DNA from: Carya illinoinensis
Taxonomy: Eukaryota > Streptophyta > Magnoliopsida > Fagales > Juglandaceae
DNA: 64,000 bases
Direction of reading: 5' to 3'
Assembly: GCF_018687715.1 (NCBI RefSeq)
Contig: NC_056758.1
Span: 16,519,501-16,583,500, forward strand
The position numbers and the translations under genes are program-made. This document shows positions 1-64,000 of the stretch, piece after piece. Position 1 is the stretch's first letter. Every line of letters starts with the position of its first letter. The notes beneath the pieces were generated by a model. It was given only the letters and a program-made list of their open reading frames with translations, did no database searches and was not told the DNA's origin.

Positions 1-2040
1 GATTCACAGGCTAAAGGTGGCTAAATGTGTAGAAAAAGTTGGAGGAGGATGGAAGGTATTTAAGGCCTATCAACTCAAGATAAATAGATGACTGCAATTG
101 AAAAAAAAAAATAGAACGAAGATACAAAAATAATATAAAAAACATAACACAAAAATAGATGACTGCAATTGAAAGCCAAACAGAACAAAGGCACAAACAC
201 CTTCCAAGAAGGGTCGTGTTAAACGTGCCTAGATAAGGCACTATCCATGATGTATTTGCAAGGGAAAAAAGGAAATGAAATATGTTGTGTTTCTATCATG
301 TAGGGGCTCAGTTTTCATCTCTGACTTCATGAACACAAAGTCACAGACTATGAAAACTGAAAACCTATGTTCACAGAATTAAGATGAAACACATAATGTT
401 CACAGGAATTCCAACCACAACCACGAACACTAGGATTGCTTGGAACACAAATGATGCAAAATAGCAATATACCAACCAAAGAAATGAGTCCATATAAAAG
501 TCAGCATACAAATTATCTCACACATAGCCACACAAATCTACAAATAGGGCAACAATACATTACGGATCCAAAAACTACAATACCAAAATCAGTGTGGTTG
601 CTTGAGCCAAAAGTAAGACTGAGTGCATCTTAGAAAATCAGCAAAAAAATCACAAAATAAATTAAACCAAAGTCAGTAAACTACACAAAGAGTTCCATAA
701 ATTTTTTCCAGCCAAAAACTGAGAGCAAAAGCCCCAATTGGGGTTGACCATAAATCCTTCACTGAAATGAAACTAGCGTTGCAAGAAGAAAAAAAAACCA
801 ACGAACCTAAAATCTTTGTCAACGCGCGAATCTGATTTGAGCCAATGTAGACAAAAGCCAAGATTGATTCTGCGTGAAGAATCGAAGGAATGAAGAATAA
901 GTACAGAGCTTGAAAACGATAGAAAGAGAGAAAGGGGGAGAGAAAACATACGGGTTGCCTTTGGAGAAGAAGCTCGCTTGAAAATTCGAGGTCCACACAC
1001 TAGTGTTCTCTGATGAAATCGGTTCTACGTGAAAAATCCGAGAGTGTTGTTACGGTGGATTGTGAAAAATGAAAAAGAAAGAAAGGGGGAGAGAAAACGT
1101 GGGGAGGAAAAATGAGAGAGGGAAAATAAAAGGACAGAGGTTGGGAATTAAAATGTAGTAAAATAATGGGTTGATGAGTGTATAGTAGCCCTTCAAATTT
1201 GAAGGAAACCAAAGAATCCCAGTAGCTCAAAACTTCCCATTGTTTTGTTTGCCGAGACCAATGCAGCTCTAATTTACACAGATTCATCATTTTATGCATT
1301 TGGCTTGGCTTTTGATGAAGCCAATGCCAATGCTCTAAAGGGCATCCAAAATGCGCTGTTTTACTAAGGAAAGGGGTTGGATTTCAAGGGGCTACGGGCT
1401 GGGCCCGAAGTTGGGTGGGTTTGGGTCCAAAAATGAAAGGAAATGAGAAATAAAAGAGCCCAGTCCAAAATACAAATAACCAAAAAATAAAAAGGTACAA
1501 TAAAAATAAATAAAAGTAGAGTAAAAATACTAGAACTTAATATTAATAAAATAAAATATTTAAAACCCAATAATAGAATATTTTAAGCTAAAGAGAAATT
1601 TAAATGCGAAATAATAACTAATAATAAGAAAACATATTAAAATAATTTACACAACTTAAAATCATAATATAAACCCAAACAAATAACACATTAAATTTAA
1701 AACAAAAGAACTATAAACTATAATAAATAAAATAAACATTCAATAAAAATATACGTAAAAATAGAGTATTACAACTTTTATCTCAACTCACTGTCCAAAC
1801 GATACTTAAGTATACTCCATATATAATATATTATGTAATTTAATTTGATTATGTAAAAATCAATTTTAATTGTGCAGCACGTTATCAAAAGTTGAGATCT
1901 AGACTATTATTTATCTTATATTTTAAAAGTAATTACTTTTATAACAATGAGCCTACTCATTTTTATCCTAAGCAACATACTTTTTTAATAAAAATTTGTA
2001 TGAGATTTGAGTATTTGAAGTTTATTCAATTCATTTTTCA
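1..2040. other. Intergenic, no gene recognised
   Basis: AT-rich DNA with no ORF that I recognise. On the minus strand, 673-1299 has C/T-rich short ORFs that could be the 5' leader of a gene lying to the left, but nothing identifies it. An imperfect duplication about 155 bp apart is visible: similar GTGAAAAATCCGAG-like and GAAAGGGGGAGAGAAAAC stretches occur near 868-950 and again near 1020-1100. From about 1480 to 2060 the sequence is very AT-rich and non-coding. Confidence 0.5.
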
Positions 2041-2058
2041 TATATATATATATATATT
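2041..2058 (+). promoter_or_regulatory. Possible TATA region of the GT47 gene
   Basis: A run of alternating TA lies about 135 bp upstream of the chosen ATG of the glycosyltransferase gene. The position suits a plant TATA box, but a TA microsatellite would look the same. The assignment is an inference from position only. Confidence 0.25.
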
Positions 2059-2192
2059 GGCGTACCACTCCTATACTACTCTAAGTGGATAGTTTCCTTC
2101 AAGTGGATAGCTAGTTGCCTCCCAATCTCGTCATTAATTTTACTAACAGTACTGAGCTCCTCCAGTACACGACGCAGGCAATATCAGAGGCC

Positions 2193-4797
2193 ATGGCAAC
2201 CTTCAGTTTTCGCTCTCCATTCACTCTAATTCCCACCCGTCTCCTTCTCCTCCTCCTCCTCATTCTCATTTTCATCTCTCCCGTGCGCCAAAACACTCTT
2301 CCCCACCATCTGTCTTCTTCCAGTACCCCTCCTTCAACTCCCAAGTCCCCCATACAAAGCAACCCCAGAAACGCACCAGTGTCACTCTCATTTGCAACTG
2401 CTCCGCTCATGCCAGAGACTTCCATGGATGCACCACCCTCAACTTCTTTCACCTCTAAACCAACTAACAGCATTGCCAGACAGATCACGGTGAGCAATAC
2501 TTGAAGAATTTGGTAGAAAAACAGCTTCTTTTCTCATGGTTCTTTTTTTTTTTTTTTTTTCTCTTTTAATTTCTCCTGTTGGTGGTTATGGATTTTATTA
2601 TTTTTGTTAGCTTTCTTTTTTTCTTCTTGCTTTCGTTTTATTTGCTTTCGTTTTGTTTCTGGGGTACACTGCAGGAGAAGTTCAGTACTACGGAGAGGAT
2701 TGAGCAAGATTTGGGTAGAGCAAGAGCAGCTATTCGTAAAGCGATTCGCACGCTGAATTATACATCTGATAAGGAGGAAATTTACGTTCCCACAGGACCC
2801 GTTTACAGAAACGCCTATGCCTTTCATCAGTTAGGTTCTGACTTCTGAGATATAGTAAATAGTTGCCTACTCATATTTTTTACATCTTTTCTAGATGTTG
2901 TATTCATGTGTTTGTCTTTCTGCCTTTCGGCATTCCATACCATTTTCATCTATATACATTCCATCCCATTTATCTTGTCTGCACTCCATCTATCTACTTG
3001 CCTGGGGCGGACTCAAAAACCATAAGTTTTGGAGTATTTTCCATGTTAAAAAAAAAGGGAAAAAAATCTAAGGCAGTGGCTTTCCTTCACAACAAAACCG
3101 ATCTCTTTTAAATGGTCCACATTCCAACTAGTAAGCTGGCCCCGGCCATGTGTGTTTTGTTCTCTCTCTCTCTTCCGCGATTGTCACGTGTAACAAATGC
3201 TATGCTAGTTTTGGCCATATATAGGATTCGATTATTTACTGAATATTCCCATGATGAAGGCATATTTTGTTCATTTCTGGATTAAACTGCAGGAGTCACA
3301 TAGAGATGGTGAAGAGATTCAAGGTGTGGGTTTACAGGGAAGGAGAGCTTCCAATGGCACACATAGGGCCATTGAGTTACATCTACTCCATCGGGGGACA
3401 GTTCATGGACGAGATGGAGAGAGGGGATAGCCCTTTCCTGGCCTCTCATCCTGATGAGGCACATGCTTTTTTTGTACCTCTAAGTATTTCCAAAATTACA
3501 GATTGCTTTGCTGTGCTTGATCCCCGCACCTTTTTTGATCGTATGATACGCATCTTCACCGATTATGTCCATGTTGTTGCTGATAAATACCCCTACTGGA
3601 ATAGAAGCAGTGGAGGGGACCATTTCATGGTCTCTTGCCATGACTGGGTACGTATATGCATGCCTATATATTTCTTAATTCTAACCATACATTTTCTTGG
3701 TTGGCAATTGTGGATCTAGCATGTTTTGTTTGGTTCAGATAAAAATCGATTCAAGTTCTTATCCCAACATTAGAGCTCCAAGTATGGAGAGATAGATACA
3801 GGAATTATAGTTACGTTAAAGGTGTAGGGCCACTTCACAAGTCTCTCCGTTTAGTCACTCAAAACTTGAGAGGGTCTTTTTCCATGCTATTCTGCAACTG
3901 GATAGCTTGGGCTTACCTCATTTAATTGATGCTAAATATCAGTACCAATTAAATTCTATTCAGTAACTGTTATCAACCTTGCATCTAGATAACATTTGTC
4001 TCTCTTTCTCATGAAGAATGTCCGGGAATTGAATCCCTATTCTGAATACTCTAATGCACCTCTGGAAAATGATAGTTCGTTTACTAACCTATGATATCCA
4101 CTTGATTTATTTTTAGGCGCCATTGATTGACAGACACGACCACAAGTTGTACAAGAATTTCATAAGAGTGTTATGCAATGCTAACACATCAGAAGGATTC
4201 AAACCCATGAGAGACGTCTCATTACCGGAATTTAACTTGAAGGGTCACCCTCTATACAACCTCGGTCCAACCCGCTATGGCGTGGCCCCGAGCGAACGCA
4301 CAATCCTCGCTTTCTTCGCCGGTGCAGCCCATGGTGACATAAGGGATATATTGTTCCTGCATTGGAAGGAGAAAGATGATGAAGTTCAAGTCTATGAGAA
4401 CCTTCCTAAAAAGAAAAATTACCACAAATTAATGGGACAAAGCAAGTATTGCCTGTGCCCAAGTGGGTCAGAAGTGGCCAGCCCTAGAGTGGTCGAGGCA
4501 ATGTATCAAGAATGTGTCCCGGTGATTATTTCCGATTACTATACATTACCCTTTAGTGATGTTCTTGATTGGAGCAAGTTTTCAGTGTTTGTTCCTCCAA
4601 AAAGAATACCTGAAATCAAGACCATTCTGAAAGGAATTTCCCAAAGAAAGTACTTGACATTGCAGAAGAGGGTGACACAAGTTGCAAGGCATTTTGAGCT
4701 GAACCGACCTTCTAAGCCATTTGATGTCATTCATATGGTGCTTCACTCCGTATGGCTTAGAAGGCTTAACATTATGCTAACAGAGCATGTTTATTGA
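2193..4797 (+). CDS. Exostosin-family (GT47) glycosyltransferase, four exons
   Basis: Predicted exons are 2193-2489, 2675-2829, 3293-3647 and 4117-4797. All junctions are GT-AG and in frame, giving 495 residues, normal for the plant 'probable glycosyltransferase At5g03795/At3g42180-like' group. The ATG at 2193 is chosen because it starts directly before a basic stretch and a Leu-rich membrane anchor (residues about 17-31), as expected for a type II Golgi protein; an in-frame ATG at 2115 is less likely. A Ser/Pro-rich stem follows. The exostosin domain runs from about residue 140, with YRNAYAFHQ (ending exon 2), [21 protein letters not shown] at the exon 3/4 joint, and the C-terminal block [19 protein letters not shown] and VPVIISDYY. 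Family members transfer sugars onto cell-wall polysaccharides or glycoproteins in the Golgi; donor and acceptor cannot be read from sequence. One difference from the usual block is QECVPV where many members have a small residue-Gly-Cys. No break is seen, so it looks functional. Confidence 0.9.
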
Positions 4798-5690
4798 TTA
4801 TAATCTCTATGTAATACGGTATACGTATATATTAAGATTCAAAACGACAACTTATAATTTATTTGTTTAAACGATTTCATAGCTACACAAGCTTTAATTT
4901 AGGCATTAAAGATTACTGATATGATCTTTCTTATAATTTTTTTTTCTCCATCTGTTTTGGGCTACATTTGTTGGAATTATATATAAACAGATTGTGCATA
5001 TACTTAATTAATCTAGATAACAAAGAAGATAACAAGATCGATATAAAAAGTTTAGGGTGTTTGAACCCGTGGATCAACGCTCAAACGACAAGGCAATAAT
5101 GTTCAAACGTTTGTGGTTTGATATTGTCCTCATGCTTGACATGGCTAATTTTGAGCCAATTGTGTGATCGGTCACTATCCGAACTTTGCATCTTATGGTC
5201 CGGTCGTTGGGATTTTTAATACTTACATAGCTTGCAGCATCCTAATTTTTATGAGCCTGATTTTCTAAGGTTCGTTCTTTTTTTATTTTTTATTTTTATG
5301 TTGTAAGTTTTACGTTTACAGTAATATTACATCTTCCCTCATAAGAATCTAATCCTCGAAATTGGACGTTACCTGCAATATTCACACCTTTCGTGGCTAA
5401 TCTATCTTAATAATCATAAAGTACGAGATCGATCTATATATGAACCTCATAGAGCTATTTTCTATGCACTACTCAATTCCCTCCCTTATATATTCACACC
5501 CTTTAGTTAAGCTTGCTTATGGTGTAATATTCCAATTCCTCTCTGATATATGACAATGTCTAATAATTCCTCTAATTTGCATGACTTCTCAACTTCCCTT
5601 GCCAATTATGAATCCAAGTTTAATCCAATAAGTACGAATTGAATATCAAGGTTTGTTCGTAATTATTCTTCGATCAAATGAAGATAGCGA
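4798..5690. other. Intergenic, nothing recognised
   Basis: AT-rich sequence downstream of the glycosyltransferase gene. It must contain that gene's 3' UTR, but I cannot place the poly(A) site. No ORF, tRNA-like fold or repeat was recognised. Confidence 0.4.
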
Positions 5691-5695
5691 TTAGG

Positions 5696-6665
5696 TCATA
5701 GCACTACCCCTGCAACATTTCCGACACATGAGGTTTGCTGAACTCTGACATTTCCCAACCTTGGAAATGCAGAGTTGTTTTCTTCTGCCTTGAGTTCTTC
5801 ATAGTAGTAATCCTTTCCACTGGGTCTAGATCTTGCAGCATGTCTCACTTCATTAGTTGTCCGTAGACTTAGTAGTATCAAGACACAACGAATCTCCCTT
5901 TCAACTATCCTTGCAACGTCTACCAACTTGGTGACTTCTTTAATTTATAGCCATGATGCCTTGTCCCTAGCAGTAGGTTGCAACCTGTTGCAAATGTGTT
6001 TCGTAACATTGACAATGTCCTCTGGTAACCTGCAATAAGAAGGTAGAAGAGGTTTTGTGTGTTTATGGACACATCAGATGCCCAAGTCAGTATGTATTCT
6101 GGAGAGTCTTTCGATTGAATGGGATTCAGAAGTTACCTTAGGCATGTCCCTTGACCTCTATATATATGGGTTGGCCGCACGTGGATTGGGTCTTGCTTGA
6201 TGGCATGATTTCCTTTGATCCCCATTGGATCGCAAGTCTTTAGGATTCTCAATTGGCTATTATCCCGAAAGAAGTTAATATCCTGGCCGAGTATTATGGG
6301 CATGTGTCACACGGGAGACTATTTTGTCTGTTACATCATTAATTAGTGATTGAAGATGTGCGGATTCGAATTCGGCGTTGGTGTACGATGACCATTGACC
6401 CCTAATTCATTTTTGCAGGCTTCTGTCTTCTAATCCACTGGGTCCTATGGTTGTGGGCTCGGCCCACTCTTTGCAAGGGTCTATTCGGCCCTCCACAACC
6501 CATACGAGTATTTATCTACTTAATCTCCTCATCCAAAATGAGGCACTAAGCAAATCTTGCTAGCTCAATGAATTTGGCCGCATATTGTTTCACATTTGTG
6601 TTACGCTTAATCGAGACCATAAATTCATGAGCTTCCTTTTGTCATTGGACATGGAAAAGAAATGA
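5696..6665 (-). pseudogene. Decayed Ty3/gypsy gag fragment
   Basis: Read on the minus strand, the stretch near 6655-6540 gives the gag signature KQYAAKFIELARFA in a frame broken soon afterwards. Near 5926-5860 it gives VDVARIVERE, followed at 5760-5700 by a Cys-poor remnant of the zinc knuckle. The order matches Del/Tekay-type chromovirus gag, like the intact gag at 35931 in this window. Several stops and frameshifts separate the pieces. No flanking LTRs or pol were found, so this is an old fragment. Confidence 0.65.
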
Positions 6666-7295
6666 TTGCCAAACTCCTTATGTTAAGGATAAAATGAACC
6701 ATACTCAACTCACTAGGAAAGGATCACCAGAAGCAAAGAGAAAAGATAAAAGTTGAAGGAGGTGAAAGCTGAGGAAGTTATGTCAAACACATAAAAGGAA
6801 AAGGTGCAAGTGACCTAAAGCTAATAAGAGATTAACCACTCTCGAGAAGTCTAGTAAAAATGAGAATTCTCTACACATAGACATCATCTTCATCCTCTAG
6901 GCAACATCTGCTTCTTCATCCTCTGGTTAAATGAAAAAAGGGCTTTCTTCAACCTCCATTATATTGAGATATACTTGAGTCATGATGGACTGTAAAAATC
7001 TCAATGCATATTGGATTTGGCCCTAAACCCTCCGTAAACATATGCTTTTATGTTGAACTACGTATGTGCGTGTCTCTCACTCATTTATATGTCCTCCCCT
7101 TTATTTATTATTTACTTTCATCCAAAGAGCACCATATCAATGCCCAAATCATTATTGTATTTATGTAGTCCATTATTAAAAAATTTATTTTCTTTTCATA
7201 TAAGTTTCGTATTTATTCATTTTTTTTCTAAATAATTGCGCGGCGTTTGCACACTCACTACTGCAATTATCATTTCTCAATTTAGGAGGATAACT
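6666..7295. other. Intergenic, nothing recognised
   Basis: AT-rich. A short ORF at 7050-7235 is low-complexity and hydrophobic only because of its T-rich DNA; no gene was recognised. Confidence 0.4.
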
Positions 7296-7390
7296 AGTGC
7301 GTAATCGGTTTTAAAAAATACAAAATCGGTATATACCGATTCGGTCTTAAATTTTGTCCAAAACTGAATCGGACCGGACCGGTTACACTC
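7296..7390. mobile_element. Tiny hAT-type MITE remnant
   Basis: The left edge reads AGTGCGTAATCGGT and the reverse complement of the right edge reads AGTGTAACCGGTCC, forming an imperfect terminal inverted repeat. The inside is made of 'accgattcgg'-type words typical of plant hAT MITEs. It is less than 100 bp long, so only the ends support the call. Confidence 0.4.
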
Positions 7391-7515
7391 CCTTTATGTG
7401 AGAATAGAGTATATACGGGATAATTTGTACGATATTAATATAATATTGATAATGATATTGTGTGATAGGTAGCAGAGACAACCAAGTTGGGCTATTACCC
7501 CGCATGCCATAGGAT

Positions 7516-8178
7516 TAGGGTTGTAAATATACAATACTATTTGATAAGATGTTTAAAATCAACTTGATCAAACTTGAGTACAGCTCAATTCGTTCATTAT
7601 AAATTTATATGAGTTGTACTTGAACAAGAGATTATGATTGATTATTAAGAGAAATGCTTTGATTACGAAAGAATTTCATAAAAATAAATTTATAAATTGA
7701 TGTGATTTGAGATGGTATGTCAAATTATAAAATTATTTTTTTAATTATAAAATAGATCTAATATATCACATGAAGACATATCAGTTTATGAGTTTATTTT
7801 TGTGAAATCTCTTTATGTTTGTAATACTTCTTAATTATTAAATAATTTATATAAAAATCATCTCGATTCATATAACTTCATGTAAACTCAAATAATGTCA
7901 TATTTATTGGTTTTTACAGTACTATTTCTATTAGCAAAATATCAAAATTTGTTTGTCAGAGTTTTTAGATAAAGTTATAAAATACAATATAAATAATTTA
8001 TTTTTATCTAAATAAAATTGCTCTTAAACAATCTTGAACTCACTCAAATATTAAATGAGATATTCACGAAATAAAATCAATTTGCTGAAAAGTTCATTCT
8101 CAACTTGTTTTTTAATAAAAATTAAACAAATGAGACTTGATCACTCGTTACTCACTCAAACTCTTGCTTGCACCCCTA
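7516..8178. mobile_element. Non-autonomous hAT element, 663 bp
   Basis: It starts TAGGGTTGTAA and ends TTGCACCCCTA, which is TAGGGGTGCAA when read inward, so the terminal inverted repeats match at 9 of 11 positions. The flanks CATAGGAT (7508-7515) and TGTAGGAT (8179-8186) match at 6 of 8 positions, the TSD length expected of hAT transposases. The interior is AT-rich with 'actcaaact/ttgagct' words near both ends and has no coding capacity. Confidence 0.7.
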
Positions 8179-8186
8179 TGTAGGAT

Positions 8187-8568
8187 AGACTATTGACAAT
8201 CTACGTGTCTCGTCAACCCTATTAGTTCCGAGGGTTAAATATATCGATATGGGTAAAGGAAAAATGCCTACAAGATAATATGCTTACAAAGGCATTAGCA
8301 TGATATGGTGCATTTACTCGATAATTATTCCCTCTTTTTCGCAATTGTAATTATAAGTTTTGCTACATACAATCCTCTAAACATAGTCCTTGTGTATTCC
8401 TATACGGATAGTTTATCTCAGCTCTAGTCAATGGCCAAAAAGCCCCTGCTCACAATTTACCAAAAACCCTCGTTGCCACCAAATCTGATTTCTGCCCAGC
8501 CAGCCTGTGCTCCTCTCGGCAATTTGAGTTTTCTTTGCATTTCCATCCACCGGCGTCGACCTGCTTTG
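8187..8568. other. Intergenic, nothing recognised
   Basis: No gene was recognised. A short stretch near 8340-8375 (GTAATTATAAGTTTTGCTACATA) resembles words found again at about 12400-12565, so both may derive from one repeat family. Confidence 0.35.
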
Positions 8569-8983
8569 TGTTGAAAATTTAGACCTCCCAAATTTACCCC
8601 TAGAATCTACCATTTGCAGTAATAATAAGAAAAATAGAAAAATAATAACAACATAAGAAATTTACGTGGAAACTACAAAACAGGAGAAAAAACCACCAGA
8701 CCCAAAAAAGAAAATTTACTATGTGAAAAATTGTTACAATCACACATTTTTTCTCTTCACCACACCCACAAAACTTTCCCACTAGCAAAATTTTAACTTT
8801 ACACCTCTTTTCCTTTTACAAAAGGCTAATAGAGGAATTTAACTAAAGTCAAAAGTTACTAGATAAGCTTTCAATTGGTGCACTTAAACTAAGAGGCTAA
8901 AGTCTCTTATTTATAACTTAAGAATTTTGCTCCTTTATTATTTCCCACTGGTGTGGGACTAAACAAAGACACAAAAGTCAACA
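8569..8983 (-). repeat. 3' LTR of the pol-less Copia element
   Basis: Direct repeat partner of 10381-10796. It shares the same TG...CA ends, a TTTGCAGTAATAATAAG block near its left edge and a CCCACTGGTGTGGGACTA block near its right edge. Confidence 0.9.
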
Positions 8984-9338
8984 ATCTCCATCTTGCGATT
9001 TTGACTAGTCCCACAGCGAAACTCCACCTCAATGAAGATTTTCATAACTTCCGCTATCATGCTTCACCACAAAAGCATACACACTAAAAATAAACCAATT
9101 TCAAGCATTTCACTTCTGCCCATGTCGAAAACAACGCTGCTGAAAATTATGGTGTAACTTCCACGTTTGGCTCTCCTGGAAGTTCATCAGCCATCGACAT
9201 GAATTTCCACCTCACACCCTGCATCAATGCCAAACCAATACTTGTGTGCAAACTTGTGGACCTACTAACATTAACACATCCTCTATCATGGTAACTTTGT
9301 GAATTAGCGGCATACCATGAGGATGTACAAGTCTCTTA

Positions 9339-10200
9339 TTAAAGAGCAAAATCTTTTATGGAGAGAGACACAACATTAGCATCATTTCCAGTATCTCCAT
9401 TTACTGACTTGGAGCTACTTGCCAAACCTGCTCCAGCTCTTGGATAATTTTTCTTGACGTGTCCAGATTGTCCACACTCCCAGCAGACTACTTTCTTCTT
9501 TATGGAGTTCTTCATCTTCCCATTTCCAGCTGCTACCATTACTAAATTCTCAAGTGGAATATTACTTCCACTACTTAGTATTCTTTCTTCAGAAAAGATT
9601 TTACTGGTAACCTCTAAAAAAAATATTTTCTCTTTCCCATGTATCAAAATAGGTTTCATGTACTCATAGGAAGGTGGAAGAGACTAGATGAGTCTCAAGG
9701 CTTGATTCTCATCATCAATTTTAACTCTAATAGCTTCTAGCTCAGCGATAATGCCATTGAGAACGCTTAAATGATCTGAAATAGTTGTACATTCACTCAT
9801 CCACAATATATGAAACTGCTCCTTTAGGTACACACGATTTGAGACACCTTTCGTCTGATACAACTCTTCAAGTTTTTCCCAGAATTCATTTGCCGTAGAT
9901 ATTCCATGAATATTTGTAAGAACATTTTTTGCCAGGCACAGACGTATCACATTTGCTGTTCTCAAATCCAGATCCTCCCAATTTTCATCGCTTATTTTAA
10001 ATATGTTCATTTCATCATTCACACTAGTACCAGTGCTGATTTTAAGTGTTGGTCTGCCCTTCAATGCCTTGTATAATTCTGATTGAATCAAGACATCATT
10101 AACTTATACTTACCACAAGCCAAAATTGATTTTTCCATCAAATTTCTCCACCTCAAATTTGACAAGATTTGAAATCCTACTTTCTGACACTGCTTTGATA
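9339..10200 (-). pseudogene. Copia gag (UBN2-type) with stop codons
   Basis: One reading frame on the minus strand covers the capsid-like part (about 10190-9690; ANEFWEKLEELYQTKGVSN and LNGIIAELEAI are recognisable) and a zinc knuckle, CWECGQSGHVKKNYP, in which the last Cys is replaced by Tyr. A single TAG at 9684-9686 stands where relatives have Trp, and two more stops lie near the start (10110-10130). The frame is otherwise continuous. The knuckle and stop codons mean this copy probably cannot make working Gag. Confidence 0.85.
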
Positions 10201-10368
10201 AATTTACTGTAGAAATGAATAGTACCTCACTAAATTAGTTCATAGGAAAGATTGGAGGATCACAATGGACACACTTAAAATTTCCAATCTCCTAGACAGA
10301 ACCTCTTTAGACTGTATGTATTCACACTATCATACCAAAACTTCACCCTACAAAAAGAATCTAGTGAC

Positions 10369-10380
10369 TTTGATACCAAT
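10369..10380 (-). other. Primer-binding site of the Copia element
   Basis: TTGGTATCAAAG on the minus strand, directly next to the 5' LTR, resembles the complement of the initiator-methionine tRNA 3' end. It fixes the element's orientation. Confidence 0.7.
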
Positions 10381-10796
10381 TGTTGGAAATTTGGACCTCC
10401 CAAATTCACCCCCTTAAGATCTACCATTTGCAGTAATAATAAGAAAAATAGAGAAATAATAACAACATAAGAAAATTACGTAAAAACTCCAAAACAGGAG
10501 AAAAAATCACTAGACTCAGAGAAGAAAATTTACTATGTAAAAAATTGTTACAATCGCACAATTTTTCTCCTCACCACACCCACAAAGCTTTCTCACTAGC
10601 AAAACTTTAATTTTACACCTCTTTTCCTTTTACAAAAGGCTAATAGAGGAATTTAACTAAAATCAAAAGTTATTAAATAAGCTTTTAACTGGTGCACTTA
10701 AACTAAGAGACTAAACTTTTTATTTATAATTTAAGAATTTTGCTCCTTTATTATTTCCCACCGGTGTGGGACTAAACAAAGGCACAAAAGTCAACA
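10381..10796 (-). repeat. 5' LTR of the pol-less Copia element
   Basis: Partner of 8569-8983; see the parent element. On the minus strand it starts TGTTGACTTTTGTGCC and ends TTCCAACA. Confidence 0.9.
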
Positions 10797-10801
10797 CTTT
10801 G

Positions 10802-13132
10802 CTCCTACACCACCATCGACCCATGCAGCTCCTCCACCACTGTCGATCATATTGATAATAAGATCCTCTTCCTGGTTTGAGAACATTACTCTCTTTAAAT
10901 CAAGTTTCAAGTAGTTTGTCCATCTATTTACACCTCTACAATCCTTCAAGAACCAAATTATTTAGATTTTATGAAAATACAAAAAAGCCTGATTGTCAGG
11001 CACCATTGAACAAGAAAAAACACATATGGTGATAGAGAATTATATATATATAAAGATATATACCAGCTAGTACAAGAACTTAACTCCATAGCCAACACCA
11101 AACCTTGTTATGTGATTGAAAAGTTTCTCATCTTCTTTAGGAGACCACAAACCTTTTCTTAATTTCTGCTTTAAACTGCATGAATGACTTCCTATTCTTC
11201 AATTGGCTATGAAGAGGACAACAATGTTATGTTTATGCAGCTACTGCTAGCGTGATCACTTGAACATGGGATATTTGAGGAGCCCTAACTCGCATCACTC
11301 AAGTTAGGGTTTCTTTCTCAACTGTTTCACTCCAAGCAAACAAAAAAGCCATTTCCTTTTAATAAAACACTTCGTTTCATCACCCAAGTAATCCTAAGGA
11401 AGTTTTGTTTGCTTCTTCTAATGAAACACTTCGTTTTATCAGCCAAATGATTCCAAGCAAGCTCCGTCCTTTCCTTTTAAGCAAGCAATTCGTTTCATAG
11501 CAAAATCTAGCCTCCTCCATGTTAGGTAGTGCTTAGGGCCTCCCTGACAAGGGATTGCACCTAGAATTTTTCTGCAAAGAAATAGACAAGGATGGTCCCA
11601 TGGTTGGCTGCCGCAAAGAAAATTGTTTCATCACTCCACTTACTGAATTGTTTGAGACATTTACTACAAAAAAAAATCACACGAAAGGGAAGAATGCACT
11701 GAGCTTGCATATCTCGAAATGGAAGTCAAAAATCCAAGTTTTCAAAAAGAGCTATAAGAGTTGAACATCTCTAAAGCATCCATAGACCGAACTTCTAAAC
11801 ACGTATGCATAAATTCAAAAAAAGAATTAAGAAACAAAAAGTACGTCCGTGCTATTACTCATATAGGGTATATTAGGGATGTGAAATTGGCATGATTAAG
11901 TGTAGCCACTGGTGCATGGAGTGGAATGAGGTCAAGGAGAGTTTGAAATTTTCAGAAGGGTAAGGTGGAGACACGGGTGGCACATGAGAACCACATGCAC
12001 ATTGAAGAGAGACAAGATTGGAGTCCGGAGAATGGTGGAGATGAGAGAGTGATTATAGAGTGGTGTGTGGTTGATTGTGAAGGCGACTTGGGAGCTTTGA
12101 CCATCTCGAACTACTTTATTCTTATTCACAAACAATCACTATTATTAACAAATAATTAACTACTATTTATAAACTATTTTATTAATATTCATAGATGATC
12201 TGAATTATTCTTAACATCTAAATTATCCTAAGGATGAGTTATGAATATATATAATGTTTTAAAAAAGATAAATACAATGGAAAAAGTTGTTGAGTGACCT
12301 AATATTGACAAATCCGAAGGTGGGCAAAATGGATGAGTACTTTCAGCTGGGGATGTTTTGACTGGCTGCACGTCTTTGGTCGTCAAGGTTGGTTTTTAAG
12401 TAAGAATTTTGCTACATATAACTGAAGTCACATATTAAAATTAATTTTTTTATATTTAAAATTTAAATTAATATTATTTTTAATAAAATTTATTTTTTAA
12501 TAAATTACATTAGATTAATATAAATATGAATATGCAATCGGTAATTGTAATTATAACTGGATTTTGCTTTTGACAATATTGCCATTGTTTTGCTGACGCT
12601 CCGCACCGCGTAGACAAGTTCGGTGTGCCGTGTGAAATGTTTTTTTCATATGCCACATTTTTTATAATGAAAGGCATCTCACGTGCTTATCATTATGTAT
12701 TCAATTTATCAATTTCATATCTAAAATCATTGAATCAAGAATCTTTTGATTTCCGAATACTTTCTTCTCAAAACTCAAAAGGCACGAAATGTACAGATGA
12801 AAAAAGAAGCCGAATTCCTTTCTTTGACAAAAATCTCGGGACTTCACCAACCGGCCTCTCGGTGACCATATTCTTCGAAAATCCGTGTCGAGTTCACCCT
12901 ATAGGGGTTTTCAGGCAATAAAATATTGGGGTCTGCTTCAAAATCACATGGTTCCATTACCCAGTTCCTGAGGTTTCGTCGAAAGGGTTTTTGCTTCGAA
13001 CTCTAAATTGTTGCCCCGCAGAACCTAAATCTTCTTCCTGAGGTGTCTTTTTTTTGGCTGGATTTTCAATCTGGCTCTGCTTAAAAATCTGCAAAGATTC
13101 AGTATTTATAACCCAGTCTTTTCGGGGGGAAA
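10802..13132. other. Intergenic with weak repeats; TGD3 upstream region
   Basis: No convincing gene. Near 11350-11500, three imperfect copies of an ACACTTCGTTTCATC-like word recur every 65-75 bp. At 12110-12245, 'actattcataaacta'-type words repeat, as in many AT-rich plant MITEs. At 12400-12565 there is an AT-rich block with an edge resembling 8340-8375. The last 200 bp must include the TGD3 promoter and leader, but I see no clear TATA box. Confidence 0.4.
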
Positions 13133-16100
13133 ATGATGGTTTTGCAGTCGGGTTCCGCGTCGTTTGCTCTGACAGCAACAAGTGGCTTTTCTCGGTCGGC
13201 TAGTGTTGCCGTTTCGAGTGCGGGGAGGATCAGTTCGTGTTGTTTTATGCGAATGAAGGAGCAGAGAAAGGTTGTTTGTGCTTGCGTGGCGCCTCCTCGA
13301 AACTTGGGAAGCGATGAATCCTCCGCCACCAAATTCAATGTATGTTCATTTGACATACCCAATTTAGTAGCAAGCGTAGCATTTTATTGTTTTTTGGTAT
13401 TCTCTTAAAATAGGTTCATATTCAAAAGAAATTTGCTCTGTTTTGTTAATTCCGATCGCGAAAAATCGCGTGCGGTTTCATTCACAAAACTATATTCTTC
13501 TTTGGAAATGTGACAGTGTACTAAAATTTTCAGGGAGTTTGCATCTTTCTTGTAGCTTATACTGATATCTATTGCTTGTTTCACGCATTAGTAATTCTCT
13601 ATCTATAACCAGTTCATTCAGTTATGGCAGAATCCACGAACAGTTATTGGATTGGATATTAATTTTAACTGATATCATCCAAATTGCGATTTATTGACTT
13701 CTGCTGCAGTCAAATTTAGTTGCATTGTTTCTTATTAGTTTGTATTGACTCAAATTCAGTTTTCTTCACTTTGCTACTTATTTAAAAAAAAAAAAAAAGT
13801 GTTCTTCACTTTGCTTCCTCTATCTAGCATTCAAATGAATTTTAACTTTAATTTTATTTTGCTTATATTATTTTGCTTCCTATGTTTTTAGTTGGACTTT
13901 ACTTATAAAAAAGTGTTCTTCGTTAGACTGATGACTTGGAACGATATTATGATTCAAATGCTCAAATTCACTGCACACTGATCCATTTTTCTCTTCATAA
14001 AACTTGTTGGATTATTCTTTTGTCCCTTTACCGTTTCCTGACATGAATTATCTTACTAGGATTCGTTTAAGTCAGAGAGTTTAAGCACAGTTCGGGAGCC
14101 TGAGGATGATTCTGAGGTTCTCGTTGAGTGCAAAGATGTCTATAAGTCATTTGGCGAGAAGCAAATATTGAGAGGTGTGAGCTTCAAGGTGATTTTTAAT
14201 TTATTTTATTACTTGTTATCTATCGTAAGCGTGCATCTCTTGTGCACATTTCCAAAATTATTCAACAAACTGCAAGAAGGTGGTGTTGGGGCCTGGATAC
14301 TTATTATATGAATTAAGAGGTCTAAACATATATAGCTCTTTCTATGTGGAACATCTTTAGATAGCTCATGGATTTTTGGATGTATGCATCATGTGATAAC
14401 CATTGTTGTCTCTGTTTCTTATTCTTTAAAATGTTTTTTTTTTTGACCCTGAAGATGACATCTAAATGTGTTTGCTAGACCTAATTTTTTATAATTAGTA
14501 GTTTGAATTTCCTAGTGATTCACCATATGAAGGTGTCTGTCTGTGTCTTTTTGAGCCACACCTTAATGCATTGGTAATTAGGCTGCTGAATTCTTAGACG
14601 CAATCCTTCCTATTCCAGTATGTATACTTCAAGTTTTAATTCTTGGAACTATTTCCACTATACCTTTTAAGTTCCCACCATAAGATCTCAGTAATCAAGA
14701 CAAAAAGGTAATAACAATATCTTTGTGCAAATTAGAAATTTGGGACAACTTGTGGAAGAATGAGGAATAACATCTAAAAGTTTGGTACAGAAGCAGTGGG
14801 AGAGAACGCATCAACTGAGTAGCAGCAACTTTCTTTTCAGTTAATGGAAGGATAATGGATTGCCACTAAGTTGATGTGGAGGGGGAAAATAATTGGTTTG
14901 TATATTAATTAAACACCTAAACAGCCTTTATTACTGCATTATGAATTTATGCAAACGTATTATGTTGTCACAACCTATAAAGAGAACTTCAATATTAGAC
15001 TTAGTCTTCAATCCCAAAAATAGCATGCTAGAGATAGATTGTTTATTGTGCCACAAACATTTATTTAATAGAGTCCTCTCAATGAAGAATCTAGATTCTT
15101 GGGCCTATGAAAATATCCTCGATAGCATTTGAAAAATTAAAACATAAAGACAAAAAGTACTCATATAAAAAAAACCTAAAGAAAAAAAGTGATTCAAATA
15201 CTCAAGTGAGGAGATGCATCATACAGTAAATTTTTGGATAAATGAATCAATGGTTACAAACCATAACCTCAATATTAAACTTAGTCTTCAATCACAAAAA
15301 TAGCATGCTAAACATAGATTTGTTATTGTACTACAAGCACTTATTGAATAGCATCCTCTCAATGTAGACTCCAACTCTAGATTCCTGGGCCAATTAAACT
15401 ATTCTCGATAGCATTTGAGCAATTAAAACATAAAGATAAGTGCTCAGAAAATAAACTGTTTTCGAATGGGCTAGGTGGAGGTTCAAGAATAGAAAATATG
15501 CAGTGTATTCGGGCATAATAAACTATTCTCGAGACTTCATGGAACCTGACTCATTGTGGAGGTTTAAGACTTCATGGCAGCAGTTTCCAATGGTTTTTGG
15601 TGGTTACAGAACCCAAAATTGGGTGAGAAGGTGGTGGTTGGTTGTGGTGGTCTGGGATCATCTACTTTACCTTGGTTATATAAATGTATTTGAAACCTTG
15701 GTTCATTTTTTGTTTGGAATACAAGTTAGGAGATCGACCTATATTGTGATAAAATACCCTTATTCTCATTCGATTGACTAAAGGGGTTCTGAATATTTGC
15801 TGGTGCTTTTTATAAATGTTGGGATCTTATAGTCTTAACATTTTAGGGGATCAATATTGAGAATTTTGTTGGGGCAAGATCTTGTGTACTTGCAAGTGGA
15901 TATGTTGTTGTCATCGCAATGATTGGTTAGTCCATTCATTACAATCATGTTGATTAGTTTAATTGCTTTATTCAGTTCTACACCTGTATTTTTTTAAGTT
16001 GATCATTAAAGGTTTCAAAGTTGAGGGGGTTTGAGTTTATGGTACAAATAAGTTAAATTTTACTTCTTGTTGCTATTGTTAGGGATATGATTTGAATCAG

Positions 16101-19100
16101 ATACCCTATCATATCAAATCCTAAAAATATATATTTGTTTTTATTGATAATTAAACGATTGTATTAATAAGAATAGGCATAGCCCAAGTACACAAGGTGG
16201 TATACAAGAGGTAACACCTATTTGGGAGGAAATGGAAACAAGAAAATATGAAGATCAAGACCATTAAAATCAACAGCTTTGGCCCATAAAAACAAATTTT
16301 TGACAAAAAATAATCTAAGCTACTCTAATGTGCGCTCTGTTCTCAAACGTCTAGTCATTACACTCCTGCCATATACACCATAGAATACAAATAGGCACCA
16401 TCTTCCATATAGTTGTAATTTGTGGAATACCGCCTAGATTTGTCCAACTGGCCAAAAACTGAACCACTATAGCAAGCATAACCCGGGCTAGCTCTAACTG
16501 TTTGAATATATTGTCCCATAATGCTCTGGAAACCTAACAATGCAATAGAAGATGATCCACAGTCTCACCGCTGTTTTTGCACATACAGCACCAGTCCACT
16601 ATAATCACCTTGCATTTCCATAAGTTGTCCATCGTTAAATCTTGCTTAGAGAAGCTGTCTAAGCAAAAAACGCTGCTTTGGGAGGCGCTTTATTTCTCCG
16701 AATCGTTTTCCATGGAAAGTGATTGTTCAGCAATTGTGTAAGAGACTTATAGAAAGAGTGAATCGAGAATATACATTTACCTGCAGGTACCCACCACAAC
16801 GTGTCTGATCTTTGAGGGCTTGGTTTTATGAAGGACAAGAGTCTAAAGAAGTCCTCAAAGCTGTCAACTTCCCAATCTTGGGCTGCCCTAGTAAAGCTAA
16901 CATTCCATTGGACTAGGTCCCCAGACATCTCCATGAGTTCTACCACTGAAGCTTCTTTCTCCCTTGCAAGCCTGAAGACTGAAGGAAACGAGACCTTGAG
17001 GGCATTATCACCACACCATATGATAGGCAAAAACTCCCCATCCTCCTCGTCTAATATGCCTCCAAACTCCACTCCATATGCCCCTTGTACCTATTTAGTG
17101 CTCCACCTCCCCCACATACCTCCATACTTACAGTCGATCACCGACTTCCATAAAGTTTCCGTTTCTTCCACATACCTCCAAAAATCTAAGGAGATAATTG
17201 GCAGGATTTGTTGGCTAATTATTTTAAGTGAGTAATTTAAATATGTGCCCAGGAAAATATTATCACACACACACACACACGCACATATATATATATATAT
17301 ATATATTCTGCTAACTATTTATTGGAAAGAGTTGGAGAAACAACAGGTCACAAAATATGCAAAAATAATAACCATGATTCATGTTTTACATCCATGGAAA
17401 TTTGAAAATATCTTCCCTTTTAATCTCGTTTTTATGATAAAAATTAAATTGCTTCCTTATAGACGTGTATGATGTATCTAATGGATATCCTCTCATATTT
17501 GAGCATATCGATATGTATCATACTATCAAGTATGATACAACAGATATTTTGAATATGAGTATCCAAGCCTCCTAACTAGTGAAGGATTCTTTGGTCAATT
17601 CGTTCTGGTCTGAGGGTCTTGTATTTTCTTTTTCTCTTTCTTCTTCTTCTTCTTTTATTTATTTATTTATTTTTATTTTATATATATATATATATTTTAA
17701 GTTCTTGTTTTATGTTGCATTAATTTCTGTTTCTTTGTTTCCTTCCTCCCTCCTCCCTCATATAGATTAGACATGGGGAAGCTGTTGGAATAATTGGCCC
17801 TTCTGGCACTGGGAAATCTACTGTTCTAAAAATTATTGCAGGACTTCTTGCTCCGGACAAGGTAGATAATTAGATCTTTCATGTGCTCCTAACCTTGCTT
17901 AACTGCCGTGTGATTGACACCTTCGATAAGCTTGATATTATATGAATCTGTTTCTCCTTGAGTGCTGTCACACTGCATCTCTCCGTTGTTTAATGAGCAG
18001 GGAGAGGTTTACATACGAGGTAGAAAGAGAGCTGGTTTGATCAGTGATGAGGAGATATCTGGCCTTCGAATTGGATTGGTAAAGTTTGCATTTAAGTTAA
18101 ATATAACTTACTTATTTTGGATTTCTAATGTGATGACCATTTTAATTATATTATACCCCATACAGGTGTTTCAGAGTGCAGCACTTTTTGATTCTATGAC
18201 TGTCCGTGAAAATGTTGGTTTCCTTTTGTAAGAAACAATCAAGCTATCTTCAGAAATATAATATCCTATTATATACTTTTCTCGTTGGGACTTTGTGCAG
18301 ATGATACTGAGTTTAATTTATTAATAATTTGAAAATTCCAGAAATGATTAATTTCTGTTAATTGCTTAGGTATGAAAACTCAACCATGGCTGAGGATAAA
18401 ATTGCAGAGCTTGTGACAGAAACCTTGGCTGCTGTTGGCTTAAAGGTATGTTTATGTGTCAATTTCTGTTTACTGGATCATGGTTATCTTTCAATATTCA
18501 AATATTTGGCTTAATTGAGCATTACTAGGTACGCAAATTATAGCTTTTGACATTATTCCCATGGCACTTTTTTTTGGGGGGGGGGGAGGGAACTGGACTG
18601 TTGTTAATGATATTTGCAGTTTTTCACATATGATTTTCACTCAAGTTTTGTTTCACCTTTTCTTTTCCCATATCTATATTTTTCACATCAGTCAAATAGT
18701 CATGTAGAGTTGGGAAGAACTTGAGGCTTAATGAATTAGGGCCATCAGATAGTCAATTTACTTCATGTACTAAACTGAGAAATCTACTTGTCATTTTGTG
18801 CTAGTTTTGTATCTACGTTTCTGTAGAATGGCTATCTTGATGTACCTTAAAGAATCCCTTCTTGTCAAGTTGGTGGAAACTTGTATTGATTGAATTGTTT
18901 CAAATTCCTGCGAATGCTTAATTACACCAACAACTAGCAATGCTTGCTCACTCCAATCCGTCTTCACTCCCCTTCCCTTCAGCTTTGAGGTTTTCTTAAC
19001 TTCAGATTTAAATGTATTCAAAATCTCACTGAGTGCTGTTTAGCAAGTTGAAGATCGGTTGCCATCCGAGTTGTCTGGTGGAATGAAGAAACGAGTTGCT

Positions 19101-20980
19101 CTAGCTCGATCTTTAATCTTTGATACGACAAAGGAAGCAATAGATCCTGAGGTATGTCGAAGAAATGAATAGATCTGTTGTAGTTTCCGCCTGACTTTAT
19201 GTTTCTGGGTCTTTCTGCATTTCTACTTAATTGATGATACTGTATTTTCTGATGGTGTACTTTATTTTGCTTTATTTTTTGTTGCTGAAAGTTATAGGTG
19301 AAAGTATATCTCTATTTGGAGGCTTTCTCATAGGATATATCTAGCTGTTTTTTCTTGACATGGTCTACAAATTCAGATTGTGGATATGAAACTGGAACAT
19401 TCCTTGACACTTATATTAAAAAAGGAACATAATGTTACTTTTGGATCTTGATTATCAAGACCCGTGTTTACAATAGGCTGCTCACAAGGTTTGGTACACA
19501 TCTGGGTTTTTAAGCCAGAAGTTGAGCTATGTCTCAAAAAGTTGAAACTTCTGTTTTCCTATAAAGAGAACTAAATTACACAATCCTACTTTTCTTAAAA
19601 GTTGGAAGATCACAGTTCTAACAGCAAGGGATGAGGCCATATGACGATTCATCGAATCATCCACTATACAACTCAATTCATGATTTATTAATTTGTATGG
19701 CATAAATGCAACTGGTTGCTGCTGAATTAACCGGGTTCGTTAAAGCTTTTATTTTTAATTTTTATCTCTCTGCATATGTGCATGTGTTCCTGCCATTACA
19801 TTCACAGGAATAAGTAGTTAAGATCCTATTGTTTGTTGTGGAACCCTATCTTGCAAATTCTGGACCCATGGTGCAGAATTACTTTAGAGACTTGAACAAT
19901 ATTGTTAAGACCCCTAATCTCTGCAGTAAAAAGAAAAATTTCCCAAACTCTTCTACAGTAGTAAAAAACAAAAAAGGGATTATCAAATGCCTATCAATGG
20001 GTCTCTGTTACCAAGTAAATGTTAGGCTTTGGGGATAGACAGAAAGAAATGGATAGAGGGAAAATGATGAGTAGTTCAACAATAATGCCCTACCCTCTTA
20101 AAATTAATTTTCCAATCAGGTAGAGAATTATGGTTTTTGTTTCCATTTGCGCAGTTTAGCTACTGGGATTCAGTACTTTTTACGATTTTTGGGGCTAACT
20201 TTGAAAAGAAAAACTGGCAAATATCCCAAAACTATGTCAGTTTCATACAACTCCACAAATGAACACCTTGTAGAATGGGCATCCTAAATGGTGAGTTTGA
20301 TGTATCTCATTTGCACCCATGGACAGGTGCTCTTGTACGATGAACCAACTGCTGGACTTGATCCAATTGCATCCACTGTTGTTGAAGATCTCATCCGCTC
20401 TGTCCACATGAAAGGTGAGGATGCACTGGGAATGCCTGGCAAGATAGCTTCCTATGTTGTTGTTACTCACCAACACAGTACGATTAGAAGAGCAGTTGAC
20501 AGGTTGTTATGTTTGGTCCAAAATCTCTTTTTGTTATGTTTGTTGCAGAGTGATTTGGCAGTACTAATCAAGAGTTTGTTCTATAGGTTACTGTTTCTCC
20601 ATGAGGGGAAGGTTGTCTGGCAAGGAATGACTCATGAGTTTACAACTTCAACAAATCCAATTGTTAAACAGGTAATGACAACTTTTTAATCAAAATAATC
20701 AATCAGTGTATTTTTAAATTATAAATTTTAAGATTTTCTACTTGAATTACCCGATGTGCACTTGCGAGAAACTCCTTGCCGAGGGCCTGTGCATCCCCGA
20801 GATTAGTCGAGAAGACGTTCTTGGACACCCGGTGCCAAACAAAAACAATCTGAATTTTAAGTTTTTATTGATTTGGAAAGTTCTTGAACTTGGTGATGAT
20901 TCTGAGCAGGTTTACATCTTTATCTTTAATTGTGTTTACAGTTTGCCTCTGGAAGCTTGGATGGACCAATAAGATATTAG
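13133..20980 (+). CDS. TGD3: TGD3-type ABC ATPase of the plastid lipid importer
   Basis: Ten predicted exons: 13133-13339, 14060-14188, 17766-17861, 18001-18078, 18166-18227, 18370-18445, 19044-19151, 20327-20502, 20587-20671 and 20942-20980. All joints are GT-AG and in frame, giving 351 residues, close to Arabidopsis TGD3. Residues 1 to about 60 are Ser/Ala-rich and basic, as a chloroplast transit peptide should be. The ATPase core is complete: Walker [10 protein letters not shown] (Lys129), Q-loop VFQ (Gln173), signature LSGGM (226-230), Walker B LLYDEP (Glu258) and H-loop His300. The C-terminus GSLDGPIRY is the family ending. In Arabidopsis, TGD3 is the stromal ATPase working with permease TGD1 and substrate-binding TGD2 at the inner envelope to bring ER-derived lipid into plastids. 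The gene lacks membrane segments, consistent with a separate ATPase subunit. ATG choice: 13133 or the adjacent 13136 codon. Intron 2 is large (3.6 kb) and filled with repeats. Confidence 0.93.
14984..15440. repeat. Diverged direct duplication in TGD3 intron 2
   Basis: About 170 bp at 14984-15157 recur at 15268-15440. Shared words include AACTTAGTCTTCAATC, ATAGCATGCTA, ATCCTCTCAATG and CTCGATAGCATTTGA. Several per cent of positions differ, so the duplication is old. It has no coding sense that I can see. Confidence 0.75.
16130..17280 (-). mobile_element. 5'-truncated LINE fragment inside TGD3 intron 2
   Basis: The minus strand encodes the tail of an L1-type reverse transcriptase ORF. It has [15 protein letters not shown] near 17160, a long frame at 17072-16659 ending near [11 protein letters not shown], and then the zinc-binding RT tail (zf-RVT) [18 protein letters not shown] around 16600-16530. 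A TAG at 17091-17093 and later shifts break the frame. The 3' end near 16130 is A-rich on the minus strand. Only the last ~1.1 kb of a LINE is present, the usual product of incomplete target-primed reverse transcription. It lies antisense to TGD3. Confidence 0.8.
17264..17307. repeat. (CA)n(TA)n microsatellite
   Basis: About nine CA units followed by about a dozen TA units, at the upstream edge of the LINE fragment in TGD3 intron 2. Confidence 0.9.
20738..20845 (+). repeat. Possible SINE-like tail in TGD3 intron 9
   Basis: A GC-richer island in an AT-rich intron, with the words CCGATGTGCACTTGCGAGAA, CCCGAGATTAGTCGAGA and GGACACCCGGTGCCAAAC, resembles 3' portions of plant SINE/LINE families as I remember them. 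No pol III boxes or flanking duplication were confirmed. Confidence 0.35.
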
Positions 20981-22130
20981 AACTAGTCCTATGGCAGTAT
21001 ACATTGAACGACACGTGATCATTGATTCTTAGGAGGCTGCAGAATTTCCAGGCATTAGCAGTTCAGACGGAGCACGCATATTTAGCCTCTGCCTACCTTC
21101 TCGGCAGACTCTCTCTCATATTTGAGTTGTTCCCCAATGGGACTTTTGGCTTCTAAGATAATTCGTGGCCTTTGCATATTTAGCAACAATCTGATGTTAG
21201 CACTGCCTGTTTTTAGAAAGGAGAGATTCATAGAAAAGATAAAGATAGCTAAAGCATAAAACTGAATTCATAAAGTGATTTGTGTTCTAAAGTAAAGGTT
21301 TAATTCTCGCTTACCTCAGTTGTTGTTGGTCACCAACTGCAGGCACTACATAGTCGGTATTCTCAGCGAAACACACCCACAAAAGTTACAAAACGCACAC
21401 ACCCACACACAGGCATTATAAGAATTTTTTAGCTCGTTTGGAACCAATTATGTGCTCAAAGGGGTCCTGCCCGGGATCCCACTTTCAGACCTGGCGTCAT
21501 GGCCATTTGCCTCTGAATCTTCGAGATGTATTTGTGATTGGTACCGCATTAAAAAACTTTTGGGAACAATACACAAAGTCCACCCAAACTATAATGCAAT
21601 TTGTAATGTTTACTCCGCAGTTTCAATTTAGACAATGCATCCCTAAAAGCGATAACAACGTATCCGTGTCCCTTTAAAAAGTATAGAACTGTCCCTTCTT
21701 AATTTCTTTGTTTTATTATTTCTTATATATATAAAAGTATATAACTCAAAACATACCAATTCCCTATATTTAATTAAGAAAAAGGCTAACAATTACAAAT
21801 TTATAAAAAGTAAAGAACAAAAGAAAAGCATTAAACCACACGTTAGATCTTTTTGTTTTGAGAAGATTTTTAAAAAGCCGAAAAATCAAAATAAAAATTA
21901 AAAACTAGAAAAAATTAAGAAAAGCAAAAAAAATTTATATATTTTTAATTTGTTATACATATGTATTTTCTTTCTCTTTTTAAGTTTTCATTCTTCTTTT
22001 TTCTTTTGTTTTGTTTTGTTTTTTTTTTTTTTTGGGGTGAATTCTTTTTTCGGGGGGTACTCGCGTCAACATTTATATCAAGGGATACATTAGCCTTTGT
22101 CAAGTTTCTAACAATATTTTTTTTCTAAAC
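20981..22130. other. Intergenic, nothing recognised
   Basis: TGD3 3' region followed by AT-rich DNA with homopolymer runs (for example T-rich at 22020-22034). The short ORF at 21438-21677 shows no motif that I recognise. Confidence 0.4.
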
Positions 22131-22134
22131 TCCT

Positions 22135-23010
22135 AGCTTCCTCGTCTTGCCACCACTAAGCTTATATTAGCCCACCAAGGCGCTTTGTTGAAGGAATGAT
22201 CACTATTGATGGTATTGCCTTGGCTCCGAAATTAACCCACAGCCTTACTAGAAATATCAGAGGACATAACGTCGTGCGGCCAAAGTTTTATACAGAGTCA
22301 ATTGGCATTATCCCTCTCTTGTTTTCTTTCCATTGGATTCAATGAAAATACTGTATTTATTTCAGAAATGTTTTTCTAACCCCACTTTCTTTGTTTGTTT
22401 GAATGGTACTTATTTCGGTTGCTTGACTTCTAGTAGAAGTCTGAGACAAGGGGATCTTTTTTCGCCTCTGCTTTTTATTCTCAATGAAGAACCCTTAAGT
22501 AGAGGCCTTCATCAGCTTATGATTGATGGTCACGTTACTTGTTATGTTGTCCCTCATAGTTATCTTCCAGTTTCTCATGCCGCTTTTGTGGATCATCTTT
22601 TGATCTTGTTCTAAGAAATGACCCTCCGCTCTCATGAAATACATCTCGAATTATGAGAACACCTCAGGGCAAAAGATCAATCATTCCAAATGTGACTTCT
22701 CAACATGACTCGAAGACACATTATTGCTTCTACCACGGTTTTCAGTGAGGGCAAAGGGCAAGTTCCCTACCACTTATCTTAGGGCTCCCCCTTTCTATGA
22801 GAAAGTTTCTACCTCTACCCATGATTATATCAAGATTAGAAAATAGATTGCTAGTGTAATGGTTGTCTCCTCTCTACCGGTGGCAAGCTTACCTTAGTCA
22901 AATCTATGCCCTCCTCCATTCTCATTCATATCTAGGGTAATGAAAGTCACACTAATTTTTTCTAGGGCATTAACGAAGGCATAGAATTTCTTGGAACCAT
23001 ATATGCACTC
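22135..23010 (+). pseudogene. LINE reverse-transcriptase fragment
   Basis: The clear part is 22380-22614, with the RT signature words VCLNGTYFGC, SLRQGDLFSPLLFIL and, where YADD is expected, FVDHLLILF. The catalytic aspartates are therefore damaged. Weaker matches lie on both sides in other frames: AHQGALLKE near 22175, and the post-YADD region (SGQKINHSKCDF-like, then KGKFPTTYLRAPPFYE) near 22660-22810. The fragment lacks both LINE ends and is clearly dead. Confidence 0.75.
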
Positions 23011-23640
23011 CTTCCTGTTTAATGTGGTCTAATTATAAAAAATTTACGTGATGTTGTTGATACTCTTTGTTGAAAATTGGCTTGGAAATTACTTAAAAAA
23101 AAGAAAAAAAAGGGGGGAAAAAAAAAAAAACTACGAGAATTGGATTGGAAATTCCTCAAGTCAAACTCTCCCTGAGCTAACTTCCATTTTTTAAAAAATA
23201 CATTAATAATGCCCCTCTTTGGATCTTATTGCTGCCAAAGCCTACCACTCTCGTTCCCAGAAAGCCAATTACAGATTTCAGCCTATCTGTAAGCAACAGT
23301 TTTTTGACAGGGGAAAATATGTAACAGTTTTATTCAAAAAATAAGTAGAAAATATAAATAGGCTAAGTTCTATATAATCTAAGCATTGTTCATTCAGAGG
23401 GTGCACAACTATATATAAAAGAAACGTGGAAAAGATGCATTGCAAAAGCCACATAAACCTTCACTTCACATATTGAAATTCTTGGATCTAAATCAGTCAA
23501 CAGGAGAATTGTCTGACATCCCCTTTTTTTTGTTTTTTGAGCTATTTGGTATCAAATTAATCACAAAAAGTAAACCTCGCAACTAAAATAGAGCAATAAG
23601 AATGTACAAGATAAGAGTTCTCACCAGCACAAACATTGCC
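23011..23640. other. Intergenic; CLV2 3' region
   Basis: A/T homopolymers at 23095-23130 and AT-rich sequence. It includes the 3' UTR of the minus-strand CLV2-like gene, but no poly(A) signal could be fixed with confidence. Confidence 0.4.
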
Positions 23641-25836
23641 TTAAACTTTAGTCTGGAGAATGTAGTTTCTTGTTCGAGCTGAACAAAAGATCACAACAAC
23701 TCCAAAGTAGAAGCTAACAAAAAAGCTTAAACAGAACACCCATATAGAAATTGGCCCTTCCACCATTCCGTCCTGAAAGGTCTTACCAGGCACTGCCGGA
23801 AGGCTTGCTGTGTCACAACTTCCACTGGCGTTCTCCACGCACAAGTCTGGATTTCCAGCAAATGCACCTTGAAACCTCCAATACCCTTGTTTCCTAGGAA
23901 CAAATCCAGAGAAACAATTATAAGAAAGGTTCAAGAATGTCAGATCTTGAAGACTGGAAATGTTTCCTGGGAGCTGACCCGATAAAGAATTATGTGACAA
24001 ATCCAAGGCCTCTAAACTGCGCATCTTCTCTAAACCAGGAACCTGGCCATCAAGAAAATTGTGTGACAGATTCAGGTATTCCAAGCCCTCTAATCCAAAT
24101 AGACCATCTGGAATCTCTCCATGTAGCAAATTATTCGATAGATCAATTCCAACTGTTGAAGATAGATAGTAATTGAAGCTTGATTCATTGCTATCCGAGA
24201 TGACCATTGACACTTTGATATTCACATTCGGTGTTGCAACAAATGGCTTTCTAGCCATTCTGCCAATATCTCCCTGGTTGAAGGTTAAGCTAATGTTGAA
24301 ATTACCGTCCGCTATGAAGCCAGAGAACTTGTTGCCTGAGAAATCCACCATTTGGATAGCTTCAAATGTGAAGAGCCAGTTGGGTAGATTTCCATTGAAT
24401 CTGTTCTGAGACAGGTTGAGAAACCTTAGGTTGGACCATTTGGTTATTGCATCATTTAACATTCCAGAGAGATTGTTGGAGCTAAAATCTACAAACTCCA
24501 AGGATTTACAGCCAGCCAAAGTTAGTGGGATCTCACCAGAAATCTTGTTATTGCTAATATCTAGTATCTTCAAGCTATCCAATGCATCAAGCTCTGGATG
24601 AATTTCACCAGAAAGATTGTTGTTATCAAGTATCAATGCAAGTAGCTGAAAGCACCCAACAATGTTCAAAGGAATGGAACCCGATAACAAGTTGTGCGAG
24701 AGATCAATCACTTGGAGATATGTCAAGTTTCCAATCCTTGCAGGAATTTCCCCTGTAAGAAGATTGTGTGAAAGAAACAGGGCCTGCAAGCTTTTCAGTT
24801 CCATTATCCTCAAGGGAATTTCCCCAAAGAAGTGATTGTGAGATAAGTCAAGAAGGACAAGTCCCGATTTCTCAGTTGTCTCTGCAATCTTGCGTGGTAG
24901 AGGACCAGACAAATCATTGTTACTCAAATCCAACACAAGAAGCTTCTCTGAAAACACAAGTCTAGGAGATATCCCATAACTTAAGTGATTGAATGACAGG
25001 TTTAGATGTGTCAAAGCTTGAAGTGAAGCAATACAAGTAGGTATTCCTCCCTGAATACCATTGTTAGCTATGTTCAAAATGTTGATAGACTGAGTAGAAG
25101 CAGAAAGACAGGGCAAAGTTCCCGAAAACCGATTAGACCCAAGATTAAGAACCACCAAAGATTGGTGAAAATCGTGAAGATTACCCGATAAATAATTGTT
25201 ACCAAGATCCAAATACTTCAAAGACCTGAGAGACAACAAGCTTTCAGGAATTTCCCCCCTGAACGAATTGAGACTCAGATGAAGTTTTTCCAAATTTGTT
25301 GAGAAATTACCAAGCCACCAAGGAATAGGACCTCCCAAATCTTGGTTACCAGTCAAAACAAGTTCTTTCAAATTCGTAAGCCCCATGAGTGTGTCAGGCA
25401 CAACGCCATAAAACCTATTTTGGCTAAGATCGATAGCTTTAAGGCTGGTCAAATTACCAAAACATAATGGGATTGGGCATTTAAAGAAGTTATGGGACAG
25501 ATTCAGGTATTCAAGAAACGAAAGTGTGCACAAGTTGGGGTGAATTCGGCCTGACAAGTTCACGTTGGTCAGGCTGATTGAAACCACCCGACCGGTCCGA
25601 TTATCACAGGACAGACCGGTCCAGGTAGTGCAGTTAGACCCTACCCAGCTTGACAAGCTCTGGTCTGGGTCTTGGACCAACGATTTGAACAGCAGAAGGG
25701 AGGCTTTGTCTTCTGGGTCAACATCAACACACAGACAACAGTCGGAACGCAACAGTATCAACAAGAAGAGGAGCAGTGCATGTAGTAATTTAAGGGTTTT
25801 CCAGGGGCAAACAACCGAAACCCATTTCATATCCAT
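23641..25836 (-). CDS. CLV2: CLAVATA2-type LRR receptor-like protein
   Basis: A single uninterrupted exon encodes 731 residues, matching the intronless CLV2 gene (about 720 residues in Arabidopsis). In order: signal peptide (hydrophobic core about 18-33); LRRNT cap with NCTTWTGLSC (about 68-77); about 20 plant-type LRRs (LxxLDLSxNxLSGxIP) from about 82; a non-LRR island at about 510-562 (FNQGDIGRMARKPF); the last LRRs; a juxtamembrane Cys pair (CVENASGSC); one membrane span (about 696-719); and a 12-residue basic tail without a kinase. In Arabidopsis, CLV2 pairs with the pseudokinase CORYNE/SOL2 at the plasma membrane and acts in CLE-peptide signalling that limits shoot meristem size. Many N-glycosylation sites (NLS, NIS, NLT) fit an extracellular domain. 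Start: the first ATG is used; a second in-frame ATG lies two codons downstream. The single-copy-like length, island position and tail favour CLV2 over other RLPs. The gene is tail-to-tail with TGD3. Confidence 0.9.
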   Translation of the reverse strand: MDMKWVSVVCPWKTLKLLHALLLFLLILLRSDCCLCVDVDPEDKASLLLFKSLVQDPDQSLSSWVGSNCTTWTGLSCDNRTGRVVSISLTNVNLSGRIHPNLCTLSFLEYLNLSHNFFKCPIPLCFGNLTSLKAIDLSQNRFYGVVPDTLMGLTNLKELVLTGNQDLGGPIPWWLGNFSTNLEKLHLSLNSFRGEIPESLLSLRSLKYLDLGNNYLSGNLHDFHQSLVVLNLGSNRFSGTLPCLSASTQSINILNIANNGIQGGIPTCIASLQALTHLNLSFNHLSYGISPRLVFSEKLLVLDLSNNDLSGPLPRKIAETTEKSGLVLLDLSHNHFFGEIPLRIMELKSLQALFLSHNLLTGEIPARIGNLTYLQVIDLSHNLLSGSIPLNIVGCFQLLALILDNNNLSGEIHPELDALDSLKILDISNNKISGEIPLTLAGCKSLEFVDFSSNNLSGMLNDAITKWSNLRFLNLSQNRFNGNLPNWLFTFEAIQMVDFSGNKFSGFIADGNFNISLTFNQGDIGRMARKPFVATPNVNIKVSMVISDSNESSFNYYLSSTVGIDLSNNLLHGEIPDGLFGLEGLEYLNLSHNFLDGQVPGLEKMRSLEALDLSHNSLSGQLPGNISSLQDLTFLNLSYNCFSGFVPRKQGYWRFQGAFAGNPDLCVENASGSCDTASLPAVPGKTFQDGMVEGPISIWVFCLSFFVSFYFGVVVIFCSARTRNYILQTKV

Positions 25837-27857
25837 GACTAAAAAAGTGGTAGAAGGAGAGAGTTCAGTGACAGAATGCGTGATTCAGGAAAAAGAATGG
25901 GTTGGGTGCAAAAGAAGGAGGAGAACCATAAATCATTATCAACGAAACTGAATACTGCAACAAAGCTGAGTAAACACAGAGAGAGAGAGAGGGAGGTACT
26001 TACAGCTAGAATAATGGAGCAAGAATGCGACCTATGTGGGTCACTATACGTACACGATACTGAGGAAGAGACATTCTCATTCCTGTGTAGCCATTAGAAG
26101 TGAGCCTTTGGCCTTAGTTCCTACTTTCCCGAGCCCTTTGAGTTAATAAAAGTCAGGAAAAGGAAAAGCTCAAACGCACTTTGCTTCGTTTATTCCTTTA
26201 CCTTTTGCCACTGTTAGCAAACGTCTCCTTTGCCCAGCTATCAAAATTACTTCCCACGAGGCGCGTGTCTCACACACTATCTGAGATTTTTTTTTCCTTC
26301 TGCTTCGGGTCTCGTAAGTCGTGCCGAAGTGATTGGACTAGATCATCTTTTAGTCACATTTTAGCTACAATAATTTCACCAATAATTCCTTTCATAATCT
26401 TGACCAGGAAATTTCTATAAAATATATTATTTTTATAAGTTATATTATAAAAATGACACATATTTAAAATAAAATAAAGTAAAAATTTATGAAAATAATT
26501 ATACTTGTATAATTATTTTCATTTAATACTAGCATTTTGATTGCCTATTCAAAATCTGTTTTAGACATCATCTTCTTTATAATAGTATTATTTTTCACTA
26601 TTTTTATATTCAATTTTCAATGTTCATATTTTTCAATAATAAACTACTCACAGTTTTTTTTTTTTTTTTGTAATTATAATATACAAAGTATAAAATTGAG
26701 ATGACGAAGAAAAGTGAAATATAGATCGTACTTTTTCTTCATCTAGTAGCTAGTTGAGTTCTTGGGATTCATCCTCAAAGGAGTAGAAAACCAAACCATT
26801 AGAGATAAAAATTGAGAAAGATAGAACGGGAGAGCAGCTGCAATGGAGAGCTAGAGAGTCAATTGACTACAAAACGACCCAAAGCCTCAAGAAAAATGGA
26901 AGCAATGTTTACAACCAGATAAAGAAAATAAAAATATTATATTAATTATCTAAATTACACTTCTCAATAAATATGTTGAATGGGTACATCCAAAGACTTA
27001 GGATATATATCATACCACCAACTTCACAGATTACCTACAATAGATAAGACGGTTGCACGGGGTGCTCACTAAAACTCTGATGTCTAAGTTAGAAATAAGT
27101 GGCCTCAATATGCGTATGTCAATGGATTGACCTTTTGAGTGTTATTTATATGATCATGAAGGTGATGATAAGTATTGCCCTCCGAGTCTATCTTTGATTA
27201 TTTTGAATAAACTAATAGAATAACCTTCCTAATAAGATGGAGTTGTTATCTATTATTCACCATATTATCCTTCACGCGTTTGTTGACTGGATCCCTAGGC
27301 TTGCAGGCTTTGTTTCAAAGAACTAAGCTCGACTCTTGAGGCCTTATGCTTGGGCCTTCCAACATATGGGCTAATCCCTTCGGGGCCTTGAATATCCTTT
27401 ACAATTATTCCGCTAATTTCCTTTGTGCCTGCATGTAAGGAATTTATTAATTCGTGTTCTCTCTACCCTGCTACTTTGGAAAAGGTGGACAATCCTTGGG
27501 ATCATTACTCCCTTTATCCCGCTGGATATTTATGCTAATTGAGGTGCAGATTTTGAAAAATTTAATCTCCAATTATGTGGTCCACATCATTTGTAATTGT
27601 TCCCACATTTTCTATTCTTTTATTAAAAAACGATTGCTGATGGCGCTGTCACATTTTCATCTTCCTAAGAATTCCCTCATCATGACTTATTTTTCCCTAT
27701 CTCATCATTTGCTTAATTTCTTCTTAACCTTTCTTCTTCTCGAGTTTCTCTCCCACAATCCTTCTCCATTTTTGATCATATTTCTTCTCAATGTGGTTCT
27801 TCTTGTACACCCAGCTGTGCTTCTACCCACATCCTGCCAAGGGTTTCCTCCATTTCT
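25837..27857. other. CLV2 upstream region, then repeat-derived DNA
   Basis: 25837 to about 26100 is the CLV2 leader/promoter side and contains a short GA run at 25979-25993. From about 26400 to 26720 the sequence is AT-rich. About 26950-27450 has LTR-like composition and could hold the 3' LTR of the Tat-type element whose antisense ORF starts at 27858, but I found no second copy or clear ends. The ORF at 27454-27939 has no recognisable motif and overlaps that region. Confidence 0.35.
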
Positions 27858-28002
27858 ATGCTCGAATCCTCTGATGATCAAACCCTACATTTCTTTGAGT
27901 GATTCACATGGTGATCCACACTCATTGCTCAAGATTTGACGAGGCTAAGGACTTTGTATTGCATTCCCGATACCATGGTTCTTAACCTTTTCCCACCGAA
28001 GG
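27858..28002 (+). pseudogene. Antisense extra ORF of Tat-type element, piece 1
   Basis: From an ATG at 27858 a frame with two stop codons leads to DLTRLRTLYCIPDTMVLNL, the usual opening of plant 'putative gypsy type transposon' (Transposase_28) proteins. The frame meets the TSD GAAGG (27998-28002) of the next insertion, and the coding sense resumes at 32175 after it, with one frameshift near the joint. The role of such extra ORFs in Tat-lineage retrotransposons is not known. Confidence 0.6.
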
Positions 28003-30264
28003 TATAACGCCGGTCTTTGTGGTGGGTCCTTTAGAAAATGATTTTAAGAAAATAGACGGGAGTTACGATTCCTTTTGAAATTTTTTTTCCTTTCATAATA
28101 GGATATAAAAGACTTTTTGTTTATAAATAAAACTTATTTTTTAATTTAAAAGGTTATAGCGGAAAATATTAAATTTTTATAATTAAATAACATGTCTAGA
28201 TTTTCGTGCTCTTCCCCTTGGGCTGTGCTTGTCTTGATGTGTCATGCTCATCTTATCCTTGTAATGGACCACATAAAAATTAAAATGAGTCGATAACTCG
28301 TAAGCATTACTTCATACAGTTAAAATATAATAACATAGGTTTTCAGTCATGCATTCATCACTCCATATATATCATCCATAGATATTCAATTCGTTTTAAA
28401 ATGTTGCGAGGTGGGGTTTTTCTTTAAAAAGGGTTTTCTTTCGTAAAACAGTTCCCCACGCTTCGTTGCCTTCATTTCTTAAAGGGTCGGTTCATGCATA
28501 CATCTTTTATTATATACATATATTCTTTTTTATCGCTTTTATTGACTGTAGCACACTGTTACGCCCCGTGTGCTGGGGTTAGTGGTCTTTTGGACCTAAT
28601 TCCGCACGTGGCCACGGGTTGGGAATCCATTTCCATTAGGGTGCAATACTAGGTGTACTACTAGTACTACTTACTTGACATTGCAATCTGTCTAGTCCAG
28701 TCCTTCGGTACCCTTTTCCGTTCATATGGCCGTTACGTATTTTCATATATTAAACATTTAGTCATTTTCATTCATTTCAGTCCTTTACAGTTCTTTCAGT
28801 CCTTTCTTTCAGTTCATTCATAAAAATCATTTAAAAAGTATTGGCTTAAACATCATCTTTCATGGTATCATTTAAAACATCAGTTCATGCATCATTTAAA
28901 GTATCATCTTTCATATGGACATTTTAAAACACTTTCTTCGCGTCATTTAAAGCATTGCTTAAAGCATGAGGCCTGAGCCTTGCATTTCATTTCATGAAAA
29001 TACATACAATACATACTTTGTATACCATCCATTCACATGCAGACACTTACATACTTTGAGTGCGTAAAAAAGGGCTGCTAAGGAGGGCTGTTATGTACTT
29101 ACACTTGAAAACTTATATTTAGCCTTCTTTCTTAAAGCATCTTTTGTGTAGTTTTGTAAAGCATTGTACAAGAAAAGCATTTCATTTTCATTTATTTAGA
29201 AAACTCTAGAAGAATATGAATGCAATATTTACCTGGACTTCATGCCATACTCATTCCATGTAGTCCATTCGTGTGCGTGTCAGATGGCAACCTATATGCA
29301 TACACATAACCTCATGTCATTCTCTATCTAATGCATAAGTAACTATACTAGAAATATAACTACGCTTCACTTGGAACACTCTATCTCCATCTCTGGGTTT
29401 TTACATGCCATTTACTATGCTAAAATCTTTAAAGTCTTATCCCTTAAAGTGAACCTCTGTGATTCATCTTAGGGTTAAGACACTAAAACTTTCGTATTAT
29501 TCTTCTATCAACCACATGTCGATGCATGACTCAGACTGACTAAGTCATACATCCCAATCCTAGATGACATACCCGTTACTATCTTTATGCATCTTAGCTC
29601 ACACTAAACCCTCATTTCCATCCATACACATCACACAGTTTAAAGCTAGCTCTGGGGCTAAAACACTACGTAACCATGCTGAGGATAGATTATCCATTAT
29701 GTATGGTAAATTCATCCCGTACACGTGTCTCACTAGATGCACATGTATCTTATCCCTTTATCACTTAAGATTAACACACTGTCCATTGGTAGCTTGCTTA
29801 TATGAACAAGTACCATACTCCGATACCAACTTGCTCAGACCCGGTCAGTAGGACTCTTCCTACTTTCTGGCTCTATACAAGTTCATCCTTACACTTAACA
29901 AGACAAGACTGCATCCACAATTACACATTTGTCACGTTACGTAGCTCGAGACTAATCTCGAGTTACATCACAACGCCCGTCATACTTCTGCTGCACTATT
30001 CTTACACTTTTTTCATCACTTCACACTTACTCTCAGCCATAAGTTAACCACAAGGTGACACCCATCACCTCGGACTATAGGCCACATCACAGCTATTTTG
30101 GAACATTGTTACACAGTTCTCGACACCACACAACACATTCTACGCTCCTCAACTATGCCATCCCAACCTTCGTGACACTTCGCCTGGTTTATCGTGACAT
30201 TACACAGAGTACACTTCACGTGAACTCTCTTTCATCCAAACTATGCCACGCATCACTATGACGA

Positions 30265-30510
30265 GTGTCACACGGTGCGTCGCCGCACAACATAGAGTAC
30301 GCACCATGTGTACTCCCTCCGCTACATTATGTATTATCATGATGCACACCACACGGTGCACCACTACATGACATGGAGCACATGCCATGTGTACTCCCTT
30401 CACATTACATCACATTACCATTACATCATATACGCCATATGGTGCACCACACCATCACATGGAGTACTCTCAACGTGTACTCCTTCCACAACACAACGCC
30501 GCATTATAAC
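30265..30510. repeat. ~80-bp minisatellite, three imperfect units
   Basis: Units share CACACGGTGC or CATATGGTGC, then ACATGGAG and CATGTGTACTCC, starting near 30270, 30350 and 30435. They lie inside the probable solo LTR. The Ser/His/Thr-rich ORFs here are by-products of the repeat. Confidence 0.65.
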
Positions 30511-31496
30511 TATAACACATGTTTCATACCCATACTCCACAGCATAGTCCACAATACTACACAGTTATGCCTAACACTTCATTATATAGCTACACTTCAC
30601 TTTAGAACTACGCAATGAACTTCACAATACTAACAGCACAGTCTACAACCTATAAACTACTATTTATCATAAATAATATACCATCGATGGGATAACCTGT
30701 GCATTGCTTGCTGCCTGTCATGATTAAAGGCGTCGGAAGAGTCGTACGTGGCGGTTAGCCACGTACAGTGGCTGTCCACCACATAAAGTGGTGAATTGAG
30801 CTTAGGGAAGGGATAGGGGTGGTCTTGGGAGGTTCATGGTGGTCTCGAAATGGTGGTAAAGGGTGGAGTATGGCGGCATGTCGCCATGAACAATGGACCT
30901 AAGAGAGTGAGGGTGCGTGTGAGTCAAGGGAGGGGTTGGAAGTTATGGCCAGGCATGGAGGAGTTTCAGGGAGGTGTGGTAGAGCTCTAGCTGCGAGGTG
31001 GAGGATAGGCCATGAGAGAGTGTGGGAGAGTGAGAGAAGTAGGGACTTTCGTTGGGCATGAAATTGGCTAGGGGAGGTCATGGTGGTTAGGAGATCATGG
31101 TGGTGGTGGTATGGTGGTGTGGGTTGCCGTGTACGGCAGTGCATGGTGGAGAACCCATGCATGTGCATGTGTAGTGGTGCAACAGAGAGGGTGAGAGGTA
31201 GTGGAAGGGAAGACCATGGAAATGAAGCCCATGGAGTGAGGATGTCGGTGGAGGAGCTCGGTGGCCACTTTGGCCGTGTACAGCGGCGCTAGGAGGAAGA
31301 AATGGGTTTTCATACCCATTCGGTTGGAAGGAGGAGGAGAGAGAGTGGGTTGCTGGTAGGACTCACCACTGGTGGGGGTGAACTCACCGGCAGGGAGGGA
31401 AGCTGTCGGAGCTGGCGGTGACTAGTTATGGCCGGTAGTGGAGGTGGCTGGAGGAGGGAAGTGCACGGTGAGGAGAGAAGAGAGAAAGCACGTTAG

Positions 31497-31619
<123 letters not shown>

Positions 31620-32174
31620 TGAGGGAAAAAGAGAGGGGCTTGGATATTTAATTTAGGCCATTCGTTTTGGGATCTACAAAATGATCTAACGGCGAGTTTA
31701 AATACTAATTTGAAAATGTGTAAGCATTTTATTTAAATTAAAATACTGAGAAGAATTAAAATAGAATATTAGTTTATAAAATAATGTTCCTTCATCATTA
31801 ATTAAAATGATGAAGTCTCATTAATCACTTGAAGAGAATAAAACCATCTAAATTAATTTAGAGTTTCCAACATAAATTTAAATCTCATAATATTTTTAAA
31901 TGACTAAAATATTTAAATTAAATAAATTTCCACAATTATAATATTTTTAGAGCTCTTAAAAAATATTATAATTGTGTTATTTAAAAACAAATTTAGTCTA
32001 ATAACACTAAAAATATCACATATAAATATTTCTAAAATATTTAAAATATTTGTAAGTTTTAAAATATTGAACTTGTTTTAAAATCCGCTTGGTATTTTTT
32101 AAAACACGTCATTGAGAATTGACACGTAGAATGAAGCTCGTAACTATAAAAGAAATAAGGAGTGGGTTATTATA

Positions 32175-33544
32175 GAAGGTGCCACTGACAAGGAAGTTTT
32201 TTCGAAGAGACTTGCTTTTCTAGTTTGTGCCCTAAAGCATGGTTTATGCCTTCCATTCTATCGTCCCGTTCGTGATGTCCTCAATTTCTTGGGATTAGCT
32301 CCTGCTCAACTTCATTCACATGCTTGGCGTGTGCTTTTATGCTTGTTTGTGGTGTTTTGCATGGTTCTTGAACCTTTGGGGGAGACGTATCCCAACTTGA
32401 TCGCTCACAAGTTCCTGTCTTTCTACTATGTAAAAGGCTTGCAAGGTAATATTTGTAGCTTCCATGTTTGCAAATAAAGTTTAGTGGCATTTGAAAGCCA
32501 CCATTTGAATGTCAAACAGTGGAAAAAGAAATTTTTCCTTATTTCTGGTCGTGGCTGGGAATTCCCAGCCTCTAAGATGGTCGTACAGGACTATCTCATT
32601 CAGGCTAATTGGAAACAGGTTTTTGATGAGAAGAAGGTCCTTATAGATTTAACTGACTGAGAGCATTCTCATGTCAACATAGTCCTCAGCTTGGCCAAAG
32701 ATAATGAGGATGTCCTGTGGACTGAGATCCTCTTGACCCCTACCAACATTGACTGATTCCTTGTTGTGTTCTACCGTCCCCACATTAGGGGGTGTAAATT
32801 GAAGGTTTGTAACACCTTCTTCTAAGAAAATGCCCGCTTTTATGCCTTCTGAGACTCCTTAAAAACGTCCTTGTTGTATTAAGGGTGAGACACTCACTGC
32901 TTGCTCTACTGAAGATGTTGAGGCATTGTTGATGTTGTTGGGCTAGAGATGGATGATGTTGATTCTGGCATTAATATATGACTATGGGGTGTGGGACGGC
33001 CCCTGCTTCTCCTACTCACATGTCGCCACCTGCATCTCCCAAGCTTGGCGACCTTGATGGGCTCATGGGCCAAGCCCTCATTGAACTGGCCACTACCTTT
33101 GACTTTGATCTTCCCCCCAAGGGGTCAGACTTAGTGGGTATGCTCGTTTTCGAGTCCCCTTCTCTCTTTTCCCTGACTTCAACACTAAGAGATAGCAGGT
33201 TTGAGGCTAACATATATGATACCTTCCTTATGGGTGTTGCCAGGGTCATGGCATCCGAAGTTGTTACTCCTACTAAAGGCAGCACCCAAAGTTGTGTAGT
33301 GGACCCTCTGTCTATGAAGGGCAACACTGATGACCGTGGGGACCAAGGTTACACTTTAAACTCACTCCCTACGACCTTCTCAAGGAGTGATATCCCACCA
33401 ATAGACCATGAAAGAGTCTCCATTCCCTCCCCTTCCCCCTCCTCCTTTGGTGGTGATATGGATTCCTCAACCCCCAAGGAAGGGGGTGGGTCATCTAGGG
33501 AGGGTAAAGTGAAATGAAGAGACCAAGTAGATGGTGACCCTGTC
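32175..33544 (+). pseudogene. Antisense extra ORF of Tat-type element, piece 2
   Basis: The plus strand encodes the core of a Transposase_28 (PF04195-like) protein: CALKHGLCLPFYRPVRDVLN, then LGLAPAQLHSHAWRVL near 32295-32335, and WKKKFFLISG near 32525. Stops near 32478, 32660 and 32755 break it. A Pro/Ser-rich linker frame at 32978-33517 follows. The piece ends exactly at the TSD CTGTC of the nested gag-only element. Protein function is unknown; it lies antisense to the pol of its parent element. Confidence 0.75.
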
Positions 33545-34315
33545 TGTGATGACCCGCTTTTACGTGTATTTTCACTGAAGGGTTGTTTTTATTTTAATTA
33601 ATTTGCGTTTTAAAATTTGTTTTTAATTTAATATAATTTATTTGTGGTTGTGTTTTATTTCTTTTAGTTGTTGTGTGGTTTTAATCTTTTTGGCGGTTTA
33701 GTTTTGTTTCCCGGAATGAGGACTGGACCTCATCTCTTTTCACATCTTTTTCCTTTTTTCTCTTTTTCCTTTTTTCTTTTTCCCTTCCTTTCTTTTTTCC
33801 TTCTTTTTCTTTTTTTTTTCTTTTTCTTTTTCTCTCTTCTCTCTCCCCGATCCGGACCCCCCCGTGTTCTCTCTCTCTCTCCTCCCTCTCCCTCACGCCT
33901 GCGTCACCTTCTCTCTACCCTACCGCCGCCGTCCGGCCACCGTTCGGCCTCCCACCAGTCCCATTCTCTTCCTCTCCCTCCGGTGCACCACCCCACCCAA
34001 ACTCACCCCCAACCGGCCAGCCGTTTGGCCGGAAAAGCCCTCCAAAGCCTCCACGGTTTTTCCTCCGATCCGCCGCCGTCGCTCCACCTCCGGCCACCAT
34101 TTCTTCACCACTTCATCACCGACTCCTTGCCGTCCTAACCCACCCATTTCCGGCCTCCAACGACCACCGGAACAGCTCCTACGAGCTTAGTTTCCGTTTT
34201 GGGTAATCCGGCCATTCCGCCGCCACCCACGGCCGTTCGTCACTTCCAATAGCTTCACAACCATCCCTAGACCATACCCTATCAATCTCGTGTCCTAGTT
34301 TGTCTCCGTTCAAAA

Positions 34316-34359
34316 GTGGGTAATTTATTACCCACGGCAACAGTGTAAATTACACTGTT
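34316..34359. repeat. Two adjacent hairpin-forming palindromes in the LTR
   Basis: GTGGGTAATTTATTACCCAC (9-bp arms, 2-base loop) is followed after three bases by arms AACAGTGTAA and TTACACTGTT with one base between them. Both are conserved without change in the other LTR at 40407-40450. They could fold in DNA or in the LTR transcript. Confidence 0.9.
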
Positions 34360-35054
34360 ACGTTGCTTTTCCTCCGCCGTTTGCAACGCCGCTTGTTTTC
34401 TAAAATTGCCGTATAGCGCTGTAAGTATTTTCCAAACCCTATTTTCAGATTTTAATATATATTGCTCATTCAATTATTTATTGTTGTTGGTTGTTGATTC
34501 CGGACTGAGTCCGAGGAGTTTCGGGGGTCGGATGGATGGAGGACGGAGTTGCTTGTTTATTTGTTTCATGTTGTTTGATTATTTTATTATGCATTGTTAT
34601 GGCATTACATGGTGCATGCACAGGTGTTTGTGGATTTATGTGAAAAGCCGGTGTTTTGGCGTAAGTGTGTTGCGGGTGCGTGTGTATCACGAGCCCAAGC
34701 CGGGATGGGTTATTATCTCGGTGGAGCTCCTCTGGTCACTCGGGAGCGGAATAAACTGAGTGATGTCCCCTGAGTTGTCGAGAGAGATGACGGGAGCGGG
34801 GCTAGGGGATGCTTGGCTATGAACGCGCCGGGCGTGGAACCGGGCATCGCCCTACTCACCGACTCCGTGGCCCTTCGCTGGCGAGGGCTAGAGGATGCTT
34901 GGCTTTCACGCGCGGGAGGCGCGGAACTGGGCATCGCTCGTTAGGTGTCACATGCGTGGTGGTACTCTACGGTATGACACTGGAGCCAGGGTGTGCGGAT
35001 GACCCCTAGGGGAGGTCATGGTGCATACGGTTAAAATTGGATAATGGTTTATGA

Positions 35055-35195
35055 GGCCAAAAGGGACTTTTGGCGTGGGCCAGATGGACTTCTGGCGAGA
35101 TATTGGGCCAAATGGACTTTTGGCGGCCAAATGTGACTTTTGGCGTGTTTTTCAGAAAGGATGTGTTTTTGGGCCAAATGGGTTTTTGGCGTGTG
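35055..35195. repeat. Short tandem word array in the LTR
   Basis: About five imperfect copies of (GGG)CCAAATGGACTTTTGGCG separated by a few bases. The same array stands at 41148-41287 in the second LTR. It contains the inverted pair CCAAA/TTTGG, so each unit can form a small stem. Confidence 0.8.
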
Positions 35196-35659
35196 TGGAA
35201 AAAATTATGTTTTATGGGCTTTGTGCATTGGGCATGTTTCATGCATATTGTTTGAGTCCTATGTGTTTTTATCTGGTAGCGTTTGGGTTTACTTACCTGC
35301 GGAACCATTTGTGGTTCCGTAGCTTTTGGTGCAGGTGATGAGGATGAGGAGGAGGAGGCTGAGCCCGAGGATGCGGCTCCGTCGGGTTGCTGATGATATG
35401 TTTTATATTTGTCTAAAACTGTATTTGTGGTTTTTGTAATATTTTATTTATGTATGTTTTAAACAGCCTGTATTATGTTAAGAAAAAAAATTCTGGTACT
35501 TAGTTATATGACTTTCGTTATCCGCTGCGTTTTTCTTGTGCACACTTGTTGCCTTTGCACACACTTGGCACCCGTCGATGGGATGGTGACCCGGGTTGTC
35601 ACCATCCGGACGTCTCGATTTTCCCGTGTTCGGGCATGGGGAATTGGGGGCGTCACAGG

Positions 35660-35678
35660 TGGTATCAGAGCGGTTTGG
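35660..35678 (+). other. Primer-binding site of the gag-only element
   Basis: TGGTATCAGAGCGGTTTGG starts two bases after the 5' LTR. It matches the complement of the plant initiator-Met tRNA 3' end over its first 12 bases. Confidence 0.85.
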
Positions 35679-35930
35679 TTCTGGGTGAAACCACATGTCC
35701 CGTTGGTAGTACCAGAATGTTTTTAAAATTGTGTTTTAAAATTTATTTTAAGTAAAGTTGCTATTTAACATGTTTTATTTGGTTTATTGATTTGAGCTTG
35801 TTTGCTTGTTTTTATTTATTTAGTTAGGTTATTGCATGCTGGTTTCTTTTGTTTCTGGCTGTATGGTGTTGGTTTTGGTTTTTGGTTTTATGATGGTTTT
35901 ATTTGTTTTCTTAAAGGAGGGTCCAGTAGC

Positions 35931-36881
35931 ATGGTGCAAGCCGGATGCACCTATGAGCGCTTCCTGGCGCATAGGACTCCACACTTCACTGGAAATGAGG
36001 ATCCACTTCAGGCTGGAAAATGGATCAAAGATCTGGAGAGAACCTTTGAGGTGTGTGGATGCGCTGAGGCACAGCAAGTACTCTACGCCAGCTATCTCTT
36101 GCAAGGTACCGCTTCTGATTGGTGGGATACCAAGAGGGTGATGCTGGAATCGGAATTGGGATCTTTCGCTGCGGTGACCTGGCAGCGTTTCAAGAAGGAG
36201 TTCAATGACCGCTTCTTTCCCACATCGGTAAGGAAGCAAAAGGCAAGAGAGTTCTCCAATCTGGTCCAAGGGGGCGCGACAGTGGAGCTGTACGCCCGGA
36301 GGTTCATAGAACTTGAGCGGTTTGCTCCTTACCTTGTCGCCACTGAGGAGATGCGAGCAGATCGTTTCCAGGAGGGGCTACGCCATGACATACGCCGTAC
36401 GGTGGTCAGCCATCGGATATCCACTTTTCAGGAATTAGTGGATGTGGCCACCCTGGTGGAGCGGGAAAATAATCTGAGTGTGGGCTCCCCTCCAGGGCAT
36501 AAGAGGCGGAGTTTTTCTGGTGAAGGAAGCAGCTCGGGTTCGCCCCAAAAATTTGTTCAGCGGTACGGAACTCGACCTCAAACGTCCTCGGGTGTTCGTA
36601 TAGGAGGACGGGTGCCTATTTGTGGAGCTTGTAATAGAGCTCATGAGGGCGAGTGTCGGATGAGTAGTGGACCCCAGTGTTACCGGTGCGGTCAAGTGGG
36701 ACATATTGCTCGGGATTGCCCCGTCAGAGTTCAAGGAAGCCGTGGAGGTAGACACGGTGGAAGAACCAACCCGAGACAAGCAGTGCAAGCCCGGGTTTAT
36801 GCTGTCACATCCGGAGATGTGGATGATGAGACACCAGCGACTCAGAATGCTGGAGTCATGGCCGGTATGAGTCTAATCTAA
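35931..36881 (+). CDS. Intact gypsy Gag, 316 aa
   Basis: The ATG at 35931 (MVQAGCTYERF) is preferred over the upstream in-frame ATG at 35802, because the 43 residues between are hydrophobic leader translation without Gag character. The Retrotrans_gag core runs from about residue 20 to 170 (YASYLLQGTASDWWD; EFNDRFFPTSVRKQKAREF; ELYARRFIELERFAPYL; ELVDVATLVERE). Two Cys/His motifs follow: CGACNRAHEGEC and a canonical knuckle CYRCGQVGHIARDC. Gag forms the cytoplasmic particle that packages element RNA. The frame ends at a stop 38 residues or so after the basic RGGRHGGR stretch, and no protease or pol follows. An open gag in an otherwise empty element suggests selection on gag or very recent insertion. 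Confidence 0.9.
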   Translation: MVQAGCTYERFLAHRTPHFTGNEDPLQAGKWIKDLERTFEVCGCAEAQQVLYASYLLQGTASDWWDTKRVMLESELGSFAAVTWQRFKKEFNDRFFPTSVRKQKAREFSNLVQGGATVELYARRFIELERFAPYLVATEEMRADRFQEGLRHDIRRTVVSHRISTFQELVDVATLVERENNLSVGSPPGHKRRSFSGEGSSSGSPQKFVQRYGTRPQTSSGVRIGGRVPICGACNRAHEGECRMSSGPQCYRCGQVGHIARDCPVRVQGSRGGRHGGRTNPRQAVQARVYAVTSGDVDDETPATQNAGVMAGMSLI

Positions 36882-39658
36882 TCATTCGTGATGAATGCCT
36901 TGTGTGGTTTTGTTTTGTTTTATATATATGTTATCGAGGCTTAAAGAGAATGGCATGATCTGGGTGATCTTTTAGGGAAGTAGAATAATTGAGTTCTTTG
37001 GTTCCGTGGAGTTTATGAAATGGTCTTTAATGTAGTAGGTTGTAAGTTCAACAAATTTCGATGTTAGATTTTATGAAGTTTCTACAAGTTTTAAAGTTTG
37101 GGGCCTTATAGATTTTAGGAATATAAGTTTATGGTAATTAAGGTGATAGGTTCGACAAGCTTTGAGAGGAAATAATTAAATTTCGAGTTTTAGATTTCGT
37201 GATTTGGATGAGTAATTTGGTGGCAATTGAGGCTTTAGATTTTACAAGCTTTTAAGGTGAATGATTTGGATTAAAACCACCAATCTTGAGAATTTCAGAA
37301 AATGATTTATTATCTATTAATGTTTTAGAATTTGGAAGATTTGGGAGTCGATTTTTCTTTTATAGGGATGTAAGTTCTTTGATCTTAGAAGTTTCGGAAG
37401 ATGATTCTTATTTGATTTAAGGTTTTAGAATGGTAGAGTTGAAGGACTGGTTGATAATAAGAATTGAGTTCTTAGTTTTACAGACTTAGTGCTGTAGCTT
37501 GATCTACTCTAGTGAGTGATTAGTTGTAACCATTAAAATGGAGTTGTTTCGAGTTGAGTTATTGATATGAAAATTTTTCTAGAGTAGATTCCTTTGAGGA
37601 TTGGAAGTAATGATCTAGTTCATGTATTTCTTTGAGGATTGAAGATATCGAACTAGTTTAGAAAATAATTATTGTTAACTCGAGGTTGTAGTAATAGATT
37701 TTAGGAAATGATTTTATCGGTTAGAAAGAAATAGATCCATCGAGGTTTTGGAAACAATAGTTTAATTGTTGGTATTGAATTCGACTGAAGTTGAGACCTC
37801 ATGTTCGGGAGACTTTTAGGAACGGATTATTAGTAGGTTTAAGGTCATTTTCAGTATAAAGCTTTAAGCGATAGCTATTTGCTGATGTTAAGGGTATAAG
37901 TTAAGCAAATATAGGAATGATTCATGTTGATTTGCGGATATAAGTCGAGATGATGGAAATAGTGGTAATAGACTATTTGTGTGTTGGAATGACTATTCGT
38001 TTCGGCTAAGGACGTATGAGATCGACACGTGATAGTGGTGAATAGATTGGAGTGTTCAGTCGAAACGTGTTACTCAATGGTATGTTGGTTGGCAATAATT
38101 GTTATAGCTCGAGGTTATAGTGATAGGTTTTAGGATTGATTCATACCGAGTGAGGATAATAGATGATGCAGGTTTTAGAAAATGAATTTTTGTTTATTTT
38201 GAGGATAAGGTACGGATGTTGGAAATGGAAGTGATGGATCACTTATCCGTTAGAATGATTATTGATCTTAGCTAAGGGGTACATGAGATCCATTTATAGT
38301 GGTGGTAAGAGTGTATGGATTTCGGAGAGTACAAATCCTAGTCTCTTTTTGGCTTTGAGTTGTTTGGTAAGTGAATGGAATGTACAATTGAAGTGGGTTA
38401 CCAATTGGAGTGATGGTTGGCATTAATGGTTGAGTCTATCTTCAAGAATTAATTGTGACTTGAGGTCACACAGGAATTTAAATTGGTGAGGCTATACTTA
38501 TCTTTGGAGATCAAGTATCTAGTTGGGAGAATTGGGGATATGGTTATATAGCTTGAAAGGAGATCGTTAGGTCACCATGTGTGGAGTATGAAGTAATGAA
38601 TCTTGGAAGTTGAAACCTATGCATCAAAGGTGGGTAGCATGATCATATGTATGAGGTAATAAAACATTAGGATTCATGAGTGTTGTTTAATGGTTTTGAT
38701 GGATTGAAGATTTGAACAGTATGGCTTGTCTTGAGAATTTTTTGTGAAGTGCTATTGAAGGAATTAGTTGTGCTAAAACTAAAGTTTTTGAGGGTATAAG
38801 TAGGTGGGTGAGTTACCAAGAGCGTTTTGATTATGTCTAGGTGAAGTCAATGGGAGTTTATAGTGAGCTAGTTATTGCAAGATTAGATATTATTCAAAAT
38901 ATAGGTTATGAGCTTGAAGTGTGGGATATCGGATAGAGGTTATAGGCGCCCTTGTTGGTTGGCGGGAAAGGACTTGGGCCTTTTGGAGATGTTCCTTATC
39001 TTTAGAAGAGACAGGTGTATTTTGGGGATGATGTTATATGTTTTCAAATTAGGGCCTGGAGGTTGATTAGTACTGGTTCTGTCATCAATCAATGGATGTA
39101 TTTTGCGGAATGTTGGTTTTCGATTGGGGCAGCAATGGCCAACTGAGGAATGAGTGGAGATTTGAGGTTTTTGGAGGTATATGATTTTCTATGGAAAAGT
39201 GATAAAGGTCTTATTATGATTAGGTGTGGCTTGAGCTTATACTTCATGATATTAATTTTGAGGATATAGCCTTTATGTATTTTGGTGAGTTATCAGAGTG
39301 TGCGCGAAAGCGTGATTTTTGGAGATTCTTAGGAGTTCAAATTTTGTGTTGATGTTGAGGATTTAGTAGTGATTCGAAGTTTTAATGGAAGATTAATCTT
39401 TTGGTCGTACAATTTGGTTTATTGATGGTTAATTTTGGAGGTGGCTATTAGGTTACCAAGGTTGGAAAAGGATGAAAATTCGGAAGGTAAAGCAGAGGCG
39501 TCGTCGATATTAGCAATTTATGATGTGAAGTTAATAACCATTGGATTTGTTGGGAGTTGTCGTTGATATGTATCTCTCAAATATGTTCGGAGTTGTATGT
39601 TGTATCTGTTTGGCGCTGATGGTTGATCTTGCAAATTTCGAGGACGAAATTTGTTTTT
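36882..39658. other. Non-coding internal region of the gag-only element
   Basis: About 2.8 kb where pol would be expected. All six frames are closed by frequent stops and no RT, RNase H or integrase word is visible. The composition is G/T-rich on the plus strand with many 'gattttag/gaggtt' words, unlike decayed pol. It ends in TTTCGAGGACGAAATTTG and the purine tract. Confidence 0.8.
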
Positions 39659-39671
39659 AAGGGGGGAAGGA
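39659..39671 (+). other. Polypurine tract of the gag-only element
   Basis: AAGGGGGGAAGGA directly precedes the 3' LTR start TGTGATG. It is the expected primer for plus-strand DNA synthesis. Confidence 0.85.
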
Positions 39672-41749
39672 TGTGATGACCCGCTTTTACGTGTATTTTC
39701 ACTGAAGGGTTGTTTTTATTTTAATTAATCTGCGTTTTAAAATTTGTTTTTAATTTAATATAATTTATTTGTGGTTGTGTTTTATTTCTTTTAGTTGTTG
39801 TGTGGTTTTAATCTTTTTGGCGGTTTAGTTTTGTTTCCCGGAATGAGGACTGGACCTCATCTCTTTTCACATCTTTTTCCTTTTTTCTTTTTCCCTTACT
39901 TTCTTTTTTCCTTCTTTTTCTTTTTTTTTCTTTTTCTCTCTTCTCTCTCCCCGATCCGGACCCCCCCGTGTTCTCTCTCTCTCCTCCCTCTCCCTCACGC
40001 CGGCGTCACCTTCTCTCTACCCTACCGCCGCCGTCCGGCCTCCCACCGGTCCCATTCTCTTCCTCTCCCTCCGGTGCACCACCCCACCCAAACTCACCCC
40101 CAACCGGCCGGCCGTTTGGTCGGAAAAGCCCTCCAAAGCCTCCACGGTTTTTCCTCCGATCCGCCGCCGTCGCTCCACCTCCGGCCACCATTTCTTCACC
40201 ACTTCATCACCGACTCCTTGCCGTCCTAACCCACCCATTTCCGGCCTCCAACGACCACCGGAACAGCTCCTACGAGCTTAGTTTCCGTTTTGGGTAATCC
40301 GGCCATTCCGCCGCCACCCACGGCCGTTCGTCACTTCCAATAGCTTCACAACCATCCCTAGACCATACCCTATCAATCTCGTGTCCTAGTTTGTCTCCGT
40401 TCAAAAGTGGGTAATTTATTACCCACGGCAACAGTGTAAATTACACTGTTACGTTGCTTTTCCTCCGCCGTTTGCAACGCCGCTTGTTTTCTAAAATTGC
40501 CGTATAGCGCTGTAAGTATTTTCCAAACCCTATTTTCAGATTTTAATATATATTGCTCATTCAATTATTTATTGTTGTTGGTTGTTGATTCCGGACTGAG
40601 TCCGAGGAGTTTCGGGGGTCGGATGGATGGAGGACGGAGTTGCCTGTTTATTTGTTTCATGTTGTTTGATTATTTTATTATGCATTGTTATGGCATTACA
40701 TGGTGCATGCACGGGTGTTTGTGGATTTATGTGAAAAGCCGGTGTTTTGGCGTAAGTGTGTTGCGGGTGCGTGTGTATCACGAGCCCAAGCCGGGATGGG
40801 TTATTATCTCGGTGGAACTCCTCTGGTCACTCGGGAGCGGAATAAACTGAGTGATGTCCCCTGAGTTGTCGAGAGAGATGACGGGAGCGGGGCTAGGGGA
40901 TGCTTGGCTACGAACGCGCTGGGCGTGGAACCAGGCATCGCCCTACTCACCGACTCCGTGGCCCTTCGCTGGCGAGGGCTAGAGGATGCTTGGCTACGCA
41001 CGCGTGGGAGGCGCGGAACTGGGCATCGCTCGTTAGGTGTCACATGCGTGGTGGTACTCTACGGTGTGACACTGGAGCCAGGGTGTGCGGATGACCCCTA
41101 GGGGAGGTCATGGTGTATACGGTTAAAATTGGATAATGGTTTATAAGGCCAAAAGGGACTTTTGGCGTGGGCCAGATGGACTTCTGGCGAGATATTGGAC
41201 CAAATGGACTTTTGGCGGCCAAATGTGACTTTTGGCGTGTTTTTCGGAAATGATGTGTTTTTGGGCCAAATGGGTTTTTGGCGTGTGTGGAAAAAATTAT
41301 GTTTTATGGGCTTTGTGCATTGGGCATGTTTCATGCATATTGTTTGAGTCCTATGTGTTTTTATCTGGTAGCGTTTGGGTTTACTTACCTGCGGAACCAT
41401 TTGTGGTTCCGTAGCTTTTGGTGCAGGTGATGAGGATGAGGAGGAGGAGGCTGAGCCCGAGGATGCGGCTCCGTCGGGTTGCTGATGATATGTTTTATAT
41501 TTGTCTAAAACTGTATTTGTGGTTTTTGTAATATTTTATTTATGTATGTTTTAAACAGCCTGTATTATGTTAAGAAAAAAAATTCTGGTACTTAGTTATA
41601 TGACTTTCGTTATCCGCTGCGTTTTTCTTGTGCACACTTGTTGCCTTTGCACACACTTGGCACCCGTCGATGGGATGGTGACCCGGGTTGTCACCATCCG
41701 GACGTCTCGATTTTTCCGTGTTCGGGCGTGGGGAATTGGGGGCGTCACA
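39672..41749 (+). repeat. 3' LTR of the gag-only gypsy element
   Basis: Near-identical partner of 33545-35657. The most visible differences are small deletions in the T-rich and CCGGCC-rich parts (39880-40060) and scattered single-base changes, many of C-to-T or G-to-A type. Confidence 0.95.
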
Positions 41750-41754
41750 CTGTC

Positions 41755-42650
41755 AACATATTTGAGTGTGTCAGCCCCATGGACAAGGGCATGTCCATGC
41801 CTAAGGGAGAAGTTCTAGCCACCTTCTCTACGCCCTTGATGTATTCTTTGGGAAGAACCCATATCGAGGGGCAATGAGCCACAACAAGAAGGGTTGAGGG
41901 GCCTTCTCACCTGCATTCCTCTCCCCCAGATGGAGCAGTAGTGGAAATGGTTCATCATTTGAGAAGTTTTCTGTCTTTGGTATGACATTGCTAGCTTACT
42001 AGCATTTTCTTTTACACTCGTACCTCTTGCCTTATTTTATCCTTGTGTCTTGTAGAGTGTGAATGACCTGGCAGCTTGGATTGTGGCTAATCGCGCAACA
42101 TTGGAGTCAAAATTTCACACTAGGCAAATGTTTGCTTTCTTTGCTAAGAGGGAACTTGGTCAGTTGCTAGCTAAGAAAACCGAGGTGGAGTCCTACCTAG
42201 AGCAATCTGATGGGTACATTCACTCTTTAGAGAGCGAGCTCGAGCTTCTTCACGATGAAGCATCTGAGCTCCACAGTGAGCTACTTCACACCAAGTCCAC
42301 CAACATGCGTAATAGTTTTGCATTGCAATTGGTGGAGTATGATCGTGATTCTGCTTGCGCCTAGTTGTCTCGTATGGGTGGAGAGTTGAGCTCCCTTCAA
42401 CAGTTGTTGGCTGCCGCTGAGCAATGATGCTCGAGGTCCACCCAAACGTTGGCTTCTTCTGAAAATACTTGCGGGCAACTTGTCCTTGAGCTTTCAGAAG
42501 TGAAGACATCGTATAAGAAGGCTCATAGGCAATTTGGCCTTAAGTTGTTAGAGATGAAGGGATCTTACGAGGATTTGTGCAACAAGCATATTGCCTACAA
42601 GAAGGACATGGAAGAAGCAGACACCAAATAGGACAAAATGAACCAATCCC
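41755..42650 (+). pseudogene. Antisense extra ORF of Tat-type element, piece 3
   Basis: The coding sense resumes directly after the TSD CTGTC. An intron-like break, GTATGACATT...TTGTAG at 41980-42055, precedes SVNDLAAWIVANRATLESKF. A long coiled-coil region follows (YLEQSDGYIHSLESELELL; 42059-42364, then 42449-42631) with stops near 42362, 42427 and 42630. Coiled coils after the Transposase_28 domain are normal for these proteins. The piece ends at the left end of the nested hAT element. Confidence 0.7.
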
Positions 42651-42835
42651 TAGGGTTGTAAACGAGCCGAGTTCGAGTGAGCCTGGGGAGTGCGAGCTCG
42701 GCTTGTTCACTACTCGAGTCGAGCTTCGGCTTGCCGAGCCTATGAGCCACTTCGAGCTTGGCTTGTATAGTAGGGAAATGAACTCGAGCTCAGCTCGAGC
42801 TCGGTTATGTTAATGAGCCGAGCCCAAGCTCGGCT

Positions 42836-43146
42836 CGAGCTCGGCTCGTTTATATCAAAATCCCACTAATTAAATTATTTATATAAACATATAAAATTAT
42901 AAAATTAAAATAAATGCATCAATACTGATAACAAATTAGTCGAGCTCGGCTCGTTTATGTCAAAATCCCACTAATTAAATTATTTATATAAACATATAAA
43001 ATTATAAAATTAAAATAAACGCATCAATACTGATAACAAATTAGTCGAGCTCGGCTCGTTTATGTCAAAATCCCACTAATTAAATTATTTATATAAACAT
43101 ATAAAATTATAAAATTAAAATAAATGTATCAATGCTGATAACAAAT
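42836..43146. repeat. 105-bp tandem repeat, three units, in the hAT end
   Basis: Units starting TCGGCTCGTTTAT at 42841, 42946 and 43051 are nearly identical. Each carries one GAGCTCGGCTCG word, so the array multiplies a likely transposase-binding motif near the element's left end. Confidence 0.95.
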
Positions 43147-44767
43147 TAAATACAAATTTACATTAAGAGTATTATGGCTATGGACTTATGGTACAATATT
43201 AGACGAAATTTTACATCTTAATGGAACAAGTGAATAAAAAAATTAATTACAACAATAAATTATGAAATAATAGACATTATATTTCAAAACAAAAAATGGG
43301 CTGTCAAATGACAAAGTCCTCAGTCTTCATGGAATCATGAATGGAGCCAGCCAGAAATCTTGACATTGTTGCCCTGCATACACTAATACACTAAAACTTT
43401 GGTGTTATTTTTAATCCCTTGCTCAAGTACTATTAACTTAGCAATACTGTCAAGGAATATCCCACAGAAAATGCAAAACTTAATTTGCCGTGAAAAATCA
43501 ATATCATATCTCTAACAAGTTACACAATACAATTATACAAGCAATATCATAAATAAATATGTGCATTAGGGATTTAGACAAGTTTTGAAATCTGATATCA
43601 CCATGACAGTCACGTAAGTCAGCAAGTTTCCAAAATCTGATAGAAATATGTGTATAAGTGATTCAGCCAAGTTACCAAATGCATTATGCAGTTACCACAG
43701 AACAGATCCAAAACAACGACCCAGCAATAGGCAATAGCCAATAGGCATGACTCATATCAGCCAGACAACAAACTGTGTGGTAGACAAATTGACAACTTCA
43801 ATGGGCACACACATAGAAAATACTCAAAACTTAATACTCTCATACCAGCCACAAAATATCAATACAAAATAGATACAAAATGCAGTTTGAGATAGTTACT
43901 AGCCACAGGCCCACAATACTCAATACTCAATAGTCAATAGGCAACATACTCTCATTCTCATACCATTAGTAGTTACCAAATAAGTTACCAAAGAAGTTAC
44001 AAGTTTATAACAAGTTACCAAAGTTCAACAAAATCAGCCAGACAAACATATAGATGGCCAACTACAGTGTCCAAAACAAATGTTCACAACAAGTTACCAA
44101 AGCTTGAACTTAATCTCATTCTTCTAACTGCAGACTGCAGTTACCAAAATTTAGGAAATTCACAATGACAGGAAGTTACCAAACTTATACAAAATCTGAG
44201 TTCACGTAAGAAGTTAACAAGTTTCCAAACTTGAACAAAATCACCATGACAACCTACGCACACTGATCCAATAAAAAAACATTGATATAATTTTTATTCC
44301 CTTACAAAATTATTCAAGTACTTTTAACTTAGTAATATTGTCAAGGGATGATTGCAATGCAAAATTTAATTTGCCATTTAAAGTAAATCAAGGAAATCTG
44401 GATGGTGAGGAGTTAGAACTTAGAAATTACCTTAACTATCATGATTCATATTATCCTAAACAAAATCAAATAGAACAACCAAACTGTCCAAATATTACAA
44501 AGTAAACTGTCCAAATATCATATAGCAAATAATGTAGACTGAACAAAAAAAAAAAAAAACCAGATAAAACAAGAAAACTGCCCAAATGCTCCATTTTTTC
44601 AACATGCTAAAAAAATAGAATGTAAGTCTGTATGGGCCTATTGCTGTGGCAAGAGAATATGAGTTTCTGATGGAACATCATCTGTTGACAAGAAAAAAAC
44701 AGTAGTTAGTATTTTTGTAAATAAATTAATAATAGTAACTATAAAATAGTATAATAGCAATAGGCAA

Positions 44768-46679
44768 TTAAAATAAATAAAATATACTTACAGAATTTGT
44801 GGATAATCTTTTAAGCCCATATAATGCTCTAACCCAATTAGACCCACGTAACAACATCTGGATAGTTTCAGTCTTCAATGAAGCTCTATGAGAATCAATG
44901 ACTCTGCCTCTTGCGCTGAATGTTGATTTTGAGCTAACTGTGGTAATTGGAGTAGCCAAAATATCTTGGGCCAGTTTAGACAAAGCTCGAAACTTGAGAC
45001 TATTTGTTTTCCACCATTCCAAGGCATCAAAACTTGCATCTGAACCCTTTTCACAAATATAAATACTCTGCTCTAAATAATTGTCCAGTTCTGATTTACT
45101 AGGCTACACGGTATCAACACTTCTAACAAAAGATTTAAATAATGACTGGCCACTCTGCATGCTTCTCCCAGACTCAACACTTGAGAAAGAACCAGATACA
45201 TTCATTCGAGCATTATCTTGCTCTCTTTGTGCCTCAAGAGTTGAATTGTATTCATGAACATACTCATTATATAACTCAAGCAACACAGCAGAGACATGAT
45301 CAATATTCTTAGCAGCCTCCAGCCTGTGATAAATTAAAGGAAAACAAAACTGGATCAGGACCATTTTGAATCTAGGATCTAACACCGCAGCAATTAACAT
45401 CAATAGATTACACTCCCCCCAATATTTGTCAAACTTAGCACTCATTTTTCTTACTATTGATTTCATGTACTCATTCTCATCTCTACTCTTCTTACCTAAG
45501 ATATCCTTCATTCTCCAAATTTCAAAAAGAAATAAGTTTGATGTTGGGTAATCACTTCCAGATACAATATTTGTGACTTCATTGAAAATAGCTAATAGTT
45601 GACAAACATTTTCAACTTGCCCCCATTCTTCAACAGTTGGAACCCATTCAAAACATCTATCTCTATCACCATATCTAGGAAAAACTTCTTTGAACTAAAT
45701 TGCAGCATCCAACATCCGAATGGCAACATCATTAGAACTAACATTGTCAACAGTAATTGAACTAATTTTATTCTCAATCCCCCAATTTTAGAAACACTTT
45801 TCCAAAGCATCAGCAATAAGAAAGCCAGTATGTGGAGGTGGCACATTACAAAAGTTCAAGACACGCCTCTGAAGATGCCAATCAGAGTCTATAAAATGAC
45901 ATGTCACTACCATATATGAAAGTTTTTGACAAGAAGTCCACATGTCAGTTGTGATATGAACATTATTCACATGTTTAAGCAAAGCCCTTAACTTTGTCTT
46001 TTCATTCTCATAAGTTCTCATGCATTCTTTCTTTGCAGCAGCCCGAGACATTTTTTCCCAATATGGAGTGTTTGCACTCATGAATCTATTAAATACCACA
46101 TGTTCCATTAAAGAGAATGGATATTCATGGTAAAGTATCATATGAGAGGCAAGCTCTCGGACCCTATTACGATCATAGGTAAAGTTTGAGACAGTGAAGC
46201 CACCATTTGCCTCCTTAGACTCAACTGCTAAGACTTTTTATTTTTTCTTAGACCCCATGTATGGCAAACAGGTCAGCAGGTGCCTACGTAATGTAGTTGT
46301 AGAACTTGAGCAAGAAGCTTTAAATAACGTTTTACACCACTTATATTGAGGCTGTTTAACCCCATCTCTATCAATTTCATCAAATCCTTCCATACATCAG
46401 AAGTCCTCTTTCTTTTTTTTTTCTTTCATAGGCTACTGTTTGAACTTATGTGGAAGGGCCCTCAGTAGACACAGTATTAGGGGCCTGAGAATTTTGAGCA
46501 GTGTCTCTATCATTATCAGATATGGCCTCTACTAAGCTAATCCCAACAGAGTTTTCATTTTCATACTCCTCTACCGGATCAACATCATTCACTGGATCAC
46601 CCATTTGGTGGGATCTAATATTTTGTAAACATAAAACTAGAAATATATAATAAGCATATAAACACTGACCAGAAATCAA
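44768..46679 (-). pseudogene. hAT transposase (RICESLEEPER-like), broken
   Basis: Minus-strand pieces in order: acidic N-terminus (46679-46446); a BED-finger remnant near 46370-46270 (KWCKTLFKA then TTTLRRHLLTC, first Cys apparently lost); the catalytic region beginning near 46141 (HVNNVHITTDMWTSCQKLSY, the conserved TxDxWTS word); a middle part at 45846-45592; MKDILGKKSRDENEYMKSIV (45511) with LDPRFKM; and the C-terminal hATC dimerisation domain ILATPITTVSSKSTFSARGR at 45022-44768. Stops and frame changes separate them (for example near 45105 and 45695), although some gaps could be introns. No complete frame exists, so the element is probably non-autonomous today. Confidence 0.85.
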
Positions 46680-46689
46680 AACAACCTTT

Positions 46690-46940
46690 CAACTTGGTGG
46701 CTCAAGGTGCTACCAGAAGGCAAGGATACTAAAAGATGTTAAAGTAAAAACAATTTCACAATAACAGTTTTGTTATATAGCCCTGCCTTGATGGCTCAAT
46801 GTGCCTCCAAAAGGCAAGGCTGATATAGTTGATTTAATTCAACTAAAACATATGTTAAAGTCAAAGTAATTTGACTTGAACATTTTTAGTATACAATCTT
46901 GCCTTAGTGGCTTGATGTGCCTCTAGAAGCAATGCACCTC
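46690..46940. repeat. ~110-bp minisatellite, three imperfect units
   Basis: CTTGGTGGCTCAAGGTGC (46692), CTTGATGGCTCAATGTGCC (46787) and CTTAGTGGCTTGATGTGCC (46911) head similar units that include AGAAGGCAAGG-like and TGTTAAAGT words. The array lies upstream of the hAT transposase pseudogene. Confidence 0.7.
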
Positions 46941-47023
46941 AACAACATAAACATAGAAGAAACTGGATAAAACTTGTCAACAAAAACATATTAAACACAA
47001 TACCATTTCATACTTGTAATTAG

Positions 47024-47530
47024 AACAGAAACACAAAACAGATTGGAACAGATTAATCAAGAAACACAATTTTATGGCATAATTAAATACTTGAAGCAAG
47101 AACAATGTATAAACATTTATAATCACAAAACAGATTCAAGAAAGTATATTTAAGTACTTGAAATTAGAACAAAAACACAAAACATATTGAAACAGATTAA
47201 TCAAGCAACACAATTTTATGGCATAATTAAATACTTGAAGCAAGAACAATGTATAAACATTTATAATCAACCAAAACAGATTCAAGAAAGCATATTTAAG
47301 TACTTGAAATTAGAACATAAACACAAAACAGATTGGATAAGAATTAAGATGAATCAAGTAACACATGAAAAAGATGACAACATTAAATACTTGAAGCAAT
47401 CACCATATACAATCCTTTATAATCAACCAAAACAGATTCAAAAAAGTATATTTAAATACTTGAAATTAGAACATAAACACAGTTACACAACTACAAGACA
47501 GATTGTAAGAGATAAATCAACCAATACATG
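47024..47530. repeat. ~145-bp tandem repeat, about 3.5 units
   Basis: CACAATTTTATGGCATAATT occurs at 47065 and 47209, with a related unit from about 47359 and a partial one after 47460. Each unit carries TACTTGAA(G/A), CAGATTCAAGAAAG and ACATAAACACA words. The 115-aa Lys/Gln-rich ORF here is an artefact of the repeat. Confidence 0.85.
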
Positions 47531-49845
47531 TTAAATAAAACATGCGCCACTACTTAAGGCCAAAATCACCATAGGATCATATTAATCAACCCAAATATGA
47601 ACAATAAAGCATTATTAAATAGTTCAAGCAAGAACATAAAGCATCATTAAATAGCAATTAACTTGAGAGGCTGAGAGAACTCACAGTAGACTATAAATTT
47701 TTCTTCGAGCACAACTCAGTAGGCAAGATGATTAGGCAAGCAGCAAGCTCAGATATAAAAGCTCAAGCTAGACTACAAGTTCAAAAATTGTAAGCAATAG
47801 CAAAATAACCAAAACATGAAGTTAACACTTAAAGGCCTAAGGTCTAAGTTCTAACAGGGCACTATTACAAAATAAAAGAAAAAAATAAAAATAAAACATA
47901 AACTTAACAATCAAAGTGATGGACAACCAAAAAAGTCATAGTCTCAGTGTCTCACAGTTACCAAAATTAGCATATACGACTGCTGAGTGATCACAATTCA
48001 TGAATGACAGTGTACTTAGATGATTTCATGTAGATCTATTGTGTAAAAATACCACAAATCACAATATGAAAAAGAGTTAGGATAGAACCAGAAATGGGCA
48101 TCGAAAATAGTTAGATAAAAACTATAACTAGATAAGATCAATCAAATCTGCCAACATTCTCAACCAAATGTGTAGAAAAATAAAACTAAATTGGGTAATC
48201 GACTCGTAGATGGACGAATCGACGAACCAAAGAACCACAAACTACAAAATTAGGGAAACAGTGGTTTGGAGTCATAAATGCATGCATTTAATGACCCATT
48301 TGTCGAGGACCGGCTACTTTCTCAGAGGCTGAGATTACAGCCATGGTTCCCCTCTAAAATGGCCGCCAACTGCATCTGCTAGGGTTTCTAACAGACTACA
48401 GAAGCAGCCATTTTCACTCGAGGGCTCGAGGACCCTCGAGAACAAATGCTGCTCAAATGCACCAGACAAATCAATTCCTATCAAACCGAATGATAGATTA
48501 AGATGGCATATAGGAGGTAACTAGTAATTGGTGTAACCATGTAAGCATAAGAGATTCAGAGAATGGATAACAGGATAAGAAGCTAGGGTTTCTCGATGGG
48601 TCTGAGACTAAGAGGAAAGAATTGAGAAAGTGAAGCAGCAAGGCCGCAAGAGTGAAATTTCACTTGGTGAAACGTGAAACGGCACAGTAGTAGAAGACTC
48701 AGGAAGTGTTGCAACCCTAGGGTAAATAATTAGATAAAACAAATCCAACAGCTCCCAAGTCCCAAGAAAAGTAATAACATATCCAACGGTTGAAATCAAT
48801 CTTGCTTTAATCGGTTCTTTAATTAAATTTATACTAGCATAAAAAGTATATTTAAATATTATTCTATTAAAAAAAATACTATAGTCTATGCATTATAATT
48901 ACAATACATGTTAATTTTTTTATATTATAATTTTTATAATTAGCAAGTAGTGACTGTAGTGCTGTAAAAAAAACTATATTTATTTATAATATTTAATTAT
49001 ACTATAAAATTGTCTAACATTATATTTTATCAAACATTGTCCAAATTGGTACTCATAATATAAATTTATAGTTATATTAATTAGTATAATATAATAATAC
49101 TATATACTAATACCGTATATTAACCAAAAAGAGTATTCTATTTTAGAAAATATTATACTCTATAAATTATAATACATGTTAATTGTTATATAAAATAATT
49201 TTTAAAACCAGCAAGTAGTGTTGCAAATTCATAGAATATATAATGATATAATCTAAGAATCATAGGTGATAAGTATTTAATAATTATGTTATGATAGATT
49301 AATAAAAATATTGTAAATAGAATGATATAATTATGAGTGATAAGTTATAGGCCAGTAAGTTATGACTATAGCTTATAGCCTATAGCCTAGAGCCTTATTA
49401 GCCTATAAGCATAACTTCTTATATGACATTTCACTATTTGATAAGAATAAGATAAATATATCAATATAATATATTAATATTATAAATTAAATATATAAAC
49501 TTATAGTATATGTAGAAGAAAATGTTTAACTATAAGTCACTATAATTCTATATACATAATTAATAATAAATATATAATTATTGATTATTATATATATTTT
49601 ATATTTTACTATATATGTATAAATATATACGAGTCAAGCTCACGAGTCGAGTCGAGTTTCATACGAGTATATTCACGAACATTAATCGAGTCGGTCGAGT
49701 TTTATACGAGTTTTTATTGTTTAATAATTGAGTTTATTTCTGTGTTTACAAATGACCCATTTAATATTCGATTCGAGCCGATTTCGAGTTTATTCGAGTT
49801 GAATTCGAGCTGCCTGTCGAGTAGCCTGTTCATTTTACAGCCCTA

Positions 49846-50200
49846 CACCTAGATACAAAAGTGAAGGAGCAGGGGAAGAGACTATCAGAGCTGGAATCAG
49901 AATTGGTTGCTTCAAGGAGCGAATTGGTCTGTTTATCTCCACAACTGGTGGTGGCCTGGGCAGTTAGGCATCAGGGCTTCAGATATGGATATGGGTCTGG
50001 CATGGCCCACTTACGATCTCACTTGCTGACGCATCCTCAGACTGACTTGAGGTGCTAGGACCTTGACAACTTCAGACCTGTGGAGGTCTCATGCCAGGTT
50101 GTGGATGCTTTGGGGCATAATATAATGCCCGATGCCTTCTTATCTACGCCTTCACCCTTGAAGCCTCCGACAGCTCCACTTTCAAGAAGATTTTATTTTT
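49846..50200 (+). pseudogene. Antisense extra ORF of Tat-type element, piece 4 (3' end)
   Basis: After the hAT right end the plus strand again encodes coiled coil (KRLSELESELVASRSELVCL) and then a GFRYGYGSG stretch and SHLLTHPQTDL, the usual C-terminal part of Transposase_28-type proteins. A stop at 50056-50058 and more near 50200 close it. The 79-bp array begins about 120 bp downstream. Confidence 0.65.
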
Positions 50201-50319
50201 ATTTTTATTTTTATGTATTTGGATAATCGTCATCTATGTGATAACCTTCCATTTGTGCTCTCCTTTTGTTACGTTGGCTCTTGGTTTAGCCCTGCTCTGC
50301 ATTATTGATATACAACTAA

Positions 50320-53300
50320 TAGTCATGGGGAGCCTTGGCCTCCAAGCCCATCCGCTCCATCGTGAATATTTGGACTCGACTTTGATGGTTTAAGGGAAGG
50401 TTCATGGGGTCTCTAGACCTCCATGCCCATTCACTCCACTGTGAGTTTCTAGACTCGACTTTATGGGAGGCTCATGGGGTCTTCTGACCTCCAAGCCCAT
50501 AGGATCCACCGTGAGTCTTTGAACTCTACTTTGGTGCTAAGAAGAGGGTCATGGGGTCTTTTGACCTTTACGCCTATTGGCTCCATCGCGAGTCTTTGGA
50601 CTCGACTTTGGTGGCTAAGTAAGGGGGTTGTGGGATCTCTTGGTCTCCATGCCCATTTACTTTACCGCGAGTCTTTGAACTCGACTTTGGTGGCTAAGTA
50701 GAAGGTCGTAGGGTCTTATAACCTCCATGCCAATCGGCTCTACCATGAGTCTTTAGACTCGACTTTGGTGGCTAAGTAAACTGCTCATGGGATCTCTTGA
50801 CCTTCATACTCATTGGCTCTATCGCGAGTCTTTGGACTTGTCTTTGGTGGCTAAGTAAGGGGTCGTAGGGTCTTCTGACCTCTATGCCCATCGGTTCTAT
50901 CGTGAGTCTTTAGACCAACTTTGGTGGCTAAGTAGGCGAGTCGTGGGATCTCTTGGTCTCTGTGCCCATTGGCTCTACTGCGAGTCTTTGGACTCAACTT
51001 AGGTAGCTAAGTAGGGAGTCGTGGGGTCTCTTGCCCTCCACACCAATCAGCTCCACTACGAGTCTTTGGACTCTACTTTGGTGGCAAAGTATGGGGTATT
51101 CTAACCTCGACATGCATCGACTCCATTGCGAGTTTTTGGACTCGACCTTAATGGCTAAGTAGGGGGGTTGGGGGGTCTCTTGGCCTCCATGCCCATTGGC
51201 TCCACCATGAGTCTTTGGATTCAATTTTGGAGGCTAAGTAGGGAGTCATTGGGTCTTCTAACCTTCATACCCATCGATTCCACCGCGAGTATTTGGACTC
51301 GATTTTGGTGTCTAAGTAGGGAGGGTCTTGGATTCTCTTAGCCTCCATGCCTATTGGCTCCATCGTGAGTCTTTGACCTCGACTTTGGTAGCTAAGTAGG
51401 GGGTCGTGGGGTCTTTTGACCTCCACACCCATTCACTCCACTGCAAATCGTTGAACTCGACTTTGACCAGTTAAAGGTTGTGGGGTCTCTTGACCTCCAC
51501 GCCCATTCACTCTACCACGAGTCTTTGGTTTCAACTTTGATGGTTTAATGGGGGGCTCATAGGGTCTTCTAACCTCCAAGCCCATAGGATCCACTACGAG
51601 TCTTTGGACTCTACTTTGGTGGCTAAGAAGAAGGTCATGGGTCTTCTGACGTTCACGCCGATCGGCTCCATCGCGAGCCTTTGGACTCAACTTTGGTAGC
51701 TAAGTAGGGTGGTCGTGGGATCTCTTAGCGTCCATGCCCATTGGCTTTATTGTGAGTCTTTGGACTCAACTATGGTGGCTAAGCAGAAGGTTGTGGGGTC
51801 TTCTAACTTCCACACCCTTCAGCTCCACTGCAAGTCTTCAGACTTGACTTTGGTGGCTAAGTAGACAGGTCGTGAGATCTCTTGGCCCCCACGCCCATTG
51901 GCTCTACCGTAAGCATTTGGACTCAACTTTGGTGGCTAAGTAGGGGTTTGTAGGGTCTTATGACCTCCATGCCCATCGACTCCAGCACGAGTTTTTAGAC
52001 TTGACTATGGTCGCTAAGTAAAGGGTAGTGGGGTCTCATTCCCTCCACGCCAATCAGCTCCACCACGAGTCTTTGGACTCGACTTTGGTGGCAAAGTAGG
52101 GGGTCATGGGGTCTTATAACCTCCACACGCATCGTCTCCAATGTGAGTTTTTAGACTATACTTTGGTGGTTAAGTAGGGGGTCAGTGGATCTTTTGGCCT
52201 CTACGCCCATTGGCTCCACCATGAGTCTTTGGACTTAACTTTGGTGACTGAGTAGGGAGTCGTGGGGTCTTCTAACCTCCACACCGGCTCCACCATGAGT
52301 CTTTGGACTCGACTTTAGTGGCTAAGTAGGGAGGGTCATGGGATATCTTGGCCTCTACACTCATTGGCTCCACCACGAGTCTTTAATCTTGACTTTGGTA
52401 GCTAAGTAGGAGGTCATGGGGTCTCTTGACCTTCATACCCATTCACTCTACCACAAGTCTTTGGACTTGATTTTGGTGGCTAACTGAAAGGGGATTGTGG
52501 GGTCTTCTGACCTCCACGCCCATTGGTTCCACCACGAGTTTATGGACTCAATTTTTGTTAGTTGAATAGGGGCTTGTGGGGTCTTCTAACCTCCACGCCC
52601 ATCAGCTTCACTGCGAGTCTTTGAACTCTACTTTGGTGGCAAAGTAGAGGGTCGTCAGGTCTTCTAACTGCTCGGCTCCACTACGAGTCATTGGACTCGA
52701 CTTTGGTCGCTATGTAGGGGGGTTGTGGGTTCTCTTAGCCTCCACACCCATTGGCTCCACCTCGAGTCTTTGGACTCTACTTTGGTAGCTAAATAGGTAG
52801 TTGTGGGGTCTCTTAAACTCCACGCCCATCGGCTCCACCTCGAGTCTTTGTACTAGACTTTGATGGCTAAGTAGGGAGGGTTGTGGGGTCTCTCAGCCTC
52901 CATGCTCATTGGCTCCATCACGAGTCTTTAGCCTCGACTTTGGTTGCTTTGATGGCTAAGTAGGGAGTCATGAGGTCTCTTGACCTCCACGCCTATTCAC
53001 TTTACCACGAGTCTTTGGACTCGACTTTGGTCAAAGGTGTAAGCCGGTCGGTTTGGACTGAAAAAACCGATTGGACCGAACCATTCATCCAGACTCGACC
53101 AGACTAAACTTTAGATCGATTGGTCTCACTCTAATAAATTCTAGACCGAAACCATTCCGTTTGGTCCCAGGGTCTATAAATTTTAAACTGGACTGAATCG
53201 AATGGACCGAACTCCTATACATTTTTTAAAAGTATTTTTAATAAATTAATACATTATTTTTATATAGTAATTATATAAGTTAATAATGTAATTTTTATCT

Positions 53301-54024
53301 AATTAATTATTAACCTTAGATAATATTTTTTAATGAGTTAGTTACATAATATACATTAATAATTCACTTAGTTTTAGTTTCATAATTTAAATAATTTTTT
53401 TATCAATTTATTTGAAAATAAAAAGAAGAAAAAATAATAATAATTGGATCGGACCAAACCAGACCAATAGCTACCGGTCCGGTCCTTATGGATGTTTAGT
53501 CCGGTTTAGGGAAAATGATGGATCGAAAAATTGTTTGGGGAAAATGATGAATGAAATTTTTCGGTCCATCATTTTCCCCAGACCGGACTGATTTACACCC
53601 CTAACTTTAATGGCTAAGTGGGATTTTGGGGGGTGGGGGGATCGTGGGGTTTTCTTACCTCTGCACCCATTGGCTCCACTACGAGTTTTTGGACTTGATT
53701 TTGATGGCTAAGTAGTGGGTTGTGGGGTCTCTCGACCTCCACTCCCATCGGCTCCACTATGAGTCTTTGGACTTGACTTTTTGTGGTTTAGTAGGGGATC
53801 ATGGGGTCTTCTGACCTCCATGCCCATCAACTCCACCGCATGTCTTTGTATTCAACTTTTGGTGGTTGTGTATGGGGGTCATGGGGTCTCTTGACTTCTA
53901 CGCCCATTGGTTCGCTATGAGTCATTAGACTAGACTTTTGGAAGTTGAGTAGGGTGGTCATGGGGCTTTTGACCTCTACACTTATCGACTCCACTGCGAG
54001 TCTTTGAACTCTACTTTGGTGGCT
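50320..54024. repeat. Satellite-like array of ~79-bp units, about 40 copies
   Basis: The word GAGTCTTTGGACTCGACTTTGG (first 20 bases typical) recurs every 78-80 bp, for example at about 50590, 50669, 50747, 52067, 52145 and 52223. Each unit also contains GGCTAAGTAGGG, GGGTCTCTTGACC or GGGTCTTCTGACC, and CCACGCCCATTGGCTCCACC. Units differ at many positions, so the array is not freshly homogenised. Because 79 is not a multiple of 3, the ORFs through it are not proteins. It stands between the 3' end of the minus-strand gypsy pol (54105) and the antisense ORF (50200), the place where Tat-lineage elements are known to carry tandem repeats. Confidence 0.95.
53032..53603. mobile_element. hAT-type MITE inside the 79-bp array
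   Basis: It begins CAAAGGTGTAAGCCGGTC and ends GACTGATTTACACCCCTA, giving imperfect inverted ends (AGGTGTAA against GGGTGTAA). It is flanked by ACTTTGGT (53024-53031) and ACTTTAAT (53604-53611), an 8-bp TSD with two mismatches that is itself part of the 79-bp unit. The inside has 'gaccggaccg/ggtccggtc' words near both ends and an AT-rich middle, with no coding sequence. Confidence 0.8.
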
Positions 54025-54104
54025 GTGACACTGGGGTGGGATGCGCAAGTTGAGCAACTATCTACCTTTATTGATCTTGTTATATTGGATACATTTTAGA
54101 AAAG

Positions 54105-57100
54105 AATCAAGGATAAACTTTCCTAAAATGCTATGCATTCCAAGGGTGTTGCAACTCCTTTCATTGACTGTCCTTGAGGCAGCATGACCCCGGTAGATTG
54201 TTGATGACTACTACGTATGGCTCTTCCCATCGTGGTCCGAGTTTTCCTTGATCTTTTGTTCTCACTCCTACTTTTTGAGTATCAAATCGCCTATTTTAAA
54301 GGATTTGGGTTTGACTCATTTGTTGAAGTAGCACTTCGTCTTTCTTTTACTGAGGATATTCTGAACCTTAGCTTCTTCCCTTTTCTCTTCCAAATGGTCA
54401 AGATGCTCCTCTAGTGCCTTGTTATTTATAGATTGGTTGAAGTGGCAGGGTCGATGTGTAGGCAAGCCAACTTCTACTAGGGCTACCACTTCGCTCCCAA
54501 AAACCAAGATGAATGGTGTTTCACCTATTGGGGTCTTTATAGTTGTCATGTAGGCCCATAGCACCCCTGGGAGCTCTTCCACCCATTCTCATTTCCTGTA
54601 TATGAGCTTCTTTTTCAAAATCCCAAGTAGTGATTTGTTCATTGCCTTAGTCTATCCGTTAGCTTGGGGGTACCTTGGTGACGAGTACTTGGTTGGATCC
54701 CCAGCTCTTTGCACCATGTTTTGTAACATTCTGAATCAAACTACTTCCCGTTGTCGAAGATTATACTATGAGGGATTTCAAACAGGCAAAAAATATTTTT
54801 CCACAAGAATTTGGTGATGGTTTTTCTGAACTAACAAACCACACTACTCTCATCTTTATCTTCTTTGTTGTTTCTTTCTCCTCAAGGAGTTTTCTTGTAT
54901 CCACGTACTCTAATATTGCCTTGGCCCACTCTGGCTTCATGGGCCCTATTTGGTTTACATGTAATCCGATCGTTGGGATCTCTATCACTTTCCTCTGTAC
55001 CTCCTAAGGTAAATTCAACTCATCCCTTTCAGAGGTAGCATTAGCTGGCCCGTCTGCTACTACGTTGTCCTCCTTTGGTATCTGCTTGAGATTAAAATAT
55101 GAAAGTTGGTCACGGATTTCCAACACCCAGCTCAGATACTTTTTTAGTTTTCCCCCTTTCGTGGCATATGCTATGGTTACTTAGTTAACCACAATTTGGG
55201 AATCCACTTTTGCTTCAATCTCCATGGTACCTAAAGTTTTAGCGATTGAGAGTTCGACGATCAAGGCTTCGTATTTGGCTTCATTATTGGTGGTTTTAAA
55301 TTTAAGTGTGGCCATGTAGTGGTATTCTTGTCCTATTCACCCATGATGTAGATTCCTATTCCTCCTCCCACCTGATAGGCGGATCCATCAACGAACACTA
55401 ACTAGGGTTGTCAGAGGGCTGTATTTTCATCTTCTGCTAGGAACCCCATGAATTCGATGATGAAATTTTCCAAAGCCTACCATTTCACTACGTTCCTAGG
55501 CATGTAATCAAGGTCGAATTCACTGAGTTCCATTGACCATCCGACCAATCTTCCTGAGCCATCTCGCTTTTGTAATATTCTCCCAAAGGGGTGCTCCGTC
55601 AACACCTTCATGGGGTGAGCTTCGAAATATTGTCTCGAGGGGGTGTTCCGTTAACACCAAGGTGAACGCCACCATTTCCATTCGTAAGTATTTGGTCTTA
55701 GCACCCCTCAATGCGTGGCTTGTGTAATATACCGGTGCCTGTATTGCTTCCTCTTCTTTGACTAGGACCGAGGAGACGGCGTGGGGGGATACCACTATGT
55801 TCACGTACAAGGTGTCCCCTTGATTGAGCTACTTTAAAAGAGGAGGGTTGGATAAATACTGCTTTAACTCCTGGAAAGCCTGGTCATACTCTTCATTCCA
55901 TGGATATATCTTTCACAAAACCCTAAAAATGGAGAGACATTTGTCCGTGGATCTTGAAACGAACCTATTGAAGGTTGCCACTCTACCTACCAACCATTGG
56001 GTATTGTTGATGTTTTGTGGTAGCTTGATCTCCAAGACGGCACTGATCTTCTTAGTGTTTTCCTCTATGCCTCTTTCAGAGACGAAGAAGCTCAAAAATT
56101 TTCCTGAGTCCACCCCGAAAGCACATTTCCCTAGGTTCAATTTCATCTTATCCTTGTGAAACACACCAAAAGATTCTCTTACATCTTCTAGGTGTTGGGT
56201 AGGCTCTTTACTTTTTACCAGCAAGTCGTCGATGTATACCTCCATAGTCCTCCTGATTTTTTGTTTAAACATGCGGTTGACCAACCTTTGGTGAGTTGCC
56301 CCAACATTCTTCAATCCAAAGGGCATCACTCGATAGCAATAAAGACCTTTGTCAGTAATAACTGTTGTCTTCTCTTCATCTAATTGATTCATGCGAATTT
56401 GGTTATATCCTGAATAAGCATTCATAAAGCTCAATATTCGATATCCTACCGTGGCGTCGACGACAATATCGATCTATGGCAAGGGGAAACTGTCCTTAGG
56501 GCAGGCTTTGTTCAGGTCTGTAAAGTCTACACACATCTTCCATTTTCCATTCACTTTCTTAACCAACACCACGTTGGAGAACCACTCTGGGTAATGGGTC
56601 TCCCTTATAAATCCCACGACTAAGAGGTGATCTATCTCCTTAGCTATGGCCATACACTTCTCTGTACTGAACGTTCTTCTTTTTTAATGTATCTTATTTG
56701 CCATTGGATCAACACATAGCCTATGTTCTATGATGGTATTGTCAATTATTGACATATCTTCATGACTCCAGGCGAATATGTCTGTGTTCGATCAGTAGTT
56801 GTTTTAATGCCTCCCTATATTCAGGAGGGAGTCTCGTTCCCACTACCGTTGTAGCTTTCGGTCGATTTGGGTGCATTTTCACTATCTCTAGAGGCTCGTT
56901 TGCCTATGCCTGCATCAAACTATTGTCGTCCCTAGCTTCCATGTCTTGGCAAACTACGACTGGTGGTGGAGGTGGGGGTCTCCCTTCCAACCTTTCTGTG
57001 ACACATACGCCTGCTGCCCCTACTTTGAGTTCCTGCATGTAGCACTCTGGTGCCAAACTTTGCTCACCATGAACCTCACCTACACCCGTCTCCGTTGGGA

Positions 57101-57290
57101 AATTCATTTTTAGATAGTAGGTAGAAGTGACAACCTTTAAATCATCCAAAGTTAAGCGTCCTAATATGGCATTATAGGATGATTGAGCTTTAATGACCAA
57201 GAAGTTAGTCGTCACCACGTGTGCCCCTTGGCCAACCGTAATTGGTAGTGTGATAGTGCCCATTGGTTGAACAGCTTCGCCAAAAAACCC
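54105..57290 (-). pseudogene. Ty3/gypsy pol of Tat/Ogre type, decayed
   Basis: Minus-strand order: retropepsin C-terminal half (57263-56904; ITLPITVGQGAHVVTTNFLV, SSYNAILGR) whose catalytic Asp part is missing beyond 57300; RT (about 56700-55913; YRVMPFGLKNVGATHQRLV, and YIDDLL near 56240); RNase H (about 55830-55520; YYTSHALRGAKTKY); a second RNase H-like block with NNEAKYEAL at 55262-55288; and integrase (about 55000-54200; IGPMKPEWAKAI, then TPFILVFGSEVV). The C-terminus fades near 54105. Many stops and shifts make it dead. Two RNase H blocks in this order are typical of the Tat lineage. Protease and gag are cut off on the right by the Copia insertion. Confidence 0.88.
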
Positions 57291-57380
57291 CTTTAGGGGG
57301 TAGGCGAGGTAGTCATTGTAGATTTCTTACCCCTTCTATAAAAGGGTAGTGAAGGGACTCTATAGAGTAGTGAATCCATC

Positions 57381-57381
<1 letters not shown>

Positions 57382-57422
<41 letters not shown>

Positions 57423-57466
57423 AACAACAACAACAACAACAACAACAAAAGGAAAAAAAAAAAAAA
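57382..57466. repeat. (A)n(CAA)n(A)n simple repeat
   Basis: About 38 A residues, then about nine CAA units, then another A run. It lies at the junction between the gypsy pol remnant and the Copia element, so it may mark an insertion edge or a retroposed poly(A). Confidence 0.9.
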
Positions 57467-57469
57467 GAG

Positions 57470-58143
57470 ATCATGAAATTCAACCAAAACTCAATTAAAA
57501 AGCTTGTGAAAGTCTACATGATGCAAGATTGACCTGCACCATCAACATCTAACTTATCATAACGCGGCATATAATATTCATCTCCCCACTAATGAAAACA
57601 AGCATGAGTAAGAAAATCTAAAGAGCAAACATAATTCCACATGTAAAATAAATTTCTCAGAATGCATTTTTCAGACATATAACTCCATTCAATTCACAAT
57701 ACTTTTTCAAAATGGTTCATGTTAGATAAGGTTAAATTGAATTACCTCAAGGAGCTTAATTCCTATAATGTCAGATCTTTGCTCGTCCTACAGCTCATGT
57801 CACTTTGTCATTTGTACTTCTACGTTACTTAGGAGGCTACTAAAGGTTCTTAGAAAATTCTACACTTCAAGATCAAGAGATCTAGATGGTTTTTCTAGGA
57901 AAATGAAGAGAGAGAGAGAGATAGAGAGAGAGAGAGTTTTTTTTTTTTTTTAGACTTTGTCACACACTCACAATTAATGTACGTGCTCTTATTTAGTTTT
58001 CCACACCTGGAAGTTGATTAACTTCCCTAAATATGTGGAAGTTAAATAACCTCCCTAGAGTTGTGAAAGTAGTGGAGAGTTAACAAATAACTTCCTCACC
58101 CATGTGAACACAACTTGGTCATGGGATTTACCTATTACCAACA
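57470..58143 (-). repeat. Probable 3' LTR of the nested Copia element
   Basis: The minus strand reads a purine tract (GGACAAGTGGAAGA) and then TGTTGGTAATAGG starting at 58143, a Copia-like LTR start. An AACTAAATAAGAG TATA-like word lies near 57990 and a CT-rich leader near 57905-57940. The left end is uncertain because no second LTR is in the window for comparison. An alternative start lies at about 58786, after a second purine tract, AAGTGGGAGTTTT. Confidence 0.45.
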
Positions 58144-58990
58144 TCTTCCACTTGTCCACTATGGGTGTTATGTCCATTAACAGTCTCCTAATGTTCTCTC
58201 AATCAGTTATCTCTTATACAGAAAATGAAGCGTGCGACCTAACAAGAAGACGAAGGGTAGGAGTATTATATTAAGTCACCAATATACTAACATAGTACAT
58301 CATTCATTATATCTTGTCGAATACATCATTCATTATATCTTGTCTATGCCCCAGATTATTTGTTCTCACTAGATTAAATGTCCTTAATCCCTCACAAGTT
58401 TATAACTTAGAACAATTATTGATCTCACATATATAATATGCTTATAATTATATCGAGTCAAAATGACACAATCACCCGGGCCATGAGACATAAAATAACA
58501 AGTAAGAATCTAAACAATATTCCCTCGATGCTCATGTCAATTCAATTAGACTTCACTACTTTCCTAGACTCGCTTCGCGAGACCATATTATTCGTGGCTC
58601 TAAGAAAACATACTAAAGTAGCAACATCAAATTTTCATTTCATGACATATTTCTAGGTTCAAGGGCATATAAATAGATTATTTATTGATCCATTAGGGCT
58701 CACATAGTGATAGAGCAGGGACCCATGCAATCACTCCCTCATATGGTTGTCTACAGTACATACAATATGAAATGTATGTTATGGCAAAACTCCCACTTAA
58801 TTGGGTTTGTTAGATTCAGAATGCCGTAAGAATCTTCGTCTAGTCACCACAAATGAGCTCTAATTAGAGCCTTTTAGCATAGTCACTCATCTAGTGCCTG
58901 CCAAAGATCTCACATTCCACTTTAATCAAGTTTTATGAAGTTGTGCAAATACTTCATATACAACTCTTATAAGTCTCATCTTAGCCAAGC
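58144..58990. other. Copia 3' non-coding region
   Basis: Between the end of the Copia pol remnant and its presumed LTR. AT-rich, no ORF recognised. It includes the second purine-tract candidate near 58790-58802. Confidence 0.4.
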
Positions 58991-61900
58991 TAAGTCAATA
59001 TTCTTTACATTTATCTTAAATGCTTCAAAGTATTAAGATACATTTCTACCAATAGCCTTAGTAAGAGGATCAGCTAACATCTTGCTAGTAAAGATATGTT
59101 GTAGGATCACCTCACATCACGCAACATCTCGAATGTAGTATAACCGAATATCTATGTGTTTGGTTCTTCCATGGTATTTGGGATCCTTGGCAGATGCCAA
59201 AGCTGCCATACTATCACCATATATTTTAAGAGTTTCATTTGCAAGAGTTGTAACCTCTAGGCGCTGAAAAAATCTCCTTAACCAAACAGCTTCTTTTAGC
59301 TGTTGAACCAGTAATGTACTTTGACTCTATCATAGACAAAGCAATGCATGATTGTTTATTGCTACACATAAGGAACTCTGGCCATTTCTTTCTTTTCCTC
59401 ATCATTCTTAGGGCAATGTTCTAGGCTCAAAGTATAACCCTTCTCAATTGGAGTGTCTATGGGTTTGGAGTTGTGCATACGAAATCATTCTAGAATTTTC
59501 TTGATGTAAGTCTCTTGAGACAAACCAAGAAGCTTCCTAGATCGATCACTTGAAATTTTAACTCCCAGCACATAATTTGCTTCACTCATGTCCTTCATCT
59601 CAAAAGTGGAGGACAACTATTCTTTTGTGACGACAATTATTTACATATCATTTTCAGTTAATAAGATGTCATCCATGTACAGAAACAAAATTACAAAAAA
59701 ATTTTCATGTACGTTTAATATACACACAATGGTCTTCTTCTAGCATCTCAAAACCAATTGAAGTAATGACTTTATGAAATCTGAAATACCATTGTTTAGA
59801 CGACTGTTTAAGGCCATAAATAGAACGTTTCAGCTGTCATACTTTGCATTCTTATACTCTAGTCTCAAAACCAACAAGTTGATCTATATAGATCTCCTCA
59901 TCTAGTTCTCTATTGAGAAATGAAGTTTTCACATCCATTTGAAAAAGTTCTAAATCTATATGTGCAACTATAGCTAGAATGAAGCGAATGGAATCAAATC
60001 TCACCATAGGGGAGAATGTTTTTTTCATAATCTATACCCTCTCTTTGAGTATCCTTTGCCACGAATCGGGCCTTATACTTGTCAATTGATCTATTTGTCT
60101 GATGCTTAAATTTTAAAACCCATTTGTTTCCAATATATTTACACCCACTTGGAAGATCAACTAACTCCCAAACTTGGTTCTTTGCCATAAAACTCATCTC
60201 ATCTCTCACAGTAGCCAGCTATTTATTTGAAGCAGGTGAACTTAGTGCTTTCTCATAAGAAGAAGGTTCATTGAAGTCAGATAGAGCACACGTAAAAGAT
60301 TTCCCTTCAATCTCAAAACGACGATGAGGAATGGCTTTACATTTGCTTTTACATAACTGAGACTATTGTGAGTTACTTTCTAGTGGTATACTCCTAATAG
60401 GGGACAAGTCACTCCTTTTATCTTTTGCAATTTTAGGATGTGATAATTCTCCACCTTTGCCAAAAGATGGTGTAACTTCCTCAAGTTCTTGCAGCTCAAA
60501 AGTTCAAGATTATTCTTTGCCTTACCAATATTGGAAAAATCATTCTCGATAAATGTGACATCACGTGACTCTATTTCTGTCATCCCTCCATTAAGATGTT
60601 CACCAAACATTATATAGCCCTTTGAGGTCTTTGAATATCTTATAAAGATATGCTTATTTGCTTTAGGGCCAAGTTTTCCATATTTATGGGAAGTGGTGTG
60701 AACATAACCCGTAGAGCCCCAAGGTCACAAATGTTCTAAATTTGATTTTACATAATTTTATAATTCATATGGGGTTGCAGGAACGGATATAGAAGGCACA
60801 CGATTCAAAATGTAGGCAACAACTAAAAGAAAATCTCTCAAAAAATATATTGGCAAGTTCGCTTGCGCCATCATTGATCGAACCATTTCTAATAAGGTAC
60901 GATTTCTCCTTTATACAGCACCATTTTGTTGTGGTGTGCCAGGAATCATTAATTACTTGTGTATCCATTTTTGCTCACATAGTCCTTGAAACTCTTTAGA
61001 TAAGTATTCTCAACTCTAATCAGTTCGTAGAATTTTTAAATTCATTTTCTTTATGATTCTCAACCACAGCCACAAAGCGCTTGAAGCAGTCTAATGCTTT
61101 AAAGCAATTAGAGATCAGATAGACATGACTGAAACATGAGTAGTCATCTATAAAGGTGGGAAAATAAGAGGTGCCATGACATACCTTCACATTCATAGGT
61201 TCACAAATATCAGAATGGACTAACTCTAAAGGATAAGATATCCTAGGAGACTTTCCAAAAGGCTTCCTACAAGTCTTACCAGCTTAAACAAGGCTTATAC
61301 ACAGCTAGGCTTACATTAACAAGAGACCCCAATAGGCCTTCTCTAGTTAGTCTAGTCATTTTATCTTTTCCTATGTGGCCTAGTTTAGCATGACATTTCA
61401 ATGAATTAGAAACAACATCATCATCATTTGAAACCATAAAAGAAAATGAGGAATTATCTAAATCCAATATAAATAAACCATTCAAAAGAAAACTATGTTC
61501 ATACAAAGTTATATCCAAATAAAAGTCTAACTAAGAGCCATGAAAGTGAAAAGTAAAACCAAGTTCCAACATAGAAATAACTAAAAATAGATTACATTGA
61601 ACACCAGGTGCATATAGCACATCGTGAAGAAGTAACAATTGTCCTAAATGCATCTTGAGTTGGCATGTGCCAACTTTAAGTACTTCCTCCCGAGTTCCAT
61701 TACCCAATATAACGTACTATCTGTCAACTAGTATTATTCGATAATCTATGAACCCAACTCGATCTCGAACTACATGTTTGGTTGCTCTTGTATCTACAAT
61801 TTATTTAGGGATTGAGTGAGCAACAAAAATTTGTGAACAAACATAAGTAACGAGAGAGTTGTGTTTAGGAGATACCTTCTTTACCTCAGTGCACTCACGA

Positions 61901-62317
61901 GCAAAGTGTCCCACTTTTCCACTGTTATAACACTTCAATTTGGACTTGTCCTGGCTAGCATGCTTGCTTTTGTGATGCTTTGCTACTTTTCCATCCTTTG
62001 GGCAAAGACTATTTGCCGCTCCATTTGATCTCTTATGTTGCTTGCTCTTAGGTCTGAATGCCTTGTGCTTTCCAGCTTAGGCAGCAAGTAGAATATTACG
62101 GTGCGAATATATGTGCTCCACCTCTAGCTCTAAATGGCGAGATATATTAGTAAAACTCTTAATATTCTCACTATGTGTCAAAACAAGCTTCATTTGCCTC
62201 CAGTTTGATTTGGACAAAAATTGTATCACAACGGTAACTTGTTGTTCATTAATGAGATTATTGTTAGATCAAGAATCAAGACAAACATTGACCTAAAATG
62301 CTCAATCATTGTATGTT
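58991..62317 (-). pseudogene. Ty1/copia gag-pol remnant
   Basis: Minus-strand order matches Copia. Gag C-terminus NIKSFTNISRHLELEVEHIY (about 62190-62110), zinc knuckle CYNSGKVGHFAREC (61936-61892; second Cys changed to Ser), and a protease-like part near 61800. Then GAG-pre-integrase (CHAKLGHIGKDKMTRL near 61360), integrase pieces near 60960-60500, and RT beginning QVWELVDLPSGCKYIGNKWV (60180) with KYKARFVAKD and YMDD at 59666-59680. An RNase H trace follows near 59100. Stops and shifts are frequent (for example after 59994 and near 61275), so it is inactive. The N-terminal part of gag is found beyond the CACTA-like insertion at 63320-63575. Confidence 0.85.
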
Positions 62318-63320
62318 CACTACAAAAACAAATTAGTAGATTGGGCTATTTTTATTTCCTGCAAGATTAATATCGCCAGAAGTAGCTAACATTTTCATTT
62401 CAGTCGAAATCTTATAGCTAACTAGAAATGTAGCCGGAATTAAAGACTTTTTCCTGTGAGTTTTGGTCACCGGAAATAATCTTGCCAAAAATAACTCTAT
62501 TCCGTATTTCTAGGTGGTTTTAATAACCTATTACAACGACAAAGTTTTGCCACAATTTCGTTGGCCGCTTTAAATGACTTATTACCGCGACTTCTAGTTG
62601 CTGTATTAACTCTTTTAAATCCCCTTCTTAGTTCGTCTTCACCCTTTCCGTCACTTTCCTCCTCCTCTCTCTCTCTCTCTCTAGGGATTTAACATTCTCA
62701 CAGGATTTTTGATCGTTGCCACCGACACTGTCGTCTCATCGACGCTGATCAGTTTTAAAAAAACTCATGAAAGGGCTGCTCAAGTCAAAGAAGATCTTTA
62801 CCAGCTTGTGGTCTAGTAAAGGGGAAATGGTGACAATAGTGGCTCCGATTCATCACTCTGAATGACATCAGCAAACTTTAATAGTAGTACTTATCGTTAA
62901 ATAAATTTATAGTTTCGTGGGTTGTTTTGGGCCTTGTGCATTTCTTAATGACATCAACAAATTTCAACAGTAGTGCTAATCGTTTATAGATTTTATAAAC
63001 TTAAAAAAATGAAGTGTATATAGATTTTAGATGAGGAGTTCAAAGTTTATTTTGCTGAGAAATTTATTGTTAGACCAAAAAATTTTTACTTACTGGAAAT
63101 GAAATTCATAAATTTCAATTAATTCTAGAGTACTTGTGAGAAAAAGAAATATTTTATTTGCTATGAAGAAGGAAAATACACTCATTTGATTTGAGTGAAT
63201 AAAAATCAATATAATTAAAAAAAAATCGTGAATATCAGCGGCCAGAGGTATTCGTGGCGAAATAGTAAAATATTTCTGTCAATAGCTGGGAAAAGTCTTT
63301 CTTGGCTCAAAATATGTTCA
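62318..63320. mobile_element. CACTA-like (En/Spm) insertion in the Copia gag
   Basis: The left edge CACTACAAAAACAAATTAG at 62318 has the CACTA terminus and interrupts the Copia gag, whose N-terminal half continues at about 63320. The next 300 bp contain subterminal words such as GGAAATAA, GCCGGAATT and CCGCGAC typical of such elements. A 50-bp direct repeat (AATGACATCA(G/A)CAAA...) stands near 62862 and 62950. The right end (expected TAGTG) and TSD were not found, so the right boundary is an estimate from where gag resumes. No transposase was seen. Confidence 0.5.
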
Positions 63321-63575
63321 TTTGCGCACACACTAATCTTTCTTTGCCCAAGCCTGATAGGCTTTCATATCACGGCAATGTTGAGAAGTATTCCATTCCT
63401 CAGGTTGTATCATAAGATGAGACAGACTTTTCAAGTACCTCATGTTCATTAAGTAGATATTGGATTTTTCTATACCACATGTCATAGTTAGTCTCATCCA
63501 ATTTCTCTCATTTAGTAAGGTCAGCACCTACATTTTTAGTGGCCATTATCACTACATTCATTACGTGAGATTGAA
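63320..63575 (-). pseudogene. Copia gag N-terminal piece
   Basis: The minus strand gives NVGADLTK then EKLDETNYDMWYRKIQYLL (about 63540-63460) and DMKAYQAWAKKD (about 63370-63335), the opening of Copia Gag. One stop and a frameshift lie between. It is the missing start of the gag-pol remnant at 58991-62317. Confidence 0.7.
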
Positions 63576-63679
63576 ATTAGCACATATTTAATTTTATTCC
63601 AAAATCTAACTAGACCATGGAATTCCTTCCTACATAATGAGAACGAAAATTTTATAAAAAGCTAGTAATCATCTCCTAC

Positions 63680-63797
63680 TATATAAGTTAAAATATCATA
63701 TCTAATTAATCTTTAATAAAATTTATAGAGGAGTTTTTTTTTTATATAAGTTAAAATATCATATCTAATTAATCTTTAATAAAATTTATAGAGGAAA
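63680..63797. repeat. Tandem duplication of ~53 bp
   Basis: ATATAAGTTAAAATATCATA... to ...TTTATAGAGGA is present at about 63680-63733 and, after a T run, again at about 63744-63797 with no visible change. A recent local duplication is likely. Confidence 0.9.
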
Positions 63798-64000
63798 CTC
63801 CAAACTCATGCACATATACTCCATTCATCAATTGTAAAAAAACCATAACCATTGCGCTATACACATAGCGCATAGGCTCCACTTAAAGTCTCATTGATAA
63901 TTTGGTGCATCATGTTAAGGTGACCTTAAAGTATATCAATAGACGTGAAACACATCTATTTACATAGCCTTATTAATAAAATTATATTCACAATATTACA
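63798..64000. other. Unassigned edge of the window
   Basis: Sequence such as TATACTTTAAGGTCACCTTAA (read on the minus strand; first 20 bases) resembles Copia 3' regions, but no LTR or ORF could be set within the remaining bases. Confidence 0.3.

Follow-up and report, generated by a model that had tools for sequence, protein, structure and literature searches.

The closest described systems are the elements of the Retand lineage (Tat clade of the plant Ty3/gypsy elements) with antisense TRP28 ORFs (PMC11963269, PMC6317226) which, as far as the accessible text of these sources goes, have an antisense ORF and an array between pol and the 3' LTR, and an extra RNase H between the RNase H and the integrase. 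Antisense ORFs (aORFs) in this position, i.e. between pol and the 3' LTR and antisense to gag-pol, include maize Grande gene23, which according to the available part of PMC7264820 is transcribed from its own promoter. A tandem array of variable length between coding region and LTR is described, in the excerpted text of PMC3305785, as the minisatellites of soybean Gmr9/GmOgre. Older elements cut by younger insertions, datable from LTR divergence, are treated in the accessible part of PMC2672092 by REANNOTATE, a software published since 2008 that rejoins nested fragments. Transposon nesting, Transposase_28 ORFs in antisense and arrays of this sort have all been published before, and the case presented here is clear but ordinary.

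The window, i.e. the whole stretch of 64,000 nucleotides of pecan DNA that was analyzed, contains with little room for doubt a decayed Tat/Retand-type gypsy element (the host) on its minus strand, whose antisense ORF was split into four pieces by three later insertions. The host resembles the Retand elements in its antisense ORF, its array and its extra RNase H. It differs from those of PMC11963269 and PMC6317226, as they appear in the accessible text, in being decayed, in being broken by insertions and in having neither gag nor 5' LTR in the window; moreover its ORF contains a probable intron, while the word “intron” is not mentioned in the accessible text of PMC11963269. In contrast to the REANNOTATE cases, the part cut up here is an accessory antisense ORF. 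The soybean elements are Ogre whereas that of the window is Retand-type, and the repeat units differ. Unlike gene23, the window ORF is known from sequence alone. The locus extends the Retand-type elements that bear Transposase_28-type ORFs to pecan, neither Carya nor Juglans being named in the accessible text of PMC11963269. It also provides a worked case of an accessory antisense ORF, broken three times, which is recognised through copy comparison where the domain search misses its cut-off.

From left to right the host consists of an edge near 26995, the antisense Transposase_28-type ORF, a tandem array of about 78-bp units (50389..54027) which is common to other copies, and a decayed pol with an extra RNase H (54031..57326, minus strand). 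The reverse transcriptase (55916-56473) is of gypsy type and above cut-off (RVT_1, 73 bits, 3.7e-20). The extra RNase H (about 55013-55333; RVT_3, 42.7 bits for a cut-off of 21.6, 6.5e-11) lies between the RNase H (55523-55828) and, on its left, the remains of the integrase, both of which match below their cut-offs. A possible protease (56907-57326) has no Pfam match. All these domains are on the minus strand, so the ORF of the plus strand is indeed antisense, as the first-pass annotation had claimed, and it sits between pol and the 3' LTR, as in the Retand lineage. The order array then pol is that of four of the five other copies checked; in the copy L025 no pol was found in the 9.9 kb fetched.

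The 3' LTR of the host together with the leader of the antisense ORF occupies 26995..27857 (minus strand), the left edge near 26995 being placed by comparison with other copies. Similarity of the window to the copies L021, L022 and L023 begins at 27002-27014, and all three start with TGTT at the position aligned with 26995. Part of this segment (27011-27256) is found again beyond the pol fragment in the copy L029. Self-comparison of the window revealed no LTR pair for the host or for insert 1, the sole pair being that of insert 2. The gag end of the host, like its 5' LTR, is absent from the window.

The four pieces of the ORF lie on the plus strand at 27858..28002 (piece 1), 32175..33544 (piece 2, the Transposase_28-type core), 41750..42650 (piece 3) and 49846..50200 (piece 4, which is found in other copies). 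We compared the four pieces by blastn with seven other copies fetched from the same 674-Mb genome (L002-L008). In five of them (L002, L003, L004, L007 and L008) the four pieces follow one another as in the window and none of the three inserts is present, while L005 has only pieces 1-2-3, the last being partial, and L006 only pieces 2-3. The five full copies have 15 junction gaps between them, of which 14 measure 1-56 bp; 701 bp are unaligned at the piece 2/3 junction of L008, and L007 shows a break of about 600 bp within piece 2. The junction alignments give empty sites in seven copies for junction 1, six for junction 2 and five for junction 3. Besides, piece 2 comes next after piece 1 in all 14 other loci having piece 1, with gaps of 6-329 bp and none near 4.2 kb; of the 62 places found for piece 2 besides its own, 28 were used for this count, and piece 3 was compared with the fetched copies only. 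The collinearity with uninterrupted family members on which the first-pass annotation had made its reading depend was thus observed, piece by piece and in the same genome. An origin of the pieces from different families is rejected in view of the collinear copies and the empty sites.

It could be argued that the pieces are fragments of different elements brought into line by chance, since direct domain evidence is confined to piece 2 and neither piece 3b nor piece 4 matches any of the 12 Transposase_28 loci compared. But the order of the four pieces in five of seven copies, the empty sites and the adjacency of pieces 1 and 2 in 14 of 14 loci make such a coincidence extremely improbable. That the copies are segmental duplicates of one rearranged locus is disfavoured by their 69-79% identity over piece 2. 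We likewise give almost no credit to an assembly artefact, because the duplications at two junctions and insert ends matching family ends elsewhere fit insertion, not misassembly. Four pieces interrupted by three insertions is therefore the reading that we retain.

Excision of the inserts had been expected to restore the coding order. It does restore the order of the pieces, but not a reading frame: the phases match at junction 2 and mismatch at junction 1 and, with or without an 8-bp duplication, at junction 3, and 11 in-frame stops are met across the pieces as read, with a shift of frame in piece 2 between about 32755 and 32972. The chosen frame is nevertheless the poorest in stops of all six in piece 2a (2 vs 8-15), piece 3b (3 vs 5-19) and piece 4 (1 vs 4-11). 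In piece 2b it has 2 stops vs 2-17, i.e. it is tied by one minus-strand frame, and in the short pieces 1 and 3a it does not stand out.

The resemblance to Transposase_28 proposed initially is not borne out by the direct score: the antisense ORF reaches 17.8 bits with PF04195, below the gathering cut-off of 26.2, and one of six other copies scored, also below the cut-off (shuffled or reversed controls: 0/5 matched). It is borne out by piece 2, which matches all 12 of the above-cut-off Transposase_28 loci fetched, out of 43 found; in a 25-kb set the E-values run from 4.5e-25 down to the weakest, 7.7e-11. Five shuffles of piece 2 gave none below 0.3 and one reversal none below 0.1. Because the PF04195 score is under the Pfam cut-off we use the name “Transposase_28-type”. 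Neither piece 2 by itself nor its contiguous read-through found relatives in a protein database at the cut-offs, and scans of viral contigs with RT, piece 2 and gag returned none.

Piece 3 contains a probable phase-0 intron of 76 nt (41980..42055, plus strand; GTATGA...TTGTAG), whose removal is needed to join two successive open frames. It is in place in five of the six copies examined. Its identity among four copies (0.68-0.82) is like that of the exons (0.72-0.82), so the case for it is made by the frame and the splice sites. We tentatively propose, at somewhat less than even chances, that the ORF has a short spliceosomal intron kept across old copies, which would be the mark of present or past spliced expression. 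Such an intron would outlast every round of reverse transcription because the genomic RNA, being of the opposite strand, would go unspliced there. If it is real, antisense expression of these elements becomes directly testable in RNA-seq.

Insert 1 (28003..32174, 4172 bp) is flanked by GAAGG at 27998-28002, the end of piece 1, and at 32175-32179. This confirms one of the two perfect 5-bp duplications announced for the three gaps; the other, CTGTC, flanks insert 2 at 33540-33544 and 41750-41754, where piece 3 starts. The insert boundaries first proposed hold except that 32175-32179 and 41750-41754, which they included, are duplications and not insert. Of the 1801 candidates for the unit of insert 1, 40 were scored, and 39 of these are places elsewhere, at 80-84%. 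The family is high-copy, and it occurs alone in L019 with its own 5-bp duplication, GTTCA. It runs from TATAAC to TTATTATA in the window and from TGTAAC to TTATTATA in L019, neither copy having TG...CA ends, hence our label “solo-LTR-like”. These termini would suit some other kind of mobile unit, non-coding and about 4.2 kb long, which we consider unlikely: both complete copies examined (window and L019) have 5-bp duplications, and the unit is without long direct terminal repeats or an initiator-Met PBS, its longest stop-free stretch being 129 aa. The solo LTR put forward at the outset therefore remains the likely identity of insert 1, with the reservation on its ends.

Insert 2 (33545..41749, 8205 bp, plus strand) was, as far as its stretches were scanned, correctly recognised as a gag-only gypsy element. 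It is bounded by LTRs at 33545..35657 and 39672..41749, which diverge by 1.1%, and has a PBS (TGGTATCAGAGC) at 35660 and a gag frame at 35802..36881 (Retrotrans_gag, zf-CCHC; coordinates of the frame, start codon approximate). LTR pair, PBS, gag and target duplication, with no pol recognised, agree with a gag-only non-autonomous gypsy. The C-poor spacer that follows (36882..39671) has no recognised pol, its stop-free stretches being of 82 aa at most. No family was found in the two stretches scanned among the 11 of at least 45 aa; the first 1019 bases of the spacer recur elsewhere.

Insert 3 (42651..49845, 7195 bp, minus strand) had been called a hAT element. Transposase domains (Dimer_Tnp_hAT, 44771-45103, 4.8e-22; hAT-like_RNase-H, 45107-45694, 3.5e-31) and end repeats (TAGGGTTGTAAA / TAGGGCTGTAAA) agree with this, but there is no target-site duplication, the 8-bp flanks being unlike (CCAATCCC / CACCTAGA); since the 8-bp duplication is absent we write “hAT-like”. 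About 5 bases present at junction 3 in four of the five other copies (L003, L004, L007, L008) are missing in the window. The copy L002 is likewise without them, so this loss may predate the insertion and does not alone account for the absent duplication.

We propose that the host, a gypsy retrotransposon of Tat/Retand type, is an old insertion whose gag-pol lay on the minus strand. As comparison with relatives of the same genome shows, it carried between pol and 3' LTR the array and the antisense ORF. This copy decayed through stops and frameshifts, and presumably is now without expected function. Junctions and empty sites show that three elements hit the ORF: the solo-LTR-like unit, the gag-only gypsy and the hAT-like transposon. 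In relatives that are still intact, an antisense transcript would serve as the message for the ORF, whose product may bind DNA and regulate the element, as others suggest. A fourth insert, small and MITE-like (53041..53611, ends compared and approximate), landed in the array, which is interrupted between 53031 and 53637.

The four plus-strand pieces (27858-28002, 32175-33544, 41755-42650 and 49846-50200) read by the first-pass annotation as one ORF are indeed collinear with uninterrupted members of the family. In the 674-Mb assembly (17 contigs) piece 2 was found at 63 places including itself (40 of 102 candidates scored), piece 1 at 16 and piece 4 at 10. The four pieces were compared with seven other copies, L002 to L008, and in five of these (L002, L003, L004, L007 and L008) all four are ordered on one strand. 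Among these five, 14 of the 15 junction gaps measure 1-56 bp; the exception is L008, whose junction of pieces 2 and 3 lies within 701 bp left unaligned. In L007, piece 2 has a separate break of about 600 bp, L005 has pieces 1, 2 and a partial 3 with extra piece-1 and piece-2 matches adjoining, and L006 has pieces 2 and 3 only. By alignment, insert-free sites are present at junction 1 in seven copies, at junction 2 in six and at junction 3 in five. A single GAAGG occupies the junction-1 site of L003 and a single CTGTC the junction-2 site of L007, the remaining copies having substitutions at these target sites. At junction 3, about 5 bases absent from the window are present in four of the five copies, L002 also being without them. 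Piece 2 adjoins piece 1 in all 14 other piece-1 loci, a count made on 15 places with 28 of the 62 non-self piece-2 places entered; the widest gaps between the two (307 and 329 bp) contain unaligned query.

For piece 2a the chosen plus frame has 2 stops in 193 codons, where each of the five remaining frames has 8-15; the corresponding counts are 3 in 198 for piece 3b (5-19) and 1 in 115 for piece 4 (4-11). Piece 2b ties with one minus-strand frame (2 stops versus 2-17 in the others), and for pieces 1 and 3a, both too short, no frame stands out by stop count. A frame shift in piece 2 falls somewhere from about 32755 to 32972, a stretch in which stops close all three plus frames; with this stretch left out, the pieces as read contain 11 stops. 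Allowing for the duplications, the phase is kept across junction 2 and lost across junctions 1 and 3. Excision of the inserts thus restores the coding order, as claimed, and not a continuous reading frame: the order is correct and does not imply an open frame.

Piece 3 switches frame (41755+3k to 42056+3k) across 41980-42055 (plus strand), 76 nt bounded by GTATGA...TTGTAG, which is probably a GT-AG intron of the antisense ORF. It is in place in five of the six copies examined, window included; the matches of L005 and L008 stop short of this position. L003 has 76 nt with both splice sites canonical, and L007 a canonical donor and first acceptor followed by 45 extra bases. AA replaces AG in L006, GC replaces GT in L004, and L002 has a deletion there. 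Identity does not distinguish intron from exon among the copies compared. Differences in exon 3b are fewest at codon position 2 and most at position 3 in 4/4 copies, which hints that selection once acted on the protein; no such order is seen in exon 3a. The word “intron” is absent from PMC7264820 and PMC11963269, and a literature search covering titles and abstract openings, with few subscription papers, listed none that deals with an intron in an ORF of this type.

The perfect 5-bp duplications announced for two of the three gaps are present, the insert ends being mended to 32174 and 41749. Insert 1 (28003-32174, flanked by GAAGG) belongs to a repeated family with 39 other places at 80-84% identity (40 scored of 1801 candidates). 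One copy, L019, aligned to 28005-31390 and 31586-32174, stands alone with GTTCA on both flanks, starting TGTAACG and ending TTATTATA. L019 contains short PBS-like words at positions 3703 and 8440, neither of them directly following the copy end at 4333. Insert 1 also contains a perfect microsatellite, (GA)58, at 31500-31615.

Insert 2 (33545-41749, CTGTC on either side) is, as first described and as far as examined, a gag-only gypsy element. Its LTRs (33545-35657 and 39672-41749) show 23 differences over 2077 aligned columns, not counting 44 columns with gaps (K2P 0.011), i.e. an age of 0.43 to 2.2 million years with rates of our own choice (1.3e-8 to 2.5e-9). A PBS at 35660, which we take to match initiator tRNA-Met, precedes a gag frame (35802-36881) with Retrotrans_gag and zf-CCHC domains. 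This gag ends in AGVMAGMSLI and a Carya protein, P0006, ends similarly in AGAMAGMGLT, while relatives such as P0017 and P0018 extend into protease and RT (alignment of 11 of 34 relatives); this suggests a common truncation before protease. The spacer (36882-39671) has only 8.6% C, and its first 1019 bases recur at 39 other places at 87-99% (40 scored of 1133 candidates). Judged from these sequences, insert 2 belongs to a gag-only family that is young and whose non-coding spacer is constant.

Two minus-strand hAT transposase domains and short end repeats in insert 3 (42651-49845) agree with the hAT element proposed; a target duplication, looked for at both flanks, was not found. Three 105-bp tandem copies (96-98% identity) lie near its left end, at 42835-43149, and a 144-bp repeat at 47011-47481.

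The likeness to Transposase_28 stands for the core, by way of other loci. Piece 2 scores directly 17.8 bits against PF04195, below the gathering score of 26.2; of six further copies, a single one gave a match, again under this score, and four shuffles and one reversal, scanned out of nine controls made, gave no PF04195 match. The genome has 43 loci above this cut-off (150 scored of 473 candidates), 12 of which, hand-picked and non-random, were fetched as a 25-kb set. Piece 2 matches 12/12 (E 4.5e-25 to 7.7e-11), piece 1 only L038 (E 0.002), immediately upstream of the piece-2 match, and pieces 3b and 4 none. Thus the family link is carried by the core.

That the ORF is antisense within a transposon is borne out by minus-strand pol domains to the right of the pieces: RT (55916-56473, RVT_1 3.7e-20), an RNase H whose best match (9.7e-05) falls below its cut-off, an additional RNase H with RVT_3 above the cut-off (6.5e-11), and remnants of an integrase, where rve (0.0015) again falls below. 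A tandem array of ~78-bp units (50389-54027) separates piece 4 from pol; array then pol, in the same orientation, recur in four of the five copies with the right-hand side fetched, the array varying from ~0.15 to 4.4 kb, while L025 has a little array and no pol within the 9.9 kb fetched. A small MITE-like insert lies in the array at 53041-53611, its end repeats and duplication read only roughly. At the left edge, the match to other copies stops near 27002-27014, and three of these copies start TGTT where aligned with 26995. This anatomy (antisense ORF, array, extra RNase H) is that of Retand elements in the published descriptions: 97% of recently active clusters have antisense TRP28 ORFs, with tandem arrays present in about half (PMC11963269), while 23% of elements have Transposase_28 and the extra RNase H is placed after RNase H and before integrase (PMC6317226).

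The window copy of the host is dead, and the nest arose in the ordinary way, by retrotransposons and a transposon inserting into an old element. The split antisense ORF is true and well supported, and of an already known kind. PMC11963269 proposes a possible role of TRP28 proteins in DNA binding and regulation of the element, and PMC7264820 states that such ORFs can have their own promoter for transcription (maize Grande); DNA binding and regulation may apply to intact relatives of this copy.

Past the end of the host pol, copia remains lie on the minus strand at 58000-63560 (extent judged by eye), with RVT_2 (8.3e-11), SH3_retrovirus (1.1e-13) and zf-CCHC (4.5e-05) domains. Elsewhere on the minus strand are a 747-aa stop-free stretch at 23644-25884, leucine-rich-repeat receptor-like by eye only, and a tRNA-Ser (anticodon act) predicted by ARAGORN at 19876-19962.
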